From positions 14,448,501-14,512,500 of the forward strand of contig OY987273.1 in the NCBI GenBank assembly GCA_963920665.1: 64,000 nt of DNA. The letters are read 5' to 3'. Origin of the DNA: Straminergon stramineum (Eukaryota; Streptophyta; Bryopsida; Hypnales; Calliergonaceae). Made by a program: the position numbers and the translations under genes. This document shows positions 1 to 64,000 of the stretch, in pieces. The notes under the pieces are model-generated. The model worked only from the letters and a program-made list of their open reading frames with translations, did not search any database and was not told the origin of the DNA. Each line of letters starts with the position of its first letter. The stretch's first letter is position 1.

Positions 1-146
1 GTGACCTTGATAGAGGAACATCAGGGGAACTATGTCGTTATAGTTCTCTGAGAAGTGGATGACAATGGAAACAACATGGGCCATTGTCACTCTATTGTCA
101 TCAACGTGAACTCATATCACGGAAAATTTTGACCTAGAAAATCTCA

Positions 147-2724
147 TGACTTTTCTGGAGGAGTCACAAATGGAGTATCTCAATGATGAATTTGAGAAGA
201 ACGGATATGTTCCTTGGAAAAACAGCACCGCATAATCGAACGCAACACGACTATGACTGATTTATCAAACATTGGACCGATACGCATTGGAGAATGTCGA
301 ACAAAGGCTGACACTAGGTTGACTGGAGTCCCAAGCTAGAAGACAAGAATTGGATTCTCATCCAAAATAGTCGTCTGGAACTCCTAGATAGGGGAGAAAA
401 GACAAAACACTTGGTCAAACCTGATTAGAGCCAAAAAAGAAAGGCTCAACTACTTTCGAGGGAGTTGAGTCTAGCAGGAAAAGGAAGAAGAGTCTTCCGA
501 TTGGAATTGCACCTACAGGCAGTTCTGGCTTAGCTTTGACAATAGTTTTAGCTGGCCCGTTGACCTCGGAAGTAGCGCAGAAGGACTACGAAAGATTTGC
601 CGTTCTTCAATGAAACTTTTGGGCAGAGCACAAGCAATGTTTTTTGCTTGACATGGAGATCGTCAATGTTGACATTCAACAATGCATTATTGCTTCTGAC
701 CAGTATGTCATTTGCACCCTACAAAGAGACATAGTTGAGGCCATCAAGAACAAACTCATCCAACTTATCAATATTAAGCAGTGCTAGAAAGTGTATTTGA
801 CACCTATCGACAAAAATAATCAACTTCTCAAAAAGAAACCCGAGAATTGGAAAGAGATTGAAGGTAGGCAATTCATGATTATTAACTGCCAGCATAGTAT
901 TACCACCTCAAAAGAGCTCCAGAAGTCAGGTTGTCGAGAGGCCAGGAGGGTGGAACTACAGAGGTGGGATGCTTATATTTTTTGGTCTCAAGATCATAAT
1001 AAATTAAGAAACATCTCAAAGTTCTACAACTACACAAACCATCTGGACCATGCCTAGCCAACTTGGGGGAATCAAATCATTAGTTGTCGTAATATTTGGC
1101 TGGCCTATAAACGTCCAACTGATGATCCAATTGAGGATGCATGCAAAAGTAACAAGGTGGTCTTCAATGTGAACAATTATAAGGTAAATATTTTCTATTC
1201 TATTATATCGTTGATTCGATGATAGTGCATTCTTGTTGTGAAGTAGATCTTATTCTCATGATGAGTAGAAACCCAAAAATGCGACATATGGACTATATTT
1301 TGAACCATTTAGATGTATCCTTCAATCGAGGATACTATGGGTACGATTAGAAATTGATGTCAATTCTAGTGTTGTAGAGCTTTATAGGGGCAGTCATTGA
1401 GCGATTTCAAAATATAAATCGTGAAAAGGATGGCGCTTCAATTGGTGGAACCACAGATCTGAAGAACAAGATTCAGATAATAACTTTGCCAAATGCGTTG
1501 TGGAAGCATTAGAAAGGCTTTCTAACAAAGCATGCCGTGGGGGAATTGACTGATCTTGTTTCCCTATCAAAGTTTAAGGATATCAAAGGATTCAAAATCA
1601 AGACAATGTCACTGAAATGGGAGTTTTTCAAACATTGTGGACATTTTATAGATAAGGATTTCGGCGTCTTTGCACAACACTTGCTTGGACAAACTCCCAA
1701 ACGCCAGGCCTTGTATCCTAAGGTCTCAGTTTCGAGAACAAAGGTTCTCCTGCCAGATAACCTTTCTCATGTAGATTGGGTAGAGAGGAAGCAAATAAAA
1801 ATTGTTCTTCAGGATTTAATGGACATCAAACCCACTTTGATACTCATGAATATAGTTGGCGATGTCGACGACAATGTGTGGAAGCCATGGAAAGCACGGC
1901 ACAAATTCACATCATCATCATGGGACTTCTTGATCTCGCACCCCAAGGTTGAATACTTCAAAAGACGTCTCAAAAACGACACCTAGTTGAAGCGTGCAAA
2001 GGATCTCGAAAAACAATTTCCGGAGGTTCTTCATATGTTTACAAGATTTAGGAAGTTGAAGTATCAGCTTCCAAACCAAGTCAAGGGGGTCTAAGTTCGA
2101 GGAATCGATATGACTGCGAGGGCATAGGTGACAAGTACAACTTACCAATATCACAGTCGAGAGATAAACCTGGCTGTCTTGGACGCTAGAGAGGTTCATA
2201 GAACGACTCCTAGTGATACTATAGGCGCAATTGAGCGTGCACTGGATTTCCTACTTCAGAAATTAAGTCTAAAGATGACTGAGCCAAATGTATGGCTCTT
2301 TATTTTGGAAGATAAGGAGGATGTCAAAGTTGCGACTTATTTTGCATCCATGAATCTCGGGCAATATGAGCACGTGCTTTCTACTTACATTCCTAGCAAA
2401 GCAGAGATGCTTAATAACGTCATGAATCAAGGTACTACTCCTAATGTGCCACTCGTCTTTCTTTTTAAGAAAGCGAATGCTTTTGCAAGCGCCGCTCATG
2501 AGTTAATGAAGTCCAAATATGACATGCCTTCGAATTGCGTGTACTATTTAGATACCTCAAAGAACACCGAGGCAAAGTGGAGGATAGAAGCTAGTGAACT
2601 TAGAATGGAGTTCTATCTAGACATCCTTCATGTGTTTGCCAAGCCGGAGGAAAATGTACTTGGTTTGTACTTGGGGGCAAAATTCATACTCGCTTCGAAG
2701 GTATATTTCCAAACTTCATGCTAG
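147..2724 (+). pseudogene. ParB-like / methyltransferase-like element gene, copy A (5' and middle part)
   Basis: Not intact. Coding frames with many in-frame stops run from about 147 to a likely splice donor at 1183 (AAG|GTAAAT), then resume about 1380-2724. The ORF at 791-1057 contains FMIINCQHSITTS, which resembles the ParB/sulfiredoxin-type G-x-H-R/S motif, followed by a W- and N-rich stretch (SKFYNYTNHLDHA). The 1537-1986 and 2128-2724 ORFs follow. The latter ends with a segment reading as hydrophobic strand, KPEENVLGLYLGAK, then ILASKV, which resembles motif I of beta-class N4/N6 DNA methyltransferases (usually pGDxVLDxFxGxG); here the second loop residue is not glycine. A donor-like GTATAT follows at about 2701. 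Its partner in the same window is the minus-strand gene at 36285-41371, which has the same order of a GNHR-type motif and a methyltransferase-like C-terminus. Function is inferred from motifs only. Confidence 0.5.
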
Positions 2725-3058
2725 GTATCATTGATTCAAGGGTAGCTTTGATGTTTTGTTGTTTCTATCTGAATTTTCTCCGTCTTATTAGATGTTTCAT
2801 TTTATCCTCGACTCGAGGATAGTATCCACCATCTTGGACCAATCTACTCTATGATTCATGTAGATGTTCGGGGCATTCTTCTATGGCTTCATTGATAAGA
2901 TGAGGCGAACTTGTATCTCAAAATTTCATATCTTGCGAAGAAAATGGACAAGAACAATTTTATGTTCTCAAATTCACCCTATTCTCTATGCTATGAGAAA
3001 CCACAAAGTCGTGGACTTGTCATAGTTCATTCATTCGAACTCACCTCCGTCACCACCT

Positions 3059-4375
3059 ATGACACTTGATTCACCGATTGCAGCTACCGTCCCCGTTAAC
3101 AAAGAGAGAGAGATGGTGGGTCCTCATGTATGTAATGATTCTAGTGTGGAAGGCATCGATGAGTTTGGAACGAACACGTTTCAAATTCATACGTGTATGG
3201 CAACTCTAGTCACGCCTCCATTATTGCAAACTACCAACGATGAGGAGGACATCAAGACGGGTTCAGAGTTTGAACGCGAGCAACAACAACAAGTAGTGCT
3301 TCCATCAAAAAGGGCAAGGATCGAGGCCGAGAAGGAAGTGATCATGAACGAAGTATTTAGGCCCGATGACATCCACATAATTGAAGAACCATGGCCTTCT
3401 CAAAGAAATAATATGCCGATGTCAGAAGAGGTTGGGGTTATCATCATTAGCGATGATGATGATATTGATCATTCCCATTCCTCGGATGATGATGAGGAGG
3501 AGGAAGGCATTTCGCCGGTGACGGAGATGAAACCCGTCATTTCACCCTCCGGTGTGGTCGTCAAGGTGGAGAAGGATTGGTGGCAAAAGGACAAGGAGAA
3601 ACGAGAGAGATGAATCGCACGGAAGGCAGAGAAAGAAGCGAAGGAGAAGCAATTGGCAGATGCAGTTGTGAAAAATGCAGAGACAAATGCCAAAATGATG
3701 AAAATGCAAGAGGAGTCGAAGGTTCAATTCTCTGAGCTGAACAGTCAGGTTGCATTGCTCCTGCAAGCGATGAATTCGCAAAGCAACCAATCTCAAAGCC
3801 AACCACCGTTCATTTTTAGGGCTCCAACTCTTCAGCCTTCGCCTTTGACAATCCATGGTCTTGGCTTGCAGGAAATACAACATCTAGTACTTATACTGTC
3901 TTATCCTCAAGTCAAGGATAACCAAGATTGTGTTTCCCTCGCTCATGAGGATTTGTTCAGCTCAACTCCAGCATCCCAACTGCCAAGGGTTTCTTCTCCC
4001 AATCAAGCGGCATTCGAAGTCCTTGTTCCTGGAGGTGTGGACGTCTCTCAAGCAAAAGAAGAAACAGAAGTTCCATAACAGTATCATCGAGGCAATGATA
4101 AGGGCGAAGTGGAATGAGGACCTGTTTCACAAGCAATGGAAATGGAGACACCGGTGTGCGGCATGTCGTCTTAGGTCGTGGAGGAGTTGCAATCACCCTT
4201 ATCTGTAGAGGATGGAAGGGTCGACTACAAAGCTAGCGAGGACGATACCCAGGATGAAGTGCCAAAGGAGATCCAAGGGGGGCCTCCTACTACACCGGCA
4301 CTAGGAGGGGATGAGCCTCAAGAGCATGGATCCGCTCAAGTACAACCCTCTGATCCATACGGTTTTGATTGAGTC
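3059..4375 (+). pseudogene. Acidic/coiled C-terminal region of ParB/methyltransferase-like gene, copy A
   Basis: One frame runs 3059-4078 with a single internal TGA at 3611-3613, likely a decayed CGA, because charged coding sequence (IARKAEKEAKEKQ) continues across it. The product has a basic KRARIEAEKE stretch, a strongly acidic run of Asp/Glu/Ser near 3450-3510, then a Lys/Glu/Gln-rich probable coiled coil near 3580-3770 and a Gln/Ser/Pro-rich tail. A short ORF at 4178-4372 in another frame looks like the shifted end (acidic, Pro-rich, stop TGA about 4370). I do not recognise the family. It may be the C-terminal tail of the upstream gene or a separate element ORF; the spacing and strand favour the first. 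Confidence 0.4.
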
Positions 4376-4870
4376 TAAAAATCTTGGAGTCGATCATGTC
4401 TGTGTGTGTGAAGATTAGGGAGAAGGCTTTGAGTAGTCATGTAATCTCATATGTACCCATACTGTATGGCATGATGGTGTGGCCACTCGTTGATTGCTTG
4501 CGCGCGGACTACATATCCGTTTGGGGCTCCTTCTCGTGTAGTCTAGTGTAGCATAATTCTATTAGAATAGATTTTGTGACCCTATTTGAAACAGAAACTT
4601 TTCATGTGTATTATGTAATCTATGTAAATGAAATATGCACATTTTCTTACATCGAGTAGTCTAATTGGATCTTTCTTTTGATGTTTTGGGTGACTAGCTT
4701 GAAAAACTTGAAAGTGTGCACTACCCACTGCCAATGAAAGCATTTCCTACTAAGAGATCGCAGTCGATTAGTGGAATTCAATGCATCTCTCTCCTTTCTA
4801 GCTCACCCATTTCTACGTCTAAACAGGTAACTTCCTTTCTTTGTTGTTATGCTCTGATTAGGTAGTAGCA

Positions 4871-6846
4871 ATGGGCGGAAGAGAGATCGTGCCCAAGAAT
4901 GTGCCTCCTATACTTCCTCCACCACGGAGGAAGTGGCTGACCATTGTCTTCAACTTGAATGACATACTCTGTCAACCGGCGATGAAGTCCTATGGGGAGA
5001 AATTCAAACCGTACAAGCTCGAAGACAATATTCTCTGCCACAGAAATCCCACGATCATCGAACCCAAGGCGGTATTCGCTTGGCAAAATCTGGATGAATT
5101 CCTTCAAGAGGTGTCCGCGATCGTGGATAGGGTCTTAGTGTGGACCACGATGTCAAAGCACAATGCAGAATCCATCACTAGACACGTGTTCAGCGATTAT
5201 AGAGCACCCTACGATATTCCGAGTAAGGAACAATGCAAAAAGATAGAGTACTCTCTGGGAAAGTTCTTTCATCTCGGTGAGTAAGTGCATTGTATGAAAG
5301 TGCTCTTCGAGACCTTGTTCTGCAATCCTAGCGGGAGCACGTCCTTCACCTCGGATAATACGCTTCTCATTGATGACTCTCCGAACAAGAGTGTCTGCAA
5401 TGAAAATGGGAATGTCATATTCCTAGACACTTGGAGGCACCATAATCGTAGAGACGACGTCCTCATGGGGGAACTTCTGCCATGGCTCAGACATCTAGAT
5501 TCGAATTGCCAACTGAGCCAAATGCAGACATATGTCGAGGAAAACCGCATTGGTTTGAACCCATTGGGAGCCGGGGACTACAAGGTGGAGGAGCTAATAG
5601 ATGGGATGAGAGAGTCCTCAAAGGTCATGGATTCTAGATACGAACTTCCTAGCATAGGCGTAATCATAGAGCGAGGCCAACGTAGGAAGAACACTGTAAA
5701 GTAGATTCTTTCTAGATGTGAGATAACATTTTGTGTATAGTCCTCAATTTGTACACTACGATCTTTTGTAAATAATATATTCAATTCGAATTTCCCTTGA
5801 ATCTTTGCCATCTACTCGAGGGTTTACTATACATGTCCCCTAGTCTCAATTGAAGATGTTTATGCATTATATTTATTTGATGATGGGTAATGTGGGTGGG
5901 CATTTGGAATTTGCACGTATTGCAGGTTGGAGGCGTTCACTTCGTTGAACTGCCGAAAAGGCAAAGGTTGACCAAGAGTCTCCTCTCTAGATCGGAAAGG
6001 TCGCTCTCCAACCAGTCTGAATCCGAGGGGGGGAGTTGCAACACAATTCCGTATTCCAAGCCATACATGTTGCGATCTACCAAGGACGCCGCATCTGCGG
6101 CCATAGACCATTCTAAGGGGGACGTGGAAGAAGGTGTCATGGACAGCCCCTCACGTCGCAGACCTGTAAGGACTCCCATCTGCTCTCCTTTGCTACTTAA
6201 ACAAGCATCCTCGACCCAAGGGGACTCATTCTCCCCTACTCCATGGACCGATGCTACAACCAGTCATAAACTAGACCTACCACTAGACGAACCAACAAGT
6301 TGTCCTCGACTCGAGGATGCACTTCAATCATCGCTCACGATTTAGTAGCTTCCTAATGACATTGCCAGACGTAAGGCGACACCTTTGTTCGACCATGAGA
6401 CAAAGAGTGCATTGCCCTCGTCCACGACTATTGCTCTTGGACCTCGGCTCTAAGATAAAAAGCCTCGTCCCTCACTGGCTGCTAGAGCCAGACGATCTCC
6501 TCCTGCTAACACTCTCTTCTAGCAATGAATTTTCAAAGATTATAAGCAGTCAGTGGACTCCAAAACAATTGGGTCTCAACTTCCATATGTGGACAATGTC
6601 AATGCAACGCTATCGAGGCTACTTCCTCGAGGGTCAAAATCACTTTCCACTTTAGAGGTGCCGCAAGCTACTCGAAGGCCAAAGCGGAAAGACAATGGAT
6701 CTCAAAGTTTGGATTTGCGTGGCACATTGGACAGTGGAAGTGGGCGACACTATCATTCCCGACACGATGATATCTTTAAAGGTCTAGCAAAGATAAAAGC
6801 AATGGAAGCAACCAAGAGCAATAGTACATCCAATAGCGATGCCTAG
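4871..6846 (+). pseudogene. FCP1/NIF-type HAD phosphatase-like gene
   Basis: The 4871-5704 frame is continuous except for one TAA at 5282-5284. Near its N-terminus KWLTIVFNLNDILC matches the HAD motif I region of FCP1/NLI-interacting-factor phosphatases (usually FDLDxTL). A central VLVWTTMSKHNAE matches the WTSM-type motif, and NTLLIDDSPNKS the motif with paired aspartates, followed by a DD-L-LPWL segment. A splice donor after 5695 (ACT|GTAAAG) and acceptor TTGCAG before 5926 join it in frame to a Ser/Arg-rich tail (5926-6345). A further shifted ORF, 6553-6846, has a basic cluster RRPKRKD. The nucleophile Asp is Asn here and the second Asp of DxD is also Asn, so phosphatase activity is doubtful. 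Start chosen at the first ATG before the domain. It lies on the same strand as the upstream ParB-like gene. Confidence 0.6.
5696..5925 (+). other. Probable intron of the FCP1-like gene
   Basis: The 230-bp stretch begins GTAAAG, ends TTGCAG and is AT-rich. Removing it joins codons in phase (RRKNT then VGGVHF). Confidence 0.5.
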
Positions 6847-7339
6847 GTGACCAACTGAAGTTTTTGAAGCCAAATAGACTTCGAGGTCTCTTTTACTATT
6901 AATAGCATGGAAAATAATCACAAAAAAATACCTAGAGTAGTTCAGTACTCTTACATGTATGGTAGGGCTTCTTGTTTCTACTTACATTCTAGACAATCGT
7001 TTGCCTTCATAATTCAATCACTTCAAAGGACATTGTGAACAAAAAGTTAGATACTCTTTGTGTATTCAATCTCCCAAATAAGTCAAACGGATTGAATTGA
7101 AATTCACTTGCATTTCATTTTTCCAAGGGCTTTGGTACATTTTGTGAATGAACTTCTTAATATGTCTTTTCATGAGTTGTTGTAATGGATGCAATTCGAC
7201 TCACTTGTTTTAAGTCATTTGAACCCAACCCTTATTCAAAACTATGTATCCTTGGTTTTTATCCTTGGTTTTTATCCTTGGGTTCAACAACTATTACCTC
7301 AATCAAGCTTTGCAATCATTTTTCAAAGTCTCAAAATAA

Positions 7340-7678
7340 CCATATCGTCTCAATTTAATGAATAAGGCCTTCAAAGGTCAAATCCTTGGAGTAACATTGC
7401 TTCTTTTTCCGGGCCTAGGTGCCATTGTGTTGTTGGAGACACGAGTAGATCATAACAAAAATGTCTATCAAATTACAGTGGGTATGTTTCCCGCGTGCAC
7501 ATGCCCGGACTTCATATACATAGTTGTTTCCACTATTGGAGGTCGTCATCAATATGTGAATTGCAAGCACCTATACTACTTGTACTACTACTTTTGCAAG
7601 ATGGACATCCATAATGACAAATTCATTCATGCACCAAGTTATAGCTTCAACGAGTTGGAGCTACTTCTACTTTGAGCA
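7340..7678 (+). pseudogene. SWIM zinc-finger ORF fragment (MULE-type element), copy A
   Basis: The 105-residue ORF at 7358-7675 has the C-x-C ... C-x-H pattern of a SWIM zinc finger: ACTCPDF then VNCKHLYYLY about 25 residues later. It is clearly homologous to the C-terminal part of the ORF at 47041-48426: both share KGQI-GVTLL, the GLGAIV stretch, ITVGMFP, and MDIH ... HAPSYSFNEL. SWIM domains usually follow the catalytic core of MULE transposases. No transposase core is readable upstream here, so this is a truncated copy. Its 3' flank also matches the flank of the other copy. Confidence 0.7.
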
Positions 7679-7899
7679 AGAATTATCACAGCTTCAAAGT
7701 AGACATGAGCTCATTTATCCATGTACTTCACTTGTATTGTATTCATTCACATATATTATGCTTGAAATGATTTGGAGTTTATGGAATTAAAAATGTGAAT
7801 GCATTCATGAAATATGGGAGCATGTCTCAATAATCAATTGTTTTTAAAGGAAGTTCATATAAATGACTATGATATACAACTATAAATCCTATTTGAATA

Positions 7900-8345
7900 A
7901 GGCATGTACGAATATGAAATTGTTTTTTCTTTTCTTTTTCAAGCATTTTCCTGTTATTTGAACTTCCTCATTGTCATTAGAATTTTAGTTTTTTTCTCTT
8001 CATTTTCTAATTATTTCATCGTCCTATCTTTTTTGTTTACCTTTATTCCACATTTTTGTTTCCACTCTCTTTTTCTTTCCATATTTTCTGGTTTACACAT
8101 TTTTTTTCTTTTCCCATTCTTTTTTCGTGCACCATTTTCTCTTCTTTCACCATTTTTTTCCTTTTTCCATTTTTTTTGCTTTTCCCATTTTCTCTTCTTT
8201 CTCCATTTTTTGTTCCTCCCAAATTTTTTCTTACCCCATTTTTTTTTCTTTCCTTGTTTTTTTCTTTCCCCCTTTTTTTTCCTTTCCCAAATTTTTTTCC
8301 TTCCACCAATGTTTTTCTTTCCCCTTTTCCTACCATTTTTTTGTT
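7900..8345 (+). repeat. Long pyrimidine-rich tract (CCCATTTTTTTCC-like)
   Basis: About 440 bp of nearly pure C/T on the plus strand made of degenerate TTTTCC/CCATTT units. It yields long Phe/Ser/Pro-rich ORFs that are compositional artefacts. The same tract follows the other SWIM ORF (about 48640-48900), so it is part of the element rather than a random microsatellite. Both copies are followed by similar sequence containing CAACATTTGGCA and CCACCATGGCTT. Confidence 0.75.
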
Positions 8346-8399
8346 GATATCAACATTTGGCAATACTTATAATTATGAAGAAAAAAAAATTTTATAATT

Positions 8400-9053
8400 G
8401 AAAATTTTATAAAGTAAAAAACCTTAAGATTTGATTGAAATGTCTACCACAAATCCACCATGGCTTGTGGTCATCATTTCACCCTCAACCTTCAAGTTGT
8501 CTATTCACCCTACACATGCCCACTTATACTACCGCATGTTGGAAATCCCAATTGTTATGGGATATTCAGAAGACCTAATTCTTTGTATTCAATTTATCCA
8601 GTGAAAATAATGCAATTGGGTCTAATCATACTCAAAGGTACTAAAAAAGGAGTCAGACACAGTGAAATCTACAATGTTACTTCTTTTTAGCTATTGTTCT
8701 ATTAATCTGATCTACTAATTGTAGATGAATTAGTCCTTTATGAATAGTAATTCAAATCATGTTTTTCCTAATATTTTTTTATTCATCAAAATATCAAAAT
8801 TTCTTTACTAAAGGTCCAATTAAAGTTTAGATGTCAACCTATTAATTTTATGAATGTTAGAAAAGGGGTCTAATTTCTAATGAATAATAATGTGATAGAA
8901 TTCCAAAAAATTATGTGTATATATAATCATATAATAGAGTAGAAAAGTAATATTTTTCTATAATTTGAATATTTTTCCATTTTGTATAATATTTAGAAGT
9001 AAAAACTTGTGAACGTCCTTTTCTATATAAAAATATTCCAAATGATGATTGTG

Positions 9054-9125
<72 letters not shown>

Positions 9126-10780
9126 ACTGACATCAAGGTCCCTATGTAATCTATTTTTGGAATTGAATTTTTTTATTTTAAAAAAAAAAATCAAGAATTT
9201 GTCTAAATTCAATTAATGAATTAAAAATTTATACTATTTTTTGGCTCGCTCAATTTGTAGCCAAAACGCAACGGTGGTAGACAATTTTGTGCGGGGAGGT
9301 TGGCTACCGCAACAATGGAGGATTGCCAACTTTGGCAGGCAACAACAGGAGAACGACATGGCAAAATCAGTTGAAAATTGAAGGGGTGGTGCGCCTTGAA
9401 GGAGGCTTTCTATGAAGTTTAAGGTCGATCCATTTGGAGCAAGGACGAGAGAATGGCAATTGTTTTTGTAGAAGAGGGTGTGTTGCCCCTTGGAGGAAGC
9501 TGAATTTGAGATTTTTTTGTTGAATCCTCGCAATTATAATTGAATCATTGCAATTTTCATTGCACTTTGCGAAAAAAATTATTGTAAGTGTGATGTTTGT
9601 TGAGTTAAAATGGCTGGTGTGATTGCAATTGCATAAATATGAATCTCGTTTTTTAGGGTTTGGGTGAGATGTGATGTGTTGTGATTAGTATTTAGGATCC
9701 CATTTAGGCCATTTTGAGTCCCAAATGGCACATTTGAGGTAGATTTTGGCATACACAGTTGCTATAATGTAATTAAGTGCTCCATTGGATGATAGCAGGT
9801 AGTTAGGAGGTGTATTTGGTGATGTGAGATGGGCTACCTCCTTCTTACATAGAGTTACTTAGGTCAAAATTCACCAAAAATCTCATTGTTGGAGTCCATT
9901 GCTTGGAAGGCAATTTAGGTAGAGGTCCTATACACTACTTGCCAGCCAACTCTTGGGGTTTCTTCACCTTGCAATGGAAAGGCCTCATAGATTGTTTGAA
10001 GCTTTCATTGCATTTGTAATTTGCTTATTGATGTTGAACATAGAATTACATTTTTTTTGGTTGCAAAACCAAAAAGAAGTCTAAAAAAAATGATTGTATC
10101 CTTTTTTTATTTTGCATAAAGCATGATATATTGCAAGATATCTGTATAATGCAACAATTTTGACTTCATGATTGTCTTAGATTTGATAATTTTCAAAATG
10201 AAGAGAATTTTGAGGTTGTGTGTATTTTTTTTCCATCCTTTTCAATGATAATTGAAATTATAGTAATTCTAAAATCACAACTACAAACCAAACTTTTTTT
10301 TTACTTTTTGAGAGAGTGTCAAGATGGCAATCACTTAAAATTTAGTGAAGCATCGTATTTCTATATTCATCCATCTTTTGGACCAAAAAACACTTTTCAA
10401 TCATATTCACACTTTTCCATCCAAATTTGGCAATTTCATCCACATTTCTAATAGAAATGGAAATTTTTTGGTGAAAAAAGATTACTTCTATCTAGTGAAA
10501 TCAAGACATTTATTTTGAAATGGTGCAATCTAGCCCTATGGAGCCAAAAAAATAGGGTTGTTGCAAACTTCATTTTTCTAAAGTTCCCTACCAAGTTTCT
10601 ATACGCCACCAACTATCCGCCTGACTGGTTGTCCACCCGACTACATTTACCCATGGTAAGTTTTCAGGCGAGGTTTTCTACCCACTGGAGTCACCACATC
10701 CACCGAGTCCGGACATCCGATTATTGGATGTGATTTTGCCCGGGATAATAACTTTTGTCAACCCTGATCTAGGCCAAAAA
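8400..10780. other. AT-rich stretch without recognisable genes
   Basis: After the pyrimidine tract and about 100 bp shared with the 48.9-49.1 kb region, I see only short ORFs, homopolymer runs and an (AT)n microsatellite. No domain, tRNA or element end was recognised. Confidence 0.6.
9056..9122. repeat. (AT)n microsatellite
   Basis: About 33 uninterrupted AT dinucleotides. Confidence 0.95.
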
Positions 10781-10781
10781 A

Positions 10782-11990
10782 TTGAAAACCAATGAGAGAT
10801 CTCCCGATGATGTGTGGATTCTCTTATTCATGAGTTTGCCCAATACCTTAACAGTTAATAGTTGCATCGTTCATTTGCAAGATTTCTATCTGGTGTTGTC
10901 TACAATTTTCACTAGATTCCAGAATCCTAACCTAGATTTAAGAATTCTGCTTCTCTTTATGGAGAATGACGAAGATATACAATGTTGGATCTAGATTCAT
11001 AGAGATTTCCTTACATTCAAGCTTCCAAATGGGAATGGTCCCAAACTAAAGGGTAGACAAAAAACACTAAACTACATTGACTATAAGTCATTGTATGGAC
11101 TCCATAATAAGGACATCAACTACTTGGTAGACCAAGTGGAGAAGGGAATTGTATGCATGAAGAAAATGGCGCTTAATGTTGACAACCTAGGGCAACCATT
11201 GATGCTTCTCCTTCTTGCAACAACCTGGGAGAAGAAGATGAGGACCATGAAAATTGAGCTCATATGTTATTATAGGTAGCATCCTCTTCCGAGCAAGAAG
11301 CTAGAGTACATTCCATACACTGAAATACAATGGGATGAATTTGGGGCTTAGAAGAAAATCACCCAGGAGCAAGTTGAATGGTGGGTGGATAAGAGCATGG
11401 CTATAGAACTAGAGAAGGTGTGGTTGCAAGAATGAATGAGGGTGCTGAACAAAATATTTGACCTCGATGAGTGTACAAACTTAGTAAAAAGGATGTGGGA
11501 GTCGTTCATAAATGACCATGCCCAAGAAACAACTTAGGCCGCCATTTCCCAGGATTTCAAGAATAAGTACCTCTACACAGTCATGGAGAACAAAAACTGG
11601 GACATTAGAAAGATTCTTACAGACACCTCCGTCAAAGCCTGGCATGGTGAAGGGAAGACCCACATTTATTCTTGGTTTTTCTTTGAGGTCACACCTAGCA
11701 AAACTTGTGTAAAATTCCTCGAGCACCACAAGTTGAAGCAATTGTTCAATGCATTCGAATACATGGATTCTAGTTGATAGATTGTGAGAGCAAGATCACC
11801 AACCATTCTTATTACAGATGCTATTGGATTTCACAACATGCTCACACATTTGAAGAGGCATCGGGAGGATGGTAAGGTTTGAATTTGGGTCTGGCATGTA
11901 ATTAATTACATTCTAGATGTGGCCAATGGCTTTCTCAAACCAATTGTTGGAATGAATTACAATATTTTCTTGGTCTTCTTCTTCACCTAC
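10782..11990 (+). pseudogene. Decayed ORF of unknown family
   Basis: Pieces in nearby frames (10782-10994, 11091-11279, 11583-11777) read as protein-like sequence broken by stops, for example DINYLVDQVEKG, YIPYTEIQWDEF, YTVMENKNWDIRKIL and CVKFLEHHKLKQLF. Charged and aromatic residues are well spread and stops fall one at a time, as expected of an old coding copy. I do not recognise the family; a retroelement or transposon ORF is most likely from context. Confidence 0.35.
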
Positions 11991-12583
11991 GATGAAGACT
12001 AGGGCTCCATGAGTGTCGCAGTGTTAAATTTTCATTTTTATTGTCTACCTATGAAAACTTACCGGAAATCCACACGTAGGTATCCGGATCTAGCTAAGGA
12101 ACCGGCAAAAGCTAAAATAGAGATGGAAAATAAGGTAGTAGATGGATCAGCTGCAATCCAGTCCCAGAAGGAGAACGGATGAGAACATAAGTTTGACCGG
12201 ATCGGGGATGAATTGGATATTAGGAGGACCGGATCTAGAATAGGTCATGATGGGGTGACAGGGGTCCAACGACTATATATGGGCTGGCTTGCCCAATTGA
12301 ACCTCTTTTGCATTTTTTCTTGTCTCTACGCTCTCCACGCTCTGAGCTCTCTACTCTCGTTTGTGACTTAGCCACTTGTGTAGGATTTGTGTGAGAGTGT
12401 CTTTTTCAAGGGTTGTGTTGTTATTGTCATAGTTTTAATTTTCGGTTGAGACCAGAGAGAGAAAGGGAGGAACGGGATGTGCGGCTAGGAGAGGGCGAGG
12501 TAGAATTAGAGAGGGGTTCCGAACTTGCATTTGTATCCATGCCGCAGCTCAGGAGAAGTAGAGGCGGATAAGCTAGTACGTCC

Positions 12584-13005
12584 TTGGTAGAGGTGAAGCT
12601 CCAGAAGGTGATTTTGGTCATTCCCTCTACTGAACCAGCAAAGTTCCAACTCATGGAAGATTTGACTTCCATGGGTTGCTTGGGGTTTGTAGAGAAACCT
12701 TGGGGCTTCAAGGAAGAGTTGATGGTGAGGGAACTCCTGGGCAAGCTATCCAACGAGTTCGACAACACCTTGAGAACAGTTCTACATCTCTGGAAGGAGG
12801 AGGTTTGGAGAGCGGTGTATAATTTCCAGTCAGGAGGATTGGAAATGGCAAAACGGAAGGACGAGTTCATCTAGGGCAAATTCCAGGGTGCCGTCAACCC
12901 AAAGGATGGATATGCCATAGAGGACTACATTGACAATCGCCACCGCCGGCTTCTAAAGTTCCTCGTTCTCATCCTACATCCGGAAAAGCCAACGAGGTCG
13001 TTGTA
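12584..13005 (+). pseudogene. Decayed ORF of unknown repeat family
   Basis: An ORF at 12584-12874 continues in frame past a single TAG to about 13005. It includes KPWGFKEELMVRELLG, then NPKDGYAIEDY and LKFLVLILHPEKPTR. About 300 bp upstream a TATA-like CTATATATGGG (about 12270) and a pyrimidine-rich leader suggest a former promoter or LTR. Family unknown to me. Confidence 0.35.
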
Positions 13006-13865
13006 GTATGGAAGGATTGTACAGGGGGTCTTTGTGTGACTTGCAAACCAGATTGTTGTCCGGGTTGTTGTAAGGGATCAAACCAGATCCGAGTTAGTCT
13101 AGGAGAAGAGGAGATAGGACAGTGGGCCTTCAGCCACTATAATCCATAGAAGGAGTGATGGGCCTACTACTCACAAAATCAAGTGGCGACCCCTCTGATG
13201 GTCTGACAGAGGCAAAACTAAACCAGAATAGGAGTGAGGAGACATACGGACAATCTGGAATGGATTGGTCCAGAGGAGTACCAGGATCGGAAGTGGTGTG
13301 GTCCTGGGCTTGGGTTAAATTGGATCAACTAGAGATTTAGGGAACCGGAAGGGGATGAATCGAGTTTGATACTATCTGGTGGTTGGTTGTTTCTGGTTTT
13401 AGATCTAGGACTGGAAGGAAGGTTTGGAGGTTAGTAAGGCTTACTCGTTTAATAAAGCAAAATACTTAACAAGATTTCGTGGGTTCGATCTTTAGAGTCA
13501 CTTAGTTATGCTCTAGAGTGATTTTTGTGAGTATAACATGGAATTTACTTGCTCTGTGCTGTGACAATAAGGAGCTTTAATAGCTTCTTCTCAAGCACAC
13601 AAGAGATTCCAGCCATGTATTTATCCAATGACATGGAGGAAGTCAATACTCTACATAGGTACCCCATTATGCCTTGGTTCTTGATCTCTACAACACTCAA
13701 AATATTTTCTGGACACATCACCAAGAATATGGTGATCATAAATGTAATTAGTGGTCTAGAGTTCACGTTTCTTGGATTGGTGAGCCCTAATTTGTTTTTT
13801 TCTTGTATGACTTTGTCTTCTTTAAACCCATAATACTACACTAACCTATGCTTGTTGAAATCTGT
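13006..13865. other. No recognisable gene
   Basis: Short overlapping ORFs only, without motifs. Moderately G-rich to 13440, then AT-rich. Confidence 0.5.
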
Positions 13866-15245
13866 CAGGCTACTATTAATAAGGTACTCAAAGTCACTAA
13901 TGACTTTGAGACACAATCAAAGGCAGTGATGATCATGAGTCAAATTTGGGACAAACTTCATATGCAATGACATGAAGAAATCAAAGAGGATGCAAAGGAT
14001 CCCACAACAGAGCGTTTTGTAGGCTATGATGAAGAAGTAGAGGAAGAACCTCAAGAGCACCCACCTGAAAAGAAAGTCAAAGAAGTTATGGATACATTTG
14101 ATGACAACTACAAAAGTTGCTCTCATAGTTCAAATGAAACAAAGTTTGAATTTGAACCTTCAAACCCACCGATCATCAAAAACATTAGTCGTTGTAGGTA
14201 ACCATCGAGAGATCTCCCAATGGTAGTTCATCAATTTGCATTTTTATCGGCCTTAGTAAAGAAGATCTTAAGCATTCCATTTCTTGTAGGAAAAGTCCCT
14301 ATGGCCACTGCTACAGTGCTACCTAACAAAGATTTGATTCATATATCTCTACCACTTGCCTCATAGAAGTGGTCTACAAAGTGAATTACTCAAGAGAAGT
14401 CAGGTACAGTAAAGGCGAGGAAGGGTTTGGGCTCTACACTACTTGAAAAGAAGTCAAGTCGCTAGGCAGAGTTTAGGACAAAGCGAAGATTGGATATCCA
14501 ACTAAGTGATTCTGACAATGCCGACCCTTTGCCCTATTCTAGAGTGCAACATTGAAAGAATCAAAGCCCCATAATCTCTTCCTTTGAGTTGTCTTGATTT
14601 AAGGTTGCCATGATTGGGACTCTGGAAGTGAGTAATGCATTAACTATTATTCTTACATGTTTAGAGAAACGTGTTGTTGTTCCAACTACAAAGCTTGCTA
14701 TTGAGAGAGTAGTGGAGGCGGGTAACACAACTTTGTCTACTAACATGGACTCTCTATTTGATGAACTACTACGAGAGGAGGCGTGCAGCAATCCAATGGG
14801 AGATCTCCCAATGCCTATTGAGTGACACTTTACTCCAAATCATGAAGAAATAAAGAGAGTGGAGCCAAGCGGTGATGAATCAAGAAATCTCCCAATGCCT
14901 AGTGTCCATGATTTGACTCTTGGTCCTCCTGTGACCATAGGAAATCAATTGGAAGGAGGTGCATTGGGAGATCTCCCGATGTCTGAGGTCGAAGGTGTTA
15001 CTTCCAATGCCAAAATGGTTGCCAACATTTTGGAAGATACTATGGCAGACCTCAAACAAATGAGTCTGAAGGCTGGCACATTGAAGGTGAATCCATTGAT
15101 AGCTATTCCACAACCTGGACTAACTTATGTAGAGAGACTTGCCATCAGGAATAGGTTTAAGGATCTTGTTGATTTGTCAAGTCATCATGTACATCATATG
15201 CACGATATCATAAGTAAATCCTCTTGTGAGATTGAGGACACGTAG
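13866..15245 (+). pseudogene. Decayed acidic ORF with repeated DLPM peptides
   Basis: A coding-like stretch with occasional stops. The first part (about 13880-14215) is acidic (GYDEEVEEEPQEHPPEKK). ORFs follow at 14610-14825 and 14859-15245. Four times the palindromic DNA motif GGGAGATCTCCCAATG or a close variant falls inside the frame and is read as (G/R/N)-(D/N)-LPM: near 14204, 14800, 14885 and 14965. The last ORF ends at 15243-15245 after ERLAIRNRFKDLVDLSSHHVHH. I do not recognise the protein. It lies directly upstream of the second FCP1-like ORF, on the same strand. Confidence 0.4.
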
Positions 15246-15483
15246 GGGGCTACCAATTTTCTTTATCAAAGCATTGTTGATATTGCCTTTAACCATATAC
15301 CGTAGGCAACACAAGAGGAGATCTTCGAATCTAGGGCTACTTTGCCTTTGAAGGTTTACAAGGTTGAAGTGAATTGGACTAGAGAAGACAACAACAAAGG
15401 TGCTTGAGGTGACACCCTACATATCTTTAGGGATTTGACTTCAACCCTAAACCGTTCTCAGTGGACTCATGTCTAACTAGGCC

Positions 15484-16154
15484 ATGGTATTGTATACTAC
15501 AAATTGTGTTGGACCTTCGACAATGCAATTGGGGACACCCCAAAAGGTACCTCACCAAAACTATACAATGGTTCTAGACTTGAATGGAGTTCTTCTTCAA
15601 AGGTCCTATTTCTGTAATAAACTTCATGTTGAGCGTCAGCAAGGTGTCACCACCCGTCTGAATTGGTTGCAAAGAAAAGTAGAAATTGCATTCTTGAGCA
15701 ATGTAACGCCTAGAAACATGAACAACTTGTTAGACATTGTCCTTACAAATGCTTCCTTTGGTCATCAGAATGTCATTTATTTAGCTCAAGAGGCATGCAT
15801 TGAGATCAAGTATAGGGCCCCAATTGCACCGCAGAAGCCAATCTTTTTGAAGGACCTAATAACTTTGTGCAGACTCCTAGTTTATCTACATTGGAGAACA
15901 TTCTACTAATTGATGACAGTCTAATAAAAAACTTCATGAAAGATCTGCACAACAGTATTCTTCTTAAGTCCTTCTATAGTGATTTCAATCACAACTACAT
16001 CCATATGCAATTGATTCCTTGGCTTGACGGCCTTTTTGAGTCAAATGAGAAGGTGCTAATGTTTGTGAAGAGTAAACTACTTTTTGGTGGACAAAAGGGT
16101 GTGGAGCCCTTATCCAATGAGGGCTTTGCAATCATAACTAGAATAGTGCATTGA
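15484..16154 (+). pseudogene. Second FCP1/NIF-type HAD phosphatase-like ORF
   Basis: Two overlapping ORFs (15484-15909 and 15867-16154) in different frames together give the FCP1-like pattern. MVLDLNGVLLQ matches HAD motif I with the nucleophile Asp kept but the second Asp replaced by Asn. A segment IAFLSNVTPRNMN replaces the usual WTSM-type motif. ENILLIDDSLIKN keeps the paired-Asp motif, and LIPWLDGLFES matches the region after it. The frame change near 15900 is a frameshift or an unrecognised intron, so this copy is probably not functional. It is clearly related to, but diverged from, the 4871-6846 gene. Confidence 0.55.
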
Positions 16155-16249
16155 TTCCCATTTTTCTTAGGCTTCATTGGGAGATCTCCCGTTACTAGAT
16201 ATGGTGTTTTATGACATTGACATTGTACATAGACCTAAGTGCATATTGT

Positions 16250-16400
16250 TAAAGAGATTGTAAATAATTGCACTTTTACTCCAACTATGATATGCATATG
16301 ATTGTTAATGAGATTGTAAATAATTATATTTTTATACCCAGTGTGAATTACATGTCAATTTTGAAGAGATTGTAAATAATTTCACTTTTACACCCATTGA
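16250..16400 (+). repeat. Three tandem units with GAGATTGTAAATAATT
   Basis: The block GAGATTGTAAATAATT plus a TTTTTAC/TTTTATAC tail recurs at about 16254, 16311 and 16367, a period of about 57 bp. Confidence 0.7.
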
Positions 16401-16619
16401 GCATTGCATGTGAGTTTTGCTCCTTAGTTTTATGTTTGATTTCTGTTTCATCCACAAATTTTATTGCATGCATGTCATTCCTTACCTATTTCTCACATTT
16501 GTTGTACAAATATGCTTGGCGGATAGTGGCCAAAATGTACTTGTAATTGGTAGTTTACTTGTAGGACATTGCAATTGAGAAATACTCAATTTGCCCTATT
16601 TTTAGGCAACAGTGGAAAT

Positions 16620-16985
16620 GGGTATGTTGTCTTCCATCTATTCTAACTTCATCGTGACATCTCTCGTTGCTTAGAGGTTCTTAGTGAAGTGAGTGTCTAT
16701 TTTATTCATACTAGGAGATCTCCTGGTGCTTGAAGTTGCTCAATAATGTGAGTATCTATTCTAATTTCATCGAGAGATCATCCATTACATAGAGGTTTAC
16801 AGAGAAGTGAGTGACTATTTTAATCTTATCAAGAGATCTCCCATTGTTTGAAGGTGTTGAGTAATGTGATTGTCCATTTTAACTTCATCAAGAGATCTCC
16901 CTTTGCTTAGAGGTTCTCAATGAAGTGAGTGTCCTCTTGAGCTTCATCAGGAGATCTCCTATTGTATAGAGGTGGTCCTCTATCT
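16620..16985 (+). repeat. About six tandem ~60-bp units each carrying the AGATCTCC motif
   Basis: Units share the frame TTCATC-(A/G)AGAGATCTCC-CATTG-TTGAGGTT-GAAGTGAGTGTC. Motif centres lie near 16656, 16715, 16776, 16833, 16892 and 16952. Spacing is nearly constant and each unit holds a diverged copy of the dispersed palindrome. Confidence 0.75.
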
Positions 16986-17536
16986 CATGAGTTGACTTTC
17001 TTGCTAAGTTTGGTCAATACAAAAGGCGGTTCTCATTGTTCTTATAGATGCTTTATGCATTGAAGGTAGTGTATTGGATCTTCCTCAAAGAATCATTGTA
17101 CCTACTAGTTTTTGTGGCTTACTTAAACAATTGGTTCAACAAACTCATTGTGGGTTGTGTTCCTCCATGAATATTCTTACCTTGGGAACACTTTTACAAC
17201 ATCTTCTCCCATTGATGACTTTGAAGAGGTTTTTCTATATTGTCGGTGTGGACAACCCTAACAAGAATGACCCCTATCCAAACTATAGTGAATTACTAAA
17301 GTATATCTTAGGTAGCCCTAGAGAGTGCAACATTCTTTAGATTCAAACTATAATTCTACTTGAGTTAGATCCTCTTCAGTGTCTACATGCTTGTTTGGTA
17401 GAACCCTCCATACTTGCGAGGGATGATCTACATCCTTTGAGATGGGAGCGTCCATGTTATATACAAAAGGAGCTAATTGCTCCTAGTTAACCCTAAAACA
17501 TGATACAGGTAGAATCTCCCTTAATGCATGGTATTG
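16986..17536. other. Element DNA without a recognised gene
   Basis: One 88-residue ORF at 17074-17340 (MDLPQRIIVPTS at its start) shows no domain I know. The 3' part contains an AATCTCCCTTAATGCAT segment that reappears inverted near 18967-18985. Confidence 0.4.
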
Positions 17537-18919
17537 TGTCACGACCCTCATCACAAGGCATGCCTGTGCCACCTTGGTGAGCAAGGGGGACATTGGGGGT
17601 GACTCCCCAAGCCTTGCAAGAGATGAGGTGAGGGGGACTAGGAGTCCCGAGCGATCAGAGCGTGTTAACGCTCTGATCCGGACGAATTTAGAGGCGTGTG
17701 ATACATGCTTGGAAAGATCTCGAGGAGACGCTTCTAGACGTTCAAATAACTCGTGATTTGAACTTGTGAGTCAAAATTTATGGGCGTTCAAAAGTGGAGG
17801 TGTCCCGGTGGTGCTGGGACACTTAAGGGCTAGGAGGGAGGGGTTCATGAGGAATCCCTCCATGAAGTATGTCATGTAGCATATCCTTGGAAAGCTAAGA
17901 ACACAAGGATTCTAGATTGACAAGCATTACAAGGTTCTAAGGTAGGAGCCTCAAGTTATGGCCAAGAGAAGCGCCATGGTGAAGGCGTGACGCCTCTCCC
18001 AATGGACCCGAATCTTTAGAGGGCGATAACTTTGCAAGTATTTGTCTAAATGGAGAAAGTGAGTAGTCCATCGGCATCTACTCGTCGAGTAGATATCAAA
18101 AATGGTCTCGCATGTGAGATTTAAAGTTCAGACCGCAAAGTTATGCCGGGTGGAAGTTCGGGAGTCCCAAACTAGGGCGAATCGAGAGAAATGGGGTGGT
18201 TTTCCAAAACCAAAGTGGTTTTGAGAGTTCCCCTTGACATACAAGGGGGGGGGCTGCCAAATCCCATAGAGAGTACTATAGGAGGGGTTGGTCTCCCTCC
18301 TCACTCCCTCTTGAAGCCTTGGTGAGTCCCGATGACTTAAGGTTGGTGGTATGGGGTCACAACCACTCCAAGGCACCATGGGACACTTGTGGATGTCCCA
18401 TGGCACTGGGTTGGTGGAGTCCCACTCCTTGCTAGGCTATGTGGAGGTGTCCCGAATGGCAAGTCCCGGTTAGTGACGAAGTGAAAAGTAGCAAATACAC
18501 AAGGAGTCTAGTATGGAGTTGGGGTGACACTCAAGGGCGGTTAGGACCATGGTGAGTAGTGCCACCATGGGTCCTTACACAATAAGATGGAAGTTCCGCC
18601 CCATATTACCAAATAACATGCCCCGGTGTCATGATGGATGTGTGTATGTGCTAGTAGTCCCAGTGACTGGGACTTAGCACAAAGAGTTGGAATGGGAGAC
18701 TAATATTGGATGTACGTGGCATGTGCAGTGTTAGGAGAGCGTAACCCTTGGTGCCACTTAAGTGTTAAGTGCTCGGAAAGCATTGGAAGGTGGACTTCAG
18801 GTGGTAAGTGTCACTAAGGGGCGCGACATATTAGGACTATGCACTAAGAGAGGTTTATGTATTTAGAGAAGCCATAAGGCCACTTATCATTTCATCTTGA
18901 ATCATGGACATGGGCCAGC
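17537..18919. mobile_element. Candidate solo LTR insertion
   Basis: A block clearly richer in G/C than its flanks starts TGTCACGACCC, a start I associate with plant Ty3-type LTRs, and is bounded by the 5-bp direct repeat TATTG (17532-17536 and 18920-18924). There are no recognisable gag-pol ORFs, only a 92-residue antisense ORF. The right end (GGGCCAGC) is not the canonical CA, so the exact 3' border is uncertain. It interrupts the left large element. Confidence 0.4.
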
Positions 18920-19521
18920 TATTGTCTACAAACTCTCTTAATGCATATTATGTTCCAAGGGAAGGTGCATTAAGAGAGGTTCTACTTGTACTATGGACTA
19001 GTTTAGATACTATAGGTTCTGCCTTCATTTCTTTTTAAAGGCAACTTTTGTTATTTTCTATATCAATATGAATAAATTGTGGTGAATCCACCTTACCTTT
19101 CAATTACTTCCAAGTTTTATTCCAACATACCAAAATTTTGTATGTGCATTTGCCTTGTCATTTTTTATGTTCTCTTGTATCATAAGGTTGAATGTAGGGA
19201 TCATGTCAGGAGATTTCTTGATCCTAATTATGTGTAGAAATACTATTGGACCGGTACTAGCTTAGTCCTTGTAATGGTTTAAGTTGAATAATAATCGTTT
19301 TCATTGGTTTCATGCCACACTTAGAATCCCAATTTCTTGGATTTGCACTACATCAAAAAAATCTCCCAATGATTCATCTCAATTATTATATACAATTAAA
19401 TGTTCTATAGGTGAATTGTCTTAGTTATTATGTTTCTTGTCCCCTTCTTGTGTATGAACATGGTCTACTTCATTCTTTTCTTCCCACTTTCATAGGCACT
19501 GGGGGCTCCTAAACCATAAGA

Positions 19522-19541
19522 ACGGGAGGTCTCCCGATGAC
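19522..19541 (+). repeat. Palindromic motif copy near the left element's end
   Basis: CGGGAGGTCTCCCGATG, one mismatch in the core, about 65 bp inside the element terminus at 19600. The motif sits at a similar offset inside the end of the right element. Confidence 0.7.
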
Positions 19542-19555
19542 TTCTTCCATGACAT

Positions 19556-19600
19556 TGTCGAAAATTCCTCCTAAAGTCCAAAAGTAGTTAAATATGGCAT
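19556..19600 (+). repeat. Right terminal inverted repeat of the left large element
   Basis: The end reads ...GTAGTTAAATATGGCAT. Its reverse complement starts ATGCCATATTTAACTACTTT and aligns with 35465-35510 over about 45 bp (GGACTTT, AGG, GGAA, TTT, GAC). Palindromes are abundant to its left and absent to its right up to 35464. No matching left terminus was found in the window, so the element probably begins upstream of base 1. Confidence 0.6.
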
Positions 19601-22154
19601 TTCTTGATTTTAAATGTCCTTAAATTTGACTAAGAGAATGTAACTCCAATAATCCACTTTATTGAATATTCCGTTTTCATTTTTTCCAAAAATTTTAAAA
19701 TTTTAATTCTTTTGATACTTTGAAGTTGACACCTTGAATGCTTAATCCCTAAAATCCTAAGGCCATTTTCTATTATAAAACTTTCAAAACTACCATTTCT
19801 ATTGTGTTTGACCAAGAAAACACAAAAATTGTTTTTTTTAAAATCTATCTATAGGATCTTGTACTTGACTTGTCCAAGATCATATGATAAAAATTTCACA
19901 AGTTTGATCACAAAGATTGGAAGATATTAGCATTCAATGTTGGAAAATAAAGTTATTTTTAATATCGCCTTGTAATTTCAGATGACTTTGACTACCATTA
20001 ATGCAAATTTTTGCACTACACACTTTGAACTTTAAAAAATCTATGTTGAAAAATTGAATCAAAAGTCTAGGAATTTTTTTTAAAAACACACTTTATTTTC
20101 ATTCTTTAAAAAATTGCTAAGTAGATGAAGGTTCAAAATTGAACAAAAAAAATTGTTAATAGATCTAAGATGGAATTTAAACACAATAATCCCAACAATG
20201 AGATTTTTCTAGCAAGCATAATGAACCATTTTCAATTTTCTTTTTTTTCAATTGTAAAAATTGCATTAAAAAATGAATCCTATAGGTTATTTTCTAAATA
20301 AGATGCTTAGATTGCCAAAAAACCAAGATTGTTCATAACTTTCTCATCACTAGTTTAAATAGAATGAGTCAAAGCATCACATGTAGACAAAAATATTCAA
20401 ATTCTAAAAAAAAAATTTCATTTATTTTGACTATTGTGATTTTTTTAGTACTACTTGCTAACCTCCATTTTCAACTTATTGTGCCATAACTTCTACTCCT
20501 AGGCATTAATTGAAATAAAAATTATATGACTCAAAAGCTTGTACATTTTTCTAGCTTCTCAAATAATTTCAAAAAATTCCAATGTATAATGAGACCATAT
20601 GAGTCTACCCAAAGTTGCATTTTGGCCCCCATAGAGCCAATGGGAGTCTAGGGGTTAAAATACACCACTTCAAAACTTTTCTATCAAATGTCTTTTGATA
20701 TGAACCCAAAGAAGCACCAAGAATATCGTGATGTTAATTACTATTATTTCTATTTTTGCTAAAAATTTCATATAATTTTAAACATCTTTGTAATTACTAT
20801 GATTTCTACAAACAAATTATTTTTAAAAAATCATACAACATATTTTTTGAATCTTCTTAATTATAAAAATATAAAGTTAAATTTTTGATATACATTACTA
20901 CTAGTACAAATCTATTGCAATGTAATACAAATTGAACTTAGGAAAATTTGGATTAGATGAAAAACATTCAAGATAGTTAGAATGAAAATGGTCACATTTT
21001 CATAACAATAAGTCATGATAGAGGTCATGACACTCTATAATCAATATAATAGATATGAAAATAATATCAAATTTTTGAAAGATACATTGTATTATAGAAA
21101 AACAATGAAGTTGGACCAAAAAAGAATATAGAAGGTACTACATATAATCCTTACATTCCTTACATTATATAAGATATTGAACATAAAATAGTTTCATCAT
21201 CAAAAATAACAAAAATTGTAAAGAAAGAAAAATTTTATATCAAAAAGTTGCAAAAAAGTTCCATAGGCACCCTTCTACAAGCACATAAAGGTGGTTTCAT
21301 TTGATATAGTATAACCACCCATAATCAACCACTTTTCCAGACATTTTCTAGACAAAAGAAGGCAATGTAAATTTTTAGCCATGTAGAAAAATAGGGCAAA
21401 GGTGGATTGAACCCCTCACTCATCCCCAATAGAAAACCTTGAAATATTTTATTTGTTGTGCATGATAACATTTGCAAATTTTGAATTCATATTTGCAATC
21501 AAAGGCCCCAAATTAGCTAGGAGAGGTACAAAAAATAAATTAATGAAGCACAAAATAAGGATTCTCTTATTTACATGCAACCTTGGATTGACTTGGGGGG
21601 TCGAGCAAGGAGATCAATCCACCCCAACTAAAAATAGAGATCACAAGGAATGCAAATTTTTGGGTAATTTTATGCCTTGAATTGAAATTACTATAGTTGG
21701 TTTGGACCCATACCCAACAGTCTTTCATAACTACTCATTCAAAGACTACTTTGGCTCAGTTTTGAGAATGTGTCATGATATTGATGGTTAGAAATCAATC
21801 AGTCTCTACTGAATTTCCCAATACCTAGATATTGCCCATATAGGGTCCTGGTCGAAAATGGGTGGTTCCACCATACAGATCAACGAGGCAAAACATATTT
21901 AATATTAAAGTAAACTTTTAGTCCAAAATTTCACAAAAGAAAAGGAGAGCAAAAATCAGATTCCTCCTCCAACTGTGCCACCATAGTCGAACCACATTAC
22001 TACCATAATTGCTCATGCTAACAGACAAAGAAATTTGTACAACCAACTGAAGTACCAGATTTAACGAGGATTACTCATTTTCTGGCTGCAAGCTGTGGTG
22101 ATTGTCAATGACTCCCTCCTCTCCATAATACATTCGTCGCCAATAGTGTGACAT
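19601..22154. other. AT-rich intergenic DNA, no gene seen
   Basis: Only short ORFs, A/T runs and no domain or element end were recognised. It lies downstream of the minus-strand host gene. Confidence 0.6.
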
Positions 22155-25119
22155 TCAGGCTGTTGATTGACCACTTCTGCAGCGTACTGCAAACATGAAC
22201 AGAAAATTATCAAAAAATGTAAAACAAACTTTAAGAATATAGGCTAAAAGCAGTGAAAAAATATTTCAGGACATATTGGTACATGCCATCCTTTAGCTAA
22301 GTTGCCCTCAACTAGGAATACAACCTGAGTTACTTACTCACATTAGCTGAAACAATGCAGCACAAACAAAGATTTATAAACATACGGTCTTAGGCTCTTC
22401 AAGAAACAGAAATAAAGGGTGTGTCATGTACAAAATCCTGCTAAAACCTGAGAAGACGATGTGATTCTCTGGCTCCATGCTCTGCAATTTAATAATGAAA
22501 TCTGAATCTGTTTATATAAGCAGATGAAGAAAGTACACATCATAATGTCCATACCTTCTGAAAACACTCCAAGTCGTTCTGCAAAGTAGCCTGTATTTTT
22601 TGTTCAAATAAAGGTTAGTAATAGCAGGGAAATTATACAGATGTTATAAGCAACTCAAATGCAAATCAGAAACTGGTGAAACGAAAATGTATAATCCTGC
22701 AACTAGAACGTTGAATGAATCAAATCCTACACCAGATTCAAATACTCTAGTTGGCACTGACGATACTGACTACGGCAAGCAAGGAACAAATCAATTTCTC
22801 CAAGTACATCCAGCAGAACCTATGATAAATTCTATTACAGTAGAACCTCTCTAAAGTAATAGGGCCAGCACTGGGCTGACTATATTACTTTAGATAGGTT
22901 ATTACATTAGGGAGGGTCATTGCATTGATGACATTTGTATGAGGTACCGGACAATCAATATTACCTTACAGACTTTATTTTAGAGAGCTTCTACAGTACA
23001 AGTAAACAATATTCTTAGAAATTAGACTCATATATAATTAATAAATTCGAGGTGACGTGCATTTCTGCAGACAGCCTCTGCACTGACTACATATTTATAG
23101 AATGGTGTTAATAAATACCAGGTTCGGGTGTAAGAAAAAGCACAGCTATTCATACAACTAGGATATTTCTAGGGCAAGCTGTTCAAGAATAGAGTACCTG
23201 GACCAAACCGCTCAGAGCACCTGATTGCATGACTCGGCCGAGAGCTGCAGGCAACGAATGCGAAATCTGCAACCGCTTTCAAATATTTGAAAATCATGGC
23301 ACTCGCAATATCAAGGTTTCAGGAAAACCAAGTTGGAAACCGATTCCATTCCGATTCATTATTCTGAGAATGAGCTATAGACAGTCACAAAGTGTGGATC
23401 AACTCATCATAACGTGTCCCGGTGATCAGGTGATCCAGGTTCTTGTACACGAAGAAAATCACATCCAGCCATGACTGCGAAGAGAATTAATAGAACCACA
23501 TCTACAAAGGTGAAACTATTGATGTACTTACAGAAAGCTCCACGGTGGTTCCCCCTGAGTCATTCTCTTTAAAGGTCACTTCCCCGCGGCTTGAAAGGCC
23601 CTCCACTGTTGCCCACCTCAAAACTCGCACTGGTGGGATGGACTCCACGTTCTCTACTCTAGCGACCCACATTACCTTACACCAAACACAACTGCAACAT
23701 CATCAAAATCTTCGCCCGCAAGAACACAATAGTACAGTACCATATTCTCAAATACACATCCTAGGTATCATCGGTGAGGAAAGCCGTTTCGTGCGTACAA
23801 TGAGATGACACTGCCCACCTCGAAACCGATGGTGCTGCAAATCCAACGAGAAAGTCGTCTAAGACCAGGTGGCAAGTCCTGGGAGGAATCAACTATGCCA
23901 TCATCATCCAAGAAGTCAACTCGATCAATCCACCGCATCCTGCAAAATCAACCGAGTACTTACAGAATTGAGGCAGAATGCATGATTTGTAAGACAGGTC
24001 AGCTAACAGCGAAAACTGTAAACTAGTAGGCTATCACGAGAGTTTTTTTATGATTTTACTCCACATGATCATGTTGAATCCTTGCCTGGTCGAATGATTC
24101 CCATGTAACTTTGCTTGCAGCAATACCCCAAGAAAATTAACTCTACAATGCATGTCACACAAGGCCAAGGTGCACCATCGCTCAGTTCATGAGTTCCTGA
24201 TCACATCATAGATTGCCATACCATAGAGGCGCGCTCTTAATGTCGGTCCACAGCTTCCACACAAGATCCGGCGGGGCTAAAACATCCAGCGTAACTTTAT
24301 GAATAAATTTCAGTGAGTGTGCCGGAGACTCCTGCTCCTTACCATCATTTGAGACTTCATCTGCAGCTTCCATCATTAACAAAAGTAAGACGAAAACCCT
24401 TAATCTATGATAACGGATGACATGAAGCCGGGAGAAAGCTAGTTGCTGAAATGTTGATAAGAAATGTCTCCTCCTGTTAAGGGGCTGCTGGCAGCAGGGA
24501 GAAACTCAAATGATGTGCGCTGCACAAGTAATATCGCTGCAGCATGAGGAATCTTTCATACGCAAGAGGAAAAGATTGCAAAGCATTGAAACACACCAGT
24601 GCCGTTCTTGGATGAAACTGAAGACATCTTCAATCGCCTCAGGTGCCTTAAAACTGTGTGCGTATAAGATAAGTGATTCTCGACCTGCTGAAATACAAAT
24701 CTGAAATTCAAGGCACGTTGAGAGGAGCTGACGCTAATGTGCGAGCGCCTACCCATATCCTTGAGCATAAATATTCTATCGGGAACGAAGATGATGTAAT
24801 TCTGCTGGCAAGCTATCCCAGGATTTCTGTGATGCGTCCAATCACTACGCATAGTAAAACTGCTCTTACTAGATACTGCCAACGACGGTGACAATGAGAG
24901 ATTTCCTGATCTCCTTGAGAAACGGACCCCTGAAGAAGAAGTCACCGTGCAGTTGCTAAGATGACCCGAAGGTAATCCACCCAGAAAATTACATGTTCCT
25001 CCAGCATTTTCAAACAAAACTGAACTGCGCGAGGATGGTTTATTCATCGAAAGACAATGCGACACCGCAGTGAGATGGGCCACGCACATTGCAACCAAAC
25101 GATTGACTTCAATCTGCAT
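22155..25119 (-). CDS. SRPBCC / polyketide-cyclase-like protein, probable plastid protein (8 exons)
   Basis: The only apparently intact host gene. Inferred exons: 25119-24597, 24360-24222, 23939-23819, 23675-23532, 23266-23198, 22590-22555, 22481-22448, 22186-22155. All junctions are GT/AG and in phase, giving 1098 nt including the stop (365 residues). The N-terminus (about 170 residues) is Ser/Arg-rich and poor in acids at first, consistent with a transit peptide. The domain then reads HKVTLDVLAPPDLVW, LWMRWIDRV, PPVRVLRWATVEGLSSRGEVTF, TTVELSIS: the cofactor-free lipid-binding START-like fold seen in plant polyketide cyclase/dehydrase-type proteins. Ligand and role are unknown. Start is the first ATG after an in-frame stop. 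Exon 1's donor (ACTG|GTGTG) and the last two exons are least certain: reading through the exon-7 donor gives another short tail. Confidence 0.7.
22838..22996. mobile_element. pogo/Emigrant-like MITE inside a host-gene intron
   Basis: 159 bp bounded by TA on both sides. The left end is CAGTAGAACCTCTCTAAAGT and the right end reads, inverted, CTGTAGAAGCTCTCTAAAAT. This is the end type I associate with Emigrant/Lemi-type (pogo) MITEs, which duplicate TA. It lies between exons 5 and 6 of the SRPBCC gene. Confidence 0.75.
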
Positions 25120-27765
25120 ATTAGTTATACGCTCAAAAGGTAGTCCCCTTCACTGACAGGAAAACAAAAAGTGTTCGAGATAGAAAAGAAAATGTCGGAA
25201 CGATCCAAAACAGCACGCGAAGACATGTTCCACTGCGACACTTCCTGCCATCAACACCCGCTAACACTGATACAATTTCCCCAAGAAATATCCCGACAAC
25301 CAGAGACCAGCGTTCTTAAAACTGGCAAAATTGCGCCAGAAATCTACCAAAAAAAATGGGGAGCTAAATGTCTATAATGAAAAAAAAATTGAAAATGGAG
25401 ATTTGGGCCAGATTTTCGATGATAGTTGGGTTTGTTGGCAGAAGTTCAAAATGGACAAAACTTGAGTAGCGTTCATCAGCTCCTTGGACAAGGTCATTGT
25501 CATTGTGGTGCAATCCGGAGCGTTGATGAAAGAGCTTAGTGGCACCATCGGAGTCGTCCATTTTGCAATGAAGCTCTCTCTCTTGCTCTTCCCCCTCTTG
25601 ATCTTTTGTAGCACTGTTGTTGTCTTCTCTTCTTGTCCTTTGTGAGCATTAATGGAGTTTCTGTATTAGTTTAGGAAGCTCATTAGCACATTAAGTACAC
25701 TTACCTTCAATATTCATCGCCATCATTGTGATTTCTTGCTTGGTCGCCTTCAAAACTTATTCATTTTTGAAACTTGCATGGCGGCATATTCTGTTGTCTA
25801 GGATTTCAATTTCTACACTCAATCACTCACTCACTCAAGTGACAAACTGACAATTGTGGTTTCCAAACTTCCAAATTACAATGCGCCACTTCCATGGAAT
25901 CAAGTTGCTATGAAGTTTTTGGAGGTGTGCATTGTCTCCTTTTAGTCCCTTGCATTCACTACAATTGGGAATCATTTTGGGGGGAAATGTAGACTTCTAA
26001 TTGTTGTCGTAGCTCCAAAATATAATCTCTCCTCTCCTAATTTACAACTTTGCATTCACCTTCTTCGTTGGCTTTACATTGCTCTTGCATCACTATTGCA
26101 CTACACTCACTTTGCTTTTAGCTAGCTTTGAACTTACATTACTACTCTTTGATTTGGACTTGCTTGTTTTGGATATTGCTTCCTTAGTTGTTGCTTATGC
26201 AAGTTCCATGGTGCCCCAACTGAAGCTTCCAGAGAACTTTAGGGTGTGGTGCTTTGGTTCCAACCATAACACAAGTAACATTGGTAAGTATCTCACACTA
26301 AATGTTCATGGTGCGTAGCCAATGGAGATTGAAAACATTACACATGTGTCAAAGATGCGCCTCTCGCAATCGATTTGCCATCCAATTGTCCATGATTTGC
26401 CTTTTGAAGACAACGTAGTATCCCTAGTAGTTACCAATCTGTCGCTTGAAAGTGATGGCGACCAATGCGTGACGGAGAAGAAGAAGAAGAAGAAGAAGAA
26501 GAAGAAGAAGAAGAAGAAGAAGAAGAAGGGACTAAGATTGAACATCCCTAAACAGGGCCACATCTTGTTACTACCTAACTGGTTACCAAAATAAGAATCC
26601 AAGTATATCTTTTCAAAAGCTAAGATATATCTTGTCAAGTTACAAGTTGTACATAAGAATAAGAGTTTAGCAATTTACAAGTTGTCCATAACATAATATC
26701 AGTGATAGAATACTACATTGGAGGTCAGATAAATAGACCAATTTGTTCTCCCAAAACTAGCCAAATACAAATATCCATAAAAAAGCACAATAGTATGACT
26801 AAGTGTCTGGTGCTTGAAAAAATGTCTTCTTCCTTGAAATCCAAAAATGGGAGTCCAAGACCTAAAGGCTAAGCCTCACCTGTACCCGTCCCAATATACC
26901 AAACAATCCAATGTACTGTTAGTGTGGATATAACAGGTGTCTTCAATTGTAGCCAATTGCTATCTATGTCACAAATCTTGCAAAACCAAAAAGGAGAACA
27001 AAAATAAAAAAATAGCCAACAAAAATATGTAAAGCAAGTCACATCCTCAACATAGTCCAAGTAAACCAATGACCTTTGCCATTCCAATGTAGTGCTAATA
27101 CTTGAAGTACAAGAATTGCCCACAAGGATACACCACAAGAAAGCACAACAACCTCCAAAAACAAATCGTCACAGTGAGATAGGGAAGCACTTAGGTAAAG
27201 AAACCACTATAAACTCACTAATTTGAATTTGGGAGGGAGAACCCGTAGGGATGGCCATAATGGGGTGGTTACACCTAATCATTATGTCAAGAAATTAAGG
27301 TATTAGCCAGTATAAGCCCTCACTCATAGTGGATGGGTGGGAGGATAGTACTGTCCATTAGAAAGGCTATTTGATAAACTGGCTTACTATAGGATTGGCC
27401 ATATTATATGGTGGAAGTCCAAACATATCTTAGTGAAGATAGCCAATATGTATAAGTTGAAAATTTGCCCCTTATGTTCCGTGTGGATATGGAATTGAAG
27501 CCAAATTAAAGAAATGTGTCCTCAAAAAAGGTCACTAAGGGCATATAATAATATATATGTGCTGAAATTGTAGGAGATCCGGCAAGGACTAAAAATACAT
27601 AAAGCCTCCTAAAAGAAAGGGTATGGTGTTGCCACATCAAAGGTTATAAAATAAAATGGTTTGATCTTTTTTGCAAAAGTAAATAGGATAGTTTCCCGAT
27701 GATAAAAAACATGGGAAATGCAATTGACTAAAGAAGAAGAAGAAGAAGAAGAAGAAGAAGAAGAA
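25120..27765. other. Intergenic region upstream of the host gene
   Basis: Contains two GAA/AAG microsatellites (26476-26527 and about 27733-27769) that create artificial poly-Lys or poly-Phe ORFs. No promoter element of the minus-strand gene was identifiable with confidence. No other gene recognised. Confidence 0.5.
26476..26527. repeat. (AAG)n microsatellite
   Basis: About 17 AAG units. Confidence 0.95.
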
Positions 27766-27769
27766 GAAG
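27733..27769. repeat. (AAG)n microsatellite
   Basis: About 12 AAG units just upstream of the hAT-like pseudogene. Confidence 0.95.
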
Positions 27770-30175
27770 GTGAACCTTGATTCTAATGTACGAAAGAGGA
27801 GGAAGGTAGATGTGCCATTACTCACACGACAGTGGTAGGAGATGTGGGCATGTAAATTTGCTTGGATGGAGAGCGTTTTCGATACTAATGGGGATCTAAT
27901 TGGAGTCATTTGCTAGAGCTGCACAATTATCACAAGAAGGAAGAAGGTGATGGTTCCGAAACTCAATAACTTGGAGAAACATGAAGGTAAGCATACTTGT
28001 AGGAAAGATGGCGTGCCGCTTCCACATCTGAAGAAGGGCGACACATTTCTCAAGGACAATTGTAAGCACACCCAGCACTGAAAATTGTGGGCAAGCTAGA
28101 AGTCAAAGAGCTTTGTGGTAGATCAACTCACCGCTAGTATGGAGGGCGAGTTCAAGAGGAAGGGAATCCAATTCTCCACCTTATTTTCCCTTCTTACTCA
28201 TGGCCATTCTATATCTGATTTTGAAAGAGAGCAATACTTGTTCAAGCATTTGAAATTGAGGAATTTGTGTAGAAAGCACTAGTTAAAATCTATTGGCTAC
28301 AAGATGAGCAAACATATTCACGCATGCATTTTAACAAGATTGAAGTTGATTGTGTAGTCAACGAGAGTTATTTCCTTAAGCGCCAATGAGTTCATTATAG
28401 TGGATAATTCCTCTTGGATTGCCATTCATATGTACATTGTTGACACTTGAAAACGAGTGCCTCACCTCTTGCACTTGTCTAGTGTGTCTGAAAATGGCAC
28501 TGCAGACCACCTTACTAATGTGATCATGCATGCCTTAATCAATGAGGGTAGTCTCACTCACAAGAAGATTGATGGGAAACTTGTTTGTTTCGGTGTTAAC
28601 GGTGTTAGTACCTTCCAGGATGCCAAATCTAGTGTAATAGCCCAAATCCAGGAGAAGTGGGCTCCTTTCACCTTGGAAGCCAACTACATGAGTCACCGTG
28701 TGAATTTAGTCATCAAGACTTTGTCCAAGTATTTGTTGGTTTCTAGGCTTGAGGGCCTTTTCCAATCAGTGAACTCTTATTTCTATTGTAGTAATAGAAG
28801 ACATGTTGAGTTGTAGAAGCTCATAAATCTCATGGAAATTAAGGGATCGAAAATGATACATAATGTGGAGACAAGGTGGATCTCTATGCGGAGTCCAGTG
28901 CATCGAATTCTCTAGGAGTATACAACACTTCTTGTAAAAATGAGAGTGGACATGATAGTAGGGCTTGGGCAAATTTGGGGTTGAGGCTGGTGACAATTTT
29001 GACCTTTTGTCTGACATTGAAGTGCTTTTGTTGCTTTCCTCCTTCATTCCACTTGTGAATGCAGTTCACTGCTTAATCAAGCTCTCTCAAACACATAACA
29101 TATTTATTTGTGACTTTCTCCAAGCCGTGAAAGTGTGCCAATAGGAATTGGCTCGTTTGTTCATTGATTAGTATACTACCTTCAATAAGGAGGACTTCCC
29201 CTGATACAATGTACTGGTGTCTTTGAAATGCAATGAACTTCTGTTGTAGTAGAAGGAGCTCCTTGGATACAGCGGCATCTGTCACCTTTTCTTTGATTTG
29301 AAAGTGACTACAATGTATGCTCGTTGCCATGACTACTAGACTAGTGAATACATTTTTGTCACCCAACAAGACTTCAACCGCATCCAAGATTCTACGGAGC
29401 GCCAATTTTCAAGTATGGGTTTTCTATTTTGATTTCCAATTTTTAATTCTTTTTAGTTTCAATTGGGTGTCGCACTACCACATTGACATTCCCATTCATT
29501 TTTAAGTGACTTGTGTCCCTTGTTGTGTGCTTGGCTGCTTGTAGATATCGTGCATGCACTATCTATCTAATTGGACAAGTGGTTTCCTCAACAAGAACTA
29601 CTCCATGCTTTTGAGATAATACATCCCCAATATTGGAGCCAAGAAGGGGCCAAGGCGAGCTTTGCACACCACCTGTCTGTATTGAAAAGCTTCTATAGTA
29701 ACTTCGCATTGGTAAACAGGGGGCCAGCCCTTATATCTAGGCGGCAACCCTTACACTACCTCCAAATTGCTCTTAGCATCTAATCTTGATTTGCAACAAG
29801 GTTTATTCAAAGTAACCATGTAGGCAAATTGTTAGGCAACTTGTGGCTTGCCGATGGATGTAAATCCAGTGATCAAGTTGTGGCACAAACTTGCACTGCT
29901 ACGCCACTTGTGTAAGCTCATTTCTGAATACTTTATAGTTGATAAAATTGGGTGTTTCTTAGTCTCAAGATCTATAGAGGATGAGAGATGCTTTTCATCC
30001 TTGAAATTCTTCAAATTCCGCTATAGAAATAGACTAGAGAAGCACATGCCCCTTATTGTGCAACTGTTTGGCTAGAGGTATTTTTCCCTAGAGAATTTTC
30101 CTTACATGGAAGCTACAAATTCCTGGAAATTTGTTGTCAAGGTCGGCAAGCAAGGGGATCTCTAAGGTATTAGAT
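27770..30175 (+). pseudogene. hAT-type transposase pseudogene
   Basis: A long coding-like stretch broken by many stops. The N-terminal part (KRRKVDVPLLTRQW, then CRKDGVPLPHLKKG) is followed by a core at 28457-28816: DGKLVCFGVNGVSTFQDAKS, EKWAPF, YMSHRVNLVIKTLSKY, then VETRWISMRSPV. The C-terminus at 29848-30075 reads SIEDERCFSSLKFFKFRYRNRLEKH, matching the hAT dimerisation region (usually SxxxERxFSxLxxxKxxxRNRL). The order fits the DUF4371/KIAA1586-like hAT families of plants. The antisense ORF at 29073-29405 is a shadow. Terminal repeats and target duplication were not found, so the limits are those of the coding remains. Confidence 0.7.
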
Positions 30176-30688
30176 GCACACAATGGTATCCTTTATTTAG
30201 TTTCCATTACTTGCCATTACATTTGTCTCCTTAGTTTTCAAGAGATTTTGTCGACTTCCCAACTCATGTTTCCTTAACCAACAATTTCTACTGTGAGACT
30301 ACAAGAGTTGGAGCGAATTGCAAGGCATTTGTCTTCTAAACAAGCTGGAGATGCATAAGTGTGGGATTGATTGAAGGATTGTTGTGCCTTGACTTTTCTG
30401 GGAAGTAGGGAACTGGGAACAATTCTAACCATTACAACTTGAAAACTAATGTGGCTTGTGTGTTTGTGTGCAAAATACTAACAGTGCATTCTAAGCAGTC
30501 TTGCATTAGTAAGAAGGGTTCAGTTCCCTTGTTCGTGATACAGTTTGTCATTGTTAACTTCTATAGTCATAAATTGGAAAAAATTACTTAGAAAAACTCT
30601 CCAATCTTCATTACACTAAATTTCAATATGAATATAAACCACAATACTTTCACATCAAAGTTGCCAATTTGTGAAACTTGTATGTACT

Positions 30689-30874
30689 CTAGTAGAAAAC
30701 AATGTTTCCTTCAACAAAACCAAGGTGACACATTTTTCTATTTTCTGCCAAAAAACACAAAATCTGCGCTGACTACAACGCAATTTTCAGAAGGATAGAA
30801 AAATGAATTCTTTGGTAGAAAATAGAAAAATGCGTCACCTCGGTTTTGTTGAAGGAAACAATGTTTTCTACTAG
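30689..30874. mobile_element. Hairpin MITE
   Basis: 186 bp with long inverted arms: CTAGTAGAAAACAATGTTTC at the left and the near-exact inverse at the right, with pairing continuing for about 63 bp with a few mismatches. The loop is about 60 bp. No coding capacity. Superfamily not determined because no clear target duplication is visible. Confidence 0.75.
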
Positions 30875-33800
30875 TGGTATCACTTAGCAATTACCCTTAA
30901 CACAAAACACAAAAATAACATCACTGCACTTCCAACTTTCCTATAATGTCGCAAGTTTTACAAAAGTGAAAAAAAAAAATTGTAGTAAAAATGCCATGTT
31001 TTTCCAACATTTTTGTATCCCTATTTTTCCGAAAAAAGTAAAAGGATCACGGAAATAGCTCCCTTTCTATACGGAAATAGCCTTCAAGCTAATTATTTTA
31101 TTTTTGTTCTGGGAACACTACTAGAGACAATTGGTTTGAAATAGAAATGAAGAAGGAGGCTTAACCTAGAAAGGACGCTGTGGACGTTTACTGTCCAATG
31201 AATGACAAGGCATTCTCCTATATAGGATAGAAATTCAACTATTCATCCTTGGAATTAGTGGTGGGAAGTGGAGATCTTCTATAGTACTTTGACTTCAAAT
31301 GAGCTCTTTTGATTTTTTTAATACCAATTATTCCCATGGTTTTAGAAATGATGATTTCCACAGGGACCCCCCGCATCTTTCCAAGTTTAAGCTATCCCTC
31401 GACACCAACTCCCAAGGGGCATTTTGGGTTCCACCTCTACTTGTCCCCCCTATCCCCTACCCGCCAAGTGCAACCAAAAAAGAAAGCTAGGGACTTTCTT
31501 GTGTCTCATGTCTCGCTATCCCTTAGCTCAAGGCATAGAGCTAGGCTAAGTTACGCATAGCTTTGCAAAACAATCATTATTCCTACCCCTAGTGGAAAGA
31601 ATAGGGTCTTTCAATTTCATTTAAAGAGTGCTATCATAGTAGGAGATCAAGATTAGGACATTGATGCCAAATAATTAATTAAAATTTGAACAATAAGTTA
31701 GGTGACACTTCAAAATGAATAATTAAAATTCAATTGTGATAGAATTTTTTTTAAAGATGGAAAAATAATGAAAAGTCCAAAAATTTGTTACAAAATTCCT
31801 CTTAGAAATTCTTCCATTTGAGGTGCCCAAGCCATCATTATAGTTTAGGGTATCATTAATTCTTTAGTTATTCAAACCATGATCAAAGCAATCATCTCTA
31901 AATGATAATCCAAACTCCTAGACAACAATAGAAATTTTCGTGGGGTACAATATGGATAAAGATTATAAAAGTACACCTCAATTAGTGATATAATTCAACT
32001 ATTGCAAGAAGAAAACTACCAAATGATTATAAGTTGCTAGAGAAAACCATAGCTCAAAAATGTGCCTACTTGATCCAAGTTCATAGCATTCTTCAAGAAC
32101 TTCTTATGAAGATTGGTCAAATGGGCCTACATTTGGTTCCTATTCATGGAGCTAGGACTTGTGAAATTAAAGATTATAAACATTTGAATGTTCATGATAT
32201 TAATGATAAAAGGCAAAACACTATATGTCATAAAATGAGAAAATGGGGACCTCTAAAAATAGTATTAGGCACTTGAAGGCACAAAGAATGAATTAAATAG
32301 GCTCTAATTTAGCTCAATAATTACTTAAGTAAATAGTTCAAAGTAGCAATTTCCATTAAAATGAGATGCAAACAATGAATGTCTTCCAATAAATGTTATA
32401 TTGTCTTATATAAAAAAGTCTATGTATTTAACAAACATATGAATGTAAAATGTAATAACAATTATATAAAATATGGTCCATAAATTATATTTGTGATATG
32501 AATATTGCAAACATATCATCATAACATGTATTCTCAACTAGAAATCTATGACTCTAAATTCCACACATAGAAATCAATAAATAAACATACATAAATCTAA
32601 ATCTACAATCTTACATTTATGAGAGAACAAAAGAATATATATTCTTATGTCAAAGCACAATGTAGATATATAAAAAACAAATACCACACTATCACATATA
32701 ACTAACAACATAGTTAGATTTTCTCCAACTACTATAGTGCTGAAGACAAAGAATATGAAGCCAAATTCCAATTATTGATCTCAATTCAAGTTGATCTTGA
32801 TTATGCACTCAAAGATATTTTTATTGATCCTAGACCTCTACATTGTCATTAAAGCATTTATATCTTTTCCAAGTAGCCGTTTGGTTTCATCAACCTTCCA
32901 ACACAAACTTCTTCTGCTGTCCCATCTAATGTCACAGTCTTAACCCCGAAATGCCCAAGACTCCAAATTCTGGTGTTTTGAAAACTTTGAAGTTAAGTAG
33001 AATCCAACCAAATAGCTATTATTATTAGTTTACATTTTTGGAGAATTCTTTTTGAAGTCTACTTTTAGGATCAAAATGCCAATCTTAAAAATGAAGGATT
33101 CTGATTTTTCTATTCAAGATTTTGTGCAAAGATGCCCATTGCAATCTTGACCTCCTGTAGTATTGAGGGCTCTTGGAAATGAGCCTCAGATATACTATAT
33201 CTTGGAAGAAAAATCACATTAGAAATTCCTTTACAAAAATTATAGAATAGATTTTGAAAAACCATATATTAATTGGGGTTGTGCATGCTAAGCCCTATAA
33301 CATCATATTTTTTTAATGAACAACTTTTTAGAGTTGACATGCAAAAAGAAAATTAAAAAATTTTCATACTTTTAACATCCTCATGATCAAACATTATAAT
33401 CTTTCAATCCATAAGTGATAATGTTATGTTTTCTTTTCTCATGTGATCTCTAAAATGTCTAGTTTGAATTTGTATAGTTACAATTCAAAAGATATTGGTA
33501 TAACTTATGAAAATGTTGACTTTTTGTTCAATTTAGAACAAATTTCAAGAAGCTTCAAATAGGCCTAGGGCATTTAGGGGTTAAAAATCTTGATCTCTTG
33601 ATATTGAATGAAGATGCAATTTGGTTTTCAAGGTTATAGTTAGGATCAAAGGACACCCTTGCAATCCAAATTAGTCAAGTGTCACCATCAACAGGGCAAA
33701 TTGTAACAAAGTAACCATTGCAGAGATCTCCACCCACCCTAAAGGATAACAATGGACAATCCTACAAATGCCCAACGTACGCATCAACCTCTCTAAACTC

Positions 33801-35460
33801 TTTATAATCCTCACCATCATCTACAAATAGATGTTCCTAAATCACTTGAATACAAATAGACAGCTAGAAACCTTCCTTCAAAACAATAGAGGGAGGTACA
33901 TGTTCATGTAAAGCCATCTTCATTACATACCAATACTACACTATATGTTTGTAATGTCTTCTAAATTCTCTAGTAGGGTCTTTAATGTACAAGTTCTTCC
34001 AATATTTAATAAGCCTAGGTATACCCTCGAGGATGTCCTCTACATTTCTCATTGGACTTTGTGTAATTGCTAACAATACTATATAGGGCCAAAAATTTTG
34101 CCCCTCAAAATCTTCTTGCTACAATTGAATTTTTCCTCTACTACAAGAGAAAGGGGTGTTTTAAGTGGGTTTTTAAGTACAATCTTAAACATAAGATTAT
34201 AAGTAATGACCTTTAAGGAAATTTTCAGTAAAAATTTACTAGTGTCATTGCCTATCTATACATTCAAAATCAGTAGCAACGATGCTATTGGAACTAAGGT
34301 GTCTAGAAGTGGAGATAGGAACATTTTGTACATCTCTGTGTTCTTGAGCACCATATCAAACAAAGGCAATGACCTCGACCCCATAAACAATTGTTGAGAA
34401 GATGACTTTGGTAGCAATTCCAGATCCCTCAACAACTTTGCTATAGAATCAATGGTGTAGTTTGAATTGTGGAGAAAGATATCCAAGCCAGAATATACAT
34501 AGCATACATTACTATGACCATGAGTAATTATATTAGGATCAAACCACACTCAAAGGTAACAATATCATTACTTTACTAGGGCTAAGTCTAGAGTCCTTTT
34601 TTGAACTTTCAAAGCTCTAAATTATTTTGATGTTGTCATTCTTTTTAATAAATTAATGGATAAATAGTATTAAAGTGCATCCCTTTGATAAGTTGAAGAA
34701 AAAATCCTCAGAAGGACATAACTCAACAGTTGCAAGGCCAAATTTAGGGTCTATATTATGATGTAGCACTTGAAAATGACATTTCTATCCAAATTTTTTA
34801 TACCTCTCAAGCATACAACTATTCAAAAGGATTTTTAGTGATTAAATCTTGGATATAAAATAGTATAAACTTTTTAATTAATTAATTGATTTTTGACAAA
34901 TTATTGATTTATTTTTAAAAAAATTCAAACATTCAAATTCCAAAATAGCTTACATAGGCAAGGTGGCACGAACGTCCGAACGTCCAATGTCCATGTACAC
35001 CGCTTCTTGGATGTCCAGGGACATTAAGACTTTAGAGTTTGACCTTGTCCACTGGATGAGCAGTCGGGGCGGATGGTTGAACAATGGAGGGTGGATCTCA
35101 ATGAAGAAATCTTAGACAAAATCATAAGATTGTTTATGAAAAAAACATATTATACATGCACTTTGTGGATGAATGCTATAATTTGGAGCACCACCATAAC
35201 ATTTAAAAATTAAAATTGTTGCTTCGGCACTTTGTAAAAAATAAAAAGGTACCAAGGTGCAAATACCCATTTCTGCCTTTCCATAAGCTACTTGGAAAAA
35301 TCTTGAATTCTTTTATTTTTCTTTGCCAAAAAAATTTGGGGTATTGTAAATTGATATTTGCAATGAGTGCAATCAAAGGCCCCAAAGTATTTAAACAACC
35401 GTAGTATTTGTGTTAGAATCTAACCGTAGGGTCATTAGAGTGTTGTAAACTTGCAATTCC
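30875..35460. other. AT-rich intergenic DNA, no gene seen
   Basis: Short ORFs only. I recognised no domain, RNA gene or element terminus. It ends at the terminus of the 25-kb element. Confidence 0.6.
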
Positions 35461-35464
35461 CTTT
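35461..35464. other. Left target-site duplication CTTT
   Basis: CTTT immediately precedes ATGCCATATT. The same four bases follow GGCAT at 60774-60777. Confidence 0.45.
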
Positions 35465-35510
35465 ATGCCATATTTAACTACTTTTGGACTTTTAGGGGAA
35501 ATTTGGACTA
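35465..35510 (+). repeat. Left terminal inverted repeat of the 25-kb element
   Basis: Begins ATGCCATATTTAACTACTTT and continues TGGACTTTTAGGGG. It pairs with 60773-60740 and with the end at 19600. Confidence 0.65.
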
Positions 35511-35526
35511 ATTCAAGGTACTATAT

Positions 35527-35544
35527 ATCGGGAGATCTTCCAAT
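35527..35544. repeat. Palindromic motif copy
   Basis: ATCGGGAGATCTTCCAAT, about 65 bp inside the left end of the 25-kb element. A further copy, CATGGGGAGATCTCCTAAT, lies at about 35694-35712. Confidence 0.7.
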
Positions 35545-35599
35545 ATAATGTAAAATGAGACCACAATGCCTTTGAGAGACAAAAAAAATTGTAAATTAC

Positions 35600-35955
35600 A
35601 GTATGCTCACGTCGGTATGAAAAGATGCCGAGAAAACATTTTTGTAGCAACATACTCATATTGCATTTATTTGTACGTAGTGACTAAGATGATCATGGGG
35701 AGATCTCCTAATACTTGTAATCATCCAACTAATACAATACACAATCTAGGATTCACCTCATTTGCCCTATTCAAATTTGATAAGGCAACCAACAACCAAC
35801 AACCTCTCTACTTTTTGTAAGAAGTGAACGTGATTTTGTATCAACTATCTTGAATCAATTCAAATACACTACATAACTTGATTCCATACAGATGGAACCC
35901 TCCAAGGATTCTTTCCAAAATCCCACTAATTGACGAGGCAAGTATAGAACTTTAA
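35600..35955 (+). repeat. Subterminal repeat, left copy
   Basis: Matches 59819-60165 in inverted orientation, with most of its 84-residue ORF conserved (MIMGRSPNTCNHPTNTI...). The homology ends at TAACTCCATG, exactly the outer edge of the large inverted-repeat arm on the right side. Confidence 0.75.
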
Positions 35956-36284
35956 CTCCATGCAGGGTTGTTAGTATGTGAGGCTATGAGCAGGAAATTT
36001 TTTTACGAGAAAAAATGGCTGAAGGACCTATGACCGTGGACATGAGAAAGTAAAAAGTGCAAAGAATGTAGAGTTTATTTTGTAAAATTCAAATCACTTA
36101 TCCCTTTATTTGATTGAAGGATTTTCCTGAACAAAATGTATTCCACATAGATGAAATTCTTAGAGTACAAAATAAGAATTAGAAGAACGCATGTCCAAGA
36201 TGTAGCCATAAAACACACAAATCCAATCATAATAGAAAACAATACACATTAGCACGACTCATGAGATATGTCAATTTCATGAGT

Positions 36285-39200
36285 CTAAGTCGTAGTGCAT
36301 TCGGTTGTAGATTCGGAAGACTTGGACGAATCTGAAGACTCTCTACCCTCTGATGCAGACCCATCTATGAACTGTAAGACATTTAGAGTGTATGTGTCTT
36401 TATGGCGTTTTGTTTTGGAGCAACCAAAATCCACAAAGGTTGTTGCCATCTGGTTGGCATAGACTGGAAGCTCGTATGTTTTCTCTGGACTACATAGAGG
36501 ACTCTATTTCTTCATCATTGGGTTTGGTGACATCAATCTTCGATGACTGCAAACAAAAATGTCACCATGTTAGAGTTTTGAAAGGTAGAAAGCATCATGC
36601 ACGAAGAGAATTAAAAAAGTGCCTACTTACTTACTCAATTTTCCCTTCCGAATGAATTTGCGAGGCACCATGGGCATGGCATCCGGATCCTGCGAAATTG
36701 CAACTGTTGGAGGCAGTGGCGTCACTTCCTTAGCAGTAGTGGACTTCCGCATGGGTTTGAGGATGGCTTCGAAGATGTCCTTGTTCTCCTCCAAGGCCAC
36801 AATGTGGCGGCCTCTGCCATGACAAGCGACAATGGATGCACCTTTAGGCACGGAAATTTAAAAATATATTATGAGAGATTGAAATTGTAGTTTAGTTACA
36901 ATTGGGAGGTAGAGTAGTATAATTGAATATTGACTTGTGGATGCAGTGCAGTCAAGAATCAGATCTCCTGGAACGCTGGTAGCTTCAAGGAGGATTTGAA
37001 AGAACCGTGGATCTTTTTCGCGAGCCCCATGCCTAGACTTCCCGTCATCCATAGCCATGTCATGTGGATGGGTGTAGTTCATCACCATGTCATCCCATGC
37101 GATGTCGACACCAGCCTTCACCATCGTGATAGTGCGCTTGAAAGAGAAATTGGATTTCCCTTTCATACCCAAGTCCTTCACCACCAAGGTGATTCCAAAT
37201 TTTTGTGTTTGTACAATCATCCAAAATAGGTGTACAATCATGTACAATGCGATGAAAGTAATGGAAGTGAAATTGCTATTTGGAATTGCAGAAATGGAAT
37301 GTAGTTTACCGTCTTGGTTTTGTCAATGACCGAGGTCAAGTGCATGCGATTCATCCCCATCCACTCCTTCTTCACCATGTCATACATTTTACACAACCCA
37401 GGCCTGCAATATTCGACTTTGCTTTGGCACTCCATGAATGGAAGACTATGATGCAGCCGTGGTCTTGGAGATGATTGGAAGCAAAGATGAACGCCGATTG
37501 TAGAGCTTCATCTCCCACGTCCTTGTTCCATTCTGGCACCTCATGTGGCGGAGAAGACAGCCCAGGCACGAGCAAGTTCTCTAGGTAGTTAAAGAACATG
37601 ACATCCACCCCTAGCCTAGCTTTAGGGACACTATGGAACATGGATGGTTTCCCCGCCAACACCTGCCAAGGAATAGTGCAACCTATAGTGACGATAAATG
37701 AACTCAAAGTACAACCATTTGAATGAGAACTTATGACCGTATTTTCAAATCCCAAGAGACATGCATACCTTGTTCAAGAAGTCCACGACTTCTTTGTACC
37801 ATGTCTTTGTCTTGGACTCCATGTCATCCACGGGGTCGTCAATGGAGATGTTGAGAATTAGAGTCTGAGACGTGTCCAACTCGTCGTCATTGAGAATGAT
37901 TGCCTTTGTCACATGAGTGATGACCTCCTCTGTGAGTTGTGAGAGGGTGGCCTTCCTCTTCACTCCACTTTGCGATCCGACTTGTAGCTCGGAGCCTTGA
38001 TCCATTGTGGAGGATGCTGGAATTTGGCCATCACCCGAGGCCTTCTTCTTCCCTTTGGCCTTGGCCTTCTCTTCTTTCTCCATCTCCTTCTCCTTCTCCT
38101 TCTCCGCCATCTTCCCAAGTCTCTCCGCTTCCTTCTTCTCCTTGGCGGTGAGAAGGACTTGAAAACGGGCCTCTTTTTTTCGGTCATTGGCTTCCCTCCT
38201 TGCAATGGCCTTCCTCTTTTGCCTGTCCGTCATTCCTGCGAACTCGTCCACATTCAAGTCTATGGCCCCTTTGCCATCCAATGATGCTCGCAGTTGCACC
38301 TCAGATGGATGAGTGAATGCCGGTGCATAGTCCAAGTACCATGCTCCTCCACTAAGGTGAGCTGTGGTAAACATGCGTAGTTGGTTTGTTGAGAACATGT
38401 AGTCCCCTGAGCTACGGTCCAACCATGACGCTAGGAAGGGAGGCAAGTCTTTCCTTTCGATGGCACCCTTCGCTTCGAGCTCATACTTGAAATAGCTATG
38501 GAAAGAAGAATCAATCATTCTAGGCAATTAGAGACATGACTACAATAATGTCTACGAGCTTAACACATGTTTGAGTTTCACAACCATCCACATTCCATCA
38601 CATTCAATGTGACAGAAGGGTTTGTTCTCAAGGGTTTTAGCATGTACACATCATAATTTGAAGAAATAAGTTGTTGCCAAACCAATTCCAATCTGATAGG
38701 TCTAAAAACATACCGGTAGAGAACCCTCCTAACCACCAAGTTGGACCCCTCAGAATTCGTAAAGGAATCCCCCTTCTTGAAATAATTTCCTCCTTTCAGG
38801 TACGAATGGAATCCTTGGTCCCAAATCTTCCTCCTCCATCCTTCGATGTACTCTTGCAAGGTTTCCGGTTGGAGCGGGACCTTCATGTCGATCTTGATGT
38901 TGTCTTGTTTGATGACCGCCTCGAAGTACTCCACTGCGGCATCTTCGAGCTACACGAATTGATGATCCCAATAAATAGTTTCAGTCCACCGTGACGAATA
39001 AAGAGACATTACAAATTGACACATGTTATAATTGATTGTCATAACGAAACCGTGGAAATCAACAAATGAAGTTGGTTAAGGCACTTACCCCTACAAACCA
39101 GACACACTTGTTCAAGAAAAGGCCAAGGTGTGTTTGGGAGACTGGCCTGGCTGGGAACTTCCTCGCATCACGAGATGGGATGGAAGAGTTCCACCATTGC

Positions 39201-41371
39201 AAGAACTTCACCTTGTGCTCTGCCGTAGTGTTGCACATGGCCACCATTTGCAATTTTTCCAGTGTCATCTCTAGCACCTCGTTGGAGCTCCAATGCCTCT
39301 CCACCTGCATTACCACAAATGAATTGAGTCATGTTTATACAGGCAGATCCGAACCTAGATACTTTATTGGCATGATTTCATGAACATGAGGACTCACCTC
39401 TTCAAGGAAGCCCGCCCCGTGAGTGGGATTGGCCACTGTGAGGAACTTGATCATTTTCACGTATAGCTTCATGTTTTTTTCCTTGGCCCCTACCCTCATG
39501 GCATGAGCTACTCCTTCAGCACTCTTTTCATCAGTCGGTGTTGTCTCGTGGTATCTTCGAAGCGCCGCATCTGCTACCTGTGCAATCTCTTGCTGTGGAG
39601 TCCCAAGAGTATATTGAGAGGAAATTGGATGGGCAAGAAGCACAAGAACACCAAAGAAGATTCCAATTGAGTACTTCACATATATAGAGAATGTGTATCT
39701 CACCTTGAAGACGAATGAGGTGAAGACCTCAGCCAGCATGGAGTACCATGTCTTCCTTGATGGCATTGCCACACATTTTTTCTTCTCTGATGGCCTGTGC
39801 ATGTCATTGAACCTTTCCATTGGTAGCAAGCCGTACTTTTGCACCCGGTACAGAGTATGTACTAGGTTCGTCTTCACATGGGAGTCCTCTATGGATCTGC
39901 ATAGTGGTCAAAAGTTCATGCTTTGAGTACATCATTTTGCAAGTGTACCAAAACATGAGATTCAGGTTTGAAACTCAGAATGAAATGATAGTGGGATTAG
40001 TGATCTCACTCGTTGATGTCATGCATGACCTGCATGACAATCTCAATTTTATCTTTGGTGTCCAAAATAATGCTGTCCACCGCAAAGTGCCAACTGGAAT
40101 TGGTGGAATACATTCTGGAGATGACATTCATCTAGGCCAAGCGTCAATGGTTTCCGTCGCACACAAAGAACTTCAAGTTCTTGAGGAATTTCAGTGTGGG
40201 TTGTGAGTCCACATACTCCTCAAATGTAGCATTCTTTTCCTTCCAGAGAGGGTCCCATTCATCCATCTCTGGTATTGTGAATTGTGACGTCTTGCCCGCC
40301 TCATTCGTAGTGGAAACGTAGAAGACTGCTGCCCCATCACGGTATCCACATGCAAACTCTTGCTCAAGAAATTGCACGTCACATGAGAGAGTCGGCCACA
40401 CCATTGGCATAGCGACAAGCCAACAAAGAAGAATTAGAAATCGGAACATGTGTTCCGACTTCATCCTCAACACATTGATGGTGGAGACGGAGTCTACTTT
40501 CTGCACCCTCCGTAGGTCATCCTCCAACAAGTCTTTCTCCTCTTCGTCTAGCATATCCTCCTCCATTGGGTGTCCTTCTTCCTCTACTCCGATTTTACGT
40601 TGGGTAGTGTCATCGATCCTTGGTGTCTCCACAATTCTATCATCTTGAGTTACATTCAGAGGCGACACATCCATCTGCCAAGGCAACCACGAAAGAGGAT
40701 GACCAAATAGGCATGGATAGGAATAAATGCACATGAGATATACGAAAGCCAAACTCCACGGCAATGGACCCAATGCATCACTTGTACGACCAATTGAAAC
40801 AACACTTGTAATAAAATTTCGAAAGATGTTCAAAATATGGTTTCCTCTAAGGTCACACCTAGCATACACCATAATTTGTAATTATAAATGACATCAAGTC
40901 CGGTCAACCCTCAAGAATCTCAACATCACTCTCTGAATCCAAGCTCAAAAGAATGATGACCTCTCCATGCCTACCCACACTATTGGTACAATCACATTCC
41001 TCAAACAAGGGACTAACGATGGACATGGACGTTTGTGGCTCTGAGCTATATTCGGTATCAAAACTCTCAGAGGAAAACTCCGGCTGCATGCGTTTGCGAG
41101 TGTAACCTGTAATGAGGTGACCCGGCCAATTGGTATTCCGACTAAGCTTCGAGTCTTGAGAAGCCCTAGGTGGAAGAGAAGCACCATTCATATTATTTTG
41201 AGCCCTTACCAAGTCCTCCTCCTCGCCCCCTTCGTCTTCAGAGTCACTTGATACATCGATGTCTTCATCCGAAGGAGTTTTTGGCTCGGATTGCTCTCCA
41301 ACGTCTTCCTCTGTGCAAGGCGTCACTAACTCCATCAGGCCTGATGCTAATCCGCTAGGTCCTTCGAAAAC
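36285..41371 (-). pseudogene. ParB-like plus N4/N6 DNA-methyltransferase-like gene, copy B (spliced, decayed)
   Basis: Exons read from high to low: 41371-~40908 (acidic), 40674-40010, 39896-39704, 39592-39398, 39304-39089, 38949-38714, 38495-37769, 37662-37310, ~37220-36935, 36841-~36631, 36546-36285. Most introns are about 105-220 bp, GT/AG, and restore the frame. Exon 2 carries FFVCDGNH-RLA-MNVI, a ParB-type DGNHR motif. The 727-nt exon is Lys/Glu-rich coiled coil. The last exons resemble a beta-class methyltransferase: GVDVMFF (strand before the catalytic loop), GCIIVFHS, then VPGDLILDCTASTSASIVAC-GRGRHIVALEE as motif I. A catalytic DPPY-like motif is missing and motif I glycines are serines. 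Defects include TGA at 40146 and TAG at 40134 within the ParB motif, a frameshift near 37405-37415, and a doubtful acceptor near 37220. Confidence 0.6.
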
Positions 41372-41417
41372 CTGAAATCAAGAAGATGTAAAATGAGAGA
41401 ACCTACCCAGAAGTCGG

Positions 41418-42215
41418 ATTCGACTGAAGCTTTGGGCGTATCTACTCCACCCCCTGAAAGTGGGACCTCAAACTTATTGGGATTGAATTTTCAACAACAG
41501 GGAGAGAAACGAATCGAGAATTCAAAGGCAGGCAACTAGCTCGCGCGGCCAGGGGTTGGACCTCTTCTTACAGAGGCAAGAGTCCCGCGCGTCGAGGGGC
41601 TGGACTTCTTCTTACAAAGGTGAGAGTCTCGCAATCTTTAGAAACGGAATCGGGACATAGGGTGAGCCCACAACGAGGGCACCCGTGGCCAGGGGCTGGA
41701 CCTCATCCCACACGGCATTCTTTTGAAACCAAATCATGACACTAGCAAAGCCCACAGCGAGGGTACCGCGAGGCCATCACCTCCACCGTGGCCCTGCTCA
41801 CCGCAAGCCCACAGCAACAAATCCAAATCCATAGGGACCCATTTGTGGGGGGTGGAGCTTGCACCTGCCAAGGTCAAGTCAAATTCGACTGAAGCTTTGG
41901 GCATGTCTACTCCACCCCCCAAAAGTGGGACCTCAAACTTATTGGGATTGAATTTTCAACAACAAGGAGAGATAAGAATCGAGAATTCAAAGGCAAGCGA
42001 CTAGCTCGCGCGGTGAGGGGCTGGACTTCTTCTCACAGAGGTGACAGTCCCGCATTCTTTAGAAACGGAATCGGGACATAGGGTGAGCCCACAGCGAGGG
42101 CACCCGTGGCCAGGGGCTGGACCTCATTCCACATGGCATTTTTTTAAAACCGAATCATGACATTGGCAAAGCCCACAGCAAGGGCACCGCGAGGCCATCA
42201 CCTCCACCGCGGCCC
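41418..42215. repeat. Tandem duplication, period about 465 bp, G/C-rich
   Basis: ATTCGACTGAAGCTTTGGGC starts at 41418 (one-base variant) and again at 41883, followed by about 340 bp of closely similar sequence in each unit (GTGGGACCTCAAACTTATTG, GGGACATAGGGTGAGCCCA, CACCCGTGGCCAGGGGCTGG). Inside each unit the phrase GAGGGGCTGGACTTCTTCT also recurs. It lies between the divergent genes. Confidence 0.8.
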
Positions 42216-43400
42216 CTCTCAGCGCTCATCGCAAGCCCGCATTAGCGAACCCAAATCCACGGGGTCTCGTTTTTTGCTTTGAATTCAGAATTCTACAGCG
42301 AAGGTTTCAAATTCAATTTCGTGCTTAGGGAATGGGCATGAATTCGAGCCTTTGATTGGCCGCCGGGCTTGCGTGTCCATATTGTTCGTGTCGCTTCCAC
42401 GTCCTTCACGTCATCTTTTGCGTGGCTTCGTATTGCTCGCTTCCCAAGCACGCTCTCCTCCCTCTGCACTCGTGTCATGGCGGCGCACCATGAGAATTTG
42501 GCAACAACTCACACAGTCCTCCAGATTTGGAATTCGGAATTTTGAGAGGGGGAGGGCAGCCGCGCCCAAGAGGTGGTGCTCAGCGATGTGGAGGGGATGG
42601 AGAGCATCGAGCGGGAAGAGGACGAGGTGGCAGGACCCCGAAATTAGCAATAGGATGGTTGGGCGGCGGCCCAAGCCATGGCCTACATCAGCGTGCCTAC
42701 CCCAGCGAGGGGATACAGTGCAAGTGGAGGGGAAGGCGGGGAGGGTCGGCCGATCCTCTCTCCTTTTTTTTAATTTCCATCTCTCTCCACCACATCCCTC
42801 ACTAGATTTACCACGGTCATGAACTTCTCAAAAAGTCGACCTCACCGACAATGTGATTGAGGAAATGTCGCCATGCACACGGTGGTCGTAACTACGCTGT
42901 TACCCACGGGGCTTTACCTAGGCTTCGCCGTGCTTGGACTAGAAAAAGGACGACATTTTTAATTTGCGCAACCCATGCATGTTAAAGGTCTATGATGTTT
43001 CTATCTTCGTAAATTCTACAAAGTAATCCTACCTGTTGATCTTTAGTCCTTAATTCCACGACCCTTATTCCTATATTTTTTATATGCCAAATTTCTCAGA
43101 CGAAGAGCATGATTCATAACCATAAAAACGGCCCGCTACTTCTGTATAGTGAGAGTCTACATTTCTTCCCAATAGCCCTCCTCTCGTGACGGAGACTAAT
43201 CACTTGATTCTCTCAAGGGATCCACGGTTCACCCCAGATTGTGTTTTATGGGTAATTGAGTACCCCTACGAGATCTCGGGTTTTCCTAATTGTTCAATTT
43301 TTCGAACACATTGGACACATTGATTTATGGAATCATATACCTCCCTTGCTCAAGAGAAAACGGAGAATGTCAATTGGGTCTAGAATAATGAAATAGCAAA
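42216..43400. promoter_or_regulatory. G/C-rich region between divergent element genes
   Basis: The G/C-rich core (about 42330-42760) contrasts with AT-rich surroundings. Long ORFs on both strands (for example 42352-42822) lack any domain and look compositional. Its position between a minus-strand gene (ending its 5' side near 41.4 or 43.8 kb) and a plus-strand gene (from 44.3 kb) makes a shared promoter/leader region plausible, but no specific site was identified. Confidence 0.3.
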
Positions 43401-43402
43401 AA

Positions 43403-43760
43403 TGGAATTAGTACTCATAGTGGCTTCGGAGTTGTCTTCTTCTTGCTTCCAGTTGACACTTGATTCCTCTAGCATAGGCTGACTTCCAACAATGTTTTTT
43501 GGTGCAGGGCCATCCTCTCCACTACTTCTTCCACCAACAAAGCGAAGGGACTTCCTCGGCTCTCCAAGTGTAGACTAAGAAGTCCTAGACACTACCTTCT
43601 TCTTGTTCATCCTGGACTTCTTCAGAGCCTTGGAGGATGAGAAATAAAAACTTCGACACCTCTTTCTACTCCTCACGTCAATCAACGCAGGCTCCACTCT
43701 CTGGGTGTTTACAAGCATGGGGTGAATGAAGTTGACATAAGGCCTCCCTCTCCTCTACAC
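43403..43760 (-). CDS. Possible 5' exon of the copy-B ParB/methyltransferase-like gene
   Basis: On the minus strand this reads GRPYVNFIHPML, then DVRSRKRCRS, then a basic KKSRMNKKK cluster that could be a nuclear localisation signal, one in-frame stop, and RKSLRFVGGRSSGEDG. It ends near a donor-like GTACT. The next inferred exon begins after a good acceptor (TTGATTTCAG before 41371) without its own obvious start, so an upstream exon is expected. Direct evidence that these belong together is lacking. Confidence 0.35.
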
Positions 43761-44339
43761 AAGGTACGTGAAACAAACAAACAAAAACTGGAGTAAGCAT
43801 GATGTCACAATAGACTTATCAAATAGTCCAAGGTCTTCTACAGTTTTCCCTAGGCATGGGACATTAGGATGTGAATTCCATTAAATAATTTCTTCCCCGT
43901 TGCCATCGAGGACATTAACTCCACTTCATGGTATACCTTTGAATGCGCTGGGAAAGGGCAATTAAGTGAAACTAGAGGTTTTAAGAACGCACACCAAAAT
44001 TAACTTTGCCCAACTTCCAAAGTCAAGGAGCGGCAGCTCTAGCATGTTTTGAGAAGACTGTCGAAATTCAATGCTCAGGCCATTTCAATGCTTCCACACT
44101 CCCCAACACGTAACAAATGAAACTTGAGATGGCGGTGCACAAATTACAATTTCCTATGGTGGTTGATTCTCTTGCTCTATTAAGGAGAAAATTAACACAC
44201 TTACTGCAATTTACTAATTGCTCACCTAAATTTAATTTTCTTGAAAATAGAATATACATAAGGCCACAAAAATTAGGTTGCCTTCACTGTTTGCAAAGTT
44301 GCGGTCCCTTGAGAATTCCAACCACTTCCTAATCCTGCT
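43761..44339. other. No recognised gene
   Basis: AT-rich. Short overlapping ORFs only (44068-44259 minus, 44117-44332 plus), no motif. Confidence 0.5.
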
Positions 44340-46500
44340 TTGTGAGGATGGCTTGTGTTCGAGTGCATGGTTAAGATGTTCCACTGGTGTTTCCTATAGA
44401 CGAGGGAGAATCTGCCAAAGTCATGAGTCACCTCCTACACGTTCGCTTTCGATTTGTAGAGTCCTCCATCTACATTGAAGAGGAAAAGTTGTCCTAGTCA
44501 AGTGAATTGGTGCAATCCATTTCGGTTGTCAAGAGTCTAGATGGAGATGGCCATTGCTGGTATCTTGCTCCCGAGAACTATAGGGCTTATGGTCTTCTGC
44601 TCTCCATGCTTGGGGTTTCAACGGAAATTTGGAGTCAACAGTCGGATAACTCCACAGTCAACATGCCGTATGTTGCCCGCAAGGTATCACCCAGTCCACC
44701 TCGTATAGTCTTCCCAGTGCTACCCAACAATAAAATTCTACAGTCAGTCAAGGTAGAGAAACTAGAATCCATCATAGAATTGTCGAGTGAATTGGAAGGG
44801 GAGTCACCTAATGTGATGCTTGAAAAGAAACAACGCCCAGTCCCTTTTGATTCGAGGGAAGAGGCTTCTATACACTCAGAACCAAACACCCCCTCCAATA
44901 GTCCAACCCCATCTCTATTGTCACATCCTCCAGTGCCCCCATTTGTAACTCACCAAGTCAGTATAATGGAGTGCTTGAAGAGACTAGCGATTGTGCGCCA
45001 TTCTCGGAATGAACTGTCCAACATGGATGTTGACGCCGTGAAACACCATCGTGTGCAATACTTGCCCACACATTTCAATGGTGACGTCATCTTCGAATTG
45101 CCTCCATGTTGATCTGCGTCCTCTTCCTCGGCGGCCAAGAACCTCGAGGGAATGGACAAGCGGTACGACAAACACCCGTGGTGTAAGCTGATGACCACGA
45201 ACATTCACAACTCCGACAACCTCAAGTTCCGTAAGTCATACTGCGCTGGACACCTTGCTTGTCAAAATCCTGATTGTGATTATGTAAAAAGGGCTTCCAA
45301 AATGAATGAAACGGAGTGGACCAGTTTCACAATCTATCCTTTCACTAAAGGAGGGAGTCCTCCCAATGATTGTACTCTAGTATGCAAAGTTTGCAAGAGC
45401 ACACCCTTGTGCTTGAATACATGTGATGCTAGAATATACTACTATATTGCGATAATGAAAAAATGACTAGGGCCGCTATACACTTCAGAGATCATACGCA
45501 CCTTGTAGTGAAGGGTGTATACAGAGACTCCGCAAAGAAAATCTCGGGACTCATTGCAGAGCAGGTGGCCAAAACGCCCATGGCCACCAACTCAGCAATT
45601 GCGCTCTCTGCCAGCAAAGAGTTCCTCACGAACTATTTGTTTCACAATGGAGAGGGGGAGAAAGAGATGTTGAAGGGAGAGGAACTAGAGGAGGTCATGG
45701 ATCAATTCCAATATCTTAGCAATCCGAACATTGGGAATGTCATATCATCGTTTCGCTCCAACACCAAGGGAGGGGTCATCGACAACATCATGACAATGAA
45801 GAAAGAGTCAAAGTTCGAGTTCATACATGATAGTGTCTCCCCAAGATAGGGAAGGGAGAAGGTGTACCTCTTCAAAATGCTCACAGAAGGACCCGGAAGT
45901 GGAGTGGACCTCGTCAAACGAATGCAACCAGGAGGGGATTTACAAAATGCATGGATAATGTTTGACCACATCAGATGCGTCAATGAGTGGAGTACTATGG
46001 CATGCCATGTGTACAATGCAGAGTACAAAAAAGTCATGATCGTGGCCACCTACGATATGCAATCAGAGAACACAGAGATCCAAGTTCAGTTCTGGAGATC
46101 TCTAAACATAGTCATGGCAAGACATAGAGTGGAACACACTAACTTCAAAGGATTCATGGCAGATAACGCATTGGCCAATTGGAATGCGGCACGGATTGTC
46201 TATGGAAGTGGGTCACCTAATGAGAAAATGGAGAATTGCGAGAAGACGTGTTTGCTACATTGGAGTAGTTCACTCCACAAGCATACCCAGAAGCACATCA
46301 AAGAAGCATTCCAACAACAACACATAACCCTCTGCAAACAATACAAAGAATCCGAGACTGTCGAAGAAGCATAGATGCGGTACCTCACAATTTGATCCTG
46401 GTGGTTGTCATCAGGTGCTGCAAGTGAAGAAGATCTTCATCATTTGGACCATTGGCTACCCTTCTGGCATTTTCGATACCTATAGTGGGGAGGCTTCATG
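44340..46500 (+). pseudogene. MULE-like transposase, N-terminal and catalytic part (decayed)
   Basis: The frame from about 44340 to 45466 is open apart from TAG near 44495 and TGA at 45110-45112. It contains a Pro/Ser-rich linker and then FRKSYCAGHLACQNPDCDY, a Cys-rich GCM1/WRKY-type DNA-binding motif common at MULE N-termini. A frameshift at 45463-45466 leads to 45463-45846 (MTRAAIHFRDHTH...), a TAG at 45847, and 45862-46374 with YKKVMIVATYDMQSENTE, FKGFMADNALANWNAARIV and CLLHWSSSLHKH, the region holding the likely catalytic acidic residues. The match to a transposase family of non-seed plants is from memory. It continues to about 46500 with further stops (SWWLSSGAASEEDLHH). At least four lesions make it non-functional. 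Confidence 0.65.
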
Positions 46501-47040
46501 ACTATAGTAAGTGACCTCCTAAGTTGATTTTGGAGTATCCATCCTCCTGTATTCAAAGCAGTTGTTGAAAAATAGAGGTGTACCCTCCAAACTTAGAGGC
46601 ATGTACATGGCGACTTTGATTGAAAATATTCTAGTAGGAATTACTTTAAACTTTTACGAAATTATTGATGAGTATATGAGGGGGGCCCCAAATGAGCGGT
46701 TCAAGGATAGGGACCCTAGACCTTAGTCGAATCCGACTGAAGGTTCTGGTCTCCCAAATGTTACTCTTTTTTTAAGGACTCCCACTCATGAGGGAGCTCT
46801 TGGACCCCCTCTTGAGAATCTCATGTCAGTCTTTTTCCTCCTTAGTAGACATCTCGTGTAATGCTCATTCGTAGAGAAAAAATCTCTTTTGTATTTTTAC
46901 ATTCACGAACATCTTGCTCTCTAAGCAAATGAGGTTCATACATTTGCAATGAGTCCAGGACGATCACATGGGCTATTAAACCTCGAATATGAAATTGGAT
47001 GTCCTCACTCATGTGTTATGGATGTATGGATTTGTAGAAA
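46501..47040 (+). other. Gap between transposase halves
   Basis: Stop-rich sequence without coding character: a former intron or a small insertion. No clear GT/AG pair chosen. Confidence 0.4.
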
Positions 47041-48426
47041 TTGAATTTGGAAGAGATGATTGACTTACCTTTTTGCAATTTGTCCGAAACGGTTCACAAC
47101 AAATGGCTTCAAATGTTGGGAAAGCGAGTAAACAACCTCTTCGACGCAACTTGCGATGACAGCATTCGTGCATGGATGCAAATGACCAACTACCGGGCAT
47201 ACCTCAGAGGACATGCATCTGGATCGGGGCCGTCCAGAGGGGAGCTCAAACTCAGAGCTGTGAGACGAAGTGGATGTCCCAAGAAAATCGCAGAAGTGTT
47301 GAACACGTTGCCTGGAGTTGAGGGGGTGGGAACAAGAATACCACACTTAGAAGGAGAAGAAATCTTTGGGAGCACGAAGAAGAAGTTGGACATACCCATT
47401 GGTGATGCCGGAGATTCACATAGACCCGACAAAGTGAACTTCTCTCAACCGCGTGTGAGAACTAGGTCCATAATGGCTTCTCTTCAATCTTTGGAGGGCC
47501 CAAGTGAACAACCTCAAATCCAGAATCCTAAACATGTCACTACAGCATTTGAAAGTGACTATGACACCTCCAAGTGGCACATTGCTAGGATCAGCCACAA
47601 GTCCAATGCAAAATGCCATGCTCAACAATGGACCACCAACATCAGGTGTGCCTCAAAAATCGCAAGGGGAAGGAAGGGAACACCAGCTCCAACCTATCGG
47701 GGCAAAAAAGAAGATTATAGGAGCAAACAGGAGGTGGTGGTCGACTTTTGGTTCTATTGGGATGACATTGAACGATGTGTGAAGGGTACGAAAAGGAAGT
47801 GGGTCATTGACTGGCCTGAGGTACGAGAGGTGTGGCCCGTTCTCAATGGGACCAACCTCAATAGGGAGGAGACTCTACTCTTGCAGGATGTAGGCTTCTA
47901 CCTTCAGGAAAGGCTGACATTGTCCCCACGGCGACTCTTCACCATGTCGAAAGTTTTCCAAACTGTCTCATACGACCAACCAACGCCCAAGAACCCGGAT
48001 GCATATCCAACGGTTAGGAACAATTGAACCATTCGAAGGATAGCCAATGCACCAACTATGGAACAATGCAACAAGTGGGAAAGTGCAGCAAATGTTAAAG
48101 GACAAATAGTAGGAGTCACCTTGCTCCCCTTTCTAGGCCTTGGTGCAATAGTGGCGCTTGAGAAAGGGATAGACCCTAACAAAAACATCTATCGAATTAC
48201 AGTGGGTATGTTCCCCACGTGCACATGCCCAAACTTTGTGAATATGGTTGTTTCAGCTATTGGAGGTCGACAACAATACGTGAATTGCAAACACCTATAC
48301 TATTTGTATAGGTACTTCTGCAAGATGGACATCCATGAAGAGAAGTTCATGCATGCACCTAGTTATAGCTTCAATGAACTGAAGGTGCTCCTAGTTCGAG
48401 CAGGAATCATTACAGTTCCAAAATAG
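47041..48426 (+). pseudogene. MULE-like transposase C-terminal part with SWIM zinc finger
   Basis: One frame across 1386 bp with a single TGA at 48025-48027; the 339-codon offset to the next ATG (48058) is in frame. N-terminal part: PFCNLSETVHNKWLQ and RAWMQMTNYRAYLRG, consistent with the helical region after a transposase core. The middle is basic and Pro-rich with SDYDTSKWHIARI and RLFTMSKVFQT. The C-terminus has TCTCPNF and VNCKHLYYLY about 25 residues apart, a SWIM C-x-C...C-x-H zinc finger, then HAPSYSFNELKVLL. This is the longest ORF here. The copy at 7340-7678 matches only its C-terminal 100 residues. Confidence 0.7.
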
Positions 48427-48639
48427 ACATGTCTACATTTATCCATGTACTTCAATTTCATAGTATTCATTTGCATATATTGCGATTGAAATCATTTGCA
48501 GTATACAGAGGGAAAATGTTAATTCATTTCTTATTTATAGAAGCATGTTTCATAAGTGAAGTGCGTTGTTGCCAATTCATAGAAATGACTATATTTCCAA
48601 GTCTTTTTCCTAGTTTCAAAACGTCTTCATAGTCTTTTT

Positions 48640-48900
48640 ACTTCCAATGTGTTCCCATTCATTTTCCCATTTTCTTAATTTATGTTTTTATTTTATTTCT
48701 CTGTCCCCAGTTTTCTTTTCCCAATTTTTTTTCCTTTCCCCATTTTTTACCTTTTTCCATTTCTCCCTTCTTTCCCCATTTTTTTCCTTTTCCCCTTTTT
48801 TTTTCTTTCTCCATTTTTTCCCTTTCCTCATTCCTTGGATTCCTCTTTTTTTTTTCCTTTTCACATTTCGTTTATCTTCTCCATTCTCTACAATTTGGGA
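48640..48900 (+). repeat. Pyrimidine-rich tract after the SWIM ORF, copy B
   Basis: Nearly pure C/T with TTTTCC units. Same relative position and sequence style as 7900-8345. Confidence 0.75.
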
Positions 48901-49537
48901 GAGGATGTCAACATTTTGGCAGTTCTTACAATTATGAAGAGAAATGAATTTTATAATTGTAAATTATGTAAACCACCAAAACTAACGATTCCAATCAAAT
49001 GTCGACCCTAAATCCACCATGGCTTCTACTCATCATTTCACCCAAACCTTGAGGTTTTCTACTCACCCTACATATATGCACTTATACAAACTCACATAAA
49101 AAATCCCAATTGTCCTAGAATATTCAGACACCAAATCCTATGTATTCAAATTAGATAGTGAAAACAACACAACTAAGTTGTGTCCAAATGGCATCTATCT
49201 ATAATATTGAAACCGTCTAGCATATTTCCCATTGTAATCATTGAACTAAGTGCTACAACTTTCCAATAAAATTTGACACTCCCTTCCCATAGTAATAGGC
49301 AATTTTAGAAGAATAAAAAATAACTCATTCCAGAGTCCATGGTTTTAGGGGACACGGACATAGGTCACAATATTCACTTAAAATAGGAAAATTTTGTCTA
49401 TTTTGAGAAAAAAAATGATCAAAAAATATTTGGGGGCAAAAAATTGCCCCAAAAAAGTTTTGGAGGCTCTAGGCTCACATACTCCACGCTCAGAGCTCAC
49501 AGGCTCACGGCTCTAAGCTCACACGCTAGCGTCGTTG
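48901..49537. other. Non-coding element DNA
   Basis: The first about 170 bp match the 3' flank of the other SWIM copy (ATTTTGGCA, CCACCATGGCTT). Near 49470-49530 there is a short array of GCTCACA/GGCTCAC units. No gene. Confidence 0.5.
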
Positions 49538-49794
49538 TAACTCCATGGTAGTATTGGAATTATCATATTACTAATATAGTAGCAAGAACTTCTTGTTCTT
49601 CACATCTCTTTCCAATTTGCATCGCTATGAGCTACCATTCTAGTTACACTCATTGGAAGTTGCTTGAGCCCTTAAGGGCTATTGCACCTACATCCTCCTC
49701 AACAAGTGCTCCATCTTGAAAATGATCTTTGGACTTCCAACAATTTATTCAGCCCAATGAAACAAATAGACCTAGAGAGTCCTTCCAATGCACT

Positions 49795-50046
49795 TCAAGT
49801 CCAAACCAAGCTTCTTGACGAATATATGGACATATAACCATCAGGAGATCTCCCGATGTTCTCACAACACCATCGGCTCTCTATAACATTGTCCAATTCA
49901 GCACATCCACCAATGTTCTCAAATCCCTCTAGTAGAGGTTGATAGGGATATTTTGAACTTCCAAAATAATTGAATGAGGTCATAACAAAATGAATACCCA
50001 CGGCTCCAATGGAATGGCCACACCAAGACTTTGGCCCTAAAGACAA
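49795..50046 (-). CDS. Hypothetical ORF in the left arm (mirror of 59310-59561)
   Basis: 83 residues, MSLGPKSWCGHSIG at the start, identical to its mirror. I recognise no domain. It overlaps a palindromic motif copy read as RSPDGY. It may be a fragment of an element gene that also includes the ORF at 50251-50469. Confidence 0.25.
   Translation of the reverse strand: MSLGPKSWCGHSIGAVGIHFVMTSFNYFGSSKYPYQPLLEGFENIGGCAELDNVIESRWCCENIGRSPDGYMSIYSSRSLVWT
49839..49858. repeat. Palindromic motif copy (mirror 59498-59517)
   Basis: CATCAGGAGATCTCCCGATG, one change from the perfect 20-bp palindrome. Confidence 0.8.
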
Positions 50047-50250
50047 ACCTCCACAATAGACTCTAGTCCAACTTTACCAAATCTCTGAACAAACAACTTA
50101 ACTAAATTACCATTGTTGAATGGTTCAGATCGAGCACTAGAATCTTATCATTCACCCACCAGAGGTGTTCCACCTAGGTACGGGATAATTGCATCATTGA
50201 AGGATTCACATAATGAATCCATAATGTGTGTTCTACTTTCTACTAAATTT

Positions 50251-50469
50251 CTATTGAGGGCTATCTAGATGATTGGTAAACTTGTGAATAACATTGAGGC
50301 AACATGAAGTTAGGCGAGCCATAGCTTGAACACCCTTGCCATGGCCTAGAAATATTATGACATCTCTTGATTTTTTAAACTTATTAATTGCTTCAAAGCA
50401 ACATTGAGTCATGTTGAAATTCATACTTAAATGTGTTACCTTTGTGAGTTCTATCGGGAGATCTCTCAA
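50251..50469 (-). CDS. Small ORF with weak Alba-like pattern (mirror of 58887-59105)
   Basis: 72 residues, MRDLPIELTKVTHL at the start, then FEAINKFKKSRDVIIFLGHGKG and a helix with AMARLTSCCLNVIHKF. The order of helix, strand VIIFLGHGKG and helix loosely resembles Alba DNA/RNA-binding domains, but the match is weak and unverified. The start ATG lies in the palindromic motif, which is read as RDLP. Identical in both arms. It could equally be an unrelated or non-coding ORF. Confidence 0.25.
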   Translation of the reverse strand: MRDLPIELTKVTHLSMNFNMTQCCFEAINKFKKSRDVIIFLGHGKGVQAMARLTSCCLNVIHKFTNHLDSPQ

Positions 50470-50470
50470 T
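50453..50470. repeat. Palindromic motif copy (mirror 58886-58903)
   Basis: ATCGGGAGATCTCTCAAT. Confidence 0.75.
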
Positions 50471-50685
50471 GATGGAAGAAGTTACACAACCAATATTGAG
50501 AAGGGAACATAAAGATGAGCATCCTCGTTTTCAAACAAATAGGTTGCATATCCTAACTATATCCATAAATCTCCAAATGTGTATTAAGCAAGCTAACAAT
50601 GCACATGCATCATTGAATAAGGTGCACCCTATTACTAAAACAAGTTTCCAATCATAGCTCAAATGAAAGATTTCTAAATACAGCT

Positions 50686-50703
50686 ATCGGGAGATCTCCC
50701 GAT
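50686..50703. repeat. Palindromic motif, perfect 18-bp copy (mirror 58653-58670)
   Basis: ATCGGGAGATCTCCCGAT. A second copy, CATCAGGAGACCTCCCGATG, follows about 35 bp later; both are followed by AACTAT-GT-(A/G)GATCTT. Confidence 0.85.
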
Positions 50704-50796
50704 GCAACTATAGTAGGATCTTCAAATACAACCATCAGGAGACCTCCCGATGAAACTATGGTAAGATCTTTAGATACACTACAAGGGAAACTATGC

Positions 50797-50925
50797 CCTA
50801 TTTGACAAAAAATTGACAAAAGTTTGTCAATTGTTTTGTCAATGGGAATCTATAGATATGGCCAATAATTTGACAAAATTTTGTCAACTATTTTGTCACT
50901 TTACTAGAATTTTTGTCAACTTTTA
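50797..50925. repeat. Cluster of TTGACAAA / TTTGTCAA units
   Basis: About ten copies of TTGACAAA or its inverse within 130 bp. Further copies lie near 52150-52190, and all are mirrored in the right arm (58431-58559). Confidence 0.7.
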
Positions 50926-51139
50926 TTCCCTAATATCTTCTTTTGTTAGTTGCCACATTGTCATACTGACATGATGGCCTAATCAATGGTTACAAGTGTC
51001 CCCATTTTTTGCAAAAAAATATTAAAATTAAAATTTTCTTTAAATTTAAACCTTCATTTATTGATAAAAAAAAATGCATATACAACACAATCAATTGTTG
51101 TTGCTTCACAACACTTCATAAACCACTTATATTTTGTGG

Positions 51140-52010
51140 ATTTGAGAAGAGAAGAGAAGCTTTCTATATACACATGAGGCAGTAGGAGGTAGAACGACCC
51201 ATGTGGGATATGTCATTTAGAAGTTGCAAGAGTTCAACCGCTCATAGTTAAGTTTGAAATACAAATTGTATGAGAAATAAAATTTCAAACCTCATTCAGG
51301 TAGAGTAGAATAACTTTTCCCAAAAAACTTTGAATTAAAAAAAGTTGGGAAATCAATTTAAGTTTCATGTCCAAAAATCCATTTGATGTTTTGATCCTTC
51401 AATCAAAAGCTATGGACAAATTTTAGAAAGGCGATGAATGGGAATTTTTTTTGACCTTTTCAAACATCCTCTCTGAAATTTGTCCATAACTTTTGATTGG
51501 AGGATCAAAATATCAAAAGAATTTTTGGACATGAAACTTGAATTGATTTTCCAACTTTTTTTAGTTCAAAGTTTTTTGCAAAACGTTATTTTACTATGCC
51601 TAGATGAGGTCTGAAATTCTACTTTTAATACAATTTCTATTTATGCTACATTTAACTACTTTTGGACTTTTGAAAGTCCAAAATTTAAATGGTCATTGGG
51701 AGAAAAAAAAATAGTAATCAAGGGATAATCCAAAACATCCAGAGATCTATGCAAAACATCTAGAGATCAATACAAAACATCTGGAGATCAATATAAACAT
51801 CTAGAGATCCATATCAACATCCGAAGATCTCTTGATGATATTATTTGGACATCTCCTAATGTTTAGTCCAGAATTCATTGAATAGTCCAAAAGTAGTTAA
51901 ATGTGGCATATTTCAAACTTAACTATGAGTGGTTGAGCTCATGCAACTTCTAAATGACATATCCCACATGGGTTGTTCTACCTCCTACCACCCCATATAT
52001 ATAGAGAGAA
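51140..52010. repeat. Foldback element within the left arm (mirror 57346-58216)
   Basis: TAGGAGGTAGAACGACCCAT near 51185 reappears inverted near 51990, and the inverted similarity runs inwards through the TCATAGTTAAGTTTGAAA and TCATGTCCAAAAAT blocks. The inner loop is near 51430-51480. The right half is interrupted by the 267-bp MITE at 51643-51909. Confidence 0.8.
51643..51909. mobile_element. 267-bp MITE of the large-element family (mirror 57447-57713)
   Basis: Ends are ATGCTACATTTAACTACTTT and, inverted, ATGCCACATTTAACTACTTT, the same as the ends of the 25-kb element. Flanked by ATTT direct repeats (51639-51642 and 51910-51913). The other half of the surrounding foldback supplies an empty site with one ATTT. 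Internally it holds about five 20-bp units of the form CAAAACATCTAGAGATCAAT, which resemble half-sites of the dispersed palindrome. Confidence 0.85.
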
Positions 52011-52281
52011 CTTTACTTCTACTCATAACTCAAGCTAAGATATATTTGGCAATTGATCAAAAGGTAAATGTATAAAAAACCTAGTGGATCCTTTAGGCTT
52101 TTGGCAAATGATCTATCTTAACAATCACTAGTGAGTCAAATTTAACAACAGCTTGAAAAAAAATTGACAAGTTCTCACAAATTGACAAAATGATGTAGCA
52201 ATAATATGGCTATTGTCATTTTAGACAATTCTCAATCAAAAACTTATCATGTTGGACTGCATTTCTTTATAGTGATACAAC

Positions 52282-52301
52282 CATCGGGAGATCTCCCGAT
52301 G
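52282..52301. repeat. Palindromic motif, perfect 20-bp copy (mirror 57055-57074)
   Basis: CATCGGGAGATCTCCCGATG, flanked by AACTATG as at 50725-50750. Confidence 0.9.
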
Positions 52302-52349
52302 AAACTATGCCAAGATCTTGAGATACATTCCATTGTACAATTGCATGAT

Positions 52350-52557
52350 GACGTAGTTTGGATCAATACACATATTTTACTAATAAATGTTATCGTATCT
52401 AGACATATTTTGGATCAATATATGTATTCTACTAACAAATGTTATCGTATTTAGACATAGTTTGGATCAATACATGTATTCTACTAACAAATGTTATCAT
52501 ATCTAGACGTAGTTTGGATCAATGCCCGTATTTTATCAACAAATGCTATTGTATCCA
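52350..52557 (+). repeat. Four tandem 52-bp units (mirror 56799-57006)
   Basis: Each unit starts GACATAGTTTGGATCAATA and ends TTATCGTATCTA with small differences. Unit starts: 52350, 52402, 52454, 52506. They generate repetitive ORFs (82 and 74 residues) that are unlikely to be genes. Confidence 0.9.
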
Positions 52558-53035
52558 GACATGGTCTTTACCATTTGACTTTATGGATTTTATACAATAT
52601 TCACTAGCATCCAAAGTTGAACCGTCCTCCCTTGACATGGAGAACATTGTTGTCATCCACTGATGTTAGGGCAACAGGAATCCAATGCATGTCATTTACA
52701 ATACAAAATCCGTTGCACTAGAACTATGTTGCACTCTCAATCTATGCATGCTTATTGTGTGACGATATGTAGCAATGTTAGGACAACTAATGAAACCTGA
52801 AAATTATCAACCGCAAGTGAAGAAGTTGGAAGTGAAGATATCATACCTTGCAACATATGATTGACGTTGAACTTTGTGTGCTTCAACCTAGAAGTGTTGG
52901 CAATTCTAGAAAATACAAACTCCAAGCTCCTAAGCCTCCACAATTTCTTTATGTGTGCAAAAGAGCAAGCTCTAGGTCGTTCACAGAGTATGACCCAAGT
53001 GGATTGGGTTTCAAGAGTTGTGACTTCCCACCAAA

Positions 53036-56000
53036 GAAAATGAAAAAAATGAAAAGAATTTAGAGCTTTAAAAGTTCAGAAAAGGACTCTAAACCTAATC
53101 CTAGCAGAGTAATTGTATTGGTACCTTTGAGTGTGGTTTGACCTATATTTTTAAGTTTAGAAACATTCATATTGTTTGGATTTTATATTACAATGAATCT
53201 TGTTTTAGGGTTCAGGATTCACAGTATTATGATTTAGAGCTTGAATGATATTAAGTTCTAGCTATACGATATTAGGCTTGAGGGTTTAGAAAATGAGGGT
53301 AATAAGGGTAATTAAGGATTTGAAAGTATTGAATTAATGATATTAGAGTCTAGGAATCACGAAATTAGGATAATAAAGTTTAGGATATTAGAGTGTAGAA
53401 TTAATGGTATTAGGGTCCAGGGTTCATGTTTTTAGGATGTAGGGTTTGGGGAATTAGGATAATACAATGTAGGGCATTAATTTTTAGGATTAATGGTATT
53501 AGGATGTAGGGTTCATGGTAGTAGGGTGTAGAATTCACTATATTAGGGTCTAGGGTTCAAAAAGTTTATGTGTTCAAATATCCACACATTAGCTTTGTCA
53601 AATAATCACAAAAAGAATATGGTTCATTGGGAAAGTTCTAATTGTATATGGATTGCAAAACAAATTGCATCATTCTTATTTCTAACGAATATGAATTAAT
53701 TTTAAAATTCAATGCACTTTGATTGGTGGGTTAGTGTCTGAGTATATAATATTGTCAATAATTAGGTAATTATAGGTCATATAATCTTTTCTTGATTTCT
53801 TGTATGTTGCACGCCTCCAAAATTGTATGTAATGAATATTTACACAATGAATTTTAAATGCAAGACTAAATATGCTTTGAAATCATGGGCATCCAATATA
53901 TGATATTCAAGCACACAAACCGTACATGGATTGAACCACATTCCAAGCTCCAATTTTGATTACTTTGTTTGTATATATATAGAGTCCTTTCGACATTTCT
54001 TTTACTTTGGTTTTTGTTTCTTTCATTGATGTTGTCTTTTTTTCAATATATATATATGGAATATTAATATAACTGTGCATTTATTTAGTAAATTCCCTGT
54101 AAGCATGTTATTCATCAAGTTTAAGGTTGAATTGAATTCTAAATTACAATATAACGATTTGAAAGCTAAATATTATGCAAAATTTTAATACTTATCATTG
54201 TTATCATGTGTATAATCATCTACCTAGATTTTTAGTCATTTAACCTTGCACACAAAATAGTATAATTTTTTATTGAATTATTTCATTGTTCACAAATTGT
54301 TGATTTATTCTAATAATAAACTTAAATCCTAAATTGTAAAAGTAGTCTATAGTTCATTAGACATTGATAATAAATACATTTTTGTTTTGGCATGATCAAC
54401 ATTTGGATTGTTATTTTTATTGTAAAGATTGTTCAAATACCTTTACTTGTAAGTATTATAGAAAATTTAAAAGTATTCAAATTGTAGTAAAAGAGTCTTT
54501 TCCTATTCTATAATATGATTATGGAATCATAAAATTTATTTGGATTCAATCACATAGATAATTAATAAATATTAGACTCTTTTTCTATCATTGCAAAAAT
54601 TATTGGGGTGATATCTAATATTCAATTGGAACTTTAATTAAGAAATTATGATTTTTTTATGTAGAAAATCATTTTAGTTTGAACTTGACTGGAGAGACTA
54701 GTCAAAAAGGACTAAATTACCTCTAATTAGTGGATTAGCCAATTAGGTTTGATAAATGATGATAGTTAAAAAGAAATTAAAGTACAATTTTTACATTGTT
54801 TGATCCCTTTAGGGGTACTGTTGGGTGTGATTTGATCCACATAATCACTTTATCTACCAAGTTTGGAAAATTCATGAGTATGAATTCAATAAGTACTTGT
54901 ATATGCAAAAATAACTACTAACTAAAAAACATGTAGGCAATATGTAACAAACCCTAAACCCTAAATTGAACTAGAGAAGGATCATTTTGTGAACTTCTTT
55001 ACAAATTATGAAAAAAATATAGTGTCAATACTAGGGCTCTTGCATGAAATCAATGCTATTGCTCCTCAAAGTTGTACGTGACCTAGCTCATTGACAATAC
55101 ATACTTTTAGTTTATTGAAACTATGGTTTTCAAAATATATATACCATGCACTAAATAGTCCATGAGTGTTCACCTACACTTTAATTAGCAACAAAATGGT
55201 ATTCATTTGGAAATTTCTAAATTAAGTACTACAATTATTTAAGTAAGTCAAATAGCCTTGTTTGTGTTTGTAACCAATAATGATGAATTTTAAAGTTCAA
55301 TGAAATTTTGTGGTAAGGGCCCAAGCATGTAATATCAATTAAATGATAAATAAATTTCATTTAATTAATTCTAAACTTTATGCAAAATCAGTATGGCAAT
55401 AGTGAAAATTTGAACTCTCTAAAGGGCAATTTGACTTTGTCAAGCTATGCAAAGACAACAAATGTGAAAAAAAAATTCAAATGAAATAAATAAAAAATCT
55501 TTGTACCATGTGATCATACAAGGAGTTACATTAGATTACAATTAAATGTTTGTTTCCAAAAAAAATTGGAAAAAATGTGTTTTCTTATTTTCTTGAATTT
55601 GCATTGCTAGCCATATTGAGATGTGTCTCTGAAGAGTCTAGATTTTTTTGCAATGGGAACTTTTATATTTTGAATGTTTTAGATGGTAGTCAAAATTTGT
55701 CATTTTTCTTCATTTCTTTTTCTTTTTCTTGACTTCCAAGTGTGGATTTTAATCCATTCTTTAAAATTTAAATTGTATATGTAATATATACAACCATTAC
55801 TGGCATATACAATATTAGTTATAGAATATAGAATTGTCCAAAATGAGATGAATGAATTCTATATACTATAAAGTTGTAGGATATGGACTATGATAACTTG
55901 CTTAATGCCTCATTGCCTAAGGGGATGAAATAAGTTCTATTTCAATAAATTTTGAGATACTCTAGGTAATGAGGGATTAAAATATATGAAGGAAAATCTC

Positions 56001-56320
56001 TTCATTTTGAAAAAAAATCATAGATCTTTTGATGTTTTGTAAAGACCTCAAAGGGTTTTTTATAGGCACTCTATATTCTTTTGAGACACAATTCTATTTC
56101 TAGATACTAGATTGGGATTTGGCGAAGAAGCTAACTTGCTTCTCACATTCCAAAATTGCGCTTTATTTTTCATTCTCTTTTGCTAGTCTTCTTTTAGTGT
56201 GAGGTTCTTACCAAAGTCAAACTACCTTCTACAAAGTCCAAATTTTTCTATTGCTATAATTTTGCATAAAATCTATAATTAATCAAATGATATTCACATG
56301 ATGTAGGCCATTTTCCCATT
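53036..56320. other. Spacer between the inverted-repeat arms
   Basis: 3285 bp, very AT-rich, single-copy in the window. No gene recognised; the 60-residue ORF at 55550-55732 has no motif. Near 53180-53560 is a degenerate array of TTAGGGT/TAGGATTAA-like phrases. Confidence 0.6.
53180..53560 (+). repeat. Degenerate TAGGGT-type array
   Basis: Loose repetition of GGTATTAGGGTCTAGGGTTCA and relatives. It resembles short interstitial telomere-like decay but contains no run of perfect TTTAGGG. Confidence 0.45.
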
Positions 56321-57446
56321 TTTGGTGGGAAGTCACAACTCTTGAAACCCAATCCACTTGGGTCATACTCTGTGAACGACCTAGAGCTTGCTCTTTTGCA
56401 CACATAAAGAAATTGTGGAGGCTTAGGAGCTTGGAGTTTGTATTTTCTAGAATTGCCAACACTTCTAGGTTGAAGCACACAAAGTTCAACGTCAATCATA
56501 TGTTGCAAGGTATGATATCTTCACTTCCAACTTCTTCACTTGCGGTTGATAATTTTCAGGTTTCATTAGTTGTCCTAACATTGCTACATATCGTCACACA
56601 ATAAGCATGCATAGATTGAGAGTGCAACATAGTTCTAGTGCAACGGATTTTGTATTGTAAATGACATGCATTGGATTCCTGTTGCCCTAACATCAGTGGA
56701 TGACAACAATGTTCTCCATGTCAAGGGAGGACGGTTCAACTTTGGATGCTAGTGAATATTGTATAAAATCCATAAAGTCAAATGGTAAAGACCATGTCTG
56801 GATACAATAGCATTTGTTGATAAAATACGGGCATTGATCCAAACTACGTCTAGATATGATAACATTTGTTAGTAGAATACATGTATTGATCCAAACTATG
56901 TCTAAATACGATAACATTTGTTAGTAGAATACATATATTGATCCAAAATATGTCTAGATACGATAACATTTATTAGTAAAATATGTGTATTGATCCAAAC
57001 TACGTCATCATGCAATTGTACAATGGAATGTATCTCAAGATCTTGGCATAGTTTCATCGGGAGATCTCCCGATGGTTGTATCACTATAAAGAAATGCAGT
57101 CCAACATGATAAGTTTTTGATTGAGAATTGTCTAAAATGACAATAGCCATATTATTGCTACATCATTTTGTCAATTTGTGAGAACTTGTCAATTTTTTTT
57201 CAAGCTGTTGTTAAATTTGACTCACTAGTGATTGTTAAGATAGATCATTTGCCAAAAGCCTAAAGGATCCACTAGGTTTTTTATACATTTACCTTTTGAT
57301 CAATTGCCAAATATATCTTAGCTTGAGTTATGAGTAGAAGTAAAGTTCTCTCTATATATATGGGGTGGTAGGAGGTAGAACAACCCATGTGGGATATGTC
57401 ATTTAGAAGTTGCATGAGCTCAACCACTCATAGTTAAGTTTGAAAT

Positions 57447-57713
57447 ATGCCACATTTAACTACTTTTGGACTATTCAATGAATTCTGGACTAAACATTAG
57501 GAGATGTCCAAATAATATCATCAAGAGATCTTCGGATGTTGATATGGATCTCTAGATGTTTATATTGATCTCCAGATGTTTTGTATTGATCTCTAGATGT
57601 TTTGCATAGATCTCTGGATGTTTTGGATTATCCCTTGATTACTATTTTTTTTTCTCCCAATGACCATTTAAATTTTGGACTTTCAAAAGTCCAAAAGTAG
57701 TTAAATGTAGCAT
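57447..57713. mobile_element. 267-bp MITE, right-arm copy
   Basis: Mirror of 51643-51909, same ends and flanks (AAAT on this strand). Confidence 0.85.
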
Positions 57714-58886
57714 AAATAGAAATTGTATTAAAAGTAGAATTTCAGACCTCATCTAGGCATAGTAAAATAACGTTTTGCAAAAAACTTTGAACTAAAAAAA
57801 GTTGGAAAATCAATTCAAGTTTCATGTCCAAAAATTCTTTTGATATTTTGATCCTCCAATCAAAAGTTATGGACAAATTTCAGAGAGGATGTTTGAAAAG
57901 GTCAAAAAAAATTCCCATTCATCGCCTTTCTAAAATTTGTCCATAGCTTTTGATTGAAGGATCAAAACATCAAATGGATTTTTGGACATGAAACTTAAAT
58001 TGATTTCCCAACTTTTTTTAATTCAAAGTTTTTTGGGAAAAGTTATTCTACTCTACCTGAATGAGGTTTGAAATTTTATTTCTCATACAATTTGTATTTC
58101 AAACTTAACTATGAGCGGTTGAACTCTTGCAACTTCTAAATGACATATCCCACATGGGTCGTTCTACCTCCTACTGCCTCATGTGTATATAGAAAGCTTC
58201 TCTTCTCTTCTCAAATCCACAAAATATAAGTGGTTTATGAAGTGTTGTGAAGCAACAACAATTGATTGTGTTGTATATGCATTTTTTTTTATCAATAAAT
58301 GAAGGTTTAAATTTAAAGAAAATTTTAATTTTAATATTTTTTTGCAAAAAATGGGGACACTTGTAACCATTGATTAGGCCATCATGTCAGTATGACAATG
58401 TGGCAACTAACAAAAGAAGATATTAGGGAATAAAAGTTGACAAAAATTCTAGTAAAGTGACAAAATAGTTGACAAAATTTTGTCAAATTATTGGCCATAT
58501 CTATAGATTCCCATTGACAAAACAATTGACAAACTTTTGTCAATTTTTTGTCAAATAGGGCATAGTTTCCCTTGTAGTGTATCTAAAGATCTTACCATAG
58601 TTTCATCGGGAGGTCTCCTGATGGTTGTATTTGAAGATCCTACTATAGTTGCATCGGGAGATCTCCCGATAGCTGTATTTAGAAATCTTTCATTTGAGCT
58701 ATGATTGGAAACTTGTTTTAGTAATAGGGTGCACCTTATTCAATGATGCATGTGCATTGTTAGCTTGCTTAATACACATTTGGAGATTTATGGATATAGT
58801 TAGGATATGCAACCTATTTGTTTGAAAACGAGGATGCTCATCTTTATGTTCCCTTCTCAATATTGGTTGTGTAACTTCTTCCATCA

Positions 58887-59105
58887 TTGAGAGATCTCCC
58901 GATAGAACTCACAAAGGTAACACATTTAAGTATGAATTTCAACATGACTCAATGTTGCTTTGAAGCAATTAATAAGTTTAAAAAATCAAGAGATGTCATA
59001 ATATTTCTAGGCCATGGCAAGGGTGTTCAAGCTATGGCTCGCCTAACTTCATGTTGCCTCAATGTTATTCACAAGTTTACCAATCATCTAGATAGCCCTC
59101 AATAG
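58887..59105 (+). CDS. Small ORF with weak Alba-like pattern, right-arm copy
   Basis: Identical in sequence to the left-arm ORF at 50251-50469; see there for the weak domain reading. In this arm it reads on the plus strand and is followed by the ORF at 59310-59561. Confidence 0.25.
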   Translation: MRDLPIELTKVTHLSMNFNMTQCCFEAINKFKKSRDVIIFLGHGKGVQAMARLTSCCLNVIHKFTNHLDSPQ

Positions 59106-59309
59106 AAATTTAGTAGAAAGTAGAACACACATTATGGATTCATTATGTGAATCCTTCAATGATGCAATTATCCCGTACCTAGGTGGAACACCTCTGGTGG
59201 GTGAATGATAAGATTCTAGTGCTCGATCTGAACCATTCAACAATGGTAATTTAGTTAAGTTGTTTGTTCAGAGATTTGGTAAAGTTGGACTAGAGTCTAT
59301 TGTGGAGGT

Positions 59310-59561
59310 TTGTCTTTAGGGCCAAAGTCTTGGTGTGGCCATTCCATTGGAGCCGTGGGTATTCATTTTGTTATGACCTCATTCAATTATTTTGGAAGTT
59401 CAAAATATCCCTATCAACCTCTACTAGAGGGATTTGAGAACATTGGTGGATGTGCTGAATTGGACAATGTTATAGAGAGCCGATGGTGTTGTGAGAACAT
59501 CGGGAGATCTCCTGATGGTTATATGTCCATATATTCGTCAAGAAGCTTGGTTTGGACTTGA
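59310..59561 (+). CDS. Hypothetical ORF, right-arm copy
   Basis: Identical to 49795-50046 in the other arm. No recognised domain. Confidence 0.25.
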   Translation: MSLGPKSWCGHSIGAVGIHFVMTSFNYFGSSKYPYQPLLEGFENIGGCAELDNVIESRWCCENIGRSPDGYMSIYSSRSLVWT

Positions 59562-59818
59562 AGTGCATTGGAAGGACTCTCTAGGTCTATTTGTTTCATT
59601 GGGCTGAATAAATTGTTGGAAGTCCAAAGATCATTTTCAAGATGGAGCACTTGTTGAGGAGGATGTAGGTGCGATAGCCCTTAAGGGCTCAAGCAACTTC
59701 CAATGAGTGTAACTAGAATGGTAGCTCATAGCGATGCAAATTGGAAAGAGATGTGAAGAACAAGAAGTTCTTGCTACTATATTAGTAATATGATAATTCC
59801 AATACTACCATGGAGTTA

Positions 59819-60165
59819 AAGTTTTATACTTGCCTCGTCAATTAGTGGGATTTTGGAAAGAATCCTTGGAGGGTTCCATCTATATGGAATCAAGTTATGT
59901 AGTGTATTTGATTTGATTTAAGATAGTTGATACAAAATCATGTTCACTTCTTACAAAAAGTAGAGAGGTTGTTGGTTGTTGGTTGCCTTATCAAATTTGA
60001 ATAGGGCAAATGAGGTGAATCCTAGATTGAGTATTGTATTAGTTGGATGATTACAAGTATTAGGAGATCTCCCCATGATCATCTTAGTTATTATGTACAA
60101 ATAAATGCAATATGAGTATGTTGCTACAAGAATGTTTTCTTGGCATCTTTTTATACACATGATGT
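59819..60165 (-). repeat. Subterminal repeat, right copy
   Basis: Inverse of about 35600-35955. Starts exactly where the large arm ends. Contains a palindrome copy, ATTAGGAGATCTCCCCATG, at about 60058-60077 that corresponds to the one at 35694-35712. Confidence 0.75.
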
Positions 60166-60739
60166 ACTCACTCTATCAAGGGATTTTGAAGTGAGACCTA
60201 AAGTATTTATCGTTATTTCAATAAAGTAGCATTTACTTTATATTTAAAAGTTAATCTTCCTTCTATGATTATCTTTCATGTACTTCTGCTTACCACTTGG
60301 GGGACCACATCTCTAAAACAATATTGGACGTCCTTTGAGTCCTATTGTGCATATATTTTTGAATGGATGATTTTAGATATGAATCTTGCATTATAGCCAA
60401 GTAAAAAAATAGATAAGCTTTGACAACTAACATCATTCATTATATTAGAAAATCTTAGATTGGAGTCATATATGTATTTAGTGAAGCTAACACATTATTC
60501 TACACATCTATCCATGGATCTCCCATTGCAATTATGTACAACCATGGATTCTTTTGAGTGACTTTTTCATAGTAGCTATGGGATATCTCAGTATTTCTTG
60601 TAGCTAAATTTCTAAGCTTTGGAACTAGAATCCTAGCAATTCTTACAAAAGTGTGAACTCTACACCTATATCTAGAAATCTCCCATTGTGTTGCCTAAAG
60701 CCATGCATCGGGAGATTTGTGCACTTCTTTAATTGGGGA

Positions 60740-60773
60740 CTTTCAATAGTCCAAAAGTAGTTAAATATGGCAT
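60740..60773 (-). repeat. Right terminal inverted repeat of the 25-kb element
   Basis: Reads CTTTCAATAGTCCAAAAGTA then GTTAAATATGGCAT. A palindrome half-site, CATCGGGAGATTTG, lies about 50 bp inside (about 60706). Confidence 0.65.
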
Positions 60774-60777
60774 CTTT
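60774..60777. other. Right target-site duplication CTTT
   Basis: CTTT directly after GGCAT, equal to 35461-35464. Confidence 0.45.
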
Positions 60778-63700
60778 TCTTTTTTTCTTTTTTTTAGGAA
60801 CTAGGTGAACCCATTGCATTAAAAAGAAACACCATAGAATATAGAAGAGTAGGTTGGGGTTGGTCACTGAAGAATACAATAGTAAAAATAGGAATAGAAG
60901 AATAAAGTTTAATTTTAATTAATTTTTTAACTCCAAAAGGACCAAATCCTTTTACTGGGCAAAAACACTCAAAATTGTTAATTCTTAACAAAGAGTAGAG
61001 AAAAATAATCTTCTTTTTCCACATCTAATCGCAAGATCCTACACGTTAACACGTCAGTGATGTACTATAGAACCTCTCTAAAGTAATAGGGCCCGGATTG
61101 CCGACCAATATTACAATAGAGAGGTTATTGATTAAGAGAAGGTCTGCACATTCAAGAATTTGTTGTCTTTACATAAATGACAGAGTCTTGGATGCGCATT
61201 GATGACATCATCAAGGGACACTAGTCACTCTCGAAACATAGCAAAAATAATATTGGGATACTATAGCAATTATAACACTTTTCCTATTAGTACACATAAA
61301 GATACAATACTATAATATAGTATTACATTTTCCAAGCTGGAACCACTAGGAATATTATGTTAGGGAGGTTTTATTGCCTTAGAGAGTATCTCCTTAGAGG
61401 GGTTCTACTGTAACTAGTATGAGAATGTATAAAATTTTTTTTTGAATTTTTGACCCCTTACATTGCAAGACATTTGCATTTAAATTGAAGAAGATAACTT
61501 TTGAAGTTTTTCAATATGTTGGAGGAGTAGATTTTTTGGCTTCGAATACTTTTTAGCTTATATTTTTTATATTGTACAATTTTGAGCTTTAAATCTTTTA
61601 AGAGGAAAATTGAATTGAGGGTCTACAAAAAAAATTTTAAAAATTTTAAAAATTTAAAAATTTGTCTTTCATAAAGATGCTATAAGTCCTCAAAAAATGC
61701 CTACAACTTCCTCATAAGAAATCCAAATTAAATGAATTAAAGATTTCCAAATCAACAAAAGTATATTTTGTGCAAAAAAAGATTGTATTTTTCCTCTTCA
61801 AAGATTTTCAAATTTGTTTTTCTTGCTTTTGTCCCCTATTTGGAGCTTATTTGGTCATAACTTTTGGTTGGAGGCATTAATTGTGGAAAAAATTATATTC
61901 CCACAAAGCTTATGAATTTTTCTATCTTCATAAAATTATCAGAAATTTATGATGAAAATTCAACTTGTATGTGGCTATGTGCCTACCCAAAATTCCGTAA
62001 TTCCATTTTATGCACAACTTTCAAAAATTGTTCACGAATGGACTCAATTGAGGTCATGGTCACCTAACCAATTCACCAAAATTCATTTTAACATCGAGGG
62101 AACCATAGTTCTTTAGAGGCTAATTTCAATTCAACTATTCAAGTGATAAAGTTACAAAAGTTTAAGGTCTCCATTTACATTGTCCTCTTCAATATCTTCA
62201 ACCATACATGATCAATTGATAGACCATACAATTTAAAACAAAAACTTGCCAATCCAACAACCATCAACTAAAAGAATTGCACTTCTCATAATATCATGAT
62301 TTAGTGCTTTTCATGCAAGCCAACACTACCAAATATTATGGAGGATTCTAACAATTCCAAAATCATTACCAATTACAACATGTTCATCAATTACAAGCGC
62401 ATGTCCAACTCAAAATACATTGGCATTCATTCATGATGAAAGTGGTGCATACATGCTCTGTAACTACGTAATCAACATACGTAGTACTTTGCCTCTACAA
62501 AAATGAAAAAACATGAGTTATATATGACATGGACATATAGTTGAAGTTCAATATGAACTATGGAAGTGTTCATCCAGTATAGACATCCATTCACTATTGA
62601 TCTTCTGAACTAGTTCACCAATAGAAAACTCCTTGGATTTCTTGGAAAGGCTTAGTATGTTCTCCACATTTGCATATCTTCTGTGTACATATGTAATGTT
62701 GGAATTCACCCATCACCTCCTCTGCAAAGCTTTATCCTGCTTGTTTGTTGAAGTGCATGTATACCATGACTTCTTAGGGTCAATTACAACTATCATACAC
62801 GTAGTGGAGCATAAGTACCATTACAACACCAAAACATTGTAAAATGACTCGAAATATTGTCCCAGGGGATTCTAGATTGTTGCTACAAGCCGAGATTATC
62901 CATATTACCAACTTAAGCTCTCTCTTCACCTCTTTTCTCTCTTTTCCAGATCACTACCTTACCAGAATCCAATTTAGATCTACTCCTTTCTAGAATCTGG
63001 ATCTGTCACTTCTCACACACATTGGTTTTTGGTGCCTTTGTTTTACCCTTAGAGGGTCCGCCTTTGATCTTGTAGAGGGGTAGGGACTTACCACTCCTAT
63101 TCTTCACACTCTCTTCTCTCTCTAAACTACACAAAACAACCCTAAACCAAATGTTGCACTAGATTAGACCAAGAAACACTCTCACAACTTCCCGGAGGGC
63201 CAATTTGGAAGAACACAATATTCATTATTTTGGGAGGTTTAGACTCTCTCAAAATAATGTTATCCATTTAGATGCTAAAAATTGAGATTTCGTTTTAGCC
63301 AATTTAGGTAGACAAATGTTAAGTTTCTCAATTCAAAAGTATAATTTCCATTAAAATGAGAGTTTTTAGGGTTAGTAAGCCCCACATTACATTTTGTTCA
63401 TTGTGAGAGGAGTGCTCCGATTCATATAAGTGAAGTTCATGTCCTATACTAAACACCAAGTCATGACCTCTGCGGTTGATTGTAAGGAGTTGTAAATGTC
63501 ATTCAAGCGGTTCGGATTCCATTCCTGTTGAATTCATTTGAGTGCACGATCTGTACACATGACTTGGTGATGCTAAGTGAGATTCGCAGGCAGGAAAGTT
63601 GTAACAACCAACCAAACCCCTATCCAAAATGTGACAAGTGCTTCATACATTAACAAAATAAAAGGTGGGTATACCCACTATCCTTTTGGGCGAAATGGAT

Positions 63701-64000
63701 GTACAATTTCAAATGACATATACACAGCAATAATTATCTAAAAAACTTCATTGAATAATATAGAATATCAAACACTATAAGAAAATACATATAATAATAC
63801 TATATGTACTTGCAATTGTTCTATACACACATAATATATTCTTACTAACATATATGCAATACCAAATAATAATATAAAATCAATCAAGTGAACCCTATTT
63901 CATGTACTATAAAATTTAAATTCCAATTACGACACAAATAATGACGATGTGCTACTACATTGTTACAAAATGTGTAGTACATATACACATCCCTATCTTT
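60778..64000. other. AT-rich flank, no gene seen
   Basis: Apart from the MITE at 61065-61410, only short ORFs without motifs. No RNA gene or element end recognised up to the end of the window. Confidence 0.6.
61065..61410. mobile_element. pogo/Emigrant-like MITE, second copy
   Basis: 346 bp flanked by TA (61063-61064 and 61411-61412). Left end CTATAGAACCTCTCTAAAGT; right end inverted CAGTAGAACCCCTCTAAGGA. Same family of ends, and the same AATAGGGCC continuation, as 22838-22996. Confidence 0.75.

Follow-up and report, generated by a model that had tools for sequence, protein, structure and literature searches.

A Spliced Gene with a Methyltransferase-Like C-Terminus in a Probable Mutator-Like Transposon of the Moss Straminergon stramineum

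The Gene and the Element That Carries It

The DNA analysed here, referred to as the window, is a stretch of 64,000 nucleotides of Straminergon stramineum (assembly GCA_963920665.1, contig OY987273.1, positions 14,448,501 to 14,512,500 of the forward strand). It contains a gene that was modelled as ten exons on the minus strand (40674–36285), separated by nine introns of 84–218 bases, with a predicted spliced product of about 1110 residues. An earlier note on this DNA had described a spliced gene in a plant element, with a ParB-like part followed by a methyltransferase-like part, and the features that it named were located on the minus strand, at the positions it had given (Table 1).

Table 1. 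Coordinates of the gene, the transposon and neighbouring features in the window.
Feature	Positions	Strand	Basis
Possible 5' exon: acidic open stretch, start codon unsettled	40904–41335	-	Open in most copies; codon signal weak
Exon 2, with the FFVCDGNH string once read as ParB-like; stops in the window copy	40010–40674	-	Codon-position signal 0.046/0.037/0.082
Exon 3	39704–39896	-	Codon-position comparison of copies
Exon 4	39398–39592	-	Codon-position comparison of copies
Exon 5	39089–39304	-	Codon-position comparison of copies
Exon 6	38714–38949	-	Codon-position comparison of copies
Exon 7, with a lysine/glutamate-rich stretch	37769–38495	-	Codon-position comparison of copies
Exon 8/9: first part of methyltransferase domain and motif IV counterpart; window copy changes frame	37310–37662	-	
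Exon 10: continues the methyltransferase domain with the motif X region and the beginning of motif I (GDLILDCTAST)	36935–37208	-	
Exon 11: completes motif I and holds the motif II region (ASIVAC...GRHIVALEEN)	36631–36841	-	
Exon 12: C-terminal tail ending at the common stop	36285–36546	-	
DNA transposon carrying the gene, 13.6 kb	35963–49537	.	Common left end in copies; matching right terminus in 5 of 6 right-end stretches
Target site duplication, left, 10 bp	35953–35962	.	Identical to 49538–49547
Target site duplication, right, 10 bp	49538–49547	.	Identical to 35953–35962
Probable Mutator-like transposase gene, broken in the window; SWIM-like C-terminus at 48028–48426	44498–48426	+	Codon signal 45850–46371: 0.031/0.030/0.071; 47038–48426: 0.027/0.034/0.056 (window and four copies)
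Repeated interval separating the two divergently oriented genes	41411–42225	.	Repeat families D5 and D6, 89–90% alike

The proposal that the gene lies within a transposon was borne out, as the carrier is a multi-copy DNA transposon with target site duplications and a common left end. In all 20 copies that were fetched, the homology begins at window positions 35959–35990, and the flanks beyond this border are unrelated. Of six copies searched for their right end, five yielded it, the end of copy L010 being absent from the stretch examined. Duplications of 10 bp were found at five of seven insertions: they are exact in the window and in L009, agree at nine of ten positions in L016 and L028, and at eight of ten in L014 with the boundary shifted by 3 bp, while L017 has none. 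By its coordinates, the L009 copy measures about 13.6 kb, equal to the copy in the window.

The methyltransferase-like gene and the probable transposase gene are read in divergent directions. No Pfam model of the MULE transposase domain matches the latter, so the assignment to a superfamily rests on a SWIM score of 12.2 bits at its C-terminus (below the cut-off of 19.6), on what we take to be D/E/C..H-type motifs, read by eye, and on the 10-bp duplication. This length falls within the 8–11 bp range that the accessible text of a survey gives for Mutator-like elements (PMC6446971). Judged from sequence, the element can be called Mutator-like with moderate confidence.

The transposon is itself inserted in one arm of a second, palindromic element, whose 3.5-kb arms (49538–53035 and 56321–59818) are inverted repeats that are 99.97% identical. 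A long inverted repeat (35615–35962 and 59809–60156) that could be taken for the termini of the carrier belongs to this interrupted palindromic element. It was dismissed as a boundary because the 10-bp duplication and the left ends of 20 copies mark the true border.

A sister element has a SWIM-like match of its own (14.6 bits at 7340–7675, cut-off 19.6). The sister gene at 2128–2724 was also considered as the bearer of a methyltransferase domain, since the two appear colinear on inspection. However, its score against the domain of the present gene was reached by 19 of 500 shuffled sequences, and neither hhalign nor the PHROGs lent support; the candidate was rejected.

Selection and Decay among the Copies

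A 401-bp probe from the gene, run against the assembly (326 Mb, 59 contigs), gave 338 first-look candidates. Of these, 40 were scored matches, one being the window itself, and the remaining 39 show 89–95% identity. The window and the 20 best of these 39 were aligned (n = 21), and the gene copies sit on eight contigs. Mean site variability at codon positions one, two and three was 0.037, 0.032 and 0.063, as compared with 0.055 in introns. The excess at the third position is about 1.85-fold overall (p = 2e-15 against the first and second positions, with sites treated as independent), and all ten exons individually vary most at the third position. Transversion-type differences are distributed in the same order as 154/101/278. 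Variants that are shared by at least three of the 21 sequences fall as 102:97:205 over the codon positions, and singletons as 230:199:284. In the methyltransferase exons alone, the shared variants are distributed as 28:27:54.

The splice sites are kept in most copies. Depending on the intron, GT donors are present in 18–21 and AG acceptors in 16–21 of the 21 sequences at the nine introns. The donor of the last intron was shifted by four bases in the model, where all 21 sequences have GT, and with this shift 12 of the 21 are in frame across all ten exons to the common final stop. Nevertheless, every sequence contains internal stops, at least three in each.

By its codon-position variability and its conserved GT/AG sites, the spliced protein-coding gene is real, beyond chance. 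The variant pattern is that of a protein that was under selection while the element multiplied and that then decayed copy by copy. About ten GT/AG introns had been said to restore the frame. Nine were found, and they do so in the gene family; the window copy, however, does not keep the frame, since a stop follows its DGNH string, the frame changes in exon 8/9 (37662–37310) and the acceptor at 37209–37210 is lost. This copy is dead. The word domestication, which the earlier note had used for the history of the gene, is a poor fit, because the gene was under selection while the element was spreading and travelled with it.

The C-Terminal Methyltransferase Domain

The C-terminal 240 residues of the gene product match a permuted (beta-class) amino-methyltransferase domain, in which motif IV precedes motifs X, I and II. 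The Pfam family N6_N4_Mtase matches five of the six copies that were scanned (best E 5.2e-5), although the curated cut-off is not reached (21.5 against 26.7 bits for the first member). PHROG_67, a DNA methyltransferase family, matches all six (best E 8.5e-8), as does PHROG_498, which spans residues 19–240 of the first member. A phmmer search of the PDB with copy L028 returned DpnA (0.0045) and CcrM (0.12); the pieces holding motif IV and motifs I–II align in order. The motif IV piece by itself is weak against DpnA (2.4 bits), and a profile of six copies performed worse against the PDB than the single sequence did (best 0.57).

For a comparison with phage enzymes, a profile was built from 12 proteins, namely two of Wolbachia phage and ten that tblastn found with one of these as the query. 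It was aligned to the domain by hhalign over 188 columns with a probability of 95.7%, and the domain is colinear with the phage enzymes. None of 500 shuffled sequences reached the score of copy L028 against the corresponding HMM (11.9 bits; best shuffle 6.1). When the HMM was run over the 695 open stretches of the window, exon 11 ranked first, yet with an E value of only 0.56. The beta-class N6/N4 methyltransferase-like C-terminus that had been proposed was upheld by Pfam, PHROGs, hhalign and shuffling, and on these comparisons the domain is related to the DNA methyltransferases of bacteria and phages. A phage or bacterial origin of the domain is plausible.

The catalytic motifs are another matter. 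Motif IV reads DCPE in six sequences, DYPE and DCLE in three each, DYLE, DCSE and NYLE in two each, and DFPE and DCPK in one each, and it is unreadable in one. The catalytic pattern [DNS]PP[YFW] occurs in none of the 20 readable sequences, while three aligned standalone phage enzymes have DPPY, DPPY and DLPY. At the position of motif I stands LDCTAST followed by GAS (DCTASTG) instead of a DPFxGSG-like sequence, and motif X is poorly conserved. Methyl transfer has probably been lost, since motif IV is without its first proline and its aromatic residue and changes affect motif I as well, and the domain would handle DNA instead. In the N4CMT enzyme of bdelloid rotifers, the accessible text reports that changing SPPY to APPA abolishes activity (PMC8885841).

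A departure from the standard motif need not abolish activity. The gene could encode a functional DNA methyltransferase that acts on N6 of adenine or N4 of cytosine despite an unusual motif IV, and that would mark the DNA of the element to regulate transposition or to block silencing. The selection that persists on the methyltransferase exons and the colinearity with phage enzymes agree with such an enzyme, and so do the aspartate of motif IV, kept in 18 of the 20 readable sequences, and the proline at its third position, kept in 11. In view of the uniformly missing catalytic pattern, the departure of motif I and the state of motif X, however, we consider a working enzyme rather unlikely.

The N-Terminal Region

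The ParB domain proposed for the N-terminal part failed every sequence test. The string beginning with KFF is readable in 15 of the 21 sequences; six have exactly DGNHR after KFFVC, and the rest carry substitutions or a stop. Pfam and the PHROGs gave nothing in this region but unrelated matches at chance level. With an alignment almost without depth, hhalign returned a probability of 0.5% against phage ParB domains, and 251 of 500 shuffled sequences equalled or beat the real segment against a phage ParB HMM. The short DGNHR string is the one thing that speaks for such a domain, although a distant relationship to ParB may exist, given how shallow the alignment is. Matches of the region in the PDB (a dynein chain at 0.003; ribosomal L28 at 0.04 and 0.29) were judged spurious, and two alignment-free AlphaFold runs gave low confidence (pLDDT 45 and 43).

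These results bear on the idea, put forward in the earlier note, that a ParB-methyltransferase fusion was captured whole from a phage or bacterium and that both of its domains persist. The same order is known in Wolbachia phage WO, where ParB_N occupies residues 9–90 and the methyltransferase residues 191–380; the profile of such phage proteins is the one matched by the domain here, and the DGNHR string does lie N-terminal of that domain. However, the two regions are more than 500 residues apart here, as compared with about 100 in phage WO, and phage methyltransferases without a ParB part match too (best tblastn E 7e-5). Given also the failed ParB comparisons, the capture of a complete fusion appears doubtful.

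Wider searches added little. An NCBIfam scan of seven open reading frames gave nothing useful. No relative was found among viral contigs, searched with the alignments of both domains, or among prokaryote genome contigs, searched with the methyltransferase alignment; with two short peptide patterns each, these are weak negatives.

A Proposed Accessory Role

The reading that we favour, and for which the case seems evenly balanced, is that the gene is an accessory of a high-copy Mutator-like transposon and encodes a decayed, non-catalytic methyltransferase that acts in the manner of MudrB or VANC. The gene is carried as cargo beside the divergent, probable transposase gene, and its methyltransferase-type domain, no longer transferring methyl groups, would leave the protein to bind DNA in the service of the element. 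Two options can be envisaged. The protein may help integration, as MudrB apparently does, or it may keep the non-coding DNA of the element free of host silencing, as VANC does. A non-catalytic, DNA-binding role is suggested by the parallels with these two proteins, by the repeated interval between the two genes and by the inactivity of the altered N4CMT.

A more far-reaching version, which we think quite unlikely, is that a eukaryotic transposon took up a phage-type ParB-methyltransferase, which became a non-catalytic, sequence-specific reader of DNA, by which the element would recognise its own copies and either shield them from host methylation or direct transposition. It is very improbable that the gene is a host fragment captured in the style of a Pack-MULE and without a role in transposition: acquisition of host sequence is frequent in Mutator-like elements according to the available survey text (PMC6446971), but a passive fragment would not be expected to keep a multi-exon frame, with selection acting on its codons, in copies from eight contigs. 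If the accessory role is true, a protein derived from a methyltransferase, selected while its element spread and apparently non-catalytic, would link prokaryotic DNA-modification enzymes to the self-recognition of eukaryotic transposons.

Comparison with Known Systems

Eukaryotic retrotransposons with cytosine methyltransferases are known. For Mutator elements or plant transposons with methyltransferase or ParB genes, no report was among the literature matches listed, which comprise titles and the starts of abstracts, most subscription journals lying outside. The extra domains described in the Mutator survey include SWIM, PMD, SET, ovarian-tumour and others, while the term methyltransferase is absent from its main text (PMC6446971).

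The phage ParB-methyltransferase proteins, two of Wolbachia phage and ten found by tblastn with one of these, are the ones whose methyltransferase profile aligns with the domain described above. They have about 360–460 residues (some being cut at the ends of the match), whereas the present gene is interrupted by introns and much larger. The two Wolbachia phage proteins match Pfam ParB_N, one just above the cut-off and one below, and the phage WO protein has DPPY, unlike motif IV here.

N4CMT of bdelloid rotifers is likewise an amino-methyltransferase of bacterial type in a eukaryote. As far as its accessible text goes, however, it is an active host gene with SPPY, fused to a chromodomain, and it aids the silencing of transposons, whereas the domain here is borne by a transposon and is without the motif (PMC8885841).

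Like the present gene, MudrB is a second gene within its element, the autonomous Mutator element MuDR of maize, and it is apparently required for integration. The available part of the survey describes no relation of MudrB to methyltransferases (PMC6446971), and the comparison with the protein here concerns its place in the element and its proposed role.

VANC of the VANDAL Mutator-like elements in Arabidopsis is likewise an accessory protein encoded beside the transposase of its element. The accessible text on VANC reports that VANC21 binds repeated motifs in non-coding DNA of the element, which leads to hypomethylation, and that VANCs carry DUF1985 and DUF287, in contrast to the methyltransferase-like end of the protein here; its main text does not contain the word methyltransferase (PMC5735166). 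The protein translated from the spliced window copy had three Pfam matches with E up to 1, and DUF1985 was not one of them. The accessory proteins of plant Mutator elements thus include, in VANC, a known weapon against host DNA methylation, and the product of the present gene is a concrete candidate for tests of DNA binding and anti-silencing.

The methyltransferase-like gene

Upstream of the methyltransferase-like gene, an open stretch on the minus strand (43420-43760) was found to be basic and rich in lysine and arginine. The same stretch is present in three fetched copies of the main element, its codon signal is weak, and it is possibly the first exon of the gene. In L015, one of the fetched copies, exon 5 is interrupted by about 2 kb of additional sequence, which is probably a later insertion.

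Neighbouring elements

The start of the window (1-8610, plus strand) is occupied by a second element that is related to the main one. The 3' end of its transposase-like sequence has a DNA identity of 74-77% with 48097-49167, and pyrimidine-rich tandem repeats with a unit of about 17-18 bases (8050-8333 and 48676-48891) sit downstream of the transposase-like genes of both elements. Another gene of the second element (840-2724) contains the string FMIINCQHSITTSKEL, which looks ParB-like, and VLGLYLGAKFILASKV, which looks like motif I; both resemblances were judged by eye and had no statistical support.

Phosphatase-like sequences and outer repeats in the window
Feature	Position	Location	Match
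NIF phosphatase-like gene, split	4862-5704	second element (1-8610)	Pfam, below cut-off
Further NIF phosphatase-like fragment	15481-16154		E 0.004 and 0.05
Outer repeats, 348-bp	35615-35962 and 59809-60156		

Positions 49538-59818 form an inverted repeat, in which two arms of 3,498 bases each (99.97% identity) are separated by a loop of 3.3 kb. This is either an assembly feature or a piece of a palindromic element bearing the outer repeats.
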